From the NCBI GenBank assembly GCA_016931255.1, contig JAFGFG010000009.1, forward strand, positions 27,627 to 91,626: a stretch of 64,000 nt of DNA, given 5' to 3'. The notes below the pieces were generated by a model, which was not told the DNA's origin, did no database searches, and saw nothing but the letters and a program-made list of their open reading frames with translations. A program made the translations under genes and the position numbers. Source of the stretch: Candidatus Aenigmatarchaeota archaeon (GTDB taxonomy: Archaea; Aenigmatarchaeota; Aenigmatarchaeia; QMZP01; JAFGSV01). Below are positions 1-64,000 of this stretch, piece by piece. Every line of letters begins with the position of its first letter. The stretch's first letter is position 1.

Positions 1-132
1 CTCCAGCAGGGAGAAATATCTTTCTCCTATCACCTGGGCTACTGGCTCTGATCTCTGCATACCGGAGTGCCCCTTTGCGAGGTAGTCCAGCACCAGTGCC
101 CATTCATCCTTTTTTATAGGTTTGACTGTCAT
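1..132 (-). CDS. DUF655-like predicted RNA-binding protein (N-terminal part, truncated by window edge)
   Basis: Reverse-strand frame MTVKPIKKDEWALVLDYLAKGHSGMQRSEPVAQVIGERYFSLLE... resembles the archaeal DUF655 N-terminus (VLDYLxxGH ... VAQxIGxxYFxLLE). Confidence 0.6.
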   Translation of the reverse strand, partial: MTVKPIKKDEWALVLDYLAKGHSGMQRSEPVAQVIGERYFSLLE

Positions 133-200
133 TTTTCTCACTTCCTATGATTACAATGAATCTATATTTTATATTAATTTAGTCGCTTGGTCCCAGAAAA

Positions 201-208
201 ATTTATAA
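201..208 (+). promoter_or_regulatory. TATA box of aIF5A gene (leaderless geometry)
   Basis: AAAAATTTATAAC; TTTATA begins 28 nt upstream of ATG at 230. Confidence 0.55.
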
Positions 209-229
209 CTGCCCTCTACAATTAAAGAT

Positions 230-616
230 ATGGCAACAAAAGCTAGCACAGTAAAGGCTCTCAAACCGGGGCATTACGTCATAATAGAGGACGAACCATG
301 CAAGGTTCTGAGCATCTCCCTATCAAAGCCGGGAAAGCACGGGTCAACGAAGGCGCGTGTCGATGCCGTTGGCATATTCGACAACAAGAAAAGGAATTTA
401 CTCAAACCGGCAGACTCAGCTGTTCAGGTCCCGATAATCGAAAAGAAGAAAGCTCAGGTAATCTCAGTTTCAGGAGCATATGTCCAGCTCATGGACATGG
501 AGGAATACAATACATTCGACGCATCAATACCTGAAGAGATGAAAGGAAAGCTTGAGTCAGGCCAGGAGATAAACTACTGGAAAATCGGTGAAAAGGTTCT
601 TGTGAAGGAGTCCTGA
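230..616 (+). CDS. eif5A: translation initiation factor aIF5A
   Basis: 128 aa; hypusination-loop region SKPGKHGSTKARVDAVGIFD typical of IF5A. Confidence 0.96.
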   Translation: MATKASTVKALKPGHYVIIEDEPCKVLSISLSKPGKHGSTKARVDAVGIFDNKKRNLLKPADSAVQVPIIEKKKAQVISVSGAYVQLMDMEEYNTFDASIPEEMKGKLESGQEINYWKIGEKVLVKES

Positions 617-704
617 AAAGAGGATTTCCCATATACTGATGTGGAGTAATATAGAACTAATCCATCTGTTGGATTTTTAAGCTTTTTATGACAAACGAAT
701 ATTC

Positions 705-794
705 ATGAAAAATCTTTGGTACGACGAAGAGGACGAAGAGGCTGACGAAGACTCGGATGAAGATAGCGAAGATGTAGAAGAAGACGATTGGTAA
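705..794 (+). CDS. 29-aa highly acidic microprotein (putative)
   Basis: Short ORF MKNLWYDEEDEEADEDSDEDSEDVEEDDW; 18 of 29 residues are D/E; AT-rich TATA-like element upstream (TTTTTAAGCTTTTTATG). Confidence 0.4.
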   Translation: MKNLWYDEEDEEADEDSDEDSEDVEEDDW

Positions 795-865
795 ATGATT
801 CTTCCTTCTCCGGTCAACACTTTTTGATAGGTTTATTTCGCTGTAATTTAAGAAAAATCAGGAAT

Positions 866-1654
866 TCACTGTGAATTCCACATGTTATTGAACATGTGCT
901 CAAGCGCTCCTGCTGAGACATGCTTTGAAGCTGCCCAGAAAGCGACATCCTGCGTGTGGTGCACTTCTGCTGTGTCTGTCAGTGCCATCATGAAGTGCTC
1001 CCCGTCTACTGTGAATATCCTTCCCATTGAAGCCGGAAGCGGCTTGACCTCAGCGATTGACGAGAGTGTCTTGGCTGTCTTTGTTTCAGCATTCGGTGTA
1101 AGAATCCTTATCTTTGCACCAGACTTCTTTGCATTCTTCAGTGAGTTGTGATGCTTGTCATGGATTTCGGCGAGGCCTTCGTCAGTTGTGATTATGTTTA
1201 TGCTACTTCTGGCGCCCTTGAAAAGTGATTTCATCTGCTGGTTGATCGAGAAACTGCCTTTCAGTGTTCCTGCGAGGTCAGAAGCCTGAATCATTGAGAA
1301 TCCCTTGTTGTATATTTCCTCAAGCTCTGTCATCACGCTGGATCCGGTCATCTTTTCCATCCTGTCTATTGTGTCCGTATGCTTTCGGTGGAGGTTATCC
1401 TTTGCCCTTTCAATCGCATCCTTCGGTGCAAGTGAAACATACTTTATGGGCTTGGATGACTGCGCAACTACGAATCCCTTGTCAGCAAGTGACTCAAGAA
1501 CATCATAAGAACGGGACCTCGGAACCTTTGCAATCTCAGAAACCTCACCGGCTGTTGCAACACCCTTGGCTATGAGTGCCACATAAATCTTTCTCTCGTA
1601 AAGATTAAGGCCGATGTTCTTCAGTGCATCGAGTATTTCCTGCGATCCCAACAT
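866..1654 (-). CDS. TrmB-family transcriptional regulator
   Basis: N-terminal wHTH typical of TrmB (LKNIGLNLYERKIYVALIAKGVATAGEVSEIAKVPRSRSYDVLESLADKGFV). Confidence 0.88.
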   Translation of the reverse strand: MLGSQEILDALKNIGLNLYERKIYVALIAKGVATAGEVSEIAKVPRSRSYDVLESLADKGFVVAQSSKPIKYVSLAPKDAIERAKDNLHRKHTDTIDRMEKMTGSSVMTELEEIYNKGFSMIQASDLAGTLKGSFSINQQMKSLFKGARSSINIITTDEGLAEIHDKHHNSLKNAKKSGAKIRILTPNAETKTAKTLSSIAEVKPLPASMGRIFTVDGEHFMMALTDTAEVHHTQDVAFWAASKHVSAGALEHMFNNMWNSQ

Positions 1655-1853
1655 ATTATCTCCATTTGTTACTGCTTACTAATTAACATTTATATTTTTA
1701 AATGTTTTTCCGAACACAGTAGTCACAAAACCACTGTGCTGAATATGAAATATGTTAGTAAGTTATTTAAAGATATTGTCACTTCTTAGTAGTCTAAAAA
1801 TACGAGCCATATTTCTTTATACATGTTACAGAAATAATTAACAGGTAAGAGTT

Positions 1854-3083
1854 ATGTCAAAGTTCCAGCCGCCACGAGGCACAAGAGACTTCCTTCCGGA
1901 TGATATGGTCAGGAGAAGGGATGTTTTCGAAAAGATAATGGATATCTTCAGGAGGTACGGCTATGGCGAGGTGTGGACGCCCGCATTCGAGGACTTCGAG
2001 CTTCTGTCAAAGAAGTCAGGACCTGAGATTGAGGAAGAGATATATTCATTCAAGGACAAATCCGGCAGGAAACTGGGACTGAAATTCGATCCCACAGTTC
2101 CCATATGCAGGATAGTCGCATCGAACCCGTCGCTCCAGAAGCCTGCAAGGTTCTGCTACATAACAAACATGTGGCGCTATGACCGTCCCGGCGCCGGCCG
2201 CTGGAGGGAGTTCTGGCAGTCAGGCGTTGAGCTCATAGGCCCAATGACACCGGAAGCTGATGCAGAGATGCTCGCGCTTGTAAGCGATTCCCTGAAAGCC
2301 ATCGGCGCGAAAGGATTCTACTTCAGGATAAGCTCAAGAAAGATAGTGGATGCATTCGTCAGGGAGGCGGGAATACCTGAGAAAAGTACAGCTGATGTAT
2401 TCAGGGCCATAGACAAGCTTGACAAGATAGGCGAAAGCGGCGTCATGGCTGAGATGAAATCACGCGGAATAAAGCCTTCGCAGGCTGACGCTTTCATGGA
2501 TTTGATAAAAAGCGGGAAGTCCGGCGGGCCTGAGCTTGATGAATTGAAATCCATACAGGCTACAGCCAAGAGGATGGGCGTGCCGAATGTCGAGATAGAC
2601 CTGAGCATCGTGCGCGGCATTGATTATTATACAGGGTTTGTTTTCGAGACAATGGTTAAGGGGTTTGAAAAACTGGGCTCTGTTGCTTCAGGCGGGCGCT
2701 ACGACAAGCTCATTGGAATATACAGCGGGAATGATGTGCCTGCAACAGGATACGGTATGGGCATAGACCGCCTGCTTGAGATAATACCAGAGAAGGAAGC
2801 AGAGCCGCCTGTCACAGTATTCGTTGTGCCTGTTAAAGACGAAGTCAAAAATGATGCCATTGCGATAACCCAGGTACTGAGGGGCAGGGGAGTGAGCACT
2901 GAGACAGAGATGATGGGAAGGAACATACGAAAGCAGCTCGAATATATATCCAAGAGGGGCATACCTTTCGCAATCATAGTGGGGCCGAGCGAGGTCAGCG
3001 CAAAGAAGTACACACTCAGGGACATGAAGACCGGCAAGGAAACGAAGCTTTCATTGGATTCCATAATCAGGAAACTTGCTTAA
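1854..3083 (+). CDS. hisS: histidyl-tRNA synthetase
   Basis: Class II motifs PPRGTRDFLPDD, RYDRPGAGRWREFWQ, RGIDYYTGFVFE, GGRYD, GYGMGIDRL. Confidence 0.97.
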   Translation: MSKFQPPRGTRDFLPDDMVRRRDVFEKIMDIFRRYGYGEVWTPAFEDFELLSKKSGPEIEEEIYSFKDKSGRKLGLKFDPTVPICRIVASNPSLQKPARFCYITNMWRYDRPGAGRWREFWQSGVELIGPMTPEADAEMLALVSDSLKAIGAKGFYFRISSRKIVDAFVREAGIPEKSTADVFRAIDKLDKIGESGVMAEMKSRGIKPSQADAFMDLIKSGKSGGPELDELKSIQATAKRMGVPNVEIDLSIVRGIDYYTGFVFETMVKGFEKLGSVASGGRYDKLIGIYSGNDVPATGYGMGIDRLLEIIPEKEAEPPVTVFVVPVKDEVKNDAIAITQVLRGRGVSTETEMMGRNIRKQLEYISKRGIPFAIIVGPSEVSAKKYTLRDMKTGKETKLSLDSIIRKLA

Positions 3084-3656
3084 CTATTTTCTGAAGAACG
3101 AAAGATAAGCCGTATGCATGAGACCTTTCGTTTCGGGCCTGGTGCCTGTTTCCTTAACTGCCATCTCCCTGACTATGCATTCAATAGACTGCTCGTGCTT
3201 CAGACCCTTTTCAATGCACAGCAGGACGAATTTCCTCATCTGCTCCACTGTAGGGAGATACGAGACCAGATACCCGCCTTTCTTCAGCGCACTGCAGACA
3301 TGGTCAATTGCATGCCAGGGCTCCGGCATGTCCAGCGTGATTACGTCCACGTCCTTCTCATCAATGCCTTTGAATATGTCGCGATTTTTCACTTCCACAT
3401 ACTTCTCAAATCCTGCTTTCTTTACGTTCCTTGCGGCAATCTTCGAAAAATCCTCGCGCAACTCGTAGGAGAAAACCTTTCCTTCGGGTTTCACCTGATT
3501 CGCAAGGAAGATTGAAAGAAATCCTGAACCCGCTCCTGCGTCAACAACCATGTCGCCTGACGTGAGTCCTGTAAATGCGGCTATCATCCCCGCATCCTTG
3601 AGAGTTATAATCTGCGGCCCCCTCGCAAGCTTCCTGAATAGTTCCGGTATTCTCAT
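3084..3656 (-). CDS. trmI: tRNA (adenine-N1)-methyltransferase TrmI/Gcd14 family
   Basis: SAM motif VVDAGAGSGFLSIFLA; DVITLDMPEPWHA motif. Start set at MRIPELFRK. Confidence 0.88.
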   Translation of the reverse strand: MRIPELFRKLARGPQIITLKDAGMIAAFTGLTSGDMVVDAGAGSGFLSIFLANQVKPEGKVFSYELREDFSKIAARNVKKAGFEKYVEVKNRDIFKGIDEKDVDVITLDMPEPWHAIDHVCSALKKGGYLVSYLPTVEQMRKFVLLCIEKGLKHEQSIECIVREMAVKETGTRPETKGLMHTAYLSFFRK

Positions 3657-3736
3657 AAGTAAACCTCTAACCAACTGTTTTAAAAACAATACATTTATTA
3701 ACATTACCCAGTATAATTACAGATGCGTGGTTGCCC

Positions 3737-4033
3737 ATGAAATATCCGAAAAACAAGAACACATACTGCCCGAAATGCAAGAAGCATACTGAGCACACAG
3801 TCAGCATAAGCAGCAGGAAAGGGAGAGGAAAGGCACACCCGTTGTCAGAGGCTCAGAGGAGATTCAAGGAAAAGCTCAAGGGATACACTTCATTCCCAAG
3901 ACCAAATCCGAAAGGTGACGGAAAGCCCACGAAAAAGCTGGACCTAAGGTTTAAATGCAAGGAATGCAGCAAGAGCCATACGAAGAGCAGCGGCAGCTTC
4001 AGGGCAAAAAAATTCGAATTTAAGGGGAAATGA
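3737..4033 (+). CDS. rpl44e: ribosomal protein eL42/L44e
   Basis: [22 protein letters not shown] ... [21 protein letters not shown]. Confidence 0.95.
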
Positions 4034-4034
4034 T

Positions 4035-4202
4035 ATGACTGGAGATTTTCTTAAGGTAAAGTGCAAGGACTGCAAGAATGAGCAGGTAATATTCTCAAAG
4101 CCCGCAGGCGAGGTAAAGTGCCTTGTATGCGGCTCTGTACTCGCGAAGAATACAGGCGGACGGGCTGAGATAACAGGCAACATCATAAAGAACGTTGAAT
4201 AA
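4035..4202 (+). CDS. rps27e: ribosomal protein eS27 (S27e)
   Basis: Not in ORF track (55 aa): MTGDFLKVKCKDCKNEQVIFSKPAGEVKCLVCGSVLAKNTGGRAEITGNIIKNVE; zinc ribbon. Confidence 0.93.
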   Translation: MTGDFLKVKCKDCKNEQVIFSKPAGEVKCLVCGSVLAKNTGGRAEITGNIIKNVE

Positions 4203-4252
4203 AGAAACGCTTCCGGGAGCTTTTTAAATATCTCTCTTCTCTATGTTATCGT

Positions 4253-5017
4253 ATGAGAAAGCGAGGTCTGCCGGAAAGGGGTGAGATGGTTGTCTGCGAG
4301 ATAACCAAGATAAATCCCAATTCCGTTTATGCGAAGCTTCTTGAATATGACAGAAGCGGAATGATACACGTCTCGGAGATAGCCAAGCGATGGGTCAAGG
4401 ACATCCGTGAGTTCGTAAAGCTCAGGCAGCTCGTTGTGTGCAGTGTCGGCCGCGCTGATGAGAATGATATTTCTCTTTCACTGAAAAGGGTGAACAAGAA
4501 TCAGGGAGACAGGAAACTCCAGGAATACAAGAAGGAGATGAATGCTGAGAAGTTCCTTGAGCAGATAGCCAAGCAGCTGGGAAAGACACTCGAGGAAGCA
4601 TTCGAGGAAGTCGGTTATGACCTTGAGGAGAAGTTCGGTTCAGTAAACAAGTCCTTCGAAACAGCCCTGAGGAATCCCAACCTTCTCGCAGAGAAGGGGA
4701 TAAACAAGGAATGGGCGGACGCCATCACCGAAATGGCCAAGAAGAATTATGTTGAGAAGACTTACGAGGTGAAGTCCAAACTCAATCTCGTCAGTTATGC
4801 TGAGAACGGCATGGAAGTTATCAAGGGCGCACTCATGAAGGCTGCGGAAAATGGGCTTGATGTAAGGTACATATCCGCACCCAAATACCAGATCACCGGA
4901 ACCGGCAAAAACATAAAGGAAGTCAAGGAGCTTGTCGAAAACGTAAGCAGGGAAGTGGTCGGGAAAGTAGAAAAGTCCGGAGGGGAGTGTAGCTTCGTCC
5001 TTGAGGGGAAGAACTGA
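4253..5017 (+). CDS. eif2a: translation initiation factor aIF2 alpha subunit
   Basis: N-terminal S1 domain (GEMVVCEITKINPNSVYAKLLEYDRSGMIHVSEIAKRWVKDIREFVK). Confidence 0.95.
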   Translation: MRKRGLPERGEMVVCEITKINPNSVYAKLLEYDRSGMIHVSEIAKRWVKDIREFVKLRQLVVCSVGRADENDISLSLKRVNKNQGDRKLQEYKKEMNAEKFLEQIAKQLGKTLEEAFEEVGYDLEEKFGSVNKSFETALRNPNLLAEKGINKEWADAITEMAKKNYVEKTYEVKSKLNLVSYAENGMEVIKGALMKAAENGLDVRYISAPKYQITGTGKNIKEVKELVENVSREVVGKVEKSGGECSFVLEGKN

Positions 5018-5036
5018 ATTCTCCACAGGTGGTACC

Positions 5037-6368
5037 ATGGTTCTCGATACATTCGGAGACTCGATAAAGAAGATTTTCAGTAAAGTTACTGGTTACTCTT
5101 TAGTAGACAAGGAAAAGGTCGATGCGCTTGTCATAGAGCTGCAGAGAGCGCTGATACAGGCTGATGTTGACATAGAGTTGATAGCAGAGCTTTCCGGAAG
5201 GATAAAGAACAACGTTCTCAAGAAAGATCTTCCCAAGGGCATGAGCATGAAGGAGGTCCTTGTCAAGAACCTATATGATGAACTGGTGTGGTTCCTCGGA
5301 GAAAAGAGCAATGGTCTTGAGCTGAAGAAGCAGCGCATACTTCTCATAGGGCTTTTCGGTGCCGGAAAAACAACTGCAGCCGGAAAGCTTGCGAAATGGT
5401 TCCAGACACGCGGTCTTCAGGCAGGTCTTGTTGCATGCGATGTTCACAGGCCCGCAGCCCAGGACCAGCTTGAGCAGAACGCAAAAAGGATAAACGCGCC
5501 TGTCTACAGGGACGGCAAGGGCGCAGACGGCGTGGCAAAGGAAGCTGTCAAAAAGTCAAAGGAACATGTGATGATTTTCGACTCTGCGGGGCGTGATGCG
5601 CTTGACGGTGAACTCGCAAAGGAACTGAAGGCCCTGAGCAAGACGGTTAACCCCGACGAGGTCTTCCTTGTCATACCCGCTGAGCTTGGACAGGCCGCGC
5701 GGACGCAGGCATCCGAATTCTCAAAGCTTGTTGGCATAACAGGCATAATAATAACAAAAATGGACGGCACTGCAAAGGGCGGTGCCGCGCTGGCTGCATG
5801 CAGGGCAGCGGGTACGAGCGTCCGTTTCATTGGAACAGGCGAGAAGATAGGCGACCTTGAAGTCTACGACCCGAAGCGTTTCATCGGAAGGCTAATCGGA
5901 TACGGCGACATTGAAGGACTCATGGAAAAGGCAAAAGAAGCAGGCATGAGCGAGGATGTCGCAAAGAGGATAATGGACGGGAAGTTCACAATGAGGGATT
6001 TTCAGGAGCAGATAAAGTCAATGAAAGGAATGGGTTCCATGACCAAGATGCTCGATATGCTTCCCGGCGGTTCCTCTGCATTGAAGAAGAAGCTTCCTGA
6101 TGGTTTCCTCAGCAATCAAGAAGAAAAAATGAAGAAATGGGAATTTGCTATAAATTCCATGACACCCCATGAGAGGGAGAATCCCGAAGACATAACCTCC
6201 AGCCGCATAAAAAGGATAGCTTCAGGATCGGGCATGAGGGAGGACGAGGTCAGGCATATGATGAAGTCTTACAAGCAGATAAAGAAAGTGATGAAGATGA
6301 CGAAGGGCGGGAAGGCATTCAAGCGCGGCCCGTTCGCGAATATAGCGAAGCAGTTTGGGATGGGATGA
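5037..6368 (+). CDS. srp54: signal recognition particle GTPase SRP54
   Basis: G1 GLFGAGKTTAAGKLAKWF, ACDVHRPAAQDQL, FDSAGR, TKMDGTAKGGAAL, and Met-rich M domain. Confidence 0.97.
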   Translation: MVLDTFGDSIKKIFSKVTGYSLVDKEKVDALVIELQRALIQADVDIELIAELSGRIKNNVLKKDLPKGMSMKEVLVKNLYDELVWFLGEKSNGLELKKQRILLIGLFGAGKTTAAGKLAKWFQTRGLQAGLVACDVHRPAAQDQLEQNAKRINAPVYRDGKGADGVAKEAVKKSKEHVMIFDSAGRDALDGELAKELKALSKTVNPDEVFLVIPAELGQAARTQASEFSKLVGITGIIITKMDGTAKGGAALAACRAAGTSVRFIGTGEKIGDLEVYDPKRFIGRLIGYGDIEGLMEKAKEAGMSEDVAKRIMDGKFTMRDFQEQIKSMKGMGSMTKMLDMLPGGSSALKKKLPDGFLSNQEEKMKKWEFAINSMTPHERENPEDITSSRIKRIASGSGMREDEVRHMMKSYKQIKKVMKMTKGGKAFKRGPFANIAKQFGMG

Positions 6369-6370
6369 TT

Positions 6371-8002
6371 ATGAAGGTTACGATAGCTCAGCTGAATCCT
6401 GTGGTCGGGGACATAGACGGCAACCTTAAGAAAGCAAAGGATGTGCTCTCCAATGCCGGTGGCACGGACCTCGTGGTATTTCCTGAGATGTTCCTAACAG
6501 GATATCCGCCGAGGGACCTTCTCGAAAAGAAGTATTTCATAGAGAGGTCTATGAAGGCTGTTGAGAAGCTTGCGAAGGCTTCGGAGAATTACGATTTCGG
6601 TATAATAGTAGGTGTTCCTGAGAAGAACGGGGGTAAAGAGGGAATGGGGCTTTACAATACTGCTGTTCTCCTGCATAAGGGGAAAAAGAAAATAGTTCAG
6701 CGAAAATCACTCCTCCCAACTTATGACGTATTCGATGAGGCAAGATATTTCGATCCCGCAGATAAGATAGATGTTGTCGGTTTCGGTGATGAAAAAATAG
6801 GGATTTCGATTTGCGAGGATGCATGGAATGACCCTCAGCTCTGGCACAGGCGGCACTATGACTTCAATCCCATAGAAGAGCTTGCAAAGAAAGGCGCTAC
6901 CCTGATGATAAACATATCAGCCTCGCCGTTTCATCTAGGGAAAGGCCGCATAAGATACAGGCTTGTCAGCAATCATTCAAAGAAGCACGGTGTCCCATTC
7001 ATCTACGTCAATCAGGTGGGGGCGAATGACGAACTGATATTCGACGGAAGGAGTATATTCACTGACTCAGATGGAAAACTGGTGACATCACTTCCTCCAT
7101 TTAAGGAAACGGTTGTCACAGTCGACACAAAAGAAAAGGGTAAATCCGAATACATCGAGGAGGGAGAAATGGAGAGCCTCGAAAGCGCTCTTGTTCTTGG
7201 AGTGGGCGATTACTTCAGGAAGTGTGGATTCAGGGAAGCGGTTGTCGGACTTTCAGGAGGCATAGATTCTGCTGTGACATGTGCACTGGCTGTCAAAGCA
7301 CTCGGAAAAGAGAATGTACTGGGAATATCGATGCCTTCCAGATTCTCGTCCACGGGAAGCGTTGACGACTCCGAGAGGCTCGCAAAAAATCTTGGCATAG
7401 AATTCAAGGTTATACCAATAAAGGAAGTGCATGATTCTTATATTGCCACGCTGAAGGAACATTTCAAGGGGAAGAAGGAAGACGTTACAGAAGAAAACAT
7501 CCAAGCAAGGATAAGGGGAAATCTCCTCATGGCGTTCTCGAACAAGTTCGGGCATCTCGTGCTCTCAACCGGCAACAAGAGCGAGGTTTCTGTCGGCTAC
7601 TGCACACTTTACGGAGATATGACAGGAGGACTTTCCGTGATATCGGATGTCCCAAAGACAATGGTATATGAACTTGCCAGATACATCAACAGGAATAAAG
7701 AGATAATTCCCAAAGAGACCATAGAGAAACCGCCTTCTGCAGAGCTGAGACCCAATCAGAAGGATCAGGACAGCCTTCCGCCTTATGATATACTCGACGA
7801 AATACTGAAGTATTATGTTGATGAAAGGCTTTCATCGGATGAAATAAAGAGTAAAGGATTCAACAAGGACACAGTTGACTGGGTTATAAGGACTGTCAAC
7901 AGGAACGAATACAAGAGAAAGCAGGCTGCTCCCGGACTGAAGGTCACTTCCAAGGCTTTTGGTCAGGGACGAAGGATACCAATAGCTGCAAAGCACGAAT
8001 GA
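6371..8002 (+). CDS. nadE: glutamine-hydrolysing NAD+ synthase
   Basis: N-terminal nitrilase domain (VFPEMFLTGYPPRDLL, KSLLPTYDVFDEARYF, ICEDAW) plus NAD synthase P-loop GLSGGIDSAVTC. Confidence 0.95.
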   Translation: MKVTIAQLNPVVGDIDGNLKKAKDVLSNAGGTDLVVFPEMFLTGYPPRDLLEKKYFIERSMKAVEKLAKASENYDFGIIVGVPEKNGGKEGMGLYNTAVLLHKGKKKIVQRKSLLPTYDVFDEARYFDPADKIDVVGFGDEKIGISICEDAWNDPQLWHRRHYDFNPIEELAKKGATLMINISASPFHLGKGRIRYRLVSNHSKKHGVPFIYVNQVGANDELIFDGRSIFTDSDGKLVTSLPPFKETVVTVDTKEKGKSEYIEEGEMESLESALVLGVGDYFRKCGFREAVVGLSGGIDSAVTCALAVKALGKENVLGISMPSRFSSTGSVDDSERLAKNLGIEFKVIPIKEVHDSYIATLKEHFKGKKEDVTEENIQARIRGNLLMAFSNKFGHLVLSTGNKSEVSVGYCTLYGDMTGGLSVISDVPKTMVYELARYINRNKEIIPKETIEKPPSAELRPNQKDQDSLPPYDILDEILKYYVDERLSSDEIKSKGFNKDTVDWVIRTVNRNEYKRKQAAPGLKVTSKAFGQGRRIPIAAKHE

Positions 8003-8030
8003 TTTAATTATTAGCGAGTAGTGATTAAAT
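8002..8030. repeat. inverted repeat ATTTAAT...ATTAAAT downstream of nadE
   Basis: 7-bp perfect arms at 8002-8008 and 8024-8030. Confidence 0.45.
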
Positions 8031-8032
8031 AA

Positions 8033-8046
8033 ATATTTATAAATAT
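8033..8046 (+). promoter_or_regulatory. 14-bp perfect palindrome ATATTTATAAATAT containing TATA box
   Basis: Self-reverse-complementary; centre about 25 nt upstream of ATG 8065. Confidence 0.5.
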
Positions 8047-8064
8047 GTCATTCATAGATTTTCT

Positions 8065-8811
8065 ATGTCAAATAGCATGGTTAGCATTCCGAGGCTAAAA
8101 ATATATGGTGCAGGAGACTTCAACAGGAATGTTCCATACTTTCTGGAAGGCGATATTTCGCCTGAGATAAATAACTACGAAAAGAAGTTCTTGGATATTC
8201 ATAAGGAAACAATAACACTCGGCGAGCAGGCAGGATTGTGGAATTCTTATCTCTTATCAGAGCTTGGCGAACTCGATCTCGGGGAAGCAAAGAACGCAAT
8301 CTATTCAGTGTTCGAAGGCATCGGCGGTGGAAACTTCACAAATGACGCATGCAACTATGATGGTGGGATAAAGCTCAAAAAATCCAAGAAAACGGACAGG
8401 TCAGTCGAGTGGATAATACACCCTGAAAGTTTCGAGAAGAAGAACGGCATATGGGTAGCAAAGATTGGTCCGGATTCCGAAGTTAAACATATTATTATTC
8501 CTTCATCTGGTTATGTACAACTTACATGTGATGGAGCATTCAGGCCTGATACAGGAACACCATTTTCCACTGTGAAACTTCGGCCTGACGCTGTCAAGTC
8601 ATGGATAGATGCCGGATACAGTCCTGAATTCGCAGAAAAAGCTGTTACACACTTTTATTGTAGGCACGAAGGAAAAGGAACAACTTCTGTTGGTCGCTGG
8701 AATAAGGGCGACCACTATGGGCAGTTCAATCTTTATGCCGTATATGACCCAGACTATGGTGGAACTGATTTCGGATCACTTGCGCTAGAATCAATCTCAG
8801 TGAAAAAGTAA
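8065..8811 (+). CDS. hypothetical protein
   Basis: 248-aa ORF with own TATA element; no family recognised. Confidence 0.75.
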   Translation: MSNSMVSIPRLKIYGAGDFNRNVPYFLEGDISPEINNYEKKFLDIHKETITLGEQAGLWNSYLLSELGELDLGEAKNAIYSVFEGIGGGNFTNDACNYDGGIKLKKSKKTDRSVEWIIHPESFEKKNGIWVAKIGPDSEVKHIIIPSSGYVQLTCDGAFRPDTGTPFSTVKLRPDAVKSWIDAGYSPEFAEKAVTHFYCRHEGKGTTSVGRWNKGDHYGQFNLYAVYDPDYGGTDFGSLALESISVKK

Positions 8812-8866
8812 GAATCATGAACACGCAAAATTACTATTTAAATACACTCTTCTTTTCATCTTCTTT

Positions 8867-10051
8867 ATGAAAAACATAAATACTGGAAAGAAGCGTTCCA
8901 AGAACGAATGTACATTTGCCAAGTCCGAGATTATAGAATTGGCTACAAATATTCTTAAGAGAGGCAATGTGTGCAACCACTGCCTCGGTAGACAGTTCGC
9001 GCATGTCTCTACAGGGATGACAAACAAAGAGCGCGGAGCTGCTATAAGGACTCACCTGAAGAAGAAAGAGAACATCAAATGCGAAGTATGCGGTGACATA
9101 TTCAGAAAGCTCGACAAGTATGCTGATGCCGCAGCAGCCCGGATGAAAAAGCTCGAATACAGTACATTCCTTGTGGGAACAATCCTCAGCAGCGAACTGA
9201 TTTCGGAGGAAGAAAGCCTCTGGGAAGATGTTGGAATAGAATACTGCGAATCAATAAAGAGCGAGCTTAACAGGGAACTCGGAAAGGTCATATATGACAG
9301 GGTCAAAAAGGAGCACGATCCAAAGATGCCGGATGTGACAGTGATACTTAATCTTGACAAAGACCGGATAGAACTGAATGTATCCTCACTTTTCATAAGA
9401 GGTGAATACAACAAATTCAAGAGAGGTCTTCCCCAGACCAAGTGGGACAAGTACGACGAAACCCTTGAGGATGTCATAGCAGCGCCATTCATGCTGGCAA
9501 CAGGCGGTGACGGCCATTCCCTTCACGCAAGTGGAAGGGAGGACATCGACGCTTTATGCTTCGGGGGAAGGCCTTTTGTCCTTGAGATAAAGAATCCTGT
9601 AAAAAGAAACATAGACCTGAAGAAGATGGCAGCTTCTGTCAAAAAGACAGGCAAGGCCGAGATACTGGGATTAAAATTTGCCGACAGAAGGGAAGTCGTT
9701 AAAGTGAAGAGCATGCAGAACGACAAGAGCTACAGGGCGCTCGTTGAATTTGCGAAACCAGTCAAGGACATTGAAAAACTCGGCGAGCTTAACAATACGG
9801 TCATAAATCAGCGCACTCCCCACAGGGTTGAGCACAGAAGGGCTGATAAGGTGAGGAAAAGGAAGGTGCTTGGCATATCCTGGAAGAGGATTAATAATAA
9901 AAGCTTTGAGTTACTAATAAAAGGAGAAGCTGGGTTATACATAAAGGAACTGGTAAGCGGCGATGACGGAAGGTCGAAGCCGTCTGTTTCCGGTTTACTC
10001 AAGAATCCGGCAGTTGTCAAGGAACTTGATGTAGTTAAGATATGGAAATGA
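8867..10051 (+). CDS. pus10: tRNA pseudouridine synthase Pus10
   Basis: N-terminal CxxC pairs (CNHCLGRQF ... CEVCGDIF); catalytic region ASGREDIDALCFGGRPFVLEIKNP; QRTPHRVEHRRADKVRKR. Confidence 0.95.
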   Translation: MKNINTGKKRSKNECTFAKSEIIELATNILKRGNVCNHCLGRQFAHVSTGMTNKERGAAIRTHLKKKENIKCEVCGDIFRKLDKYADAAAARMKKLEYSTFLVGTILSSELISEEESLWEDVGIEYCESIKSELNRELGKVIYDRVKKEHDPKMPDVTVILNLDKDRIELNVSSLFIRGEYNKFKRGLPQTKWDKYDETLEDVIAAPFMLATGGDGHSLHASGREDIDALCFGGRPFVLEIKNPVKRNIDLKKMAASVKKTGKAEILGLKFADRREVVKVKSMQNDKSYRALVEFAKPVKDIEKLGELNNTVINQRTPHRVEHRRADKVRKRKVLGISWKRINNKSFELLIKGEAGLYIKELVSGDDGRSKPSVSGLLKNPAVVKELDVVKIWK

Positions 10052-10055
10052 TAAT

Positions 10056-10346
10056 ATGGTAAAGTCATCAAAGGGACTCAGGGCAGGAACAAGGAAGAAG
10101 TTCACAAAGAATCTTCGTGACAAATTCACAGTTACACCCTACCTCATGGAGTTCAATGAAAATGACAGAGTAACTGTTATGCCAAAGCCTTCGTCAGTCA
10201 GCGGAATGCCGCATTTCAGGTTCAAGGGTGCAGCAGGCATAGTGACCGGAAAGAGAGGGACTGCATACACAGTCGAAGTTAAGATTGGGAACAAGAAAAA
10301 GACAGTAATTACAAAGCCAGAGCATCTTGTCCCGGTAAAAGTTTAG
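10056..10346 (+). CDS. rpl21e: ribosomal protein eL21
   Basis: SSKGLRAGTRKKFTKNLRDK ... GMPHFRFKGAAGIVTGKRG. Confidence 0.95.
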   Translation: MVKSSKGLRAGTRKKFTKNLRDKFTVTPYLMEFNENDRVTVMPKPSSVSGMPHFRFKGAAGIVTGKRGTAYTVEVKIGNKKKTVITKPEHLVPVKV

Positions 10347-10354
10347 GTGATATT

Positions 10355-10684
10355 ATGGAAATAAAGAACGAAAAAGTTGTAACTTCGTATGACGCTAAGG
10401 CTATCCTGAAGAAGAGAGAGAAGGAAAGTGAGCTTAATTATGAGCAGAAGAATGCGCTTGATTATCTCAGCAAGTTCTGCAAGCTTCCCGAGAAGGACAT
10501 AAAAGCACTCGTGGAAAGACTTTCTAAGATAGAAAAGCTTCTTGACAGGCATGTTGTCGCAATAGTGGAGACCATGCCCAAGGACGACGACGATCTCAGG
10601 CTGCTGTTCGCAAATGAGAGGATAGTCCTTGAGGACAACGAGAAAAAGCAGATTCTCAGCGCTGTGAAAAGTCTTGGCAAATGA
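10355..10684 (+). CDS. rpoF: RNA polymerase subunit Rpo4/RpoF
   Basis: 109 aa directly downstream of rpl21e, the conserved archaeal arrangement; Rpb4-like LNYEQKNALDYLSKFCKLPE. Confidence 0.88.
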   Translation: MEIKNEKVVTSYDAKAILKKREKESELNYEQKNALDYLSKFCKLPEKDIKALVERLSKIEKLLDRHVVAIVETMPKDDDDLRLLFANERIVLEDNEKKQILSAVKSLGK

Positions 10685-10740
10685 ATGTATTGGAAGATGC
10701 CAGTTTTGGTCTTTTATATGTATACTCCACTACCGATAAG

Positions 10741-10750
10741 TTTATAAATA
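10741..10750 (+). promoter_or_regulatory. TATA box of TFB gene
   Basis: TTTATAAATA upstream of tfb start at 10805. Confidence 0.6.
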
Positions 10751-10804
10751 GCTTGGGTGATAGTTTATATCACTTTACTCGTATATTCACTAAAGAGGAG
10801 TAAC

Positions 10805-11779
10805 ATGGAACAAAAAACTGAAGAAAATGCTGGAGAAAAACCTGAAGAAAAAAAGAAGCCTACATGCCCTGAATGCAATAGCGAGAACATACAGTTCGAC
10901 CCTAACAGGGGCGAATCTGTCTGCATGAAGTGCGGACTTGTTGTTGACGAAGCAGCAATCGACGTTACTCAGGAATGGAGAGCATTCGACGAAGACCAGA
11001 GATCCAGAAGGGTCAGAACAGGTGCTCCGCTTACTCCCACAAAGCACGACCAAGGTATAACAACTGAAATGGGTAAAGGCCGTGGCGAATTATTTAAAGT
11101 GGCTCCGAAGAAGAGAGCGCAGTACTACAGGCTTACCAAATGGCACAAGAGGCTCATAAAGTCAAAAGACAGGAACCTCTCATTCGCATTCTCAGAACTT
11201 CAGAGGCTTATATCATTCTTAGGACTTTCCCAGTCTATACACGAGAAGGTCGCCAAGCTGTACGAAAAGGCAGTTGAGGGCGGTCTTGTAAGGGGAAGAA
11301 GCACAGAGTCCATAATCGCAGCGCTCCTTTATACTGTATGCCGTGAGGAAGGTGCTCCAAGGACACTTGACGAGATATCGAAGGCGTCCGGGATAAACAG
11401 GCGTGACATAGGCAAGACCTACAGGTATGTCGCCAGGAAGCTGGGGATGAGGATACTGCCTGCAAAGTCGCAGGATTATGTTCCGAGGTTCGGTTCACTT
11501 CTCGGTCTTTCCGAAAGGGTTCAGGTAAGGGCAGTCCATGTTCTGGATGAGGCAAGCCAGTATGATGTCACATCAGGAAAGGGCCCGATTGGTGTCGCAG
11601 CAGCAGCCCTTTACATTGCAGCTGTTCTCGGCGGCGAGAAGAAGACACAGAGAGAAGTTGCCGATGCCATAGGCGTGACAGAGGTGACCATAAGAAACCG
11701 CTACAAGGAAATCGTTGACAAGCTCGGCATCAGGGAAGAAGTGGAAGAGAAGGTCAAAGAAGAGGAAGACAGCAACTAG
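10805..11779 (+). CDS. tfb: transcription initiation factor IIB (TFB)
   Basis: Zinc ribbon CPECNSENIQFDPNRGESVCMKCGLVVDE plus two cyclin-like repeats. ORF-track start 10757 lies too near the TATA box; MEQKTEENAG start preferred. Confidence 0.96.
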   Translation: MEQKTEENAGEKPEEKKKPTCPECNSENIQFDPNRGESVCMKCGLVVDEAAIDVTQEWRAFDEDQRSRRVRTGAPLTPTKHDQGITTEMGKGRGELFKVAPKKRAQYYRLTKWHKRLIKSKDRNLSFAFSELQRLISFLGLSQSIHEKVAKLYEKAVEGGLVRGRSTESIIAALLYTVCREEGAPRTLDEISKASGINRRDIGKTYRYVARKLGMRILPAKSQDYVPRFGSLLGLSERVQVRAVHVLDEASQYDVTSGKGPIGVAAAALYIAAVLGGEKKTQREVADAIGVTEVTIRNRYKEIVDKLGIREEVEEKVKEEEDSN

Positions 11780-11823
11780 ACTGTCACCTAAACTTTTATA
11801 GCATTTATTGTATTAGAAAAACT

Positions 11824-13590
11824 ATGAGAAATGCGAATTTCGCTTTCTATGGAAAACAGGCTGTCATTTATAACAACGGTGTGATACCTGACACAAGTGA
11901 AGAGCTTGTGTTGTCAGGCCTTTTTGAGCATGTTTTCATGGATTACATGCAGCATCTCCGCGAGAGGGATTCACCGCTTTTCGATATTGTTCCAAAGGGC
12001 ATCAGCCGAAAGAAGCAGGACAGTCTGATGCTGATGATAATCAGAAAGCTCACGCACATGAGGCACGACGAGGTGGCAATGGCATTCCCTCAGGCAAGGG
12101 AAGTCTTCAGGGACACATACATGCTTAATGAATTTGTCGAGAAGCTTTACAATTTCTGGAGAAGCTTCGAACGATTCTTCATATGTTATTCGCTCGAAGG
12201 CGGGGGCGAAGACCAGGAATACGACAAGCGGCCTTACAGGACGTTCAACCATACAATCGAGATACTTAATCACCTTACAAGGACGGCTTACAGGGATATA
12301 TGCGAGAACATAACAGGGGAACATCCCAGAGTCTACAGGCAGGTAGCTGCAGGCTGTCAGATAGGCGTTATAGCGGGCGAGAAGGAAATGCCTCTCGGAA
12401 AAAAGTATGCAAATATGTCTGCTGTTCCTGTGATAAGGCAGGTCTTCATGTCGCCGCCTCTCATTCTTGACCCGACGATGAACAAACGGTCAGGTATTTT
12501 CAGGGAAGTCAATGAGAATCCATTGGAGGGTGTTGATTTCACATCAGGGGAATGGCTGTGCTATCCTGCAAAGGTATGCGATACCCTGATTCATGTTTTC
12601 TTCCATTCGCGCTTCATGGGACTTGGCACATCACTCGCCAACCTCTTTGACCTTGCAGACGATGAAGACCTTACAAAAAAGCCTGATGCAATATACGCAT
12701 TCGGCGTGCCGATGAAGCACATGAAGAAGTACGGGAAGAATCCCACTGTATTCTTTGAGGACAGTAAGAACAAGATTTTCGTTGGAGCTGTCCCGGGTGA
12801 TGACAGCTACGGATACTTTGGATATCTCAAAAAGATGATACTTACTCTCCATAACATAGTCTCGATAAAGAAGGGCCGCCTTCCGGTTCACGGAGCTATG
12901 GTGCGTATAAGCATGAAGAACAGGAAAACCGCCAATGTTCTTGTCTGGGGAGACAGCGGCGCCGGCAAGTCCGAGACACTGGAAGCATTCAGGATGCTCG
13001 GAAAGAAATACATCCGGGACATGACAGTCATATTCGATGACATGGGCTCACTTGGAATCGACAGCAACGGAAAGGTGATTGCTTACGGCACGGAGACCGG
13101 CGCGTTCGTCAGGCTTGACGACCTCCAGCCTGGTTTTGCATTCGGAAACATGGACAGGACCATGATACACAGCCCTTACACCATAAACAGCCGTGCGATA
13201 CTTCCGATAACAACCCAGTATGAAGTGACGAAAGGCCATGAAATAGATTTCCTTCTCTATGCAAACAATTACGAGAGCGTGGACGCTGAGCATCCGATAC
13301 TCGAAAGGTTCAGCGGTATTGAGGATGCACTGAAGGTCTTCAGGGAGGGGGCGAGAATGGCCAAGGGCACTACAACTGAAACAGGGCTTGTATATTCATT
13401 CTTCGCAAATCCTTTTGGCCCCGTTCAGTACAAGGACGAATACGATAGGCTTGCAAAGAAGTACTTCGATAAGGTGTTCGCTTCGAAAGTATTTGTCGGC
13501 CAGCTTCGAACGCGCTTAGGCATATCCGGCATGGAAACCAAAGGCCCGCAGGAAGCTGCTAAGGAACTATTCAGGATTATTTCAGGTTGA
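11824..13590 (+). CDS. HPr kinase / ATP-PEPCK superfamily P-loop protein
   Basis: LPVHGAMVRI...VLVWGDSGAGKSETLEAF and IFDDMGSL resemble the HprK core (HGVLVDVYGxGVLITGDSGxGKSE). Confidence 0.65.
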   Translation: MRNANFAFYGKQAVIYNNGVIPDTSEELVLSGLFEHVFMDYMQHLRERDSPLFDIVPKGISRKKQDSLMLMIIRKLTHMRHDEVAMAFPQAREVFRDTYMLNEFVEKLYNFWRSFERFFICYSLEGGGEDQEYDKRPYRTFNHTIEILNHLTRTAYRDICENITGEHPRVYRQVAAGCQIGVIAGEKEMPLGKKYANMSAVPVIRQVFMSPPLILDPTMNKRSGIFREVNENPLEGVDFTSGEWLCYPAKVCDTLIHVFFHSRFMGLGTSLANLFDLADDEDLTKKPDAIYAFGVPMKHMKKYGKNPTVFFEDSKNKIFVGAVPGDDSYGYFGYLKKMILTLHNIVSIKKGRLPVHGAMVRISMKNRKTANVLVWGDSGAGKSETLEAFRMLGKKYIRDMTVIFDDMGSLGIDSNGKVIAYGTETGAFVRLDDLQPGFAFGNMDRTMIHSPYTINSRAILPITTQYEVTKGHEIDFLLYANNYESVDAEHPILERFSGIEDALKVFREGARMAKGTTTETGLVYSFFANPFGPVQYKDEYDRLAKKYFDKVFASKVFVGQLRTRLGISGMETKGPQEAAKELFRIISG

Positions 13591-13591
13591 A

Positions 13592-15364
13592 CTACTCCAC
13601 ATAATAGTATGCATTCCTGCTCTTCTGCTCGCTGTCCTTCTGCGAGTCCGGCTTGTTCGCGCGCGCTCTTCCTGTCTGCGGGTCGCGCCTGAATGTGATG
13701 CCGATTTTCCTGAGGAAGTGGTTCATGCCGTCCTTTGAGTTCATCGGCGCCATGCCGTGGCCATGGACACCGCGCTTCCCGTCGAATATCATGAGCCTGT
13801 CAGACATGGCATCGAGAATCTGCAGGTCGTGGTCAACTATGAAAGCGGCAAGCTCCTTGCTTTCTATGACCTCGCGGATGAGCTTTGATGCGCGCAGCCT
13901 CTGCTCGACATCAAGGAATGCAGTCGGCTCGTCCATGAGAAGTATGTCGAATTCCTTTCCAAGCGTCGCTGCTATGGACACACTCTGCATCTCTCCTCCT
14001 GAAAGCGATGAAAGTTTCTTTTCCATGAGCCTATCAAGGTCAAGCATATGGATAATTCTCTGCTTCATCGTCTTGTCAGTCATCTCCTTCTGCAGGTACA
14101 GCCTGACTGTCAGGCCCTTTTCGTCATCATCCAATTCTATCCTTTGGGGCTTGTATGCAAGCTTCATCTTCCCAAGAGCTTCCCCGTTGTCAGGCTTGAC
14201 ATTGCCTGTAAGCATATTTATGAAAGTGCTCTTTCCGGTTGCATTGGGACCTAGTACCCCGATGATTTCACCCTTGTAAAGATTGCCGCTGTCTGTTTCC
14301 AGTGAGAATTTATCAAACTTTTTCGTGAACCTGGGAAATGTCAGGAAATGCTTGGTCTTCAGTGTATTCTTCATGCCTTTCCTGAAGATTATTTCTTCGT
14401 CCCTGAAGCGGACGTTTTCCTCTTTTATCATACCTTCAAGATACGTGTTTATGCCGACCCTGACACCATAAGGCTTTGATATCACGCCGAACACAGCCGG
14501 CTTTCCATAGAGCATGTGCACCTGGTCTGCGAGGTAATCGGCAACAGCAAGGTCGTGCTCGACAACCATGACCATTTTGTCCTTCGAAAGCATGCGTATG
14601 GCTGCAGCGACCCTTAGCCTCTGCTCCACGTCAAGGTAGGAGCTCGGCTCGTCGAAGAAGTACAAATCAGCATCCTTCATCATCGTTGCGATAACAGCCA
14701 GCAGCTGGAGTTCGCCTCCTGAAAGTGTTTTGATGTCCTTGTTCATTATGCTTTCTGTCCTGAGTATATCCGAGAGTTTACTGAGTTTCTCCTGATTCTC
14801 CATCTTTGAGAAAATATCTGAAACATTTCCTTTGAATGTTTTCGGTATCTCGTCGATGTTCTGGGGCTTGTAGGCTAACCTAACATTGCCTTTCTGCAAT
14901 TCAGTGAAGTAGTTCTGGAGCTCGCTTCCCTTAAACATGTCCATTATCTGGTCGAATGGGACATCCTTATCAATAAGTCCGAGATTTGGCTTCATCTTGT
15001 CGGACAGTATCTTCACAGCAGTAGACTTTCCAATTCCGTTCTGTCCTATCAGTCCAACAACCATTCTGGGCTTTGGTATCGGAAGCCTGAATAGCTGGAA
15101 CTGGTTTCTTCCGTATCTGAAAACAGGATTCTCCTTCAGTTCGCCCGGAAGGTTGACAATGGAAATTGCTTTTGTCGGACACTTGTTGACGCATATGCCG
15201 CACCCTATGCATAACAACTCATCTATGTTGGGCTTGTTGTCATCACTGTTTATGGTTATGCATTCCTCTTCAGACCTGTTCACAGGGCATATCCTCTTGC
15301 AGAGATGGCTGCATGTGGTTGGCTTGCATAGTTCCCTGTCTAAAACCGCGATTCTCTTTGGCAT
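13592..15364 (-). CDS. abcE1: ABCE1/Rli1 ribosome-recycling ATPase
   Basis: N-terminal ferredoxin-like cysteines (CIGCGICVNKCP), two Walker A (GQNGIGKSTAVK, GPNATGKSTFIN), two LSGGE signatures. Confidence 0.97.
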   Translation of the reverse strand: MPKRIAVLDRELCKPTTCSHLCKRICPVNRSEEECITINSDDNKPNIDELLCIGCGICVNKCPTKAISIVNLPGELKENPVFRYGRNQFQLFRLPIPKPRMVVGLIGQNGIGKSTAVKILSDKMKPNLGLIDKDVPFDQIMDMFKGSELQNYFTELQKGNVRLAYKPQNIDEIPKTFKGNVSDIFSKMENQEKLSKLSDILRTESIMNKDIKTLSGGELQLLAVIATMMKDADLYFFDEPSSYLDVEQRLRVAAAIRMLSKDKMVMVVEHDLAVADYLADQVHMLYGKPAVFGVISKPYGVRVGINTYLEGMIKEENVRFRDEEIIFRKGMKNTLKTKHFLTFPRFTKKFDKFSLETDSGNLYKGEIIGVLGPNATGKSTFINMLTGNVKPDNGEALGKMKLAYKPQRIELDDDEKGLTVRLYLQKEMTDKTMKQRIIHMLDLDRLMEKKLSSLSGGEMQSVSIAATLGKEFDILLMDEPTAFLDVEQRLRASKLIREVIESKELAAFIVDHDLQILDAMSDRLMIFDGKRGVHGHGMAPMNSKDGMNHFLRKIGITFRRDPQTGRARANKPDSQKDSEQKSRNAYYYVE

Positions 15365-15369
15365 GTGAA

Positions 15370-15864
15370 TCACTCAGATGAAAATTCAGCATTCTTTCCG
15401 TATACGAGCTTTATTATCCTGCTGAAATTCTGGGGGCTTATCCTCGGCCTCCCGTGCGATGCGGTTACCCTGTAGATTTCCTCACCGTCTTTGTAGATTG
15501 TATTGACAGAAACAACCCTGAGTGGCATGAGAAGGCTTGAGGCGAAATCCTTGATGTCGGATGCTTCCTCGACGACCTTGACACTCTTCCCTAGTTCCTT
15601 CTCAAGCTTCCTGGCATTCTGGCCCCCTGCGCCTATCACATTCGGAGCATCACCCTTTCCGCATATTATCACAGCCATGTCAGGAGACTCGACAACATCC
15701 ACTATGCTCACATCCTTGAGTTGTTTCTTTTCACCGGATAGTTTTAGAAGAAACGACGATACCTTTACAACTGTCTCGCTTACTTCCCCTCTTTTGACCT
15801 TTTCTTCGCATGACCTGCAAAGGATGCCTGATTTCAGGCACATCTCGCATACGGGCGTTTTCAT
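15370..15864 (-). CDS. NusA-like KH-domain protein with N-terminal zinc finger
   Basis: CEMCLKSGILCRSCEE followed by a KH region DAPNVIGAGGQNARKLEKELGKSVKVVE; start abuts abcE1. Confidence 0.8.
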   Translation of the reverse strand: MKTPVCEMCLKSGILCRSCEEKVKRGEVSETVVKVSSFLLKLSGEKKQLKDVSIVDVVESPDMAVIICGKGDAPNVIGAGGQNARKLEKELGKSVKVVEEASDIKDFASSLLMPLRVVSVNTIYKDGEEIYRVTASHGRPRISPQNFSRIIKLVYGKNAEFSSE

Positions 15865-15931
15865 ACCAAAACCTCTACAAGAAGATTTATAATAGTTTGT
15901 AATTTATAAGAGCCGCCGCATAAGATTTACT

Positions 15932-16774
15932 ATGGCAGAAAATTGGTACGGCACAATGAAGAAATGCATGAAAGATTCATTCAAAACCCTTTCTGCAATT
16001 CAGTGGAAGAGCAACATAGTAACAGCACTGAAGATGTCCATAGAGCCAAAGAGGTTCGTGCCTTTTTTCTTCATCCAGTCTGCAATCATACTTCTCACTC
16101 TTCTCCTTACCGGAGACACAATATCCGGTAACATCGCTTTTCTGGATGCCGGAATAATGACTGCGGATGTCCTGCTTCCTGTAATAGGGATGATGATGGC
16201 CTTCGGTGTTCTCATGATTGTCAATGTCTGGATAACCGGTGCTATGATATACCAGGCAAAGAGCCCCAAGGAATACAGGGAGAGCTTCCGTCTGGCTTTC
16301 GGAAAGCTGCATCATCTTATCATAGCGATGTTCATTGTTTCGTTAATATCCAATCTCAGTAGCATGGTACAGTACATCGGAGCCCTTTTCGTGCTGCTGT
16401 TCACATTGATGTTCTTGTTCGTGAACCAGTCAATAATGATAAGCGGGAACAGTTTCCTTGAAGCGCTGAAAAACAGTTCCAGGACATTCTGGGGCAAGAA
16501 GATTGCTGTTCTGTCATCCTTCGTGGTCGGAATGGCAGTGACCTTTGCTATAGTTGGAATCTCAAGCATCCCGCTGCTGGGCGTCTCTTTCATGCAATAC
16601 CCATTCCTTCTTGACGGCAGCACAGTCGCTGAACTGGAAACTTTGACTGACACGCCCCTGATGTACGCTGCGTCAGTGATCATTCTTCTCGGAATAGCGA
16701 TATCAACAGTCTTCAGCATAAGGTTCATCACAGATGTCTATCTCCAGCTGAAGAAAAAGAAATGGGCATTCTAA
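15932..16774 (+). CDS. polytopic membrane protein, unknown function
   Basis: Multiple hydrophobic segments; TATA (TTTATAAG) 29 nt upstream of ATG. Confidence 0.75.
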   Translation: MAENWYGTMKKCMKDSFKTLSAIQWKSNIVTALKMSIEPKRFVPFFFIQSAIILLTLLLTGDTISGNIAFLDAGIMTADVLLPVIGMMMAFGVLMIVNVWITGAMIYQAKSPKEYRESFRLAFGKLHHLIIAMFIVSLISNLSSMVQYIGALFVLLFTLMFLFVNQSIMISGNSFLEALKNSSRTFWGKKIAVLSSFVVGMAVTFAIVGISSIPLLGVSFMQYPFLLDGSTVAELETLTDTPLMYAASVIILLGIAISTVFSIRFITDVYLQLKKKKWAF

Positions 16775-16806
16775 GGATTTTTATATCCCTCCGAAAAGAA
16801 TAGACT

Positions 16807-17964
16807 ATGCTTCTTGGATTTGTGGGGCTTCCGAACAGCGGAAAGTCAACTATGCTCAAGGCTGCGACACTGGCAGATGTCCAGATAGCCAATTATCCTT
16901 TCACCACGATAGAGCCCAATCAGGCTGTCGGATACCTGATAACAGACTGCCCGTGCAGAAAGCTCGGTGTTTCGTGCAATCCCCAGAACTCGAAATGCCT
17001 GAACGGAAAGCGGTGGATACCAGTGAAGCTTCTGGATGTCGCAGGTCTTGTTCCGGGTGCCCATGAGGGCAAGGGCCTTGGCAACAGGTTTCTCGACGAC
17101 CTCAGGCAGGCCGATGGTCTCATACATGTGCTGGATGCATCAGGACTCACTGACTCTGAGGGCAAACAGCGTCCATCAGACAATCTCTGGGACCCAGAAA
17201 ATAACATAAAGGTTCTTGAAGGGGAGATAGACGAGTGGCTTTTTGACATCATACAGAAGAACATAGAGAAGGTCGAGAACCTCGCGCGCATGAAAAAGAT
17301 ACCTGTGGAAAGGCTGCTCGGTGAAAAGCTGTCGGGCCTTGGCATAAACGAGGACGACATAAAACGTGCTTCCGGAAAAGCTGACATGAAGAGCAGGGAA
17401 TTCGCAACCATCCTGAGGAAGGAGTCAAAGCCCATCATGATAGCTGCGAACAAGATAGACAAGGAAAGCGCCAGAAATAATTATGAATCTATAAAATCAA
17501 AGCGCCAGAATGTGATACCGACTTCAGCTGATTTCGAGCTCGCTTTAAGGGAGGCCGCTGAGCACGGCATGATAGATTACCAGCCAGGTGACAGCGACTT
17601 CAGCCTGAAGGGCGATGTGAACGAAAAGCAGAAGGAAGCACTTGAGTTCATACGCAGAAATGTCCTCAAGGTCTATGGCTCAACCGGCGTCCAGAAGGCG
17701 CTCAATTCAATGGTTTTCGACATGCTCCATTATATTCCCGTCTATCCTGTGGCCAGCATAAGCAGGCTCTCGGACTCAAAAGGCAACGTGCTTCCGGATG
17801 TGCATCTCGTGAAGAAGGGCACCACGATGAAGGAGCTCGCCGGAAAGGTACACAGCACAATGGCTGACAAGTTCATAGGCGGGCTGGACCTCGACAGGAA
17901 GAAGGTCGGTGCAGACCACGAGCTTAAAAGCGGGGATGTTGTGGAAATAATATTTTCAAAGTGA
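16807..17964 (+). CDS. YchF/Obg-like GTPase with C-terminal TGS domain
   Basis: GLPNSGKSTMLKAAT, DVAGLVPGAHEGKGLGNRFLDDLRQADGLIHVLDASG, NKID, C-terminal TGS region. Confidence 0.93.
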   Translation: MLLGFVGLPNSGKSTMLKAATLADVQIANYPFTTIEPNQAVGYLITDCPCRKLGVSCNPQNSKCLNGKRWIPVKLLDVAGLVPGAHEGKGLGNRFLDDLRQADGLIHVLDASGLTDSEGKQRPSDNLWDPENNIKVLEGEIDEWLFDIIQKNIEKVENLARMKKIPVERLLGEKLSGLGINEDDIKRASGKADMKSREFATILRKESKPIMIAANKIDKESARNNYESIKSKRQNVIPTSADFELALREAAEHGMIDYQPGDSDFSLKGDVNEKQKEALEFIRRNVLKVYGSTGVQKALNSMVFDMLHYIPVYPVASISRLSDSKGNVLPDVHLVKKGTTMKELAGKVHSTMADKFIGGLDLDRKKVGADHELKSGDVVEIIFSK

Positions 17965-17968
17965 TTTT

Positions 17969-18700
17969 ATGCTTTACCTGATAGGTCTTGGGATTGGTAA
18001 CGAAGGAGACATCCCAGTCCGCGGGCTTGAGGCATGCAGGGCATCGGACCATGTTTTTCTTGAGCTCTACACAGCGAGGTGGCCCGGAAGCCTGAAGAAG
18101 CTCGAGAAAGCTGTTGGGAAGAAAATCAATATGCTCCAGCGCTCTGACATCGAGGAACATGTATCAAAGCTTGTAAATCTTGCAAAGAAGAAGAAGGTTT
18201 CAGTCCTTGTGGCAGGCGACCCCCTTAGTGCCACAACGCACCTGAACGTTCTCATGGAAGCGAAGGAGCAGAAAGTCAGGACAGAAGTTATTCACAGCTC
18301 GTCCATACTCACAGCAGTTGCAGAGACAGGACTTTCCCTCTATAATTTCGGCAGGACTGTTACAGTAGTCGCTCCTGCAAAGGATTACGCTCCGACATCT
18401 TTCTATGACTATGCGGTTGCCAATAGCAATCAGGGGATGCATACACTCTTCCTTCTGGACATAGACATGGACACGTCACAGGCCATGGAAGTACTGCTCA
18501 TGATAGAGAAGGAGAAGAAAAAGAAGCTCTTCAGCAGCGACACCAGACTTATAGCGTGCAGCGGGCTTGGCTCGGGAAAATCCGTAATCCGGTACCGCAT
18601 GGCAATAGACCTGCTCAAGAGACCACTCGGGCCGCCGGCTGTGCTGATACTTCCCGGAAAGATGCATTTCACCGAGGAAGAGTATCTCAAATCCCTCTGA
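17969..18700 (+). CDS. dphB: diphthine synthase
   Basis: MLYLIGLGIGNEGDIPVRGLEA, VAGDPLSATTH, HSSSILTAVAETGLSLYNFGRTVTV. Confidence 0.95.
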   Translation: MLYLIGLGIGNEGDIPVRGLEACRASDHVFLELYTARWPGSLKKLEKAVGKKINMLQRSDIEEHVSKLVNLAKKKKVSVLVAGDPLSATTHLNVLMEAKEQKVRTEVIHSSSILTAVAETGLSLYNFGRTVTVVAPAKDYAPTSFYDYAVANSNQGMHTLFLLDIDMDTSQAMEVLLMIEKEKKKKLFSSDTRLIACSGLGSGKSVIRYRMAIDLLKRPLGPPAVLILPGKMHFTEEEYLKSL

Positions 18701-18783
18701 TTCTGATGCTTTCCCTGATACCGGTTCTGAAAATTCAAAAACATCAATTTTTCAGTTAAAAACGATATCATGCGTCCAATAAC

Positions 18784-18800
18784 AAGGCTTATAAAGCCTT
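18784..18800. repeat. inverted repeat 1 (AAGGCTT-ATA-AAGCCTT)
   Basis: 7-bp perfect arms, 3-nt spacer; overlaps TATA-like TTATAAAG. Confidence 0.75.
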
Positions 18801-18820
18801 ATGTTAAGTATAATTAACAT
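18801..18820. repeat. inverted repeat 2 (ATGTTAA-GTATAA-TTAACAT)
   Basis: 7-bp perfect arms, 6-nt spacer; directly abuts inverted repeat 1. Confidence 0.75.
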
Positions 18821-18883
18821 CCGGAAACATCAAAAAACGCACATTTTTTCGAGTAAAATCGACATCAGTAAAGCAACAATAAC

Positions 18884-18893
18884 CTTTATAAAG
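18884..18893 (+). promoter_or_regulatory. palindromic TATA box CTTTATAAAG upstream of accessory locus
   Basis: About 40 nt upstream of ORF 18927. Confidence 0.5.
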
Positions 18894-18926
18894 ACCAAAA
18901 GTAACTACTATATAGGGATAAATTAG

Positions 18927-19538
18927 GTGAATATGATGACTAAGGAAAAAATTGTTCAGGATGGAAGAGAGGAGATTTCTGTAGCTTTCGGTCCGCAGAG
19001 TTTCAAAAAGGCTGAGAATGAGCTTTTTTCTGAGAAGATAGACCCTGTCAGGGCAAGGAGCTTCTGGGGAGAGGTTGGAAAGGCTGCAATAGAGATAGGC
19101 AAGGCTGTAGCCACAAGACCCACAAGGGCCAGGGCAAGGATTGGCGCTTATGATATTCTGGGTGTAGGTGTTGAAGAGAACAAGATTCCTTCTTACAGGA
19201 ACGCTCTCACAACCACATACACCAAGGTCGGCAATGATTACCTTCAGAAGATAACAGGAGAATTTGGTAAATTCGTCTACGGTGCAAATGACAATGGTGA
19301 TATTTACGTGAACAGGAATCTTGACATAGCTGATGAGAAGGCCACAAACCTTCACGAGTATGCGCACACGGACAAGCCTCATGCAGGCGAGACAGAGGTC
19401 GAGGCTACCGGAAGGGCTTATGCTGAATACATAGCTGATAACGACTACAGCGGCCAGATAAGGGAGCTTGCAAGAGCTGCCCTTATAGGCTTTGAAAAAG
19501 TGGAGGGAAAGTCCTTTAACGGGTTTTCCTACAATTAA
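18927..19538 (+). CDS. HExxH-motif protein (candidate zinc metallopeptidase), first gene of accessory locus
   Basis: TNLHEYAHTDKPHAGETEVEATGRAYAEYIA; HEYAH at about 19353-19367 with downstream Glu. Confidence 0.6.
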   Translation: MNMMTKEKIVQDGREEISVAFGPQSFKKAENELFSEKIDPVRARSFWGEVGKAAIEIGKAVATRPTRARARIGAYDILGVGVEENKIPSYRNALTTTYTKVGNDYLQKITGEFGKFVYGANDNGDIYVNRNLDIADEKATNLHEYAHTDKPHAGETEVEATGRAYAEYIADNDYSGQIRELARAALIGFEKVEGKSFNGFSYN

Positions 19539-19549
19539 GGGGAATTGAT

Positions 19550-19732
19550 ATGATGACAGTAAAACTTCAGAGGATGGCGAAGTACGCGAACGATGTAGAC
19601 CTGCTGATGTCACTTGTGACACAGAAGGGCCTGGACCCTTTCGCAGAAGAGAGGAAGAACAGCATGCTCTATCAGCTCGAGGCTGAGGAGATTACTGCTG
19701 ACAGCGTTAAAAATCTTATGGAGAATGCTTAA
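19550..19732 (+). CDS. small hypothetical protein (60 aa)
   Basis: Intact ORF between co-directional genes, preceded by AGGGGAATTGAT. Confidence 0.6.
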   Translation: MMTVKLQRMAKYANDVDLLMSLVTQKGLDPFAEERKNSMLYQLEAEEITADSVKNLMENA

Positions 19733-19745
19733 AGGAGTGATTACT

Positions 19746-20630
19746 ATGGGAAGACTTGACAAGCTTTACGATGAAAGCATAATGATAAAAAGGCCTATGA
19801 AGGGAACTAGAATTGGTAGCATAGGCAAGATGATTGTGAACAAAGTCGGAGAAGAGCTTGTCAAAAAAATTCCTGATTCTTCTGGTGCAGGTATTCTTAG
19901 CGGTGTTTACAATTCAGCGAAGAACGGTCTTAGGGAAACACTTCAAGCAAAGAAGCATAAGTATGGTAAGGATGCATTTGAGAATCCCATATCTGGACTT
20001 AATAAGATTGTCCAGAATGGATGGTCTCTTTATCACCTCAAGGACGGTCTCACTACAATGGACAGCGTTTACACTGTCGAGAGGGGTGGCGCAGAGTATA
20101 TGATTTATATGCAGGGAGATGGCGAGAGCTTAAGCACCGCAGATCTCTCTTACATGGCTGACAATGTGAAAGGAAAGGAAGCGGAAGTTGAAATGAGTCT
20201 CTACAACAGTCTGGAAAAGTTCAAAGACGACGACTCAGTTGAAGCTGGCGTTTACGAAGAGCTTACAGACAACGACGCAAAGCAGACGATGGATAAAAAC
20301 AGAGTACCATCTGAATACAGGCGCGCAGAGCTTTGGTTATTCGGAAAGAAGGGAAAGAGGACAGTCGTTGGCACAGCATCTGACGGTTCAAAAATAATAA
20401 GATACGAGAAGCCTTCTACAGCTGACTTTCTTAAGTATTATGGAAGAATGGATCTCATGTACAGTGCACTTTCCATGACTGCAGCTCCTGCTGAAGGTAT
20501 TCTTTCAAACCAGGCTAAAGAAAACCTCTATGTGTCAGAAGCGGTAAACAGCATAGAATCAACAAAGAGGGCCTACGGTGGTGGGGCAAATCCACTTGCG
20601 CCTCACTCAATATACAGGAATGTCGCCTAA
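19746..20630 (+). CDS. hypothetical protein
   Basis: MGRLDKLYDESIMIKRP...; preceded by GGAGTGATTACT. Confidence 0.75.
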   Translation: MGRLDKLYDESIMIKRPMKGTRIGSIGKMIVNKVGEELVKKIPDSSGAGILSGVYNSAKNGLRETLQAKKHKYGKDAFENPISGLNKIVQNGWSLYHLKDGLTTMDSVYTVERGGAEYMIYMQGDGESLSTADLSYMADNVKGKEAEVEMSLYNSLEKFKDDDSVEAGVYEELTDNDAKQTMDKNRVPSEYRRAELWLFGKKGKRTVVGTASDGSKIIRYEKPSTADFLKYYGRMDLMYSALSMTAAPAEGILSNQAKENLYVSEAVNSIESTKRAYGGGANPLAPHSIYRNVA

Positions 20631-20669
20631 AATCCAAACTTATTAATCTTTCTTTGGTCATTAATTATT

Positions 20670-21335
20670 ATGGCTGATATTCTCACTATGCTGCAGCAGC
20701 TTCTCTGCTACGGGAACTACTCGTGCATGCAGGAGTTTCAGCAGTACATGTACCAGCCTGTTGAAGGGCTGTTTTATGCGATATTCTTTCCCGTTGTTTT
20801 CATAATAATTTTCATATACATAATAGCTGGCACTGTGGGCCAGTTCAATAGGGGAATAAGACTTCTTGTGGCAATGGCTGTATTTGCTTTCATAATATTA
20901 CAGGGATGGTACGGATTCTTCATTTCACTGAGCAAGATGTGGCTCATTATCATAGTGCTTTTGGGATTCCTTTGGATGCTGCTGCATACGTTTGTCGGCA
21001 GAGGCCGTGGTGAAGGCACTGCCAAAGGAAGAACAGGCGGCCACGACGGGTTTAAAATCGCTGGTATAGATGTTGGTGGTGCGGTCTGGAATAAGCTTAC
21101 TGGCACCACCGGTGTCCAGCTTGAAACGCTTAAAGCGGATATTGATACGCTTGAATCAACACCAGTAGGCATGCACGGAATAGATGAGATGACTTCAAGG
21201 ATAAACGGAAAGCTGCTTGAGCTTAGAGGCGACCCTGCGAAGTACGGCCTTGACAAGGGTAAAGTTGACAAATTAATGCATAGATACATGGATTTATGTA
21301 AGAAAAAGGGTGTGAAGGCGAACCTTCCTAAATAG
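20670..21335 (+). CDS. small polytopic membrane protein with soluble C-terminal tail
   Basis: Several TM segments followed by a charged tail; own TATA about 30 nt upstream. Confidence 0.75.
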   Translation: MADILTMLQQLLCYGNYSCMQEFQQYMYQPVEGLFYAIFFPVVFIIIFIYIIAGTVGQFNRGIRLLVAMAVFAFIILQGWYGFFISLSKMWLIIIVLLGFLWMLLHTFVGRGRGEGTAKGRTGGHDGFKIAGIDVGGAVWNKLTGTTGVQLETLKADIDTLESTPVGMHGIDEMTSRINGKLLELRGDPAKYGLDKGKVDKLMHRYMDLCKKKGVKANLPK

Positions 21336-21343
21336 GTGATTAG

Positions 21344-21781
21344 ATGGCACTCGATTTCACAGCACTGGAAACGCTTCTCCCCTTCCTTCTGATACTCGCT
21401 GTTTCATACGGGGCTCTCGAGACAGTGGGAATGTTCAGGAACAAGGCCGTGAAGGCCATAATAGCTGTGGTTCTCGCGTTCTTTGCTATTTCCAATTCCA
21501 TGACAGTCACTTACATAAACGGCCTGCTTCCGTATGCAGCCATACTTTTCATAATTTTCTTTGGCATAGGCTTCGTCAAGAAATCACTCAGCGGTGGGCA
21601 GAAGGACAACGAGCTGATAATAATCATCATAGTGCTGGTCATGCTGTTCGTGGGCTCGCTGTACACAACGACAAGCGATTTCAATATGTACCAGTACAAC
21701 GAGCTTGTATGGATAGCCGGCATAGCTGTCATAGGTGCGATACTGTATGGCGCATACAGAATGAAAGAGCCTGTAAGGTGA
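21344..21781 (+). CDS. small polytopic membrane protein
   Basis: Hydrophobic 145-aa ORF; SD-like AGGTGAT before ATG. Confidence 0.75.
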   Translation: MALDFTALETLLPFLLILAVSYGALETVGMFRNKAVKAIIAVVLAFFAISNSMTVTYINGLLPYAAILFIIFFGIGFVKKSLSGGQKDNELIIIIIVLVMLFVGSLYTTTSDFNMYQYNELVWIAGIAVIGAILYGAYRMKEPVR

Positions 21782-21785
21782 TTTA

Positions 21786-22121
21786 ATGGCGGCATTCGAG
21801 ACCATGGTACGGTTTCTTGAGTCACTTGGTGTCTTCAATTACCTTGCTTTCGTTCTTCTTATCACAATTCTCTATTACTCTTTCGAATACATTCTCAGGA
21901 ACATAAAGGCGCTCGAAAAGAGGCAGACTCACAGGATGATACTGGCAGTAGTACTGTCAGTTGCCGTGACTGCGCTGATGTACGTCATTTTCTTTCCTGT
22001 GGCCGGCTCAGTAGGCATGGTTGTCGCTGGTATTGTTTTCATATCTGCGGTTTTCTTCCTTCTGGCTGCAACAGGCATGAGGCTCGGAGGAATGGACATT
22101 CCCTCCCTTTTTCGGAAGTAA
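21786..22121 (+). CDS. small polytopic membrane protein
   Basis: Hydrophobic 111-aa ORF; SD-like AGGTGAT before ATG. Confidence 0.72.
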   Translation: MAAFETMVRFLESLGVFNYLAFVLLITILYYSFEYILRNIKALEKRQTHRMILAVVLSVAVTALMYVIFFPVAGSVGMVVAGIVFISAVFFLLAATGMRLGGMDIPSLFRK

Positions 22122-22171
22122 CCGGCTCAATACCATGAAAGTTTATAAGTCTTCCCACGCAATAACATTTT

Positions 22172-22732
22172 ATGGGACTATTCGAAACAATGGTTCAGAA
22201 CATGCAGAGGATGGAGTTCTTCCAGTATCTCTTCCCATTCCTGCTCGCATTCGCTCTTCTTTACGGGCTTATGCAGTGGGCATTCAAAGAAAACCTTGGC
22301 GGTAGGAGGGTGCATACGCTCATAGCGATTATTCTTTCATTCTTCGTAATGCTTTATTCGAGCTACAACACATGGCTTTTCGCGCTCCTTACAACCACTT
22401 CAGGCATATGGCTTGGGCTTGCAACAGTTGCACTTCTGTTAGTGCTCTTCGCACAGCTCCTTGGCATAGACATAGGTTCAATGCTGAGTGGCGCCGGGGG
22501 AAGCAAATACCCATGGATAAAGTGGATAATCCTCCTCATCATTGTCTGGATCGTTCTGTCAGCGTTCCTTGGATACGCAGGTATGTCAGCATGGCTTCCA
22601 TACTGGCTTACAGGCAGTGATCTTTGGACAGTGCTTCTCGTAGTCGTCATCATAGGTGCAGTCTTCTACTTCGTTGGTGAAGACAGCGGCAAATCCAGCG
22701 GTGGCAGCGACGATAAGGCGAAACCGAGTTAA
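22172..22732 (+). CDS. small polytopic membrane protein
   Basis: Hydrophobic 186-aa ORF; TTTATAAG 30 nt upstream. Confidence 0.75.
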   Translation: MGLFETMVQNMQRMEFFQYLFPFLLAFALLYGLMQWAFKENLGGRRVHTLIAIILSFFVMLYSSYNTWLFALLTTTSGIWLGLATVALLLVLFAQLLGIDIGSMLSGAGGSKYPWIKWIILLIIVWIVLSAFLGYAGMSAWLPYWLTGSDLWTVLLVVVIIGAVFYFVGEDSGKSSGGSDDKAKPS

Positions 22733-22772
22733 TTTTTTACACTTTTTCTCTTTATTTCAGAATTAGATGAAG

Positions 22773-23870
22773 CTATCTGCTTTTGGGCGGTGCGTATCTC
22801 GGGGGCTCACCAGGCTCGTCGTCTTTCTGAGGTTCCGGTGCTTCCCTGGCCTTAGGCTTTTCAAGCGGATTTTCTGTCATAACCTTCTTCTCAGGAGTCT
22901 TCGGAGGCTCGGGAACAGGAGCAGGCGACGAAGCGAACTTCATCTTTCTTATGGATTCAATCATGGGGTTCAGCGAGCTTTTTACAACCTCTTCAATGGA
23001 GTCGATTCTTGCGTTGGTTTCCTCTATGCTTTCTTTCTGAATACCTATATCCTTTTTCAGGTTCATCACCTCATCTGGTGATGATGCCCCGCTCTGGGAT
23101 GATGAATTCTTCATATCACTTTCAATTTTCTCAAGTCTTTCTTCCAGATCGCTGAACCTGACAGCTATTTCTTTCATTTTTTCATCAGCTATCTCTTCAG
23201 TGAGCTCCTCGATGTCTCTTCTTCTGCGCTCCTTGAGTATCCTTGTTCTGTCATCCTTGTCCTTTGGTAGCGGCGATCTTGCAAAAGGCAGGGGTTCGAG
23301 TTCATCCCTTGGCACGGGAGGCGGACCCATTCCGGTGGAGTCTTCCATCCTGTCAATAAAAGCATCAGGTCCCATTTTCCTTTCTTTCGGCACATCGTCG
23401 ATGTCATCCATGTCGTCAAGGTCATCGTCCCACTTGGTTGGCGCAAACTGATTCTTTGGTGCAGCAGGCGGCATATTGAATCCCCTTGGTGAAAAAGGCT
23501 CGTCACCCGTCATATCATCAATTTCCGGTTGCTGAGGCGATGGCTGTTCTGGAGACATTGGCGGTATTTGTCTGGGCTGAAGCGGCCTCTGCGGCTCCTG
23601 TGGCATTGCAGGCATCTGTGGAACTCCCTGGGCCGAGCCAGAAGAACCTGACCTCATGGCGTCCTTCATTGCGCGGTCAACCTCTATGGGGCTGAATCCG
23701 TCCTCTCTGAGTGTTTTTACAATCTCCGGTTCCGAGAAGCCCTGAGAAGACATGGAAAGAACTTTCTGAGTGGGGACACCCCTCCCCCCGGCGGCTGGTG
23801 CCGGTGGCGCATTACCCTTCTTTTTCCCCAATCCTAACATAATCAGTACCGCATTTATAATTACTTTCAT
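22773..23870 (-). CDS. Pro-rich, partly disordered protein with C-terminal coiled coil
   Basis: GFSEPEIVKTLREDGFSPIEVDRAMKDAM segment, Pro-rich linker, heptad-like RFSDLEERLEKIESDMKN. Confidence 0.7.
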   Translation of the reverse strand: MKVIINAVLIMLGLGKKKGNAPPAPAAGGRGVPTQKVLSMSSQGFSEPEIVKTLREDGFSPIEVDRAMKDAMRSGSSGSAQGVPQMPAMPQEPQRPLQPRQIPPMSPEQPSPQQPEIDDMTGDEPFSPRGFNMPPAAPKNQFAPTKWDDDLDDMDDIDDVPKERKMGPDAFIDRMEDSTGMGPPPVPRDELEPLPFARSPLPKDKDDRTRILKERRRRDIEELTEEIADEKMKEIAVRFSDLEERLEKIESDMKNSSSQSGASSPDEVMNLKKDIGIQKESIEETNARIDSIEEVVKSSLNPMIESIRKMKFASSPAPVPEPPKTPEKKVMTENPLEKPKAREAPEPQKDDEPGEPPRYAPPKSR

Positions 23871-23883
23871 CTCTACTTAAAGA

Positions 23884-24270
23884 TTACTCAGGTGCCTTAT
23901 CTGGCTGCCCTGCAAGCCGTGGGAGGATTGACTCGAACAGCTTTACTGTCTCCTCAACCCTCTTCAGCTCACTCTTCTTTACCATGAACTGGAGCTGCTT
24001 CACAACCTCCTTCAGTGTGTTATTGACTGTATTCGTTTTCTCGTCGAGAGCTGTCATCTTTTCTTCAATACCCTTCAGCCTGACATCAAGTGATTCAAGC
24101 TTTCCTGAGAACGATTCATCAAGAGAGCTTATCCTGCTGGTGAGAATCCTTTCCCTTTCCTCAATGAGCCTGAGCCTCTTTGTGTTGTCGTTGACCCTTC
24201 CGACGATTTCGTTGACTATCGGCGCTCCGCCCTTCTTCTTTCCTGAAGACTGCTCATTCATGACAGGCAT
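23884..24270 (-). CDS. small coiled-coil protein
   Basis: 128 aa, heptad-like pattern; adjacent to the previous minus-strand coiled-coil gene. Confidence 0.7.
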   Translation of the reverse strand: MPVMNEQSSGKKKGGAPIVNEIVGRVNDNTKRLRLIEERERILTSRISSLDESFSGKLESLDVRLKGIEEKMTALDEKTNTVNNTLKEVVKQLQFMVKKSELKRVEETVKLFESILPRLAGQPDKAPE

Positions 24271-24355
24271 AATATCAAACTCCGGTTATTTTTATTTAGT
24301 CTGCCACAATATAAAAGTACACAGAGATTTGAACAGCAGTTCAGGTGACCGGTTT

Positions 24356-26602
24356 ATGGCTTCAGGCGAATACACGTATGATGAAGACGAGCAGAAGCTC
24401 AGGCTCAATTATCTCGGTTCTGCTTTTGGCGCGAGTGTGGAGGATTATGCCGAATGCATGGCAGATGTCATAGACAAGATTCTCGAGGTCAAGAGCGTCA
24501 GGACAATAATACTGACCAAGGACAGGGAATACGAGTACGGTCCGGACCAGACTAAGATGCTTGTGGAGATATCCAATGTCATAGAGGATGTCGTCCGTGA
24601 GAGGCTCACAGGAAGGATAAAGGCAGCTGACAACCTCCAGAAGCGAATGATACCCGAGATGAACGCGCGTGTTCAGGAGATTGTGCTGAACCTCCTGAGG
24701 CGGGACCCCATAGGCGCCTATGTCGAGGTCATACGCGAGATGAGGCGCGTCAAGATAAAGGCAAAGCATACCAATCAGAAGAGCGTTTATGATTTCTACG
24801 TGGACTATCTGAAGAATGTTCTCAATGTGCTGAAGACCAAGCTTGAGGCAACACAGATAATAAAGCTCGCAAAGCCTCACATAGCCGGATATACGCAGGG
24901 CGACAGGTCTCTCTACCGTGAGATGTTCGTTCCGAGCATACGGCCTAACTTCATGCTCACCCGTTACATGATAACACCTCCTGAGAACGGCAGGTCTGTC
25001 AAGAGGTACAATGTAGGCGACACGGAAGTGGAGATTTTCAAGCTTCCTGACAGGGCTGAATACTTCTACTATGTTCTGCCTCCCGAGTTCATTCTCAGCG
25101 AAGAGAAGTATGCTGTGCTGGATTCCGCGCGGAGGTACATGGCTACCCATAGGCCGAAGGATGCTGAATTCGTCAGAACAGGAAAAATACGCGAGGTCTT
25201 CTTTAGCATAGGAAGGGACATGATACGGGAAGTGGCCGACCAGCAGAGGGTGCACCTGACATCAAAGGACATCGAGCAGCTTGCCACCATACTTACAAGG
25301 TATACAGCAGGCCTTGGCGTTCTCGAGATACTGCTTGCTGACGAGAAGATTCAGGACGTGTACGTCAACTCTCCTGTTGAGTCACAGCCCATACTGATAA
25401 ACCATTCGGAGTTTGAGGAGTGCAGGACCAATCTCATACCGACGCAGGATGATGCCGAGGCATGGGCTACAAGGCTGAGGATGCAGTCTGGAAGGCCTCT
25501 GGACGAGGCCAATCCTGTATTGGACACTGATGTGTCTGTTCCGGGAGGGAATGCAAGGTTCTGCGTAATCACGAGAACGCTGTCTCCGCATGGCCTTGGC
25601 TTTGCCATAAGGAGGCACAGGGACAAGCCATGGACGCTGCCGCTTTTCATAAACGCCAAGATGCTCACGCCTCTGGCTGCCGGCACACTTTCATTCCTCA
25701 TAGACGGCACAGCGAGCATGCTGGTCGCAGGTGGGAGGGGCGCAGGTAAGACATCCATGCTTGCGAGCATAATGCTTGAGATACTGCCGAAAACAAGGAT
25801 TGTCACCATAGAGGATACACTTGAACTGCCTGTGGACCAGCTCAGGGACATAGGATATAACATCGAGCGCCTGAAGTCCCGTTCTGTCCTGACAATGGTG
25901 GAAACAGAAGTGGCCTCGGACGAGGCTCTCAGGACTGCGCTAAGACTTGGTGATTCTGCGCTGGTTGTGGGCGAAGTCAGGTCAACGGAAGCCAGAGCCC
26001 TGTACGAAGCCATGAGAATAGGTGCGCTTTCCAATGTGGTTATGGGCACAATCCACGGCGAATCAGCTTATGGTGTCTTTGACAGGGTCGTGAATGACTT
26101 GGAAGTTCCCATGACATCATTCAAGGCCACTGACATAATTCCCATATGCAAGAGCCTCCGTTCTGCTGACGGTCTCCACCGTTTCAGGCGAATGACAGAG
26201 ATAACAGAAGTCCGCAAGAAATGGGAAAAGAACCCTGACAAGGAAGGCGGCTTCGTCAACCTTTTCGAATACTCCGCAAAAGAGGATGAGATGAAGCCTA
26301 CGGATACACTTGTCAACGGCGAATCCGAGACACTGAACAGGATTTCAAGCTACGTCAGGGAATGGCACGGCGACTGGGCAGCTGTGTGGGAAAACATAAA
26401 ACTCAGGGCTGACATCAAGAAGGCCATGGTGGAAATGAGCATCAGGACGAAACGGCCTGAACTGATGGAGGCGGAATGGTGCGTGAAGTCGAATTCCATG
26501 TTCCACCTTTTCTCAGAAATCACGCAAAAGGATGTCGGGGCAGTTGAGGCAAAGACAGTCTACGATGAATGGCTCAAGTGGTTCAGGAGCAGCATAAGGT
26601 AA
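24356..26602 (+). CDS. type II/IV secretion system ATPase (GspE/TadA/VirB11 superfamily)
   Basis: Walker A VAGGRGAGKTSMLASIM, Asp box TIEDTLELP, Walker B LVVGEVRSTEARALYEAM, His box GTIHGES. Start reset from ORF track to MASGEYTYDEDE. Confidence 0.92.
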   Translation: MASGEYTYDEDEQKLRLNYLGSAFGASVEDYAECMADVIDKILEVKSVRTIILTKDREYEYGPDQTKMLVEISNVIEDVVRERLTGRIKAADNLQKRMIPEMNARVQEIVLNLLRRDPIGAYVEVIREMRRVKIKAKHTNQKSVYDFYVDYLKNVLNVLKTKLEATQIIKLAKPHIAGYTQGDRSLYREMFVPSIRPNFMLTRYMITPPENGRSVKRYNVGDTEVEIFKLPDRAEYFYYVLPPEFILSEEKYAVLDSARRYMATHRPKDAEFVRTGKIREVFFSIGRDMIREVADQQRVHLTSKDIEQLATILTRYTAGLGVLEILLADEKIQDVYVNSPVESQPILINHSEFEECRTNLIPTQDDAEAWATRLRMQSGRPLDEANPVLDTDVSVPGGNARFCVITRTLSPHGLGFAIRRHRDKPWTLPLFINAKMLTPLAAGTLSFLIDGTASMLVAGGRGAGKTSMLASIMLEILPKTRIVTIEDTLELPVDQLRDIGYNIERLKSRSVLTMVETEVASDEALRTALRLGDSALVVGEVRSTEARALYEAMRIGALSNVVMGTIHGESAYGVFDRVVNDLEVPMTSFKATDIIPICKSLRSADGLHRFRRMTEITEVRKKWEKNPDKEGGFVNLFEYSAKEDEMKPTDTLVNGESETLNRISSYVREWHGDWAAVWENIKLRADIKKAMVEMSIRTKRPELMEAEWCVKSNSMFHLFSEITQKDVGAVEAKTVYDEWLKWFRSSIR

Positions 26603-26637
26603 TTTTTTTCTTTAAAGAAAACGAACAAATAATTAAC

Positions 26638-28737
26638 ATGTCGTTTTTCAGCAGGAAGAAGAAGGCTCCTCAGGCACCTGCTTACAGCACCGGCCAGCTT
26701 GATCCCAGAATGATAAACATCTCATCAAGGGAGTACAGGCTTTACCGCAGCAAGTCGGAATTAAGGCTGAACTGGTATGAGCAGCTGGCCAAGTTCGCTG
26801 TCGGCATAATAAATGTGAGTTTTGACAAGAAGACCACGGATGACATAAATGCCGCAATAGACTTCACAGGACTGCGCATAAAGCCGAATGCGCCGACAGC
26901 TCTGTTCCTGATGAGCATTATATTCTTCTCGTTCCTCGGAGGATTCCTGTTTGCGCTGAGGATAGTCCCGACAGCCTATGGAGTGATTGCATCAGTGATA
27001 CTCGGGCTTGCTGTCGGGTACTTCCTGATGTCGTATCCGAAAAGCCATATGAAGACGCTCCGCATACAGGCAAGCTCGCAGGTCGTCCTTGCGATACTCT
27101 ACATGGTGGTGAGCATGAGGATATCGCCGAATGTCGAGCGCGCGCTGAGGTTCACGTCGTCCAACATATCAGGCATGCTTGCATGGGACATGAGAAGGCT
27201 CCTGTGGGACATAGAGATGGGAAAATACTACTCAGCCAACGAAGCGCTTGCGAATTACATCGTCAAGTGGAAGCCTGAGAACGAGGAATTCTCGGAAGCG
27301 CTGAGAATGATAGTGGATTCGCAGAGCCAGATCCAGGAAAAGGCTGAAAAGACTTTGGACGAGGCGCTCAGGGTTGTCCTTGAAGGGACGAGGGACAGGA
27401 TGAAGCACTATGCGCAGGACCTTCAGATGCCTGTCACCATGATTCACATGATGGGCATAGTCCTTCCGATACTCGGCTCTGTGATGGCTCCGATGGCAGC
27501 AATTTTCCTGTCAGACATGATTACGCCATGGCATTTCCTTGCCGGATACGACATACTGCTGCCCATTCTGCTTGTGTGGTTCATAAACAACACGCTGAGC
27601 AAGCGTCCTGTGACATTCTCAAAGATAGACGTCTCGCAGCATCCGAGCCTTCCGCCGCCGGGAAGCTTCATGATCAGGAGCGGTAAGAAGAGGATAATAG
27701 TGCCCGCATTACCCATAGCGCTCCTTGTGGGGGCCCTCATACTAATAATGCCTGTGCTGTATTTCGCTGAGCATTCAGAATTTCTCATAGTCCCGATGGT
27801 CGATGACGGCAGTGGAAACATGGTGCCGTCTGAAATCCAGGACCCGGCTCCGGATACGACTCTCCTTATGTCCATACTGATAACAGTAGGAGCCGGAGCG
27901 TCGCTGTCCATATACTTCCTCCTCTCCAATCTCCAGCGCTCGCGAGTCGAGGCCACTGTATACAAGATGGAATCTGAATTTGAACTGGCTCTTTTCCAGC
28001 TGGGCAACAGGATATCCGGCGGCACACCTCTGGAGATAGCTGTTGAGAAGGCTGCTGTGGATGTGAAGGACATGGAGATTTCCAATCTCTTCCAGATTGT
28101 CCTGAGGAACATGCGCAACTTCGGGATGACATTCGAGAACGCGCTGATGAATCCCCAGAGCGGCGCGCTGAGATTCTACCCGAGCAGGCTGATACAGAAC
28201 GTGATGAGAACCATAACAGACACCGCCAGGAAGGGCGTGCAGTTCGCTTCGGAATCCATGCTCACTGTATCCAAGTACCTGAAAAGCGTGAGGGAGACAC
28301 AGGAATACATGAGGACGCTGCTTTCTGAAACCACGAGCAGCATGCAGTTCCAGGCTTATGGAATGGCACCGCTCGTGAGCGGCCTCATAGTGGCAATGTC
28401 CAGCGTCATCATACAGATCATAGGATTCCTCGGCACCAGGCTCAACGAGTTCGGCCTGCAGGACAGCTTCGGCATAGACCCGAGCTCTATACTGGGGTCA
28501 TCAAGTGCTGTGACCCCCGCGATGTTCCAGCTCATAATGGGAACGTACCTCATAGAGGTGATAATAATCCTTGCCATGTTCGTGACCAAGGTCAACAGGG
28601 GGGATGACAAGTCGAGCCAGTGGCTGCTGGCCGGAAAGATGATATTTATAGCTGTGATAATATACTCCATGGTTGCAATAGGCTCAAGTATGATGTTCGG
28701 CAGCATGATAGAGGATGCGATGAGGACACTCGCGTAA
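26638..28737 (+). CDS. type II secretion F-like (TadC/ArlJ) platform protein, two fused F-like halves
   Basis: TM clusters with GspF-like helical domains; second half FQLGNRISGGTPLEIAVEKAA...; follows the ATPase gene. Confidence 0.85.
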   Translation: MSFFSRKKKAPQAPAYSTGQLDPRMINISSREYRLYRSKSELRLNWYEQLAKFAVGIINVSFDKKTTDDINAAIDFTGLRIKPNAPTALFLMSIIFFSFLGGFLFALRIVPTAYGVIASVILGLAVGYFLMSYPKSHMKTLRIQASSQVVLAILYMVVSMRISPNVERALRFTSSNISGMLAWDMRRLLWDIEMGKYYSANEALANYIVKWKPENEEFSEALRMIVDSQSQIQEKAEKTLDEALRVVLEGTRDRMKHYAQDLQMPVTMIHMMGIVLPILGSVMAPMAAIFLSDMITPWHFLAGYDILLPILLVWFINNTLSKRPVTFSKIDVSQHPSLPPPGSFMIRSGKKRIIVPALPIALLVGALILIMPVLYFAEHSEFLIVPMVDDGSGNMVPSEIQDPAPDTTLLMSILITVGAGASLSIYFLLSNLQRSRVEATVYKMESEFELALFQLGNRISGGTPLEIAVEKAAVDVKDMEISNLFQIVLRNMRNFGMTFENALMNPQSGALRFYPSRLIQNVMRTITDTARKGVQFASESMLTVSKYLKSVRETQEYMRTLLSETTSSMQFQAYGMAPLVSGLIVAMSSVIIQIIGFLGTRLNEFGLQDSFGIDPSSILGSSSAVTPAMFQLIMGTYLIEVIIILAMFVTKVNRGDDKSSQWLLAGKMIFIAVIIYSMVAIGSSMMFGSMIEDAMRTLA

Positions 28738-28764
28738 TTTATACCATAGTTACCAATACTAATT

Positions 28765-31653
28765 ATGATTCTCAAGGGAGTCCTCGGAACTGAGATGACG
28801 CTGGGGAGCTTCACCAAGCTGCTCATGGTCGTCTTTGTAATGATTGGATTCACGCTCTTCATAACAGGCGTTGCCACGAACATGAACGAGACGACCAGCA
28901 AGGCCTGCCAGAAATATCCGGAGCTTCCTTTCTGCAGTGGAAGTGAAGATGACATTTCAGCATTAAATGACAAGATTGCGGTGCATTCCACACAGGCTCT
29001 CGCATGCGCGATAAAAAGCGAGTGGCTTGGAAGGTCGCAGGAATGCGCCGTTGGAATAAACGACCTTCGCAATAGTGACGATCTCGCACAGCTTTCTGGA
29101 ATGGACCTCAGTGACGAGGATTTCTACATTCCCAGTGAATTTGCCAAAGTCGAATGCCATGCGGTAACCACAGTCGAGAATCCCGGAAAATCCAGAATAA
29201 TAGAATATGATGGAGGCATAGCCAGCGACAATGTCTGCTACCAGTACGTCGAGGGCACAGGATGGATGTGGAGTGACTGTGATGAGGAACTCCTTCCATT
29301 GTCAGACCAGCACCCCCCCGGCGTGAACAATCTTCCCCTTGTCCACGACTATTTCAGGGACAATGTCATTGCTTTCGGTAATACAAAGACCGAATCGTAC
29401 AATTACCTTCTGGGGCTTTTCGAGGGAACGCTGAACGGCAATAACTATGCAGTGCTTGACGACAGCGGGAAGAGGCTTGTTTACAATGATGACACCGAGA
29501 AGATATCCAACGACAGGATAAGAGTGTGGCATTCCATGTCATTGGAGGAATATGAAAGCTCTTCATGGGCAGATAAGATTGCCAATGGAAAAGGAGGCTT
29601 CTGGGAAGGAGATGACGACAGAATATTCGTGGAATTGATTGAAAGGTCTGGTCCTATTTATATGACATCGGGAACAGTGATCCATAAGCTTTATGAGCAA
29701 CTGGATTATTACACTCCGGGAACTGCAGTCACGCTTGCAACCACGACATGCAAGGTGAGCGACTTCTACCTGCCCCAGGATTTTGACCAGATAAGGATAT
29801 TGGGAATTACCATGGATGAGCCGAGAGCATGGGTCGCAGGTTTCGGGGACCCTGAATACATCGTGTACTGGCAGGACTTCCCCCAGGGAGAAGACTATTC
29901 ATGGACAAGCCTCGGCACATGGCTTGATTCTGCACTTTTCGTCTTCTTTGCAGGAGCTCCTCTTGGCGCAATGGTAAAAGGCACAAAATACCTTATCAAG
30001 GGGGTCGGGAAGACAGTGATAAGCGAGGCAGGCGGCGCATTGGCATCAAAAGGAGATGATGTGATTTCATCCATGTTCAAAACGACCTCAGCAACAGACG
30101 AATCCATCCAGTATATAATATACGAAGAGGGCGTGACCAAGGCAACAAGAAGGGCAGTCCTCACAGAAGCTGTCGAGAAGGGGTTCTTTTCCAAGGTTGT
30201 CACCAATATGAACAGCTACTACAAGGGACCGAGCACCACGTGGCTGTTCACCAAGGCTGGCGTGCTGACCGGGGCTGCCTGGGCGGCTGCCTACATTGAC
30301 AGCCTCAATGAGAAGTTTATGAAGCAGAAGTCATCGATGGTCCTGAAGATTCCATTCGCTGACCCGCAGCTTTTCATGATAGAAGAGATGGCATCAGCGC
30401 CTGCTGACACGTCTTATGACATATTCGGACCGGATACGTATCTCGGCCGCGAATCCGGCTCATACCCGCTTGGCATTGTCAGGCCTGTGATGCTCGACAA
30501 GACAAGCACCATCACGCTTACGGATGGAGGAGAAGGCCTTCAGAAGGATACGCTGTTCTATCTTGCATCGCCATGCCTTGCAGACCTTGACATAAAAAGG
30601 GAAACCATCTACTGCAGCAAGTATCTGTATAACTCAGCTGACCAGACATTCACGTGTTCAGACCCTATCTCAAGGGAAAGCGCGGAGAAAATGAAGGCAC
30701 TTGGTTTCGAGGGTGTCAAGCCTTGCGGCTCTGCGCCTATAACTCTTGACGCTTTCCAGAACAACAGGCTTTTCAATGACAACAACAACGACGGAAAGTG
30801 GGATGAGGTTGTTGTCTATGGGCTGATAAATGAGATAGACTGGCTGAAGATAAGGGATATAGACTTCGACGGGACCTTCGACGGCTATGAAGCCAAGATA
30901 GGCAACAATATCATTGTATCCACTGGTGAGAAAACAGGAAAGATAGACATGGGGCAGGACGGCACGTTCGACTACACGTTCACCATCGTTGACAGGACAT
31001 ATGAAGTTGCCGGTTATACAACAGAGATGGAGATAAAGGACATGTCCGGCAATTCTGTCAGCAATTCATGGTCATATCGAATGCAGGCGAAGGACCTCGT
31101 TGTATTCAGTGCGGTGGACAAGGAAAACATACTTCTGGGGCTTCCCATCGCCAGCGGCACCAATGTTGAAGATATGGAATTCACATTCCTTCACGGGACA
31201 AGTGCTGAATTCAAGGACCCAGCAGACCCCGGCCCGCATCCGCTGAAGATAACGGATACCACAGGTGACGGTAAGATAGACACATTTTCAATGGGAAGGA
31301 TGAGGCTTCTTGTCAGGGACACAACAGGGGACGGCTACTGGAATCGCTATGATGAGGACGATGACGGTCATCCTGATGTCTACGATTACGACAGGGAATA
31401 CGGCACCATATACAGCCAATACTGCAGTATAGAAGGCATCACGATCACACCTGAGCTGAAGGAAATAGGCAAGGGGAATAATTTTTGCTACACCAGAATA
31501 AAAGAAGGACAAGCCACAGCAATAATGGTTGGGTCTGCTGTTTTTGGAATTGTACTGGAGCAGTTTACAGGTGGCGTAGCGTCAGCAATCGTGGTAGGCA
31601 TAGTCAATACTGGAATCGCGTATGCACAGATGCAGGTCAAGAACTGGCCGTGA
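28765..31653 (+). CDS. large membrane-associated protein with EF-hand/thrombospondin-type-3-like Asp-rich repeats
   Basis: N-terminal TM (LLMVVFVMIGFTLFITGVA), repeats NDNNNDGKWDEV, DIDFDGTFDGYE, DTTGDGKIDTF, DTTGDGYWNRYDEDDDGHPD; C-terminal hydrophobic segment. Confidence 0.75.
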   Translation: MILKGVLGTEMTLGSFTKLLMVVFVMIGFTLFITGVATNMNETTSKACQKYPELPFCSGSEDDISALNDKIAVHSTQALACAIKSEWLGRSQECAVGINDLRNSDDLAQLSGMDLSDEDFYIPSEFAKVECHAVTTVENPGKSRIIEYDGGIASDNVCYQYVEGTGWMWSDCDEELLPLSDQHPPGVNNLPLVHDYFRDNVIAFGNTKTESYNYLLGLFEGTLNGNNYAVLDDSGKRLVYNDDTEKISNDRIRVWHSMSLEEYESSSWADKIANGKGGFWEGDDDRIFVELIERSGPIYMTSGTVIHKLYEQLDYYTPGTAVTLATTTCKVSDFYLPQDFDQIRILGITMDEPRAWVAGFGDPEYIVYWQDFPQGEDYSWTSLGTWLDSALFVFFAGAPLGAMVKGTKYLIKGVGKTVISEAGGALASKGDDVISSMFKTTSATDESIQYIIYEEGVTKATRRAVLTEAVEKGFFSKVVTNMNSYYKGPSTTWLFTKAGVLTGAAWAAAYIDSLNEKFMKQKSSMVLKIPFADPQLFMIEEMASAPADTSYDIFGPDTYLGRESGSYPLGIVRPVMLDKTSTITLTDGGEGLQKDTLFYLASPCLADLDIKRETIYCSKYLYNSADQTFTCSDPISRESAEKMKALGFEGVKPCGSAPITLDAFQNNRLFNDNNNDGKWDEVVVYGLINEIDWLKIRDIDFDGTFDGYEAKIGNNIIVSTGEKTGKIDMGQDGTFDYTFTIVDRTYEVAGYTTEMEIKDMSGNSVSNSWSYRMQAKDLVVFSAVDKENILLGLPIASGTNVEDMEFTFLHGTSAEFKDPADPGPHPLKITDTTGDGKIDTFSMGRMRLLVRDTTGDGYWNRYDEDDDGHPDVYDYDREYGTIYSQYCSIEGITITPELKEIGKGNNFCYTRIKEGQATAIMVGSAVFGIVLEQFTGGVASAIVVGIVNTGIAYAQMQVKNWP

Positions 31654-31683
31654 TTTTTTAACGAGCAAACCCAAGTAATATCC

Positions 31684-31863
31684 ATGGAAGTCACAATGGG
31701 GGTTGTCATAACAGCCATAATAATTCTTGTAGCAGGGCTTGTCTTTGCCACTCTCATATTCGGCTGGAGCGGTGATGCCCGTTTATGGATGGAAAGCGTG
31801 ATTTCTCCATTCCAGGACAGCCTCACCGGCGACAGGGTCACGGACCAGACCGTGAAGCCTTAA
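31684..31863 (+). CDS. small pilin-like single-TM protein (59 aa)
   Basis: MEVTMGVVITAIIILVAGLVFATLIFGWSGDARLW...; too short for ORF track. Confidence 0.6.
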   Translation: MEVTMGVVITAIIILVAGLVFATLIFGWSGDARLWMESVISPFQDSLTGDRVTDQTVKP

Positions 31864-31902
31864 GGTGCATATTTTTAAGTAATCCCGGCCATAATTATAA
31901 GC

Positions 31903-32214
31903 ATGAAAGGACTTTCGATGACGCTGAGCATAGTCATTGTGGCTATAGTTCTTCTCGTGACAGCCTTGGTTGTACTTACGATATTCGGCGGGCAGATGTC
32001 AAGATTTCTGAGCATTTTTGGTGGAGTTCAGGATGAGGCAGTTCTGCAGAGTGCATGTAATCAGAGATGTGCATCCTATTGCATGGGTCATCTGAATGAC
32101 AACCTGAATGCATATTCTTGGACAAGCATGGGTTCAGTTAAGGATGCCAATGGAAAAGATGCACTGTGTTCCGATGTAATGAATGGAATATCAGACCAGT
32201 GCACATGCCTGTAA
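31903..32214 (+). CDS. pilin-like single-TM, Cys-containing protein
   Basis: MKGLSMTLSIVIVAIVLLVTALVVLTIFGGQM N-terminus; TATA about 30 nt upstream. Confidence 0.68.
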   Translation: MKGLSMTLSIVIVAIVLLVTALVVLTIFGGQMSRFLSIFGGVQDEAVLQSACNQRCASYCMGHLNDNLNAYSWTSMGSVKDANGKDALCSDVMNGISDQCTCL

Positions 32215-32250
32215 TTCTTATTTTTATTTTCTGTTCTTCATAACAGTTGT

Positions 32251-32904
32251 ATGAAGGCTTCATTTCCCGGCATCAATACGTGGCTATGGACGATTCTTAC
32301 CATAATAGTGGTCGCAATGGCTCTGTACTGGGCAATGGGCCAGTTCGACAACATGGAACTGTCAAAAGCAACAGGAAGCACGGACCTTGCTATAGACACG
32401 GTCGTCTACTCAGAGGCGTATCCCCAGGTTTCCCAGAGCCAGATGGTAAGATACCTTCAGGATAACGGTGGGGAGCAGCTGAAGGACAAGGGACTTGCAT
32501 TTTACAGGCTCGGTGTCCAGTACAATACTGACCCGGCATTCGCTGTGGCTGTCTCAAGGAAGGAGACATCGCTTGGGAAGGACACGTGCCAGCACATAAG
32601 CAGTGACTGCAACAACTTCTTCTGCATCAAGGACACTACTGGAAATAGTCCCTGCGGCATATGGGCATCATATGCAACGCCTGAGGACAGCATTGATGCG
32701 TTCTACAAGCTTATTGAGTATTACAAGGAAAGGGGGCAGGATACCATAAGCGAGATTGCATGCGGTCCTGGCTCAGGGTTCAGCCACAGCTCAGGTGATT
32801 ACTGCTACTGCGAGAAGGGAGGCTCTTTCTGCCCTACATGGGTAAGCGGCACGTCAAGCGTGCCTGCATTCACAGCGGAAATCCGTAACTATATGGCAGT
32901 ATGA
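32251..32904 (+). CDS. TM-anchored glucosaminidase/lysozyme-like (GH73-type) protein
   Basis: N-terminal TM then AFAVAVSRKETSLGKD...CNNFFCIKDTTGN...WASYATPEDSIDAFYKLIEYY, matching the GH73 ES/T-G and NN-F-IK / SPEES pattern. Confidence 0.75.
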   Translation: MKASFPGINTWLWTILTIIVVAMALYWAMGQFDNMELSKATGSTDLAIDTVVYSEAYPQVSQSQMVRYLQDNGGEQLKDKGLAFYRLGVQYNTDPAFAVAVSRKETSLGKDTCQHISSDCNNFFCIKDTTGNSPCGIWASYATPEDSIDAFYKLIEYYKERGQDTISEIACGPGSGFSHSSGDYCYCEKGGSFCPTWVSGTSSVPAFTAEIRNYMAV

Positions 32905-32930
32905 TATATTAGACCAGTGCAAATATTATT

Positions 32931-33047
32931 ATGGGAAAGATGAAGGCCATAATCGCTGACATGGGAATGGGTATGATAGAGCTTATCCTGACAATAGCAG
33001 TCATAGCGATAATAACAGGCTATGTCATAATGATGATGTCGTCTTAA
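32931..33047 (+). CDS. 38-aa pilin-like TM peptide
   Basis: MGKMKAIIADMGMGMIELILTIAVIAIITGYVIMMMSS; AT-rich TATA-like upstream (GATATATTAG). Confidence 0.5.
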   Translation: MGKMKAIIADMGMGMIELILTIAVIAIITGYVIMMMSS

Positions 33048-33077
33048 GTTTTAAGACTGTTTCGCCAAGAATAATAT

Positions 33078-33692
33078 ATGAAAAAGGGAAACGAACTGAT
33101 GGCGAAGCCCCTCATGGCAGTGATGAGCCTGATCCTTTTCATCATGGTGCTGGTTTTCATGTATATCCAGCTCTCTTCAATCCTTTCTGGACCCTGCTGG
33201 AAGGAGACAATGAAGGGGCTTGAATTCTTCAAGAGGGAGACAAACGACGACCCAAGGCTCGTTATGGACCCTGAATGCATGGAAAAGACAATCTTCACTT
33301 CCAGTCCCGTTGTCTGCAAGCTGGCGTGCAGCAGGATTGATGACGGGGAGAGGATGAGGGAGTGCTCGGCCAAGTGCTCAGTCAATGCTTCCGACAGCGG
33401 AAAGACATTCATAATAGCTGTCCCACTGGACAGGGGGATTCTTAAGAGAACATCGCAGGCTGTAAGCAATCGCAATGTCGAATGGATATTTCCAGACAAG
33501 ATGGAGGTTTTCGTTGCTGACTGTACAATAAGCGACCTGGCAGGATTCACCGGCGAAGACGGGAACAGCGTCTGCACGAAGGACGGCAATTCGTGGGAAT
33601 GCTTCCCACAGGAAGAATCTGCGACATACCTGCTCAAGATGACAGTCAGCACAGGAGACATTTGCACCATTGAAGGGCTAAGGACTGTTTAG
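33078..33692 (+). CDS. single-TM, Cys-rich extracellular protein (pilin-like)
   Basis: N-terminal TM MAVMSLILFIMVLVFMYIQL then a Cys-rich domain. Confidence 0.7.
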   Translation: MKKGNELMAKPLMAVMSLILFIMVLVFMYIQLSSILSGPCWKETMKGLEFFKRETNDDPRLVMDPECMEKTIFTSSPVVCKLACSRIDDGERMRECSAKCSVNASDSGKTFIIAVPLDRGILKRTSQAVSNRNVEWIFPDKMEVFVADCTISDLAGFTGEDGNSVCTKDGNSWECFPQEESATYLLKMTVSTGDICTIEGLRTV

Positions 33693-33705
33693 CGTTTGTG
33701 GTCTT

Positions 33706-34140
33706 ATGGAAAGCAGCAGAAGCATGGTTGCGGTTATATTCGCCCTGATACTCGTAATGATATACTGGGTTGCGTGCGTATACGTACTTAACCCAATCCT
33801 TCGCGCGGAAAGCTCGTATGTTGAGCAGAAGATGTCATTCTACATAGATACGATGTCTTCTGTGAGCAGCGGCTCAGTCAAAGTGGAGATACCAAAGAAC
33901 ACTGTCAGCGCAATAAGCGTTGAGAAGCTCGCTAAAGGTGATTACGATGACTACACGATTCCTGAAGACGGCTGGTACGTGGTGGTAGCATACAGGATTG
34001 CAGGAACTCTGAACAAAGGCGTAAGCAGGATAAACTCGTACCCTGATGACGACAATATCAGAAAGACATTTACGTCCCCTGAAGACTTCTGCATAATAAA
34101 GAATGCGGACATGGATTACGCGGTGGTGGGAAAATGCTGA
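33706..34140 (+). CDS. single-TM pilin-like protein
   Basis: MESSRSMVAVIFALILVMIYWVACVYVL N-terminus. Confidence 0.68.
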   Translation: MESSRSMVAVIFALILVMIYWVACVYVLNPILRAESSYVEQKMSFYIDTMSSVSSGSVKVEIPKNTVSAISVEKLAKGDYDDYTIPEDGWYVVVAYRIAGTLNKGVSRINSYPDDDNIRKTFTSPEDFCIIKNADMDYAVVGKC

Positions 34141-34967
34141 AAGGGCAGCTGGACATAGACATAGAGTTCATGGGAGGAACCATAATATTCGTGTTCTTCG
34201 CGATGATATTCTTCTCGATGCTTCTCTTCCCGATAGTCGCCAACAGCAGCGTGACATCAAGGGTTCACAATTCAGTGGACCAGCTCTCTTTCTCAAACCT
34301 AGCTGAGGCTTACATAGAGAGGGACTACGCCAACGAGAACGGAGTGCCGGATTTCCTCAGGATGTCTCTGGACACGAACCTGCTTAAATCGTTCCGTAAT
34401 TTTGTGCTTTTCGAGCAGATTCCGTCAGGAAGGTTCATATTTCCAAAATATTCAGTGATGAGCATGAATCCGGATGATTCGATCGGGCATGATACATACG
34501 GCATAACGTGGACTGGTTTCGAGAACACAAAGCCCGGAGACATACTGATACCTGTCGGCAAGATTTCGCTTGTCGATGTCCACAGGAATGGCTCGCTTGT
34601 CATAATCGATGTGTATGATTATCCCAGATGCTCGACAGGCACTTCAGAAAGAACCGGCCTCACAGTGTATCCGCTGTGTTCATCAGTGTCTGAAGCCAGT
34701 ATCGTAGACTCGGAATCAGCACGCGACGAACTCATACTTTCAGTCATAAACGGCGCATTTCCCGGCACGGTATTCTTCATGCGCGCAGCCAAAGACATAA
34801 TGGTTTCTGACATCATGCAATCCTTCAAGGGATATGTGAGCGCGACGTGCGAAGACAGCGGGGAACATAATGTTTGCATAAGAAAATTTAGTGATTACAC
34901 TACTGCCACGAGGATTCATGTTGAAATTACTCCAGGAGGTTTCTTTTGGTATGAAAGCGGCGATTAA
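34134..34967 (+). CDS. single-TM pilin-like protein
   Basis: FMGGTIIFVFFAMIFFSMLLFPIVANSS near the N-terminus; overlaps the upstream stop (ATG within AAATGCTGA). Confidence 0.68.
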   Translation: MLKGQLDIDIEFMGGTIIFVFFAMIFFSMLLFPIVANSSVTSRVHNSVDQLSFSNLAEAYIERDYANENGVPDFLRMSLDTNLLKSFRNFVLFEQIPSGRFIFPKYSVMSMNPDDSIGHDTYGITWTGFENTKPGDILIPVGKISLVDVHRNGSLVIIDVYDYPRCSTGTSERTGLTVYPLCSSVSEASIVDSESARDELILSVINGAFPGTVFFMRAAKDIMVSDIMQSFKGYVSATCEDSGEHNVCIRKFSDYTTATRIHVEITPGGFFWYESGD

Positions 34968-36006
34968 CCTCATAGGCCTGGTGACAATAGGCACAGCACT
35001 GGCAGCTGTTATAATCATGATACACGGTGTTCCGCATGCATCTGAGATGATCAAGGTGAACTCAGAGACATCGGCCTATATCAACGTCAACGACGAGACA
35101 TCGAAGCTCATGCCGATACTCGAATCAGGCAACATCAGCTTTGCTGCAATAGACCAGCTTGCATGCGATGTCCTCGGAATCACATACCACTATCAGGATG
35201 ACTACATCGATGCTGTACTCAAATCCATGGATGCAGGAATCATAGTTTACGCAGGAGGTATGGAGAAGAAAACATACGGCAATGAGAAGAGCGACAAACT
35301 GTTCGCTGATATACCTCTTCCCGGAGGGAAAATCGGAAACATCGCGCTCATGGTCGACATACCGCGGTCAATTTCAGAGGCAAGCTTCGGCTCCAATTGG
35401 ATATGGCCGCTTGAGACACTCACCGGTATGCATGTCAGTCACTGCTACGGCGAATACAGAGAGCTCAGCGACGGCTCAACCTATACGCATTCCGGTGTGG
35501 ACCTTGGCGGTAATATCGGAGACAATGTGCATGCCGTGGCTGACGGAGAAGTCATATTCGTATGCGATAATGATGAGAGAGAACTGACAGATGAGGAGAA
35601 GAACGCACGCATAAAGGGTAACTGCAGCGGATACGGTAACAACATAATAATAAAGCACGCTGGCCTGTATGCCAGATATTCGCATCTGCACACGGAAAAT
35701 GGCGTGCTCGTCTCAGTAGGGGACATAGTCACGCAGAATCAGATTATTGGCAGGATGGGAAGCACGGGCCGTTCCTTCGGCGCGCATCTCGATTTCAAGG
35801 TGTATTCATACGAACCCTATGCCAATGGCGCGTCAGGATATGATGCCAATATAGACCCACTCTGCATGTACACGCCTGAATATCTTAAGAACGTAGTGAA
35901 GCTCACGTACGAGGAAAATGACAAGGACTGCCAGCAGTCGAAGCTGTGCATAAAGTACAGGCCGTCCATTTACACAGACATTGTCGAGGAGGACCTTACA
36001 ATATAG
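34951..36006 (+). CDS. TM-anchored M23/LytM-like peptidase-domain protein
   Basis: THSGVDLGGNIGDNVHAVADGEVIFV...GYGNNIIIKHAGLYARYSHLHTENGVLVSVGDIVTQNQIIGRMGSTGRSFGAHLDFKV; start could alternatively be 34918. Confidence 0.88.
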   Translation: MKAAINLIGLVTIGTALAAVIIMIHGVPHASEMIKVNSETSAYINVNDETSKLMPILESGNISFAAIDQLACDVLGITYHYQDDYIDAVLKSMDAGIIVYAGGMEKKTYGNEKSDKLFADIPLPGGKIGNIALMVDIPRSISEASFGSNWIWPLETLTGMHVSHCYGEYRELSDGSTYTHSGVDLGGNIGDNVHAVADGEVIFVCDNDERELTDEEKNARIKGNCSGYGNNIIIKHAGLYARYSHLHTENGVLVSVGDIVTQNQIIGRMGSTGRSFGAHLDFKVYSYEPYANGASGYDANIDPLCMYTPEYLKNVVKLTYEENDKDCQQSKLCIKYRPSIYTDIVEEDLTI

Positions 36007-36014
36007 GTGATGCT

Positions 36015-36845
36015 ATGCGAAAAGGAAATGTTGCTAATATAGTGTATGCAGCGGGGTTGGTTATAATGTTTATTATAAGCGTTTATTACATTCTTCCTGC
36101 TCTCTCGAACACTGATAAGAATCCTGTCATGGTGATGGTGGACAATACAGTTTACCTACTCAAGGATTCCGCAGAGGTCGCGAAGTCATTTGTGGACAAT
36201 TCAGCCCGGTATTCACTCTATCAGGCGGTGTATTCCAATTCACTGAAAGGCGGCATGAATCAGACAGTAAATGCTGTCAGCATAGGCGGTACAACATATG
36301 AGCTATGGTATGACGGTGCAGATGTCTCGCCTGACGAGGTGAGAATAAAGGAAGAGCTGCGCAAGACTTTCAGTCATTGGTTCTCCATGTATGTGGGGCG
36401 CAGTGTGATAAAGGCATTTACACCCGTCATGCCACCGAAATACAACGATTTCACATTCAGGAATGACGGATACTACCATACAGGTGTTTTTGCTGAATCG
36501 GATGATGTCATGCGTGCACAGATGACAATGGAGAATGGCGATGCGCTCACAGTGTCTGTGAATGCTGACATAAACATGAGCCTTCCAATACCTTACTTCC
36601 TGCTTGTCAGTGAAGGCAGGGAATTCAAGGACGACATAAAGGGCCAACTGACAAACTGCAGCTCAGAACTTACGAAATCTTACGAAAAGCCAGAACTTAT
36701 TTTCTCTTCAATGGCAACAATTTCCGATGGATATTGCATAGTCGCTGTTGATATCACGAGCAAGAGGGAATTTTTAGTATGGGACGGAAGTGCGTCTTTC
36801 AAACCCATAACCCTCAGATTCGCCATGCGCCAGTCAATGAGCTGA
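36015..36845 (+). CDS. single-TM pilin-like/secreted protein
   Basis: MRKGNVANIVYAAGLVIMFIISVYYILPAL; SD-like AGGTGATGCT before ATG. Confidence 0.7.
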   Translation: MRKGNVANIVYAAGLVIMFIISVYYILPALSNTDKNPVMVMVDNTVYLLKDSAEVAKSFVDNSARYSLYQAVYSNSLKGGMNQTVNAVSIGGTTYELWYDGADVSPDEVRIKEELRKTFSHWFSMYVGRSVIKAFTPVMPPKYNDFTFRNDGYYHTGVFAESDDVMRAQMTMENGDALTVSVNADINMSLPIPYFLLVSEGREFKDDIKGQLTNCSSELTKSYEKPELIFSSMATISDGYCIVAVDITSKREFLVWDGSASFKPITLRFAMRQSMS

Positions 36846-36934
36846 GAAACATTTAAAAAACGAGATTTCAACAATCTATTACTAAGGCTACCGTCATGGT
36901 AGATACAGCAATACAGTACTTGGAGGTGTTAGTA

Positions 36935-37420
36935 ATGGCAGAAGAACAGAAGATACTCGACAGCGTAATCGGGGAAAACAAGCCGGCTGATGAAGAAACA
37001 CAGCCGGAGACAGAAGAAGAGGTTCATGAAGAGCCTGTAGAGGAAAAACCAGAAGAATTACCAGAGGAAGCGCCTGAAGAAAAGACAGTGGAGCAGCCCG
37101 TCAAAGAAAAGGTATCACCAAAGCCCGAGGAAAAGGCTCCGGTGAGGGAGAAAATCGGCGAGAACGTGATATTCGTGGGGAAGAAGCCTACAATGAGCTA
37201 TGTGCTTGCCGCAATCACCCAGTTCTCCGACGGGTTTGATGAAATACACATCAAGGCACGCGGAAGGAGCATAAGCACCGCAGTCGATGTCGCAGAGGTT
37301 GTGAAGAACCGTTTCGTTCAGGGAGCCAGGACAGATGTAACCATCGGAACCCATGAGATAATCGACGACCGGAAGAACAAGCTTAATGTATCCACAATAG
37401 ACATAGCAATCAGGAAGTAA
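36935..37420 (+). CDS. albA: Alba-family chromatin protein with acidic N-terminal extension
   Basis: C-terminal Alba domain VIFVGKKPTMSYVLAAITQFSDGFDEIHIKARGRSISTAVDVAEVVKNRF; about 70-aa Glu/Pro-rich N-terminus. In-frame upstream start at 36896 possible. Confidence 0.88.
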   Translation: MAEEQKILDSVIGENKPADEETQPETEEEVHEEPVEEKPEELPEEAPEEKTVEQPVKEKVSPKPEEKAPVREKIGENVIFVGKKPTMSYVLAAITQFSDGFDEIHIKARGRSISTAVDVAEVVKNRFVQGARTDVTIGTHEIIDDRKNKLNVSTIDIAIRK

Positions 37421-37533
37421 GTCGTTGTTTTTGTTTTCAGAAGAGCTACGGCTTTGTTCAAATTAATAAACATCAGCTCAAATATATACTATTTCAGTCT
37501 GCTTTTTCAGGCGGATAAAAAAGGGGTGATTTT

Positions 37534-38769
37534 ATGGAGAAGTTCAGGATTAAGAAGATAAAGGCAAGGGAGATTCTCGATTCCAGAGGCAATCCCACCG
37601 TTGAGGTTGATGTTTACACAGGCGCAGGGCTTGCGAGAGCCGCTGTGCCAAGCGGTGCCAGTACGGGCAAGCACGAGGCTATAGAACTCAGGGACGGAGG
37701 AAAGCGTTATGGCGGAAAAGGTGTCCTGAAGGCTGTCGGCAATGTCAACGGGCTTATAGCAAAGCATCTCACAGGTCATGATGTATCGAACCAGGCGGCT
37801 ATTGACGAGACGCTTATTGAACTGGATGGTACTGAAAACAAGTCCAGCCTCGGTGCGAATGCACTTCTAGGAGTGAGCATGGCTGTATGCAAGGCTGCTG
37901 CAATGGGAAAGGGTGTACCCCTGTACAGATACATAGCAGGGCTTTCCGGGAACAAGAAGATTGCACTCCCAACACCTTCGATGAATGTCATAAACGGCGG
38001 AGCCCATGCAGGAAACAAGCTGGACATACAGGAATTCATGATTCAGCCTTTCGGCAGGAATTTCGCAGAATCACTCAGGATGAGCGCGGAAACCTACCAC
38101 ATCCTCAAGGGAATAATCAAGGAAAAGCACGGAAAGGATGCCATAAATGTCGGCGATGAGGGCGGATTCGCGCCTCCCATCAACAGCGCCACCGAGGCTA
38201 TTGAGATGATTATGAAGGCAGTGGAGGAAGCTGGTTATCACGGAAAGATTTCCCTTGCAATTGACTCTGCTGCATCGGCATTCTACAAGAACGGAATATA
38301 CCATCTTGACGGAAAGAAGTTCGACACAGGAGAGCTCGTGGATTTCTACGCAGATTTGTCGAAGACATATCCTATTGTCCTGCTTGAGGACCCCTTCGAG
38401 GAAGAGGACTGGCACGGATTCGCAGAGCTCACGCAGAAGATTGGCAACACTATAGTCGTGATGGGAGACGACCTTCTTGTGACGAATGTGAAAAGGATAA
38501 ACAAGGCCATAGACATGAATGCAGTCAACGGCCTGCTGCTGAAGGTGAACCAGATAGGCACAGTCACAGAATCAATAAGCGCTGCAAAGCTTGCAATGGC
38601 TAACGGATGGAGGGTGATGGTTTCGCACAGATCAGGCGAGACTTCAGACAATTTCATAGCTGATCTGGTGGTAGGGCTTAACACAGGACTGATAAAGACA
38701 GGCGCTCCGTGCAGGTCCGAGAGGCTTTCAAAGTACAACCAGCTTCTCAGGATAGAGGAGGAGCTCTGA
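37534..38769 (+). CDS. eno: enolase
   Basis: [62 protein letters not shown]. Confidence 0.98.
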
Positions 38770-38777
38770 GCTTCCAC

Positions 38778-40298
38778 ATGTCTTCAAAGGTGCTCCTGAT
38801 AATAAGGGACGGATGGGGTTTCAGCAAAGAAAAGAAAGGCAATGCGATAAAAGCCGCGAATACACCCAATGATGACCGTTATGTCAGCGAGTACCCGACT
38901 TCTGTAATAAAATGCACAGGAAACGATGTGGGAAATCCTGATGGTGTTCAGGGAGGCTCTGAGGTTGGCCATCTGACAATAGGCGCAGGCCGGATAGTAT
39001 GGCAGCCGTACGAGCTGATAAACCAGAAGATAAAATCAGGTGAATTCTTCAGGAACAACGTTCTCCTCGGCGCCATTGAGAACTGCAGAAAGAATGGAAG
39101 CAGCCTTCATGTTTCCGGTCTCTTCTCAGACCAGGGCATCCATGCAGACCTCAGGCACATGTTCGCGGTTCTTGAGCTTGCCAAGAAGAATGATTTCAAG
39201 CGCGTGTTTATTCATCTCTGTCTCGATGGAAGGGATGTTCCTGAGAGGTCCGCGCTGGGCTTCGTTAGTCAGCTAAACAAGAAGATTAATGATATTGGTG
39301 TGGGTCAGATAGCATCTGTTTCCGGTCGTTACTACGGCATGGACCGTGACAAAAACTGGAGCAGGACATTGGCATTCTATGAGCTCCTTACAGAGGGAAA
39401 GGGCTTTGAGGCTGAAAGCGCTGAAGATGCCATAAATGAAGCATATAATCGCGGGGACAAGACGGATTACTACATCAAGCCGACTGTCATTCTCAAGGAT
39501 GGGAAGCCTGCCGCACTGCTGAAGGACAATGACTCAATGATATGGTACAATTTCAGAAGCGACCGCTCAAGGCAGATAACAGCAATGGTGAACTCGCTTC
39601 CTTACTGCACTGAAAAAACCGGGAAGAAAATAAACGTCCATTATGTCTGCTTCTCGTCATATGACGACAACTGGAACATCCCTGTTGCATTCCCGCAGGA
39701 GAAGATTTCAAACAACCTCGGAAACGTGCTTTCTGCCAAAGGCCTTAGCCAGCTAAGGATAGCCGAGACCGAGAAATACGCGCATGTCACGTTTTTCTTC
39801 AACAGCCAGGTGGAGAAGGAGAATCCCGGAGAGAAGAGGATACTCGTGGACTCACCGAAAGTGCCGTCGTATGACCAGAAGCCAGAGATGTCTGCATATG
39901 AGGTAACAGATAAGCTTCTGCAAGAGATAGGGAAACACGATTTTATTGCGGTGAATTATGCCAATCCGGACCTTGTTGGGCATTCAGGTGTCTTCGATGC
40001 CACTGTAAAGGCATGCGAGGTTGTGGATGAATGTTCAGGAAAGGTTGTCGAGAAGGCGCTTTCCAATGGATATACGGTTTTCCTGATGGCTGACCACGGT
40101 AATGCTGATCACATGCTCTACGAGGACGGCTCGCCCAATCCATCACACGGCTTCAATCCTGTCAGGCTGACAATCATAGGAAACAAAAAAATCAGCAAGC
40201 TCCGTGACGGCGGCATGAAAGACATCGCACCAACCATTCTGGAAACAATGGGAATAAAGAAGCCGAAGGAAATGACAGGCAAGAGCCTTATTCTATGA
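38778..40298 (+). CDS. gpmI: 2,3-bisphosphoglycerate-independent phosphoglycerate mutase
   Basis: VLLIIRDGWG, GNPDGVQGGSEVGHLTIGAGR, NYANPDLVGHSG, ADHGNAD. Confidence 0.96.
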   Translation: MSSKVLLIIRDGWGFSKEKKGNAIKAANTPNDDRYVSEYPTSVIKCTGNDVGNPDGVQGGSEVGHLTIGAGRIVWQPYELINQKIKSGEFFRNNVLLGAIENCRKNGSSLHVSGLFSDQGIHADLRHMFAVLELAKKNDFKRVFIHLCLDGRDVPERSALGFVSQLNKKINDIGVGQIASVSGRYYGMDRDKNWSRTLAFYELLTEGKGFEAESAEDAINEAYNRGDKTDYYIKPTVILKDGKPAALLKDNDSMIWYNFRSDRSRQITAMVNSLPYCTEKTGKKINVHYVCFSSYDDNWNIPVAFPQEKISNNLGNVLSAKGLSQLRIAETEKYAHVTFFFNSQVEKENPGEKRILVDSPKVPSYDQKPEMSAYEVTDKLLQEIGKHDFIAVNYANPDLVGHSGVFDATVKACEVVDECSGKVVEKALSNGYTVFLMADHGNADHMLYEDGSPNPSHGFNPVRLTIIGNKKISKLRDGGMKDIAPTILETMGIKKPKEMTGKSLIL

Positions 40299-40683
40299 TG
40301 TCTATGTCCTTTATCAGGACGATGTTGGGGGGTGTTTGCTTTCCGCGGTTGCACGGCTCGGAATCCATGATTTTGGTGGTCTTCCTAAGGAATTTGTTCA
40401 GTATGCTGGAAGTGAGCTTCGCGCCGGGTGATTTGTGCACTATCTGCTTGACAACGTTTATTTTCGTGGTGTAGTTGACAGTCACATCAGACGACAGCCT
40501 TTCGCCTTCCATTGTTATCTCAAGCTCACCGTTGTTTATCTTCGCGTCGAATCTCACTCCGTCTATCTCCGTCCAGTCTATGACCTCTGCGAGATATTCC
40601 AGGTCACTGTCTTTGACATCCCTGGCGAGAAGATTTCCCTTACTGTCTATGGAACCGAATATGGCCTTCAGCAGAAGCTTCAT
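40288..40683 (-). CDS. hypothetical protein
   Basis: 131 aa, directly downstream of AMP phosphorylase gene; 3' overlap with gpmI. Confidence 0.65.
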   Translation of the reverse strand: MKLLLKAIFGSIDSKGNLLARDVKDSDLEYLAEVIDWTEIDGVRFDAKINNGELEITMEGERLSSDVTVNYTTKINVVKQIVHKSPGAKLTSSILNKFLRKTTKIMDSEPCNRGKQTPPNIVLIKDIDIIE

Positions 40684-40691
40684 AAATATAT

Positions 40692-42242
40692 TTACCTTTC
40701 CAGAATAAAGTATTTCGGGTGGTCCATAACCCTGGGTATCTTCTCAAGCAGCATGTCGTACTTCTTTCCGACACCGACTGCCCTTACTGACTGGGCTATC
40801 TCCAGCGCCCTTTCAAGCTTGTACTTCTTCTCAGCATAGATATCAAAGAGAGTGTCACCCTTCTTTACAGTGTCACCAATCTTCTTGTGAAGGTAAATTC
40901 CTGCGCCCTTGTCTTTTGGCGTGCCGGATGCCCTTGCTATCTCGACTATGGCACGGTTGTCTATCCATCCGACAACACCGCTGACAGATGATTTTACCTC
41001 AACCTTCTCAGGACCTATAGGAAGGTCGTCCGGCTTTATGTTAGGGTCCCCGCCCTGCGCTTCTATTATCTCCTGAAGCTTTTTGTAGGCCTTTCCGCTC
41101 TTGAGCAGGCGAAGTGCTTCTTCTTTCCCGCTCTTTTTCATCTTGAAGTCAAGGAGCATTCCCGCTATTGTGGTTACCTTGTCCACGATATCCTCAGGTC
41201 CCCTCCCGTACATAAGCGTGCTGAGGGCCTCCCTTGCCTCGAGCGCCGGTCCTATTCCGTGGCCAATTGGCTGCTCGCCGAATGTGGACGCTCCCACTGT
41301 CTGTATTCCAAGCTTCTTTCCGAGAGTTATGAATTTCTCAGCCAGCGCTTCTGCGTCTTTTGTTGTTTTCACTTTCGTGCCTTCACCTGTGGGTATGTCT
41401 ATGACAAGATACTTTGCCCCAACTGCCTTTTTCTTTGACATCACAGACGGCAGAAGAAGGGGGTCTATGGAAAGCGGATACTCGATTTTTATGAAAATGT
41501 CATCAGCAGGTGCGAGGTCCACAGCGCCTCCCCATACAAGGCATGCGTTCACCTTCTTTACAACGCGCTTGATTTCCTCAAGGTTGAGGTCTACAGGAGC
41601 CAGGCATTCGAACCTGTCTGCTGTTCCCGCGGGGGATGTTATTGCCCTGCTCGATGTCTTGGGTATCGTAAGCCCTGCTGCTCCTATCACAGGCACCACC
41701 ATCATTGATGTCTTGTCACCCGGAACACCGCCTATTGAGTGCTTGTCGTAGATGTCCTTCTTTCCGAGGTCAAGCGTTTTTCCCGTCAGCGCCATGTGCC
41801 TTGAAAGCGATGCCACCTCTGAAGTGGTCATTCCGTGATACTCGAGGGCTGTCACAAAAGCAGTGAGCTCTATTTCCGAGAGCCTCCGTTCAACCGTATC
41901 CTCGACAATCTTCCTTATTGCGCTGTCATCGAGCGTCTTTCCGGCCATCTTGTCCTTTATGTACTTTATTGACATGGGTGGTGCTGATGGTATGACATCC
42001 ACAAGCTGGTTAGGCTTGGCATTGGTATACCTTGAGATTTTTCTGTAAAGTCCAATCTCACCGCTCTTTATGAAATGCTCAGCGATGTTGACTATGCAGT
42101 TGACCTTTTTCCTGCCGACAATAAGCTCGACCCTGTCCAGAGGCCTTACGTCTATCTCTTCCGCATCCTCCTTGTTGAGAAGAACTATCGGCTTGTCAGC
42201 CTCAAGTCCGAGTATCTTTGCATTAAGCTTCATCATGACCAT
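40692..42242 (-). CDS. deoA: AMP phosphorylase (archaeal DeoA family)
   Basis: DKHSIGGVPGDKTSMMVVPVIGAAGLTIPKTSSRAITSPAGTADRFE. Confidence 0.94.
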   Translation of the reverse strand: MVMMKLNAKILGLEADKPIVLLNKEDAEEIDVRPLDRVELIVGRKKVNCIVNIAEHFIKSGEIGLYRKISRYTNAKPNQLVDVIPSAPPMSIKYIKDKMAGKTLDDSAIRKIVEDTVERRLSEIELTAFVTALEYHGMTTSEVASLSRHMALTGKTLDLGKKDIYDKHSIGGVPGDKTSMMVVPVIGAAGLTIPKTSSRAITSPAGTADRFECLAPVDLNLEEIKRVVKKVNACLVWGGAVDLAPADDIFIKIEYPLSIDPLLLPSVMSKKKAVGAKYLVIDIPTGEGTKVKTTKDAEALAEKFITLGKKLGIQTVGASTFGEQPIGHGIGPALEAREALSTLMYGRGPEDIVDKVTTIAGMLLDFKMKKSGKEEALRLLKSGKAYKKLQEIIEAQGGDPNIKPDDLPIGPEKVEVKSSVSGVVGWIDNRAIVEIARASGTPKDKGAGIYLHKKIGDTVKKGDTLFDIYAEKKYKLERALEIAQSVRAVGVGKKYDMLLEKIPRVMDHPKYFILER

Positions 42243-43471
42243 TTCCTGAGAGCCTGCGCAAGCTCATTATTATCTTTGGCATAATTCTTTAAATCGATGC
42301 CCTGCATTACTGCTTCAGCAGCCTGCCTTATCGCCATTGCGCCTTTCACTGTACCGCCGGGATGCCCGTGGCATCCACCGCCGAACTGGGCGATGATGTC
42401 TTTTCCCATCTTATTTACAAGCTCCGGAAGCATGCCGGGTTCAAGCCCCCCCGATGCAACGGAGAATGTCCTTTTCAGGCCATGCCATTCATCATTTAGT
42501 GCATTCTGCAGAATTATCGCGGGGTCTTCCTGAACCATCTTCCCAACGGATGCAGTTCCTATATGCAGCTGGTCCATTCCTATCATTCTGGAAATCCTTG
42601 AAATCACAAGCATGGATATTCCGTGCTTAGGGTTCCGGTCAAATGCCGCATGCCCAGCTCTGTGCGCATGCATGACCATTTTCCAGTCCATGTTGCATTC
42701 CCGTATTGTCTGAAGTCCTGACCATCCCAGAGTGACTATGTCAACCATTATATACTCCCCACCATTGCTCATGACGAATTCTGCTCTTTTTTTCATTTCT
42801 TCTGTTTCCGCAGTGATGTTAGGCATATAGACTTTCTTTTCACCGGTTTCATTTTCAGCCCTGTCCCGAAGCTTCAGCGTTTCTTTTATTCTCTTCTCAA
42901 ATTTATTGAACCTCATTGAGGAAAGGTTCTCATCATCCTTCACGATGTCAAGGCCTCCTCTCCATGCATCATAGGCAACTTTTGCGTGCTCCTTTTCATC
43001 AAGCCCTATCTTCGGCTTGACTATGGTTCCCAGAAGCGGTCTTTCATGGGTTTTGAGGAGAGTTCTTATTCCCTTTACTCCAACCTGTGGTCCCCTGAAT
43101 GATTTAACTATATCCTTGGTAAAATGTATGTCATTAAGTCTGATGTTCTTTACATGCTTCATTCCGAAAATGTTCCCGCCCACTGAACTCATTATCTGGG
43201 GCACGTTTCCTTTTTCGAAAAGCTCTTCAGGATAAGCGATTTTCACGTTGTTGCCTTTTATTTCGAAGACCTTTGCGCCCATTTTCTGTATCTGCGGCTT
43301 CATTGTTGAAACTGCTGTCCACGTTCCTATGCTGGATTCCGCAGCCACATGCTCTGCTGCCTTTTCCACGTTGAGACCATGATTCGGCTCTATGTAGAAA
43401 TCACATACAACATCGTTCTTTCCTGGCTTGTAATCAGGCTGTATGTATCCCGAGGGCTTTATGTTTGACAT
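42233..43471 (-). CDS. rbcL: ribulose-bisphosphate carboxylase, form III
   Basis: TIVKPKIGL, GGLDIVKDDENL, HAHRAGHAA, QLHIGTASVGKM, ASGGLEPGMLPEL, GGGCHGHPGGT. Confidence 0.96.
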   Translation of the reverse strand: MSNIKPSGYIQPDYKPGKNDVVCDFYIEPNHGLNVEKAAEHVAAESSIGTWTAVSTMKPQIQKMGAKVFEIKGNNVKIAYPEELFEKGNVPQIMSSVGGNIFGMKHVKNIRLNDIHFTKDIVKSFRGPQVGVKGIRTLLKTHERPLLGTIVKPKIGLDEKEHAKVAYDAWRGGLDIVKDDENLSSMRFNKFEKRIKETLKLRDRAENETGEKKVYMPNITAETEEMKKRAEFVMSNGGEYIMVDIVTLGWSGLQTIRECNMDWKMVMHAHRAGHAAFDRNPKHGISMLVISRISRMIGMDQLHIGTASVGKMVQEDPAIILQNALNDEWHGLKRTFSVASGGLEPGMLPELVNKMGKDIIAQFGGGCHGHPGGTVKGAMAIRQAAEAVMQGIDLKNYAKDNNELAQALRKWS

Positions 43472-43516
43472 ATTTCACCAATATATTCTATTCACATTTT
43501 TCAAATAAAAATCAAC

Positions 43517-44344
43517 TCAGAACAGTTCCGGGTATGCGCTTCTTACTTCCTGCAGGAAAACAAGAGGCGGATGGACGCCAAGCTCCGATATCACAGCTGT
43601 CACAGCCTCGTGATGCACTCCCTCGAAAGCGAGATTCATGACAGTCACCCCTTTTGGTGCTCCCGGCCATACCTCTTTCGCTTCGCGCCTTTCAACAGGT
43701 TCCTTCCTGCCGAAGACTGTCACAGGGTCATACTTCCAGGAATCAGTGCAGCAGTACGTGTCCGTGTCATGCTTGTTGGCTATCTCTGCAAACATCTCTG
43801 TGCCTATCTTGTTGAATATTCTTCCCTCGCTGGTTATGGCATCAGCACCGAAAAGGAATATATCCGCATCCTTCAGGGCTATCCTTCCGCCTGAATCAAC
43901 GAAATGCGTTACAGGAATCTTCAGCGCAGCCAGCTCTTTTGCAGTTTTTCTTCCCTGAAGGAGAGGCCTGGTCTCCGTGTTGTAGACCTCGAACTTCTTT
44001 CCCTGGCGCTTTGCCTCTTTGAGTATTTCTATCACATTAGAAGAATGACAGTGCGTAAATACTTTCATACCATTCTCGATCTTTCTGGAACCGTATTCTG
44101 CGATTTTCTTTTTGGAATCCCTTAGATGGCTCAGCGCAGCCGGACCGAGGTTCTTGGGGTTTGATTTCGCAAAAAGTATGGCGTTCCTCAGCGCGGGCTC
44201 TGTCGGCCTGAGGGAAATGAGCTTTTCAATGGACTTCCTGTCGCTTCTGAGCATGAGTGCCCTGACAGCGGCTTTGGCGATATTCTGCGCTCCCTGTATC
44301 TTCACTGTGGTGATGTCGCGGCATATCTGCTCGAATTCTCCCAT
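43517..44344 (-). CDS. ribose-1,5-bisphosphate isomerase (eIF2B-like)
   Basis: ETRPLLQGRKTAKEL, FLFGADAITSEGRIFNKIGT; adjacent to rbcL and AMP phosphorylase. Confidence 0.9.
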   Translation of the reverse strand: MGEFEQICRDITTVKIQGAQNIAKAAVRALMLRSDRKSIEKLISLRPTEPALRNAILFAKSNPKNLGPAALSHLRDSKKKIAEYGSRKIENGMKVFTHCHSSNVIEILKEAKRQGKKFEVYNTETRPLLQGRKTAKELAALKIPVTHFVDSGGRIALKDADIFLFGADAITSEGRIFNKIGTEMFAEIANKHDTDTYCCTDSWKYDPVTVFGRKEPVERREAKEVWPGAPKGVTVMNLAFEGVHHEAVTAVISELGVHPPLVFLQEVRSAYPELF

Positions 44345-44385
44345 ATAATTAATTTAAAACTCCTTCTATTAATTTAGGATACCGT

Positions 44386-44492
44386 GCGGAGATGGCCGAA
44401 TGGCTCAGGCGATCGGCTGCAAGCGGTATGTATGCGTATTCGCCGATACCGTTAGAAACCGGTTCAAGGGGGTTCGATTCCCTCTCTCCGCT
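44386..44492 (+). tRNA. tRNA-Cys (GCA) with intron
   Basis: Acceptor GCGGAGA/TCTCCGC, discriminator T, T-arm GGGGG-TTCGATT-CCCTC, anticodon stem ATCGG/CCGGT, loop CT-GCA-A/A after intron removal (72-nt mature). Confidence 0.92.
44423..44457 (+). other. 35-nt tRNA intron at canonical 37/38 position
   Basis: GCGGTATGTATGCGTATTCGCCGATACCGTTAGAA; BHB: outer helix ATCGG/CCGGT, central CTGC/TTAG (3 of 4 paired), bulges AAG and AAA, inner helix CGGTAT/ATACCG. Confidence 0.85.
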
Positions 44493-44523
44493 CTTTTTAC
44501 TTTCTAGCGGTTTCAAAAAATAT

Positions 44524-45465
44524 TTAATCTCTTATGCCTTCCGTCAGCACCCTGAAGACTGATTCTCCCTCCGGAAGTGATGGAGAGTCTATAAGCCTTG
44601 CAATCCTCTTGTCACCCTTGGACTTGCGAAGGTACACACGGAATGTTGCCAGATGGCCCAGGATGTGGCCGCCTATCGGAGCAGTCGGGTCTCCGAACAT
44701 TATGTCAGGCCTTGACATTACCTGGTTGGTTATGTAGATTGCAGCATTGTAGACATCAGCCATCTTCTGGAGCTGGTGGAGATGCCTGTTAAGCTTCTGC
44801 TGCCTGTCTGCGAGTGTTCCGCGTCCTGTGTAGTCTGAACGGAATGCTGATGTTATGGAGTCGACAATGATTAACTTTACATCACCGTTCTTGAGAAGGT
44901 CTTCCGACTTCTCTGCAAGTATCACCTGATGGTCGCTGTTGTAAGCCTTAGCGACATATATGTTTTTGAGGACTGTTTCAGGATTCATCTTCAGGCTTTC
45001 AGCCATCTGCTTTATCCTTTCGGGCCTGAATGTGCCCTCGGTGTCTATGAAAACAGCCTTTGCGCCAAGGCCGCCCTTGTCCTTCGGGAGCTGCACATTG
45101 ACCGCGAGCTGGAGCCCTATCTGCGATTTTCCGGAACCGAATGCGCCGTGCATCTCAGTTATTGCCTGTGTCTCAATGCCTCCTCCAAGCATCTTGTCAA
45201 GGTCTGCCGAGCCTGTTGTAATCCTTTTCATTTCCTTTCGTTTTTTCATCACTTCAGTTGCAGGCTCGAATCCCATCTTGAGCTTCGACCTTGCGTCAGC
45301 GATTATTTTGGCTGCTGTGTCATTGCCTATTCCGGCAGCTGCTGAGAGAGTTCCTGATGAAGAAGCAGCTATGCTCATCAGGTCTGTGAAGCCTGCTTCC
45401 TTGAGCTTTTCAGCTGTCTTCTCACCGATACCGTTCACATCTTCAATCTGGGATTCAGTCATCAA
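44524..45465 (-). CDS. radA: DNA repair/recombination protein RadA
   Basis: Helix-hairpin-helix N-terminus, [55 protein letters not shown]. Confidence 0.97.
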
Positions 45466-45535
45466 AACACCTTAGCAAATATTTCAATCGAGGTTTTATA
45501 AAAATGTCATCAGTTGTTGTTTTTGACCATGTCAA

Positions 45536-46576
45536 CTAAGACAGCGACGCCAGAATCCTCTGGCATTCTTCCTTTACATTGACCTCTGAAACATTATTGG
45601 CAACTATCTCAATCTCCTTGCTGAAATCGTTCATCTTTGCCCTTCCCTCAATCATGTACTCCTTCCCGAGGTTGCTGAATGCGGTCCAGAATTCATCACC
45701 ATCGGAAGCATACTTCTCCTTGACTTCCTCGGGCTTCATGCCGAATAGCTTCTCTGCCTGATCCCTGAACATCACTGCTCGTATGTTGCCTGAGCCGTCA
45801 TCGAACACGCCTGTTATCAGCAGCGTATAGAGAGGAGTGACATTTCCGTGCTCATTGCATATATATCCGTTTTCCACTTCCTTTATTCTTGCGCCGCACT
45901 TTGAGCATACTTCGAAGAAAGGCTTCTTCTTGTAAACCTGCATAAGGCAGCCCTTGATCATGACATTCATGCCCTCCTGGACATCCTTTATCAGAACCCT
46001 TTCTGACGGAACCTGAGGATACCTTGATGAGCCGGGATTGCCTTCAGTATGCGGCTGTTCGTTCTCTGCAGGAGCTTCTCCGGCTTCGACAATCTCTATT
46101 TTGCTTCTCTTGCTGAGCCTCAGTTCTGTTCCGTCTTTGTAATTGTCTTTCTTGGACCATGCGCCTGTAACCTTTATCAGGTTGTTCTTCCTCAGTCCAA
46201 TGGATGATATGAGCTTCACTTCATCATTCCATAACGGAAGGCGTATTGTGCCGGTTTCATCCGCGAGTATCATGCTCTGGACTGTTCCGGTCTTCCCGTT
46301 CCTCTCAAATCCCTTTTCCTCGAAAACAGCAGAAATCCTTGCGACTATGTCGACATTCCTCATATCAGGCACTACATTGGCAATCTTCAGTTCCCTGTTG
46401 CCGTTCTCCCTGACAAGCTCGACTCCGAGCTCTCTTCCGACAATGTAGGCTGCTCCTTCCTCTGACACGAGATCGGAAAGCTCTGTCTGTTTGTCTTTTA
46501 TCAAAACCCTTATTTCATCAACTGTTTTGCCGGACTTGCCTGATATTTCTTCTATCAACTCTTCCAAAGAAAGCAT
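45536..46576 (-). CDS. rpa: replication protein A (RPA) with OB folds and zinc finger
   Basis: OB-fold region IVARISAVFEEKGFERNGKTGTVQSMILADETGTIRLPLWNDE; CSKCGARIKEVENGYICNEHG. Start MLSLEELIEE. Confidence 0.9.
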   Translation of the reverse strand: MLSLEELIEEISGKSGKTVDEIRVLIKDKQTELSDLVSEEGAAYIVGRELGVELVRENGNRELKIANVVPDMRNVDIVARISAVFEEKGFERNGKTGTVQSMILADETGTIRLPLWNDEVKLISSIGLRKNNLIKVTGAWSKKDNYKDGTELRLSKRSKIEIVEAGEAPAENEQPHTEGNPGSSRYPQVPSERVLIKDVQEGMNVMIKGCLMQVYKKKPFFEVCSKCGARIKEVENGYICNEHGNVTPLYTLLITGVFDDGSGNIRAVMFRDQAEKLFGMKPEEVKEKYASDGDEFWTAFSNLGKEYMIEGRAKMNDFSKEIEIVANNVSEVNVKEECQRILASLS

Positions 46577-46629
46577 GACTATTTGATGTACTTTAGATTT
46601 AAATGATTTCACTGTTCAAACCTTAATTA

Positions 46630-47535
46630 ATGAAACTATCCAATAATCAAAGGATAGGCATGCACTCGATATACGAAAAAATTTCAAAGGCATCTTTTGG
46701 CTGGCTTGTCGAGAAAAACATTGAAAGTTTCGAGCCCCTGAAACAGCATATAAGAGGGGCCAGAATAAATGTTCTGCTAAAGACATGGGTGAGCATGACA
46801 TTCTTCACATCAGCTCTTGTTTACATTATATCACTTGCCTTTATGCTGATTTTAGGAATGTTCGTTGATGTGTTTTTCCTTCTGTACATGGTCATGGTTG
46901 TATTCGTTCCTGTGCTTGTTGCATCATTCACATTCCTGTTTTTCTATGTATATCCCATACAGAAGGCCAAGAGTCGTGCGAATTCCATTGAGAACAACCT
47001 GCCTTTTGCTATAACTCACATGTCCGCAACGTCGTCATCAGGCATACCGCCTGAATTCATGTTCAGCCTTATAGCAGGTTTCACTGAATACGGGGAAATT
47101 TCCAAGGAGGCCCAGATGGTTGTGAAAAACATAAAGACATTCGGTGCTTCCAGCGTATCGGCCATGAAGACAGTAGCGTCACAGACACCTTCCAAAGAGT
47201 TCAGGAACATACTCCTCGGCATAAGCGCCACCATAGAGACAGGCGGAAACCTTTCCGCATACCTCAAGGAGATGTCAGACAAGGCACTGTTCGATTACAG
47301 GATAAAGAGGGAGAAATACCTCAAGACACTTTCCACGTACGCTGACATATACACAGCTCTTCTTGTGGCTGCCCCACTCTTCCTCCTTTCAACTATGGCC
47401 ACGATGAGCATTATAGGAGGGGATGTGATGGGTTTCAGCACTTCTGAAATAGTTACCATAATGACATGGGCCATACTTCCTGTGTTGAATGTGTCATTCC
47501 TAGCATTCATTCATGTGACCTATCCGGGTGTGTAA
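46630..47535 (+). CDS. type II secretion F-domain (TadC/ArlJ-like) protein, subunit 1
   Basis: TM pair plus ENNLPFAITHMSATSSSGIPPEFMFSLI GspF-like domain. Confidence 0.85.
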   Translation: MKLSNNQRIGMHSIYEKISKASFGWLVEKNIESFEPLKQHIRGARINVLLKTWVSMTFFTSALVYIISLAFMLILGMFVDVFFLLYMVMVVFVPVLVASFTFLFFYVYPIQKAKSRANSIENNLPFAITHMSATSSSGIPPEFMFSLIAGFTEYGEISKEAQMVVKNIKTFGASSVSAMKTVASQTPSKEFRNILLGISATIETGGNLSAYLKEMSDKALFDYRIKREKYLKTLSTYADIYTALLVAAPLFLLSTMATMSIIGGDVMGFSTSEIVTIMTWAILPVLNVSFLAFIHVTYPGV

Positions 47536-48399
47536 ATGAATATAAGAGAATATCTGATAGAGATCATAAGCGTTGTGATAGGTGCAGCCATAATCGCAGC
47601 CAATGTATTATTCTTTCCGTCTGTTATTCCTGAGGACATATTCGCAATCATCCAGCCAATTATGAACCTGATAGGAGCCCTGATAGCCATAGTGCCGCCT
47701 GTTCTCATAATATACGAGAGATACAAGGAGAACAAGGACATGGAGGCAAACTTCACTGTGTTCATATCAGACTTCACAGAGGCAATAGACTCGGGAATGA
47801 CACTTCCCATGGCACTGAAATACTGTGGCAACAGGGACTATGGAATTCTCACCAAGCACATAAAGAACATCACTTCACAGGTTGACTGGGGCGTACCTTT
47901 CAGGGAGGCACTCAGGCTGTTTTCAAAGAACGTAAAATCCCTTCCCATAAAGAGGGCAATAACAACCATAATAGAGACCTATAAGGTTGGCGGGAAGATT
48001 TCAGACACACTGAAGGCAGTTGGCGAGAGCCTGCTTGAGATAAACAAGATAAAGGCTGAGAGGTCTGTCTCTGTCCAGTCGCAGATACTGACATCGTACC
48101 TCATTTTCTTTGTTTTCATATTCATTCTCGTCATACTGCAGAGCTTCCTGATACCGGCACTCACACCAAAAGGTGATGTAACAGGCATCACATCGCTGAG
48201 TGGAACCAGTACCCCGGAGATGTTCCCTCCTGAGATATTCATAAACTTCATACTTGTGCAGGGATTCTTCGCAGGACTTGCAACAGGAAAGATGGCTGAA
48301 GGCTCTGTAATTGCTGGTATGAAGCATTCGATAGTTCTCATAGTCATAGGATACAGTATATTCTCAATAGCGGCGAATGTGCAGTTCAGCTTCATATGA
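47536..48399 (+). CDS. type II secretion F-domain (TadC/ArlJ-like) protein, subunit 2
   Basis: FTVFISDFTEAIDSGMTLPMALKYC... GspF-like domain; immediately follows subunit 1. Confidence 0.85.
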   Translation: MNIREYLIEIISVVIGAAIIAANVLFFPSVIPEDIFAIIQPIMNLIGALIAIVPPVLIIYERYKENKDMEANFTVFISDFTEAIDSGMTLPMALKYCGNRDYGILTKHIKNITSQVDWGVPFREALRLFSKNVKSLPIKRAITTIIETYKVGGKISDTLKAVGESLLEINKIKAERSVSVQSQILTSYLIFFVFIFILVILQSFLIPALTPKGDVTGITSLSGTSTPEMFPPEIFINFILVQGFFAGLATGKMAEGSVIAGMKHSIVLIVIGYSIFSIAANVQFSFI

Positions 48400-48429
48400 T
48401 ATTTAAGATTCTGAAAGGAAAACTATAAC

Positions 48430-48864
48430 ATGGTGCGGAAAGGGATATCACCAGTTGTGGCGGTTGTCATACTCATTGCGATTGCCGTTATGATAGGAGG
48501 CATGGTCTCTTCCTGGGTCAGTTCCTTCGTTACTGATAACACTGCTCATGACGACTGTGGTATAAAGACACTGTATTCCCTGAGTGATGCAACCATCAAT
48601 GAAACGAGCGGGGAAATAAAGCTCAAGCTCAAGAACATCGGGAGCCTTCCTGTCTACGGCTTCAGCATTGAGGTTGACAACGGAACCACATTCGGCGTCT
48701 TTGAAGCTACATATCCTGATGCCAACTATACAGTAAGCCCCGGTGAAACGCAGTACATAATAACCAACACGACTTACAATATCACCAATGTGGAAAAACT
48801 GACAGTCAAAACAGTCGCGTGTAGTGGTTATGCTCCGACGCACGCCAATATCGTAAATCTTTAA
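48430..48864 (+). CDS. archaeal type IV pilin
   Basis: MVRKGISPVVAVVILIAIAVMIGGMVSSWVSSF class III signal/pilin N-terminus. Confidence 0.88.
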   Translation: MVRKGISPVVAVVILIAIAVMIGGMVSSWVSSFVTDNTAHDDCGIKTLYSLSDATINETSGEIKLKLKNIGSLPVYGFSIEVDNGTTFGVFEATYPDANYTVSPGETQYIITNTTYNITNVEKLTVKTVACSGYAPTHANIVNL

Positions 48865-48899
48865 AAGCAGTTCGAATCAATAATAAAAAGGGTAGAGAA

Positions 48900-49334
48900 A
48901 TGAGAAAACAAAAAGGTATATCTCCACTGGTCGCAGTTATAATGCTTATAGCATTCACAATGATTGTTGCTGGTATTCTTGCAGGATGGGCAACACGTTT
49001 CGCCACCGAACAGAGGGCAACACTTGAGAAATGCGTCAGGGCAAATCTCGTAATCAAGAAGGCAATTTATGACACAGTTGACGGGAACGTGAGTCTCATG
49101 CTATACAATGCTGGCACAGTCCCTCTGAAGGATTTCATGGTTCAGGTTACTTATGACGACACAGGACCGCTCATGCCCGAAACATGGAATATACAGACCA
49201 CACTCGGAGCCAATGCTTTCGAAACATTCACGCACAATATCAGCAGTTCCAGCATAGAGTTTGTGGAAGTAAGGTCAATCGAGTGCCAGGGCGCTTATGA
49301 CCTTCTAAGAGGATACGACATTGTAATAAGCTGA
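48900..49334 (+). CDS. archaeal type IV pilin
   Basis: MRKQKGISPLVAVIMLIAFTMIVAGILAGWATRFATEQ. Confidence 0.88.
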   Translation: MRKQKGISPLVAVIMLIAFTMIVAGILAGWATRFATEQRATLEKCVRANLVIKKAIYDTVDGNVSLMLYNAGTVPLKDFMVQVTYDDTGPLMPETWNIQTTLGANAFETFTHNISSSSIEFVEVRSIECQGAYDLLRGYDIVIS

Positions 49335-49338
49335 AATC

Positions 49339-51045
49339 TCATACAGATTTGAGACCAGTGACAAAGCCTCTCAGTTTCTTGGATTTTGTCTTGGCTTCAT
49401 AAGGATGAATATCCTTCTTGACCCATTTCATGATGGTTTCAGGGTCTTTGTAGTACATGTGTATGAATTCAGCCACATTGTCGTACTTGGTGACATCATG
49501 TCTCTGCATCCATTCAAGAACCTTCTTTCTGTTCTGCAGTTCCTCTGTTATTTTCTGGTAGTTCATGCCCTTCTCGAATGATATCTTTCTGAGCAGTTCT
49601 GATTCGGATTTATGGTCTTCGAACTTGTCAGCAGCAGGGTCCCATGTGAAGCTTTTCAGCGTCTTTGCGCGCCCGGTTTCACTGTCAACGCTCTGTATCT
49701 CGACAACTTCCTTTATCCTTCTCGCTGACTCCCCCCTTTCCTTGGACTTTATCATGACTATCAGAAGGTCAAGTGATTCAACAAGGCTTGGGGATATCTC
49801 TATCGGCGGTGTTTCGAGCCTTTTTATGACATCCTCAACGGAACCGGCGTGTATTGTGCCTATGCTTGGGTGGCCGGATGCCATTCCCTGAAACATGACG
49901 TATGCCTCTTTTCCCCTGACCTCACCGACTATCACATAATCAGGGTTCTGCCTGAATGATTCCTTGAGAAGTTCGAAAAGCGTTACCTCGCCATACCTCA
50001 GTCCTGATGCATCAGGAACCCCGAATCCTGTCCTTGAGACAGCGGGAATCCAGTTTTCATGCGGAAGGTTAAGCTCTCTTGTGTCTTCTATTGAAACTAT
50101 CTTTGAACCAGGAGGTATGAAAAGCGTTATGGCGTTCAGGAGACTGGTCTTTCCGGTGCTGACACCGCCGCATGTGAGTATCGACACACCTGCCTGCATT
50201 ACAAGCCACATGTATGACATGACATCAGCGCTTGCTGTTCCAAGGTTCATCAGTTCAATTGGGGAAAGTGGGTACTTCCTGAACCTTCTTATGGAGAATG
50301 TTGGCCCTTTTGTGGTGACGTCTTTTGCAAGGGATGCCTGAACCCTTGACCCGTCAGGCAGCGAACCGTCCAGAAGCGGCCTCGCATAAGATATGTAACG
50401 TCCGCATCTCTCTGAGAGCTTTACCACGAAATTATTCAGCAGGTCTATGTCTTTGAAAGTAATATTGGTCTCCACTGAGCCAAATCTCTTGTGCACAACA
50501 AATATGGGGCTGTTTATTCCGTTACACCCTATGTCCTCTATGTAGGGATCGTGCATCATAGGTTCTATCTCATTCAGCCCTACAAAATCCCTGAATATGA
50601 AATACATCACATTTATGTACTGTTTGTTCGTCAGCTTCATGTTCTCATCAGAGATGATTATGTTTACTTTCTCCTCAAGATACTCGATTGTCTTTCCCTT
50701 TTCCCTGAGACCTGTGAGGTCAATATCTATCATCTCGACTATATCGGACTTTATCTTGGCCAGAATATCCTTCTCAACGATTGTCAGTTTGGGCTCCTTT
50801 ATTTCATAGAAGAGCATCTTCTTTTCCTTGTCCCATCTGATATTGGCAGAAGCAAGCGGCTGCAGTAACGGGTATGAAATATTGAGTTCGCGTGCATTCT
50901 TCACTTTCGGCAGTTCTATGAGGTAAGCAGGCTCGCTGATAAAGAATTTAGGATATTTCCTCTCATTTTCCTTATTGAACAAGTTTTTGATGTCTTTCAG
51001 TGATTTCACTTCTTTCAGAAACTTGAAATCAGCGAACGATACCAT
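49339..51045 (-). CDS. type II/IV secretion system ATPase (TadA/VirB11 family)
   Basis: GGVSTGKTSLLNAI, SIEDTRELNLPHENW, YVIVGEVRGKEAYVMFQGMASGH, GTIHAGSVEDVIKRLE. Confidence 0.92.
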   Translation of the reverse strand: MVSFADFKFLKEVKSLKDIKNLFNKENERKYPKFFISEPAYLIELPKVKNARELNISYPLLQPLASANIRWDKEKKMLFYEIKEPKLTIVEKDILAKIKSDIVEMIDIDLTGLREKGKTIEYLEEKVNIIISDENMKLTNKQYINVMYFIFRDFVGLNEIEPMMHDPYIEDIGCNGINSPIFVVHKRFGSVETNITFKDIDLLNNFVVKLSERCGRYISYARPLLDGSLPDGSRVQASLAKDVTTKGPTFSIRRFRKYPLSPIELMNLGTASADVMSYMWLVMQAGVSILTCGGVSTGKTSLLNAITLFIPPGSKIVSIEDTRELNLPHENWIPAVSRTGFGVPDASGLRYGEVTLFELLKESFRQNPDYVIVGEVRGKEAYVMFQGMASGHPSIGTIHAGSVEDVIKRLETPPIEISPSLVESLDLLIVMIKSKERGESARRIKEVVEIQSVDSETGRAKTLKSFTWDPAADKFEDHKSESELLRKISFEKGMNYQKITEELQNRKKVLEWMQRHDVTKYDNVAEFIHMYYKDPETIMKWVKKDIHPYEAKTKSKKLRGFVTGLKSV

Positions 51046-51047
51046 AG

Positions 51048-51311
51048 TTACCTTTTCTTTCTTCTAACGATGTGCCTGTGCCTTGCGCAGCCCGGGCAAG
51101 CATGCATTTTGTTGCTCAGCAGTGATATTCCTCTTCCCCTGTTGCCAAGCTCTTCCTTCAGTTGCGGGTCAGTTATCCTGAAGCCTCGTACAACTGTGAA
51201 TGTCTTGTATTTCGGGACCTTTGTGCCACAGAATGTGCATGTAACAGTACTTTCCTTTCCTCTTCCCTTTCCGTGTTTCCATCCTCTTGTATATCCCTTG
51301 TTTACTGGCAT
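51048..51311 (-). CDS. ribosomal protein eS26-like zinc-binding protein
   Basis: CTFCGTKVPKYKTFTVVRGFR ... KMHACPGCARHRHIVRRKKR, S26e-like two-CxxC arrangement. Confidence 0.65.
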   Translation of the reverse strand: MPVNKGYTRGWKHGKGRGKESTVTCTFCGTKVPKYKTFTVVRGFRITDPQLKEELGNRGRGISLLSNKMHACPGCARHRHIVRRKKR

Positions 51312-51378
51312 TTTTCCACCTCTTAAACTGTTAATTCTCATTTATTATAAGTGCATATCTTTATTACTTTCGGTTTTT

Positions 51379-52785
51379 TCAGCCCTTTATCACGCCAACA
51401 GGCTCAAACCTTGCCACCTTGGTGCTTATATCAGCTCCGTGAACAGAATCCACAACTGCCTCTACATCCTTGTATGCAAGAGGGGCTTCCTCTGCAAGGC
51501 TCTTGGGATTGGGGCTTTTCGTCTCAATGCCTCTGCTTGAAAGCTCGTCCTTTATTTTCCCGCCCCAGAATTTCTTTATTGCAGCGTGCCTGCTCATGGC
51601 CCTTCCGGCTCCGTGTGCTGATGAGCCGAATGTCTTGATGAGCGCATTCTCAGTTCCCTGGAGAAGGTAAGAGCTTGTTCCCATGCTGCCTGCTATTATC
51701 ACAGGCTTGCCCGGATATGAGCGTGTTGCGCCCTTCCTGTGAACATAAAGCTTCCTCTTCTTTCCGTCTATCTTGAATTCCTCGAGTTTGACTATGTTGT
51801 GGGCTATCGCATAGAGTGTATCCATTCCCATCTCTTCCCATGTCCTTCCGAATACCTTTTCGAATACTTCCCTTATCCATTTCGTCATGACAGCCCTGTT
51901 GGTGAACGAGAAGTTGACAGCTGCCTGCATTGCAGCGAAGAAGTCCTGGCCTTCATCTGAATTGGCGGGTGCGCATGCAAGCTGCTTGTCCGGAAGCCAT
52001 ATGCCGTATTTCTTGACAGCCTGCTCCTGTATCTTCAGGTAGTCAGAAGCCACCTGATGGCCGAGGCCCCTTGATCCGCAGTGAAGCATTATCATTGTCT
52101 GATTCTTTTTTTCCAGACCCCATCTTGTTGCAGCATCTTTATCGATAATATCCGTTACCTTTTGCACCTCAATGAAGTGATTGCCCGCGCCAAGTGTTCC
52201 CAGTTGCGGCGCTCCTCTTTTTTTGGCCATGTCAGATACTTTCGACGGGTCAGCACCTGCCATCATGCCTCCTTCCTCCGTGGCAGCCTTGTCAGCTTTC
52301 GTAGCATAACCATTATCAATCGCCCAGTCGACACCTCTGGAAAGTACTTCGTCCAGCTGGTCAGCTGACAGCCTGAGCTTCCCCTTTCCGCCAACACCAA
52401 CAGGTATCTTCGTGAAGAGCTCGTTAACAAGTTCTTTCTGGCGTTTTTTTACTTCAATGCATGACAGGTTGGTTTTTATCAGGTTTATGCCGCAGTTTAT
52501 ATCAAATCCGCAGAGGCCGGCTGATATTATGCCTTCATTGACATCGAAAGCGGAAGCAGCTCCCATTGGCAGACCATAGCCCCAGTGCATGTCAGGGAGG
52601 CCTACAACAGGAGAAATGACTCCTGGAAGGCATGCCACGTTGGTCAGCTGCTCAACAGCTGCATCCTCTATTGCATTAAGTATCTTCTCATTGGCTATTA
52701 TCATGGCGTCAACCTTCATTTCCTTTCTCACGGATTTCGGCAGCCTCCATTCAAATTCATTGACCTTTTCAAGCTTTTCCTTCAT
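51379..52785 (-). CDS. rtcB: RNA-splicing ligase RtcB
   Basis: GVISPVVGLPDMHWGYGLPMGAASAFD, GFDINCGINL, GTLGAGNHFIEVQ, HCGSRGLGHQ, HGAGRAMSR. Confidence 0.97.
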   Translation of the reverse strand: MKEKLEKVNEFEWRLPKSVRKEMKVDAMIIANEKILNAIEDAAVEQLTNVACLPGVISPVVGLPDMHWGYGLPMGAASAFDVNEGIISAGLCGFDINCGINLIKTNLSCIEVKKRQKELVNELFTKIPVGVGGKGKLRLSADQLDEVLSRGVDWAIDNGYATKADKAATEEGGMMAGADPSKVSDMAKKRGAPQLGTLGAGNHFIEVQKVTDIIDKDAATRWGLEKKNQTMIMLHCGSRGLGHQVASDYLKIQEQAVKKYGIWLPDKQLACAPANSDEGQDFFAAMQAAVNFSFTNRAVMTKWIREVFEKVFGRTWEEMGMDTLYAIAHNIVKLEEFKIDGKKRKLYVHRKGATRSYPGKPVIIAGSMGTSSYLLQGTENALIKTFGSSAHGAGRAMSRHAAIKKFWGGKIKDELSSRGIETKSPNPKSLAEEAPLAYKDVEAVVDSVHGADISTKVARFEPVGVIKG

Positions 52786-52795
52786 AAAATCACCA

Positions 52796-53209
52796 TCATA
52801 TGTCAAGGCTCACCCTTGTCATGTAACCTTCCTTAGTTTTCTCGAACTTATATTTGTAGTATGTTACAGCCTTGACAACTGTCTCTCCCATTTCAGCTTC
52901 CATATCCTCGCCGAAAATAGAAGCCTTCAGATGAGTGTTGTCTATCTCCCGGATTTCAAACTTCGAGAAGAACATGGACTCTATGTCTACGAGCCCTATC
53001 AGTTCCTGAAGCCAGTTTATCATAAGTTCTGCAGTGTCATTCGCAGTGACCTCCACATTGAGTTTTTTCCCGGTTTTTATGTCATCGACCCTGCATATTA
53101 CAGTGAACATTGCTGATGCTGCATTCTCGAACACTTCCTTCAGTGTCTTTCCATACGCCTCGAACATCACATCGGATGTCAGGTCGTCTATGATTCTGTA
53201 TTTCTTCAT
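52796..53209 (-). CDS. archease (RtcB co-factor)
   Basis: MKKYRIIDDLTSDVMFEAYGKTLKEVFENAASAMFTVICR; directly upstream of rtcB. Confidence 0.9.
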   Translation of the reverse strand: MKKYRIIDDLTSDVMFEAYGKTLKEVFENAASAMFTVICRVDDIKTGKKLNVEVTANDTAELMINWLQELIGLVDIESMFFSKFEIREIDNTHLKASIFGEDMEAEMGETVVKAVTYYKYKFEKTKEGYMTRVSLDI

Positions 53210-53275
53210 ATTCACACCATCTTCATTTACTCATTTTTTGTATACCCATTTATTTAAGCGGTCTTATAATTATTT

Positions 53276-54034
53276 ATGGTCGATCTTGTTAACGGGCCGG
53301 AAATGGGGCCGAGAGAAGTGAAAATAGGTTCCGGCAGGGTAAAGACGGGGATACCCGGGCTGGATGAAATAACTAATGGCGGAATTCCTGAGGGACATAC
53401 AGTCCTTATCTCAGGCACAGCCGGCACAGGGAAGACCATACTCTGCAGCCAGTATCTTTATCAGGGCGTGACCAGATACAAGGAGCCTGGTGTCTATCTC
53501 TCGTTTGAGGAGTCAACTGAATCCATAAAGAGGAATGCGCTGAATTTCGGAATGGATTTCGCTGCGCTTGAAGCAAGCAAGAAGTTCAGGTTCGTCACCT
53601 ATGACCCGTACCACATAGATGACATAGGAACCCATCTTGAGTCCACCATAAGGGAAATAGGCGCAAAAAGAGTGGCTATAGACTCCATATCAGCGCTTAA
53701 TTTCTACATGAGAGAGGGCACGAACTTCAGGAGAGTCCTGCTGAATATCAGCAATGCGCTGAAAAAGATGAAATGCACCACATTCCTGATATCCGAGATA
53801 GTCGCGGGAACCCAGGGACTCTCAAGGAACGGACTCGAAGAATTCATAGCAGATGCCGCTCTTGTGCTTTACTACAACAGGATTGATTCTTCATTCTCCA
53901 GAGCCATACAGGTCTGGAAGATGCGTGGCACTTCTCATTCCGAGAGTCTCCATCCATACAAGATAACAAAAGAAGGCATAAACATATACTCGAGCGAAGA
54001 GGCATTCGTTGACATGAAGCACAGGCTCGGGTAA
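53276..54034 (+). CDS. KaiC-domain (archaeal single-domain KaiC-like) ATPase
   Basis: VKTGIPGLDEITNGGIPEGHTVLISGTAGTGKTILCSQYLYQG; YLSFEES. Confidence 0.9.
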   Translation: MVDLVNGPEMGPREVKIGSGRVKTGIPGLDEITNGGIPEGHTVLISGTAGTGKTILCSQYLYQGVTRYKEPGVYLSFEESTESIKRNALNFGMDFAALEASKKFRFVTYDPYHIDDIGTHLESTIREIGAKRVAIDSISALNFYMREGTNFRRVLLNISNALKKMKCTTFLISEIVAGTQGLSRNGLEEFIADAALVLYYNRIDSSFSRAIQVWKMRGTSHSESLHPYKITKEGINIYSSEEAFVDMKHRLG

Positions 54035-54140
54035 GATATTAAGATGATTCTCTGATGAATCTACCGGAAGATATCCTAAGAAAGCAAATATACATTCTGC
54101 TATTGAGTGCATAAGAAAATAAATGTAAATCCCGCAGGAT

Positions 54141-54401
54141 TCACACTATGTCATTTTCACTGACAATTATGAAGTCGCCTACGGATTTTACCGCTGAAAA
54201 CGGAACAAGAATCCTGTTCTTGTCATCCTGCCTGAGATTCAGGTCTGATATATTTGTGGTTGGCTCGACAAGCACGAGGTTTATGAGCTCACCAGACTCT
54301 ATGATGTAGTCCAGGTCGCCTACGACACCAAACTTCTTCCCTGACTCTTCAGAAATCAGAATTTTCCCTACAAGGTCTTTGCTTCTTACCCTTTCATCCA
54401 T
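54141..54401 (-). CDS. PRC-barrel domain protein
   Basis: LVGKILISEESGKKFGVVGDLDYIIESGELINLVLVEP. Confidence 0.8.
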   Translation of the reverse strand: MDERVRSKDLVGKILISEESGKKFGVVGDLDYIIESGELINLVLVEPTTNISDLNLRQDDKNRILVPFSAVKSVGDFIIVSENDIV

Positions 54402-54450
54402 TTTAACACCTTAACTTATTGCTTAATATAGATAAAAACTATTTAAAAAT

Positions 54451-55536
54451 CTATGCTTCAATGAACATAGTCTGGAACTTCGGATTAATCCTGTATTTGA
54501 ATGCCTTCCCCTTTCTCTCCCTTATAACCATCTTGTCCTTCATGAGTCTCCTGAGGATGTTGTTCACAGACCTTATGGCATTCCCTGCGTCATTGTACTC
54601 CTTGGGGTCCATCTGCTTCACTACCTGCGTCGGTGTCATACCGTCGCCCTTTGAAAGTATCTCAAGGATACTCCTCTGCCTGTAGGGAAGCTCGTCAACA
54701 CTCTGCATTGTTTCTCTTGAAGGCTTCTCTGACACGATGTCCTTCAGGAAGTCTGTGTCTATTGATGAGATGTTCTTCCCGATGGCATCTTTCACGAGGT
54801 CATTCGAGACCCTGAGAACCTCCCTCGGGAATCCGCTTGTCCTGTCGTATATGTATCGGACGCTGCTGGATGTGAACGGTTTCACATCTTCACCACCCAC
54901 CCATTCTATCCTCCTCTTTATCAGTTCTCTTGTCTCTGCTGATGTAAGGTTTGTCAGTTCAACACGGTTCTCTATCCTTCTTCTGAATGTTTCAAGTTCT
55001 TCCATAAGTCTCTTTTCAAAGACCGGAAGACCTCCCATTACAAGTGAAAGGTTGTCTATCTGGTCTGTGAGGGTCCTTAACCATTCAAGTGATTCTCTTG
55101 TTGACTCGTGACATTCATCCACAAGGAGAAGAAGCCTATTTCCCTTGGACCTTTTGTTTATCCAGTCCCCTACTTCGTATATTGTTATATTATTTATCTC
55201 AGAACGCATGAAAAGCCTTCTGAAGAATCCAGGCTTAACAATCTCGGTGAATATCTTCTTCCATCCTTCAGGGTCATTGGGAGGTTTTGGTACATAGAAA
55301 ACCCTTCCATAGCCCTGAATCTTGTTGATGACATTCTTCATCATTGTTGTCTTTCCGGAGCCGGTTGGCCCCAGTATAAGTGAAAACTTGCATCCATTTG
55401 AGAGGTTCTCTATAAGCGAACGCATCTCACTTTCATATCCTACAAAAAGATCAGGCAGTATCTTGAATACAAACGGGTTTCCTTCCCATCCAAACAACTT
55501 CATATATTTTTCACTTGAGTATGATTCTTCATTCAT
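54451..55536 (-). CDS. AAA+ ATPase (ExeA/TniB/Orc-like) with C-terminal winged helix
   Basis: LILGPTGSGKTTMMKNVINK, LLLLVDECHE, C-terminal wHTH VNNILRRLMKDKMVIRERKGKAFKYRINP. Confidence 0.75.
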   Translation of the reverse strand: MNEESYSSEKYMKLFGWEGNPFVFKILPDLFVGYESEMRSLIENLSNGCKFSLILGPTGSGKTTMMKNVINKIQGYGRVFYVPKPPNDPEGWKKIFTEIVKPGFFRRLFMRSEINNITIYEVGDWINKRSKGNRLLLLVDECHESTRESLEWLRTLTDQIDNLSLVMGGLPVFEKRLMEELETFRRRIENRVELTNLTSAETRELIKRRIEWVGGEDVKPFTSSSVRYIYDRTSGFPREVLRVSNDLVKDAIGKNISSIDTDFLKDIVSEKPSRETMQSVDELPYRQRSILEILSKGDGMTPTQVVKQMDPKEYNDAGNAIRSVNNILRRLMKDKMVIRERKGKAFKYRINPKFQTMFIEA

Positions 55537-55591
55537 AGTTTCACATATTTATCAGTAGGTTTTATAAGCTTTTTTCACGTTTAGTTAAACA

Positions 55592-55954
55592 ATGAATGAA
55601 CATCAGATAACACGGGTTTCTGTGGTGTTTTCAATTCTTAGTGTAGTCGCTATATACCTGTTATCAATTTCGGTTCCTGTCAAAGATATTAGTGTATGCC
55701 AGCTGGATTATTCAATGAAAGGCAGCAGCGTGAAGTTGTCGGGAACTGTCACAGAGACATACGTGAATGAAGGTAATGTATTCTTCACATTATCTGACAG
55801 AGGATGTGAAACAAGGATTGTTCTGTGGTCAAATATGGCTGATGAAGAAAGCTCAGGAATCTCCGACGGTAATAATATTATGGTCACCGGGATGGTAGAT
55901 TCATACAGGGGCGAACTGGAGATAATAGCAAAAGACGTGAAAACAATTGAATAG
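55592..55954 (+). CDS. TM-anchored OB-fold protein
   Basis: N-terminal TM VVFSILSVVAIYLLSI followed by OB-fold SSVKLSGTVTETYVNEGNVFFTLSDRGCETRIVLW...GMVDSYRGELEIIAKDV. Confidence 0.72.
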   Translation: MNEHQITRVSVVFSILSVVAIYLLSISVPVKDISVCQLDYSMKGSSVKLSGTVTETYVNEGNVFFTLSDRGCETRIVLWSNMADEESSGISDGNNIMVTGMVDSYRGELEIIAKDVKTIE

Positions 55955-55959
55955 TCTGT

Positions 55960-56991
55960 TCAGAAATACTTACCAGCAGACTCAACCAACTTCACGCCCA
56001 ACTTCACGCAATCTTCAATTGTCTTTATGTCTGCAACTTCAACAGGGGTGTGTATGTATCTCACAGGAACTGTGAGTGCCCCTGATGGTATGCCTTCCCT
56101 TATAATTGATGCAACAGAAGCATCTGTTGCCCCGCCTGACATCACATCGAACTGCAGCTTTATCTTGTTCTTTTCAGCAGTTTCCTTGACCCATTTCTTT
56201 ACCTGCGGATGAATGACACTCATCGCATCCTTGATGTCAAGTGCAGGTCCGTCGGACATCTTTATGGGAACTTCAGTCTCGTTTATGCCGGGAACATCAC
56301 CTGCTATTCCTGTGTCTATTGCAAGCATTGCATCAGGATTTATGCTGAATGCAGAACCCCTCACACCTATGAGACCTATTTCCTCTTTCACGGTTCCCAC
56401 AAGATAGACTGTTCCCTTGAATTTCTTCAGCGATTTGGCAATTTCTATCAGCGAAAGGCAGCCTATCCTGTTGTCAAATCCCTGGCCTGTAACCTTTGAT
56501 CCTATGAGGTTTTCGAGTGTTCCGTGAACTGTTATGAAATCTCCGATTCCTATTCCGGCCTTCTTCACGTCATCTTCATTTGAAGCACCGACATCTATGA
56601 AGAGCTCTTTCATTTTGAATGGCTTCTTTCCTTCATCTTTTTCCTGTATGTGAGGAGGTTTCGAGCCTATGACACCGAAAACAGAACCTTTTTCTCCATG
56701 TATTTTTACCTTCAGCGTAGGCAGTATCCTTTCGTCCCAGCCTCCAATCTTCTCGAATGAGATGAAACCTTCCTTGCTGATGTACTTAACTATAAGACCT
56801 ATTGTGTCCATATGTGCTGCTAACATTATCTTCGGTGATCCATTTCCTTTTCGGGCTATAAGGTTTCCGACTTTGTCAATCTTCACGTCATTTACATGTG
56901 GCTTTATTTCCTTGTGAATGATGTTCCGTATGTTATCCTCGTACCCGCTTATTGAATCGGCTTCCACAAGCTTTTTCAGCAATTCCTTCAT
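55960..56991 (-). CDS. M42-family aminopeptidase
   Basis: MLAAHMDTIGLIVKYISKEGFISFEKIGGWD, GFDNRIGCLSLIE, GTVKEEIGLIGVRGSA. Confidence 0.92.
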   Translation of the reverse strand: MKELLKKLVEADSISGYEDNIRNIIHKEIKPHVNDVKIDKVGNLIARKGNGSPKIMLAAHMDTIGLIVKYISKEGFISFEKIGGWDERILPTLKVKIHGEKGSVFGVIGSKPPHIQEKDEGKKPFKMKELFIDVGASNEDDVKKAGIGIGDFITVHGTLENLIGSKVTGQGFDNRIGCLSLIEIAKSLKKFKGTVYLVGTVKEEIGLIGVRGSAFSINPDAMLAIDTGIAGDVPGINETEVPIKMSDGPALDIKDAMSVIHPQVKKWVKETAEKNKIKLQFDVMSGGATDASVASIIREGIPSGALTVPVRYIHTPVEVADIKTIEDCVKLGVKLVESAGKYF

Positions 56992-57017
56992 TTTATCACC
57001 TTATGCTATAATTTGGT

Positions 57018-58094
57018 TCACAGCCTTATTAACTTTGATTTTGTGAGCATTTCGAATCCCTTTTTCTCTATTAAAATATCATTTTCAAGCCTTAGTCCTC
57101 CAATGCTGTCTGAATAGACACCAGGCTCTACAGCAATGGTCATTCCCTTCTTTAGCACAGCGTCCTCTGATGAGAGCGATGGGTACTCATGTATCTGGAG
57201 TCCTATTCCATGCCCAAGCGAATGCCTTATATCGTAACCATGCTCTTCAAGTACTTTCTTGTATATTTCATGCAGCGATGAAACCTTCACGCCGTGTTTC
57301 ACGACATTCCTGAGTTGTCTCCAGACTGTTTCCAGAGTTTTGTGCATTCTCTCTGTCTCAGCAGACATATGGCCCGATATGAAGGGTACTGTGACATCCG
57401 TATGGTATCCCATGTAAACTGAACCGAAGTCTATTATACCAGGACCATTTCCTATTTTCTTTCCAGAAGCCCCGGGGTACGGATGTATGAACGCAGAACG
57501 CCTTCCGGATGTCATGATTGTCTCGAAAGCAGGCTTCTCTGAGCCCCTGAACTTGAGTTCACATTCAAGCTTTGATGCAATTTCCCTTTCTGTGAATCCA
57601 TCGGAGAGTACGCCTTTCAGAAAAGCGATGCCTTTATTTGTTATCCTTGCGCTTTCACGGACAGCTTCAACCTCTCTTTCTTCTTTAACAGCTCTTTCCA
57701 TTGCCATGAAAGTGCCTATGTCATCTGACCGTGATTTAAGCTTCAGAATCTCGGATGTCTTGAGTGAAAGAATGCTCTTGTTCACGCCTATCCGTTTGTA
57801 TTCATTTACATGGGCCTTTATTGTACTGAAAAGGCTGTCACCTTTTTTTATCTGGATTATTTCATCAACGGATGCATCTGTTTCCGCGCGGTTTCTGTCG
57901 AGTTCTGTTACTATAAGCCTGGTTTTTTCATTGTCGAGTATAAGCGCGCCGTCGAGCATTCCATGCATTCCGGTGATGTATGGTATATTAGGGTCAAGTG
58001 AAGGCTCCATATTAATGAAAAGAGCAGCATCCAATCCATTTTCATCTAGACTGGATGCTATTTTTCTCACTTTCCTTTCGCTTATCAGCCTCAT
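57018..58094 (-). CDS. M24-family Xaa-Pro peptidase
   Basis: GIIDFGSVYMGYHTDVTVPFI, HSLGHGIGLQIHEYPSLS, MTIAVEPGVYSDSIGGLRLENDILI. Confidence 0.92.
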   Translation of the reverse strand: MRLISERKVRKIASSLDENGLDAALFINMEPSLDPNIPYITGMHGMLDGALILDNEKTRLIVTELDRNRAETDASVDEIIQIKKGDSLFSTIKAHVNEYKRIGVNKSILSLKTSEILKLKSRSDDIGTFMAMERAVKEEREVEAVRESARITNKGIAFLKGVLSDGFTEREIASKLECELKFRGSEKPAFETIMTSGRRSAFIHPYPGASGKKIGNGPGIIDFGSVYMGYHTDVTVPFISGHMSAETERMHKTLETVWRQLRNVVKHGVKVSSLHEIYKKVLEEHGYDIRHSLGHGIGLQIHEYPSLSSEDAVLKKGMTIAVEPGVYSDSIGGLRLENDILIEKKGFEMLTKSKLIRL

Positions 58095-58096
58095 AT

Positions 58097-59329
58097 TTAT
58101 TCAAGGTCTTTCTTGGACAGTATGTTCACGCTGGAGTTTATTTCTTCCTTCTCCATGCCAATAAGGAACTTTACACCCTTGTCTGAAGCCACACCGTTGA
58201 GTTTCTGATCAACCGCGCCGTCGAATATTATTGTGTTGGGGTTGTCTATTGTCCTGAGGGTGTTGATGAGTTCTGTGACAGGAACCTTTCCGAGAAGCTG
58301 GTCCTTGGAGTCGTATATGCATGCGGCTCTTGTTCCTACAAGGTCAGAAAGTATTTTGCTGAATCTCTCTCTTTGTTCTTTTTTTATTCTTGGAGCCCTT
58401 TTCATTATACTTCCGCTGTTCGGTGGGGAGCTTGGTCTTGTACTTTCCGGCCTTTCATTCCTTCTGGATCTTGGTCCGGATGAATCCCTTCTGCCGGACC
58501 GGTCGTTCTTTTTTGAAAGGTACTGTGCGACTGTTGTCTTTTCCCTGAGTGCTTTGTAAACCTCTTTCTTTGAGAGGTCTTCCACTTCCTTTCCGTCAGG
58601 CGCAACTGCTATGAAATCTATATCAGCTGTTTCAAGAAGACCCTTCAGGTTGAGTTGTCCTCCCCTGTCATCGTCCATGAAAGCTGTTGTTTCTTTTTCT
58701 CTTGATATAATCTTCACGACCTCAGGAACATTTGCGCCTTCTATGGCAAGGGTGTTCCTTATGCCGTACTTCAGGAGGTTGATTATATCAGCCCTTCCCT
58801 CAACGATTATAAGTTCATCTGAATCCAGCATGTTGGGTCCGCATGGAAGCCCGTTGAATGATGTTATTTCATGGGCCCTTACAGCTTCCTTTATTTCCTC
58901 CGACAGGTCATCCGCGTCAGGAACGCCGTTGTCTGCGAGTTTTCTCAGGATTTCCTTGGCCTTGTCCACAACATACTTTCTCTTGTCAGACCTTGTATCC
59001 TCAACATCTGTCACTGATATGGTTGCTGTGCAGGGACCAACCCTTTCTATTGTTTCGAGTGTCGCTGCTATGAGCGCGGTTTCAGCTGCATCAAGAGAGC
59101 TTGGTATTATCACTTCACCCTCTGACTTGCCGTCCTTTGATTTTATTGTGACTTCAACCCTTCCTATTCTCCCGGTTTCCTGGAGTTCCCTAAGGTTGAG
59201 GTCAGATCCAAGCAGACCTTCTGTCTGCCCGAACACTGCTCCTATGACATCGGGCTTTTCCACTATCCCCTTCGCCTTTATCTGAGCCCTTACTACGTAT
59301 TTTATTGATGTAGGCGCGAGTTTCGCCAT
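58097..59329 (-). CDS. dnaG: archaeal DnaG-like primase
   Basis: KYVVRAQIKAKGIVEKPDVIGAVFGQTEGLLGSDLNLRELQ; Toprim ELIIVEGRADIINLLKYGIRN. Confidence 0.95.
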   Translation of the reverse strand: MAKLAPTSIKYVVRAQIKAKGIVEKPDVIGAVFGQTEGLLGSDLNLRELQETGRIGRVEVTIKSKDGKSEGEVIIPSSLDAAETALIAATLETIERVGPCTATISVTDVEDTRSDKRKYVVDKAKEILRKLADNGVPDADDLSEEIKEAVRAHEITSFNGLPCGPNMLDSDELIIVEGRADIINLLKYGIRNTLAIEGANVPEVVKIISREKETTAFMDDDRGGQLNLKGLLETADIDFIAVAPDGKEVEDLSKKEVYKALREKTTVAQYLSKKNDRSGRRDSSGPRSRRNERPESTRPSSPPNSGSIMKRAPRIKKEQRERFSKILSDLVGTRAACIYDSKDQLLGKVPVTELINTLRTIDNPNTIIFDGAVDQKLNGVASDKGVKFLIGMEKEEINSSVNILSKKDLE

Positions 59330-59702
59330 AAACGTCACCTTCCTTTAATTCTTCAATCCGAAGCTTTCCAAACTTCTTAAAATGCCTTCTCAGCCTTGAG
59401 TTGACACGTATCCTGTATGATCTTAACAAGCAACCCAGTCTCGCAGCTATTTTTTCGCCTTCAGAATCAAAATCAGTTAATATTACTACTTCCTGCCCTT
59501 CTCCGTTCCCGTTCGAACAGTTCGATTTTGAAACATGAAATGTGAAATCTGCAAGTGGCTTACCGCCAAGATGCATAATATTCTTTACACCTAGTCTTTT
59601 TAAAGCCTTACTGTCTTTCAGCCCCTCGACTATGACAATCTTGTCTTCGAGTTCATCCAGACATTTCCTGAAGCTTCCGATACTATCCTCTCTCTCAAAG
59701 TT
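59202..59702 (-). CDS. small Toprim-domain protein (UPF0292/COG1658-like); start codon unresolved, stop-to-stop frame given
   Basis: DKIVIVEGLKDSKALKRLGVKNIMHLGGKP...VVILTDFDSEGEKIAARL; first ATG at 59576 lies downstream of the Toprim VEG motif. Confidence 0.55.
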   Translation of the reverse strand, partial: NFEREDSIGSFRKCLDELEDKIVIVEGLKDSKALKRLGVKNIMHLGGKPLADFTFHVSKSNCSNGNGEGQEVVILTDFDSEGEKIAARLGCLLRSYRIRVNSRLRRHFKKFGKLRIEELKEGDVYGETRAYINKIRSKGSDKGEGDSGKARCHRSSVRADRRSAWI

Positions 59703-60522
59703 CTATCACGTCGACGATATCCCTTTCTGTTATTATGCCCAAAAGCTCATGGTCCTCCACAACAGGAAGGCCTCCTATTCTTTTGGTAATCATAAGCTTT
59801 ACAGCCTCGTAAGCATCATCATCCGGAGATACTGTATAAACGCGGCTTGTCATTATGATTTTTACGGAAGACTTCTGCTCCCTAAGTTTTACGGGGATAT
59901 TATTCTTGTGAAGATGTGAAAGTATGTCCCTTGGGGTTATGATTCCGACAAGTATGCCATTCCTGACAACAGGCAGCCTTCTGAATCCTCCCATACCGAG
60001 CATCTTTGAGACATCCAGAACAGTGTGGCTGTCCTGAGCCACCAGCGGTTTTCTTATCATAAGGTCGGATACGCGGACACCCATGTTTCCCCTTATCTGC
60101 CTCACGATATCCCATTCGGATATGGTGCCTACAAGTTTCTTCCTGTATGTTATGGGATATGAACCCTTCCTGTGTTTCCTGAAGAATTCTATGGCATCAT
60201 TCATCTTTGTGTTCCTGTCTATTGTGAAAACATTCTTGGTCATGGCATCCTTTATTCTCACTTCCAGTTCAAGCTTTCTTTTCTTTCCGACACCCGAGAG
60301 TTCCCTTATTATGTCAGTGGACGCGACCATTCCCTTAAGATTGCCTTCCCTGTCTGTTACAGGAAGCCTTCTGTACCGGTCTGAAAGAATGTGAAGCACA
60401 TTTTTGACCCGGTCACTCTCCATGCATGTGACAACCTTTTTGGAACCGATATCAGTGACTGTTGCATCTTTATTGAACCATCTGGATACATTTACGTGTT
60501 TCATTTCCCCTAATTTCTGCAT
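59695..60522 (-). CDS. protein with tandem CBS domains (four)
   Basis: Repeated CBS units, e.g. AMTKNVFTIDRNTKMNDAIEFFRKHRKGSYPITYRKKLVGTISEWDIV. Confidence 0.92.
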   Translation of the reverse strand: MQKLGEMKHVNVSRWFNKDATVTDIGSKKVVTCMESDRVKNVLHILSDRYRRLPVTDREGNLKGMVASTDIIRELSGVGKKRKLELEVRIKDAMTKNVFTIDRNTKMNDAIEFFRKHRKGSYPITYRKKLVGTISEWDIVRQIRGNMGVRVSDLMIRKPLVAQDSHTVLDVSKMLGMGGFRRLPVVRNGILVGIITPRDILSHLHKNNIPVKLREQKSSVKIIMTSRVYTVSPDDDAYEAVKLMITKRIGGLPVVEDHELLGIITERDIVDVIEL

Positions 60523-60598
60523 AGTAGATTCTTGTATTCGCTAAATAAAAACGTGAAACAATGGTTAACATATTAACTAAACTCCACAAAAAATAAGC

Positions 60599-61999
60599 AT
60601 GGCCAAAACAGGTGCTGTCATCGAGAATGTGCTAAGGAAAATAACACCTTCTGACAGTGTAAGAAAAAAAACAGGCCGCGCTCTTTCAAAAATAGAGAAT
60701 GCAACGGGCAAAGCCGTGAAAGAAGAGGGACTCACATATACGCTTGCAGGTTCATATCTCCGGGACACCTGGCTCAAGGACAAGAAGGAATTTGACATCT
60801 TCATTCTTTTTCCTGAAAGCGTAAGCAGGGAAAACCTGGAAAAGAGAGGAATGTCAATAGGGAAGAGCATTGTCAAGACACTGAATGGCTCATATGAGAT
60901 AGCCTATGCAGAGCATCCGTACATACGTGCTCTGGTGGACGGATACGCAGTTGACTTTGTTCCATGCTATGACATTAAGGACGCATCCAAAATCAAATCA
61001 GCTGTTGACAGGACACCGCATCATAACAAATTCATAGTGAAGAGTCTTACGCCCGCCCTTTCATCGGAAGTCCGGCTGCTCAAGCAGTTCTGCAAGTCCA
61101 TAGGAGTTTACGGCTCTGACCTCCGTGTTGAAGGCTTCTCAGGATATCTTTCCGAATTGCTCATAATCAGGTACAGGAGCTTTCTCAATACAGTTTCCGA
61201 GGCGTCAAAATGGGAGGCCGGGAAGGTTTTCATAGACCTTGAGAAGCACCATAAAGAAGTGCCGGACACAGGAAAGCGCTATCCGAACCAGCCGCTCATA
61301 GTGATAGATCCTGTTGACAGGAACAGGAACGTTGCAGCTGCGCTCTCGCCTGCGAATTTCGAAAAGTTCAAGGAAAGCGCGAAATCGTTCCTGAAGAAAC
61401 CTGATGAAAAGTACTTCAGGCTGGGAAAAGCGAAAGTGAATGTAAAGGGGCTGTCACGGGATGCAAAGAAAAGGAACACGCGATTGCTTTCTGTAATGTT
61501 TCCGAGGCCGGATGCTGTTGATGATGTGCTGTATCCTCAGATGAGGAAATCCGCAAAAAGGGTCAAAGGTATATTGGAGGATGCAGATTTTCGTATCATA
61601 GGCCATGACGTCTGGTGCGATTCCAAGAACTGCCTTCTCTTTCTGGAGCTTGAGGTCTGGTCACTTCCAAAAATAAGAAAAGTTATCGGGCCACCCACCT
61701 TTTCAAAGAAACACAGCGAAGAGTTCAACAGGAAGTACAAAGGCCAGGGACGCATATGGGTTGAGGGGAGCAATCTGGTGACAGAAGTGAAGAGGAAGTA
61801 CACTGATGCCGGGACACTCCTTGAAGAAGAGCTTTCAGCCAGCGAGAAGAAGCTGAGGGACAGCGGAATAGCATCGCATATAGCAAAATATATGAAAAAG
61901 AAAGAGATACTCACGGATTCAGCTGTAATTCAGAAAGCTGAAAGCAACAATGAGCTTGCATTCTTCCTTAGCGATTATTTTAAAAACAAAGTTCTCTAA
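60599..61999 (+). CDS. cca: archaeal (class I) CCA-adding enzyme
   Basis: YTLAGSYLRDTWLKDKKEFDIFILFP; YAEHPYIRALVDGYAVDFVPCY. Confidence 0.95.
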   Translation: MAKTGAVIENVLRKITPSDSVRKKTGRALSKIENATGKAVKEEGLTYTLAGSYLRDTWLKDKKEFDIFILFPESVSRENLEKRGMSIGKSIVKTLNGSYEIAYAEHPYIRALVDGYAVDFVPCYDIKDASKIKSAVDRTPHHNKFIVKSLTPALSSEVRLLKQFCKSIGVYGSDLRVEGFSGYLSELLIIRYRSFLNTVSEASKWEAGKVFIDLEKHHKEVPDTGKRYPNQPLIVIDPVDRNRNVAAALSPANFEKFKESAKSFLKKPDEKYFRLGKAKVNVKGLSRDAKKRNTRLLSVMFPRPDAVDDVLYPQMRKSAKRVKGILEDADFRIIGHDVWCDSKNCLLFLELEVWSLPKIRKVIGPPTFSKKHSEEFNRKYKGQGRIWVEGSNLVTEVKRKYTDAGTLLEEELSASEKKLRDSGIASHIAKYMKKKEILTDSAVIQKAESNNELAFFLSDYFKNKVL

Positions 62000-62028
62000 A
62001 TAAACACTAATCCAATTGAGGTGTTTTC

Positions 62029-62325
62029 ATGAAAGTCGTGTTTTTCATCGGGAAGGATAAGTTCGGAAGCGCGAAGAACAGGCTCTATGCGGATGAAGTG
62101 GTATCGAAACAGTCCATAACAACAAGAGACAATGCAGCCATGGGAAAGGATACAGAAGGCTACTACATTGTCATAGACGGCAACGAGGAAGCCATAACCA
62201 AGGCCAAGGAGATAATCAAGGATGACGCAAAGCTTCTCAAGGGCGCTGAAGCCGAAGAAATAATCAAAGCCATAGAATCCCAGGAATCGAATGCAGCAGA
62301 CGGTTTTGGTGCAATCTTCGGCTGA
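62029..62325 (+). CDS. hypothetical protein (98 aa)
   Basis: Intact ORF with SD-like GAGGTG upstream. Confidence 0.7.
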   Translation: MKVVFFIGKDKFGSAKNRLYADEVVSKQSITTRDNAAMGKDTEGYYIVIDGNEEAITKAKEIIKDDAKLLKGAEAEEIIKAIESQESNAADGFGAIFG

Positions 62326-62336
62326 CCTACACAGTC

Positions 62337-62353
62337 AGTTCAGCGACTGAACT
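62337..62353. repeat. inverted repeat AGTTCA-GCGAC-TGAACT followed by T-rich tract
   Basis: 6-bp perfect arms, 5-nt loop, followed by ATTTTTATG; terminator or operator. Confidence 0.45.
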
Positions 62354-62383
62354 ATTTTTATGAAAAAGGAGTCAATTATCATT

Positions 62384-63778
62384 ATGGTTCTCTACAGGTC
62401 CGATCTCACAATTATTCTCGGAAATTTCTTCTGGACTATGAAATACATGGGAATGATATTCTTTGTATCTGTCATAGTCTCCCTGCTGGCTATGGAATTC
62501 ACCCTTATACCGGGTTTTGCTGCCATAGGACTGGCAGTTGTACTGGTATCGAATTTCATGAAGGGCGTAATAAAGGAGAATGAAGACGGAACCCTCAGGC
62601 ATGCGATGATGACTGTTGCCCTCGTATGGATAGCGATGAGCATACTGGGCGCGATACCGTTCGTCCTCTACGTGGACCTTCCCTGGATAGACGCTGTCTT
62701 TGAATCGGTTTCAGCATGGACGACCACAGGATTCACAGTCATATCTGATGTTGAAAGCGTCCCGATGACCATTCTTTTCTGGAGGTCTCTCATGCAGTGG
62801 TTCGGCGGCATAGGGCTTGTTGTCGCGGCGCTGACAGGCGTGCTTGGCATGGGAGGCTCGCTTTATATTGCAGAGGCGAGGGAAGACCGAATCAGGCCGA
62901 ACATAATGAACACTGCGAAAAGTATATGGTGGATATACCTCTTGTATACTGTCCTGGGCGTGGTTCTTCTTGTCATGGCGGGGATGCCCCTGTTCGATTC
63001 TGTGAATCACTCCATGACAGCCCTTGCAACAGGCGGTATGAGCGTGAAGAATGCAAGCATAGGGGCTTATGACAGTGTTTTCATAGAGATTGTGATGATG
63101 CTGCTAATGATGCTCGGGGGAATAAGATTCCTTTCGCATTACAGGCTGCTGAGGGGCGAGAAAGAGAAATTCATTAGGGACGCCCAGATATTTGGCATCA
63201 TACTGATAATAATTGCGTCGTGCATCCTCATGTCACCGTGGATGGAGCTGAGATATTCCGCTTTCCATGTAATATCCGCAGTGACCTCAACAGGATTCGG
63301 CACGCAGGATATAACTGCATGGAATCCGTTTCCGGTAGTTGTCATAATTATGGTGATGCTGATAGGAGGTTCCTCCGGGTCAACTGCGGGCGGCATCAAG
63401 GTCTTCAGGGTGGGCGTCGCGCTGAAGTCTCTCTACTGGAACCTCAGAAAGATATCGACCCCTCATATGGTTATAGTGAAAAAGTTCGGGACTCAGAAGT
63501 TCGATGACGATCATATAAGGTCCATAATGACATTCATAATACTCTACCTGATAGTGGTTGCAATCGGAGTCGGTGTCCTGGTTTTCCAGGGTTATCCCCT
63601 CACGGAAAGCATATTCGATGTGGTTTCAGCCGAGGGCAACATGGGACTGACCATGGGACTTGCCAATGGGGACATGACATTTATAGGAAAAGGTATGCTA
63701 ATTATTAACATGCTCACAGGACGTCTTGAGATATGGTCTCTGCTTATGCTGTTGGGTTCAGTATTTTTGAGGAAATGA
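62384..63778 (+). CDS. trkH: TrkH-family potassium transporter
   Basis: SAWTTTGFTVISDVESVP, QWFGGIGLVV, GGSSGSTAGGIKVFR. Confidence 0.93.
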   Translation: MVLYRSDLTIILGNFFWTMKYMGMIFFVSVIVSLLAMEFTLIPGFAAIGLAVVLVSNFMKGVIKENEDGTLRHAMMTVALVWIAMSILGAIPFVLYVDLPWIDAVFESVSAWTTTGFTVISDVESVPMTILFWRSLMQWFGGIGLVVAALTGVLGMGGSLYIAEAREDRIRPNIMNTAKSIWWIYLLYTVLGVVLLVMAGMPLFDSVNHSMTALATGGMSVKNASIGAYDSVFIEIVMMLLMMLGGIRFLSHYRLLRGEKEKFIRDAQIFGIILIIIASCILMSPWMELRYSAFHVISAVTSTGFGTQDITAWNPFPVVVIIMVMLIGGSSGSTAGGIKVFRVGVALKSLYWNLRKISTPHMVIVKKFGTQKFDDDHIRSIMTFIILYLIVVAIGVGVLVFQGYPLTESIFDVVSAEGNMGLTMGLANGDMTFIGKGMLIINMLTGRLEIWSLLMLLGSVFLRK

Positions 63779-63780
63779 AG

Positions 63781-64000
63781 ATGTACGTGATAGTATGCGG
63801 CGGGGGTAGAATGATAAGCAACCTGGTTACAGACCTTGCTGCTGAGAAGCATGATGTTGTCATCGTGGAGAAGAACCATGATGTGGCGGAGAATCTGGCA
63901 GAGACCCTTAATGCGACTGTCATAGAGGGCAATGCAACTGACCCTAAGATAATGCATGAGGCCGGTCTTGAGAAGGCCGATATGGTTGTTGCGATCACTC
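63781..64000 (+). CDS. trkA: TrkA N-terminal (RCK) domain protein, truncated by window edge
   Basis: MYVIVCGGGRMISNLVTDLAAEKHDVVIVEKNHDVAENLAETLNATVIEGNATDPKIMHEAGLEKADMVVAIT. Confidence 0.9.
   Translation, partial: MYVIVCGGGRMISNLVTDLAAEKHDVVIVEKNHDVAENLAETLNATVIEGNATDPKIMHEAGLEKADMVVAIT

What the first reader, a model, noticed from the sequence alone, without database searches (positions are those of the whole stretch)
32251..32904. Membrane-anchored GH73-type glucosaminidase in an archaeon
The translated frame shows a TM anchor followed by AFAVAVSRKETSLG (putative catalytic Glu at 32563-32565), CNNFFCIK and YATPEDSIDAFYKLI, matching the bacterial GH73 pattern. The six-plus cysteines suggest an extracellular disulfide-stabilised form.
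Basis: partly seen in the sequence, partly recalled or inferred. Interest (0 to 1): 0.7.

Follow-up and report, generated by a model that had tools for sequence, protein, structure and literature searches.

The report
Archaeal pilus locus with wall-cutting enzymes
A tiny archaeon that has no bacterial-type cell wall of its own carries a pilus-like surface machine whose parts bear interchangeable enzymes for cutting bacterial cell walls, which suggests that these archaea breach or attack bacteria by contact.

Summary
Window 32251-32901 encodes a 217-aa protein with an N-terminal TM helix and a GH73 N-acetylglucosaminidase domain. It matches PF01832 at E 1.4e-5, just under the cut-off. The predicted fold is LytB-like, and Glu105 aligns with LytB's catalytic Glu585. 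The organism is a DPANN archaeon (Aenigmatarchaeota) with no detectable Mur ligase or penicillin-binding transpeptidase.

The larger finding is the locus. The gene lies in a conserved type-IV-filament-like cluster: secretion ATPase, TadC-like platform, then a row of small single-TM proteins with basic-Gly leaders. The row also holds an M23 endopeptidase. Across the order the same TM-scaffold slots carry different peptidoglycan modules: M23, M15_4, GH73, SLT, amidases, YkuD, PG_binding_1, or none. M23 sits directly beside scaffold "A2" in 18 of the 21 order genomes that have M23.

Best reading: a filament or secretion machine whose subunits display swappable peptidoglycan-cutting heads against bacterial cells. 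Enzyme fold, cluster and swapping are shown; filament assembly, activity and target are inferred. Single archaeal hydrolases were known; I found no description of this arrangement.

The parts
32251..32904 (+). GH73-slot protein, 217 aa: TM helix (residues 6-30), linker, GH73 domain (about 84-160, with cysteine-rich C-terminal extension); catalytic Glu105 at 32563-32565
24344..26602 (+). VirB11/TadA-like secretion ATPase (coding start taken about 24344)
   Evidence: PF00437 T2SSE E 3.5e-16, 59.3 bits; conserved in G001, G002, G004, G006
26569..28737 (+). TadC/FlaJ-like membrane platform protein, duplicated (722 aa)
   Evidence: PF00482 T2SSF only E 0.008, 16.5 bits, below cut-off; next to the ATPase; 65-74% identity to family orthologues
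28765..31653 (+). Large fast-evolving surface protein (962 aa), possible adhesin
   Evidence: no Pfam match; same place in relatives
31903..32214 (+). Small single-TM Cys-containing pilin-like protein (S103), leader MKG
32931..33047 (+). 38-aa mini-pilin-like ORF (…DMG/MGMIELILTIAVIAI…)
   Evidence: read from the sequence; similar small ORFs in L012 and L016
33078..33692 (+). Single-TM pilin-like protein S204
33706..34140 (+). Single-TM pilin-like protein S144 (this slot carries an SLT transglycosylase in G008 and G022)
34134..34967 (+). Single-TM pilin-like protein S277 with conserved leader MLKGQ (this slot carries an SLT-like domain in G002)
34951..36006 (+). TM scaffold plus M23 endopeptidase (this slot carries M15_4 in G002/G003, GH73 in G014, nothing in G004/G006/G009/G021/G023/G025); likely start ATG 34951
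   Evidence: PF01551 E 7.3e-19
36015..36845 (+). TM scaffold A2 (no enzyme here; carries PKD-YkuD-Amidase_3 in G001, SLT in G021, SLT+Amidase_2 in G076, SLT+C39_2 in G077, PG_binding_1 insert in G012/G014)
22172..24270 (.). Conserved neighbours: polytopic TM186 (22172-22729 +), coiled-coil-like CC365 (22776-23870 -) and CC128 (23887-24270 -)
   Evidence: conserved with the ATPase in G001, G002, G004, G076, G077
36896..37420 (+). Alba-domain gene marking the right border (enolase follows at 37534)
   Evidence: PF01918 E 3.7e-20; conserved border

Best explanation
The GH73 protein is one subunit of an Aenigmatarchaeal type-IV-filament-like machine. ATPase and platform assemble a set of single-TM, pilin-like proteins. 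Some of these subunits carry catalytic heads that cut peptidoglycan: here GH73 (cuts the glycan chain next to GlcNAc) and M23 (cuts the peptide cross-links). The archaeon appears to make no peptidoglycan, so the substrate is the wall of neighbouring bacteria. The heads would be held at the surface or at a filament tip and would open the wall of a contacted bacterium, to kill or feed on it or to pass material. Shown: domain identities, GH73 fold, conserved catalytic Glu, conserved cluster, swapping of enzyme modules between the same scaffold slots, absence of Mur ligase and PBP transpeptidase matches. Inferred: filament assembly, extracellular display, enzyme activity, bacterial target, contact dependence.
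For: GH73: PF01832 match, LytB-like fold, Glu105 aligned with LytB Glu585. M23 in the same row. Gene order kept in G001-G004 and, with more divergence, across the order. Scaffold slots carry different peptidoglycan modules in different genomes: M23, M15_4, GH73, SLT, Amidase_2, Amidase_3+YkuD, C39_2, PG_binding_1, or none. A2 is found in 39 of the 41 order genomes listed; M23 lies within about 0.5 kb of A2 in 18 of 21 M23-bearing order genomes. Canonical M23 motifs in most relatives. Secretion ATPase over the Pfam cut-off; prepilin peptidase in the genome; [KR][GA] before the TM helix in 88 of 103 slot proteins with a TM helix against 50 of 122 other N-TM ORFs. No Mur ligase or transpeptidase match in the genome, with controls positive. 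Both PGH matches of this genome (M23, GH73) are in this cluster; none for SLT, Amidase_3 or M15_4 elsewhere in it.
Against: The window GH73 scores below the curated Pfam cut-off. A2, the only scaffold modelled, has no convincing PDB match, so a pilin fold is not shown. The platform protein matches T2SSF only weakly. The window M23 has HLDF where HLHF is usual, which may change a zinc ligand. Some scaffolds carry no enzyme at all, so the machine works without it in those species. MAG data only; no expression or activity data.
Confidence: 0.6

Rival explanations
1. The enzymes are simple membrane-anchored surface hydrolases used to scavenge peptidoglycan debris as food or to deter neighbours; the nearby ATPase and platform serve an ordinary adhesion pilus and do not display them.
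For: Each protein has its own TM anchor, so filament assembly is not needed for surface display. The pilin fold of the scaffold is not confirmed.
Against: The same scaffolds occur without enzymes in the same locus, so the scaffold belongs to the machine and the enzyme is the add-on. Order-wide linkage to the row. Leader signature of the whole row.
Confidence: 0.2
2. The enzymes act on a non-peptidoglycan target: glycans or surface proteins of an archaeal host, pseudomurein, or the archaeon's own envelope, for pilus passage.
For: Cultivated DPANN live on archaeal hosts (PMC11291902 abstract). GH73-like and M23-like folds can in principle cut other substrates, as PMC12352652 cautions.
Against: Unrelated peptidoglycan specialists (M15_4, Amidase_2, Amidase_3, YkuD, SLT, PG_binding_1) converge on the same slots; only peptidoglycan has all the bonds that these families are known to cut.
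Confidence: 0.15
3. GH73 and M23 are recent transfers (for example from phage or bacteria) or assembly contaminants without a settled role.
For: Patchy catalytic domains: GH73 is reduced to a 42-aa anchor in G004.
Against: Same position and order in several independently assembled genomes with an Alba gene, and enolase in the genus, beside it; assembly contamination estimate 0.04%; catalytic residues conserved.
Confidence: 0.05

Closest known systems
Myxococcus xanthus Kil system (Tad pilus with interchangeable minor-pilin tips; PMC12075869)
   Same: A Tad-like ATPase/platform machine with minor pilins that expose variable C-terminal domains, used for contact-dependent killing of bacteria.
   Different: Kil tips carry domains of unknown function, and the word peptidoglycan does not occur in the main text of that paper. 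Here the heads are recognisable peptidoglycan enzymes, in an archaeon, and pilus formation is not shown.
Secreted archaeal peptidoglycan hydrolases Woldo (M23) and Danwoldo (glucosaminidase) of Halogranum salarium (PMC12352652)
   Same: Archaeal M23 and PF01832 enzymes aimed at bacterial walls; patchy, shuffled domains.
   Different: Those are soluble modular proteins with PG_binding_1 domains, scattered in genomes and often on plasmids or small contigs. Here the enzymes are anchored heads on dedicated scaffolds in a chromosomal pilus-like locus; that survey required a binding domain in the same protein, so the window proteins would have escaped it.
Woesearchaeota 'vampiristic' lytic transglycosylases (PMC9723730)
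   Same: DPANN archaea with peptidoglycan-degrading genes read as predatory.
   Different: Different phylum; single GH23 genes; pili are not mentioned in the main text.
Peptidoglycan hydrolases of conjugative type IV secretion systems, e.g. PrgK of pCF10 (PMC11323569)
   Same: A secretion machine carrying its own wall-cutting subunit.
   Different: In bacteria the enzyme opens the machine's path through bacterial walls, the donor's included; this archaeon has no such wall.
GH73 autolysins LytB and Autolysin E
   Same: Fold, catalytic Glu, NNxF and downstream motifs.
   Different: Short, cysteine-rich domain with a TM anchor and no cell-wall-binding repeats.

Membership tests
GH73 (PF01832) | Significant profile match | tested here: met
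   E 1.4e-5, but 26.2 bits against cut-off 30.2; orthologue G003 32.0 bits over cut-off
GH73 (PF01832) | Catalytic glutamate at the end of the conserved helix | tested here: met
   Glu105 invariant in six homologues and aligned with LytB Glu585 (7pj4 is the E585Q mutant)
GH73 (PF01832) | Lysozyme-like fold of the GH73 type | tested here: met
   Model pLDDT 76; Foldseek best hits are all GH73, LytB E 1.6e-5, prob 1.00; TM-scores about 0.5
GH73 (PF01832) | N-acetylglucosaminidase activity on peptidoglycan | not testable with these tools
   needs enzyme assay
Type IV filament superfamily | Secretion ATPase (T2SSE/VirB11 family) | tested here: met
   PF00437 59.3 bits, cut-off 24.9
Type IV filament superfamily | Platform protein (T2SSF/TadC) | tested here: inconclusive
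   E 0.008, below cut-off; position and TM layout fit
Type IV filament superfamily | Prepilin peptidase in the genome | tested here: met
   PF01478 29.6 bits, cut-off 26.5, elsewhere on the same contig
Type IV filament superfamily | Subunits with prepilin (class III) leaders | tested here: inconclusive
   [KR][GA] before the TM in 88/103 slot proteins against 50/122 control ORFs; cleavage not shown, rows are related
Type IV filament superfamily | Pilin fold of the subunits | tested here: inconclusive
   A2 model has TM helix plus second helix plus beta domain, pLDDT 90.7, but no credible PDB match; other slots not modelled
Kil/Tad tip complexes | Flp major pilin, TadZ, secretin/CpaB parts and KilLMN homologues | not tested
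   no search made with these families
Modular archaeal PGHs of PMC12352652 | Catalytic plus cell-wall-binding domain in one protein | tested here: not met
   No binding domain in the window GH73 or M23 protein; PG_binding_1 sits in the A2 scaffold of G012/G014 instead

The most novel reading that the evidence does not exclude
An order-wide class of archaeal type-IV-filament machines whose subunits are functionalised with exchangeable peptidoglycan hydrolases and binding domains: a contact weapon or feeding device of host-dependent archaea against bacteria, which would imply that many Aenigmatarchaeota prey on or parasitise bacteria and not only archaea.
Probability: 0.45. Interest if true: 0.88.

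Novelty: new variant of a known kind. Interest (0 to 1): 0.75.

Why it matters
Hosts of Aenigmatarchaeota are unknown, and all cultivated DPANN depend on archaeal hosts (PMC11291902 abstract). A conserved machine built around bacterial-wall enzymes in an organism without such a wall points to bacteria as partners or prey and makes that testable: the catalytic domains can be expressed and assayed singly. It also offers a possible archaeal parallel to the Kil predation pilus, with heads whose chemistry is already known.

Tried and rejected
phmmer of the single protein against the PDB gave only chance matches to gp120; the profile search was needed. The genome-contig scan found a single locus, so relatives came from the genome search. 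The fold search with scaffold A2 gave no usable match, so the pilin fold is left open. A contamination or phage origin was considered and rejected on synteny and the low contamination estimate. No viral library or PHROGs search was run. The large surface protein slot has no Pfam domain in six relatives. No tree of the catalytic domains was built, so donors and number of transfers are unknown. In the literature, two surveys of archaeal type IV pili or dark matter do not mention peptidoglycan enzymes and further searches found none for archaeal pili; the library is open-access papers only, so this is not proof of absence.

Full report
1. The finding itself. ORF 32251-32904 is open and starts with ATG. 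PF01832 matches at E 1.4e-5, 26.2 bits, below the curated cut-off of 30.2; the orthologue in G003 passes (32.0), and two more distant homologues score 34.7 and 53.9. A profile of six homologues finds pneumococcal LytB (E 8e-8), a phage cell-wall hydrolase and Autolysin E in the PDB, with the archaeal Glu105 on LytB's catalytic Glu585 (7pj4 is the E585Q mutant). The AlphaFold2 model (pLDDT 76) is GH73-like, with LytB first at E 1.6e-5. So the identification holds; enzymatic activity is not tested.

2. The organism. The window lies in a 0.93-Mb assembly, 93% complete, 0.04% contamination. The same-genus genome G002 has a 64,496-base contig, the length of JAGGXP010000020.1 of Ca. Aenigmatarchaeota AUK155. 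Mur ligase and penicillin-binding transpeptidase profiles find nothing in it while controls ring. It is therefore very likely unable to make peptidoglycan.

3. The locus. Upstream lie a secretion ATPase (PF00437) and a duplicated TadC-like platform (weak T2SSF match). Then come, all on the plus strand and closely spaced, a large surface protein, S103, GH73, a 38-aa mini-pilin-like ORF, S204, S144, S277, the M23 protein and A2, followed by Alba and enolase genes. This order is kept in G001, G002, G003 and G004. In G003 the ATPase was not found next to the platform. Parts of the order are recognisable across the order, with the ATPase, platform and A2 also together in other families of the phylum (G055, G076, G077, G095). 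A2 was found in 69 of 158 phylum genomes and in 39 of the 41 genomes of the order listed.

4. Swapping of enzyme heads. The M23 slot carries M23 in the window and G001, M15_4 in G002 and G003, GH73 in G014, and only the scaffold in G004, G006, G009, G021, G023 and G025. In G008 and others M23 is inserted inside the scaffold and not at its end: the scaffold profile aligns in two pieces around it. S277 ends in an SLT-like domain in G002 (20.1 bits by hmmscan, just under the cut-off of 21.3; 21.4 bits by genome search). S144 carries SLT in G008 and G022. A2 carries PKD-YkuD-Amidase_3 in G001, SLT in G021, SLT+C39_2 in G077 and SLT+Amidase_2 in G076, and a PG_binding_1 insert in G012 and G014. GH73 is cut down to a 42-aa anchor in G004. 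M23 lies close to A2 in 18 of 21 M23-bearing genomes of the order (the binomial figure printed there treats genomes as independent, which they are not). The conserved scaffold is the machine part and the enzyme is the exchangeable part.

5. Are the subunits pilins? A prepilin peptidase is in the genome. Slot proteins have a basic residue followed by Gly/Ala before the TM helix in 88 of 103 cases against 50 of 122 control ORFs (rough test, related sequences). Against this, the A2 model (pLDDT 90.7) shows a TM helix, a second long helix and a beta domain but no PDB match worth the name. Pilin nature is likely but not shown.

6. Mechanism. The simplest reading is a type-IV-filament-like machine that displays peptidoglycan-cutting heads on the outside of the archaeal cell and uses them on bacteria in contact. 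The window organism would combine a glycan-strand cutter (GH73) with a peptide cutter (M23). Convergence of unrelated peptidoglycan families on the same slots is the main argument for the substrate. Whether the aim is killing, feeding, attachment or transfer cannot be told from sequence. A caution: the window M23 reads HLDF where HLHF is usual, as in G001 and G027, while most relatives keep HLHF.

7. What is known. Archaeal peptidoglycan hydrolases that kill bacteria are published (PMC12352652), also DPANN 'vampiristic' transglycosylases (PMC9723730). Tad pili with interchangeable tips for predation are published for Myxococcus (PMC12075869). I found no report that joins these: swappable peptidoglycan enzymes on the subunits of an archaeal pilus-like locus. 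I rate it a new variant of a known kind.

Noticed in passing
window 32931-33047 (+): A 38-aa ORF with a type-IV-pilin-like leader and hydrophobic helix between GH73 and S204; similar small ORFs in L012 (near 14304) and L016 (near 9647). Could be the major pilin.
   Followed up: partly
L017:10278-13763 (-): In G012 a 1162-aa multi-TM protein with zinc-ribbon-like stretches ends in a GH73 domain, about 112 kb from any A2 match on its contig.
   Followed up: partly
G001 contig C83, M23 at 11032-11268 and GH73 at 17895-18191: A second island in G001 with M23 and GH73 matches, on another contig than the pilus-like locus.
   Followed up: no
L083:8959-10614 (-): The A2 protein of G055 ends in an endostatin/DUF1554-like domain (possibly C-type-lectin-like), suggesting adhesive heads in other families.
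   Followed up: no
window 18927-22121 (+): ORFs upstream of the machine: 18927-19538 with a HEYAH metalloprotease-like motif and several polytopic membrane proteins of unknown function, two of them related to genes beside the cluster in relatives.
   Followed up: partly
L012 / L079 (G003): In the single-contig genome G003 no ATPase ORF was found upstream of the platform protein, unlike in G001, G002 and G004; cause not examined.
   Followed up: no
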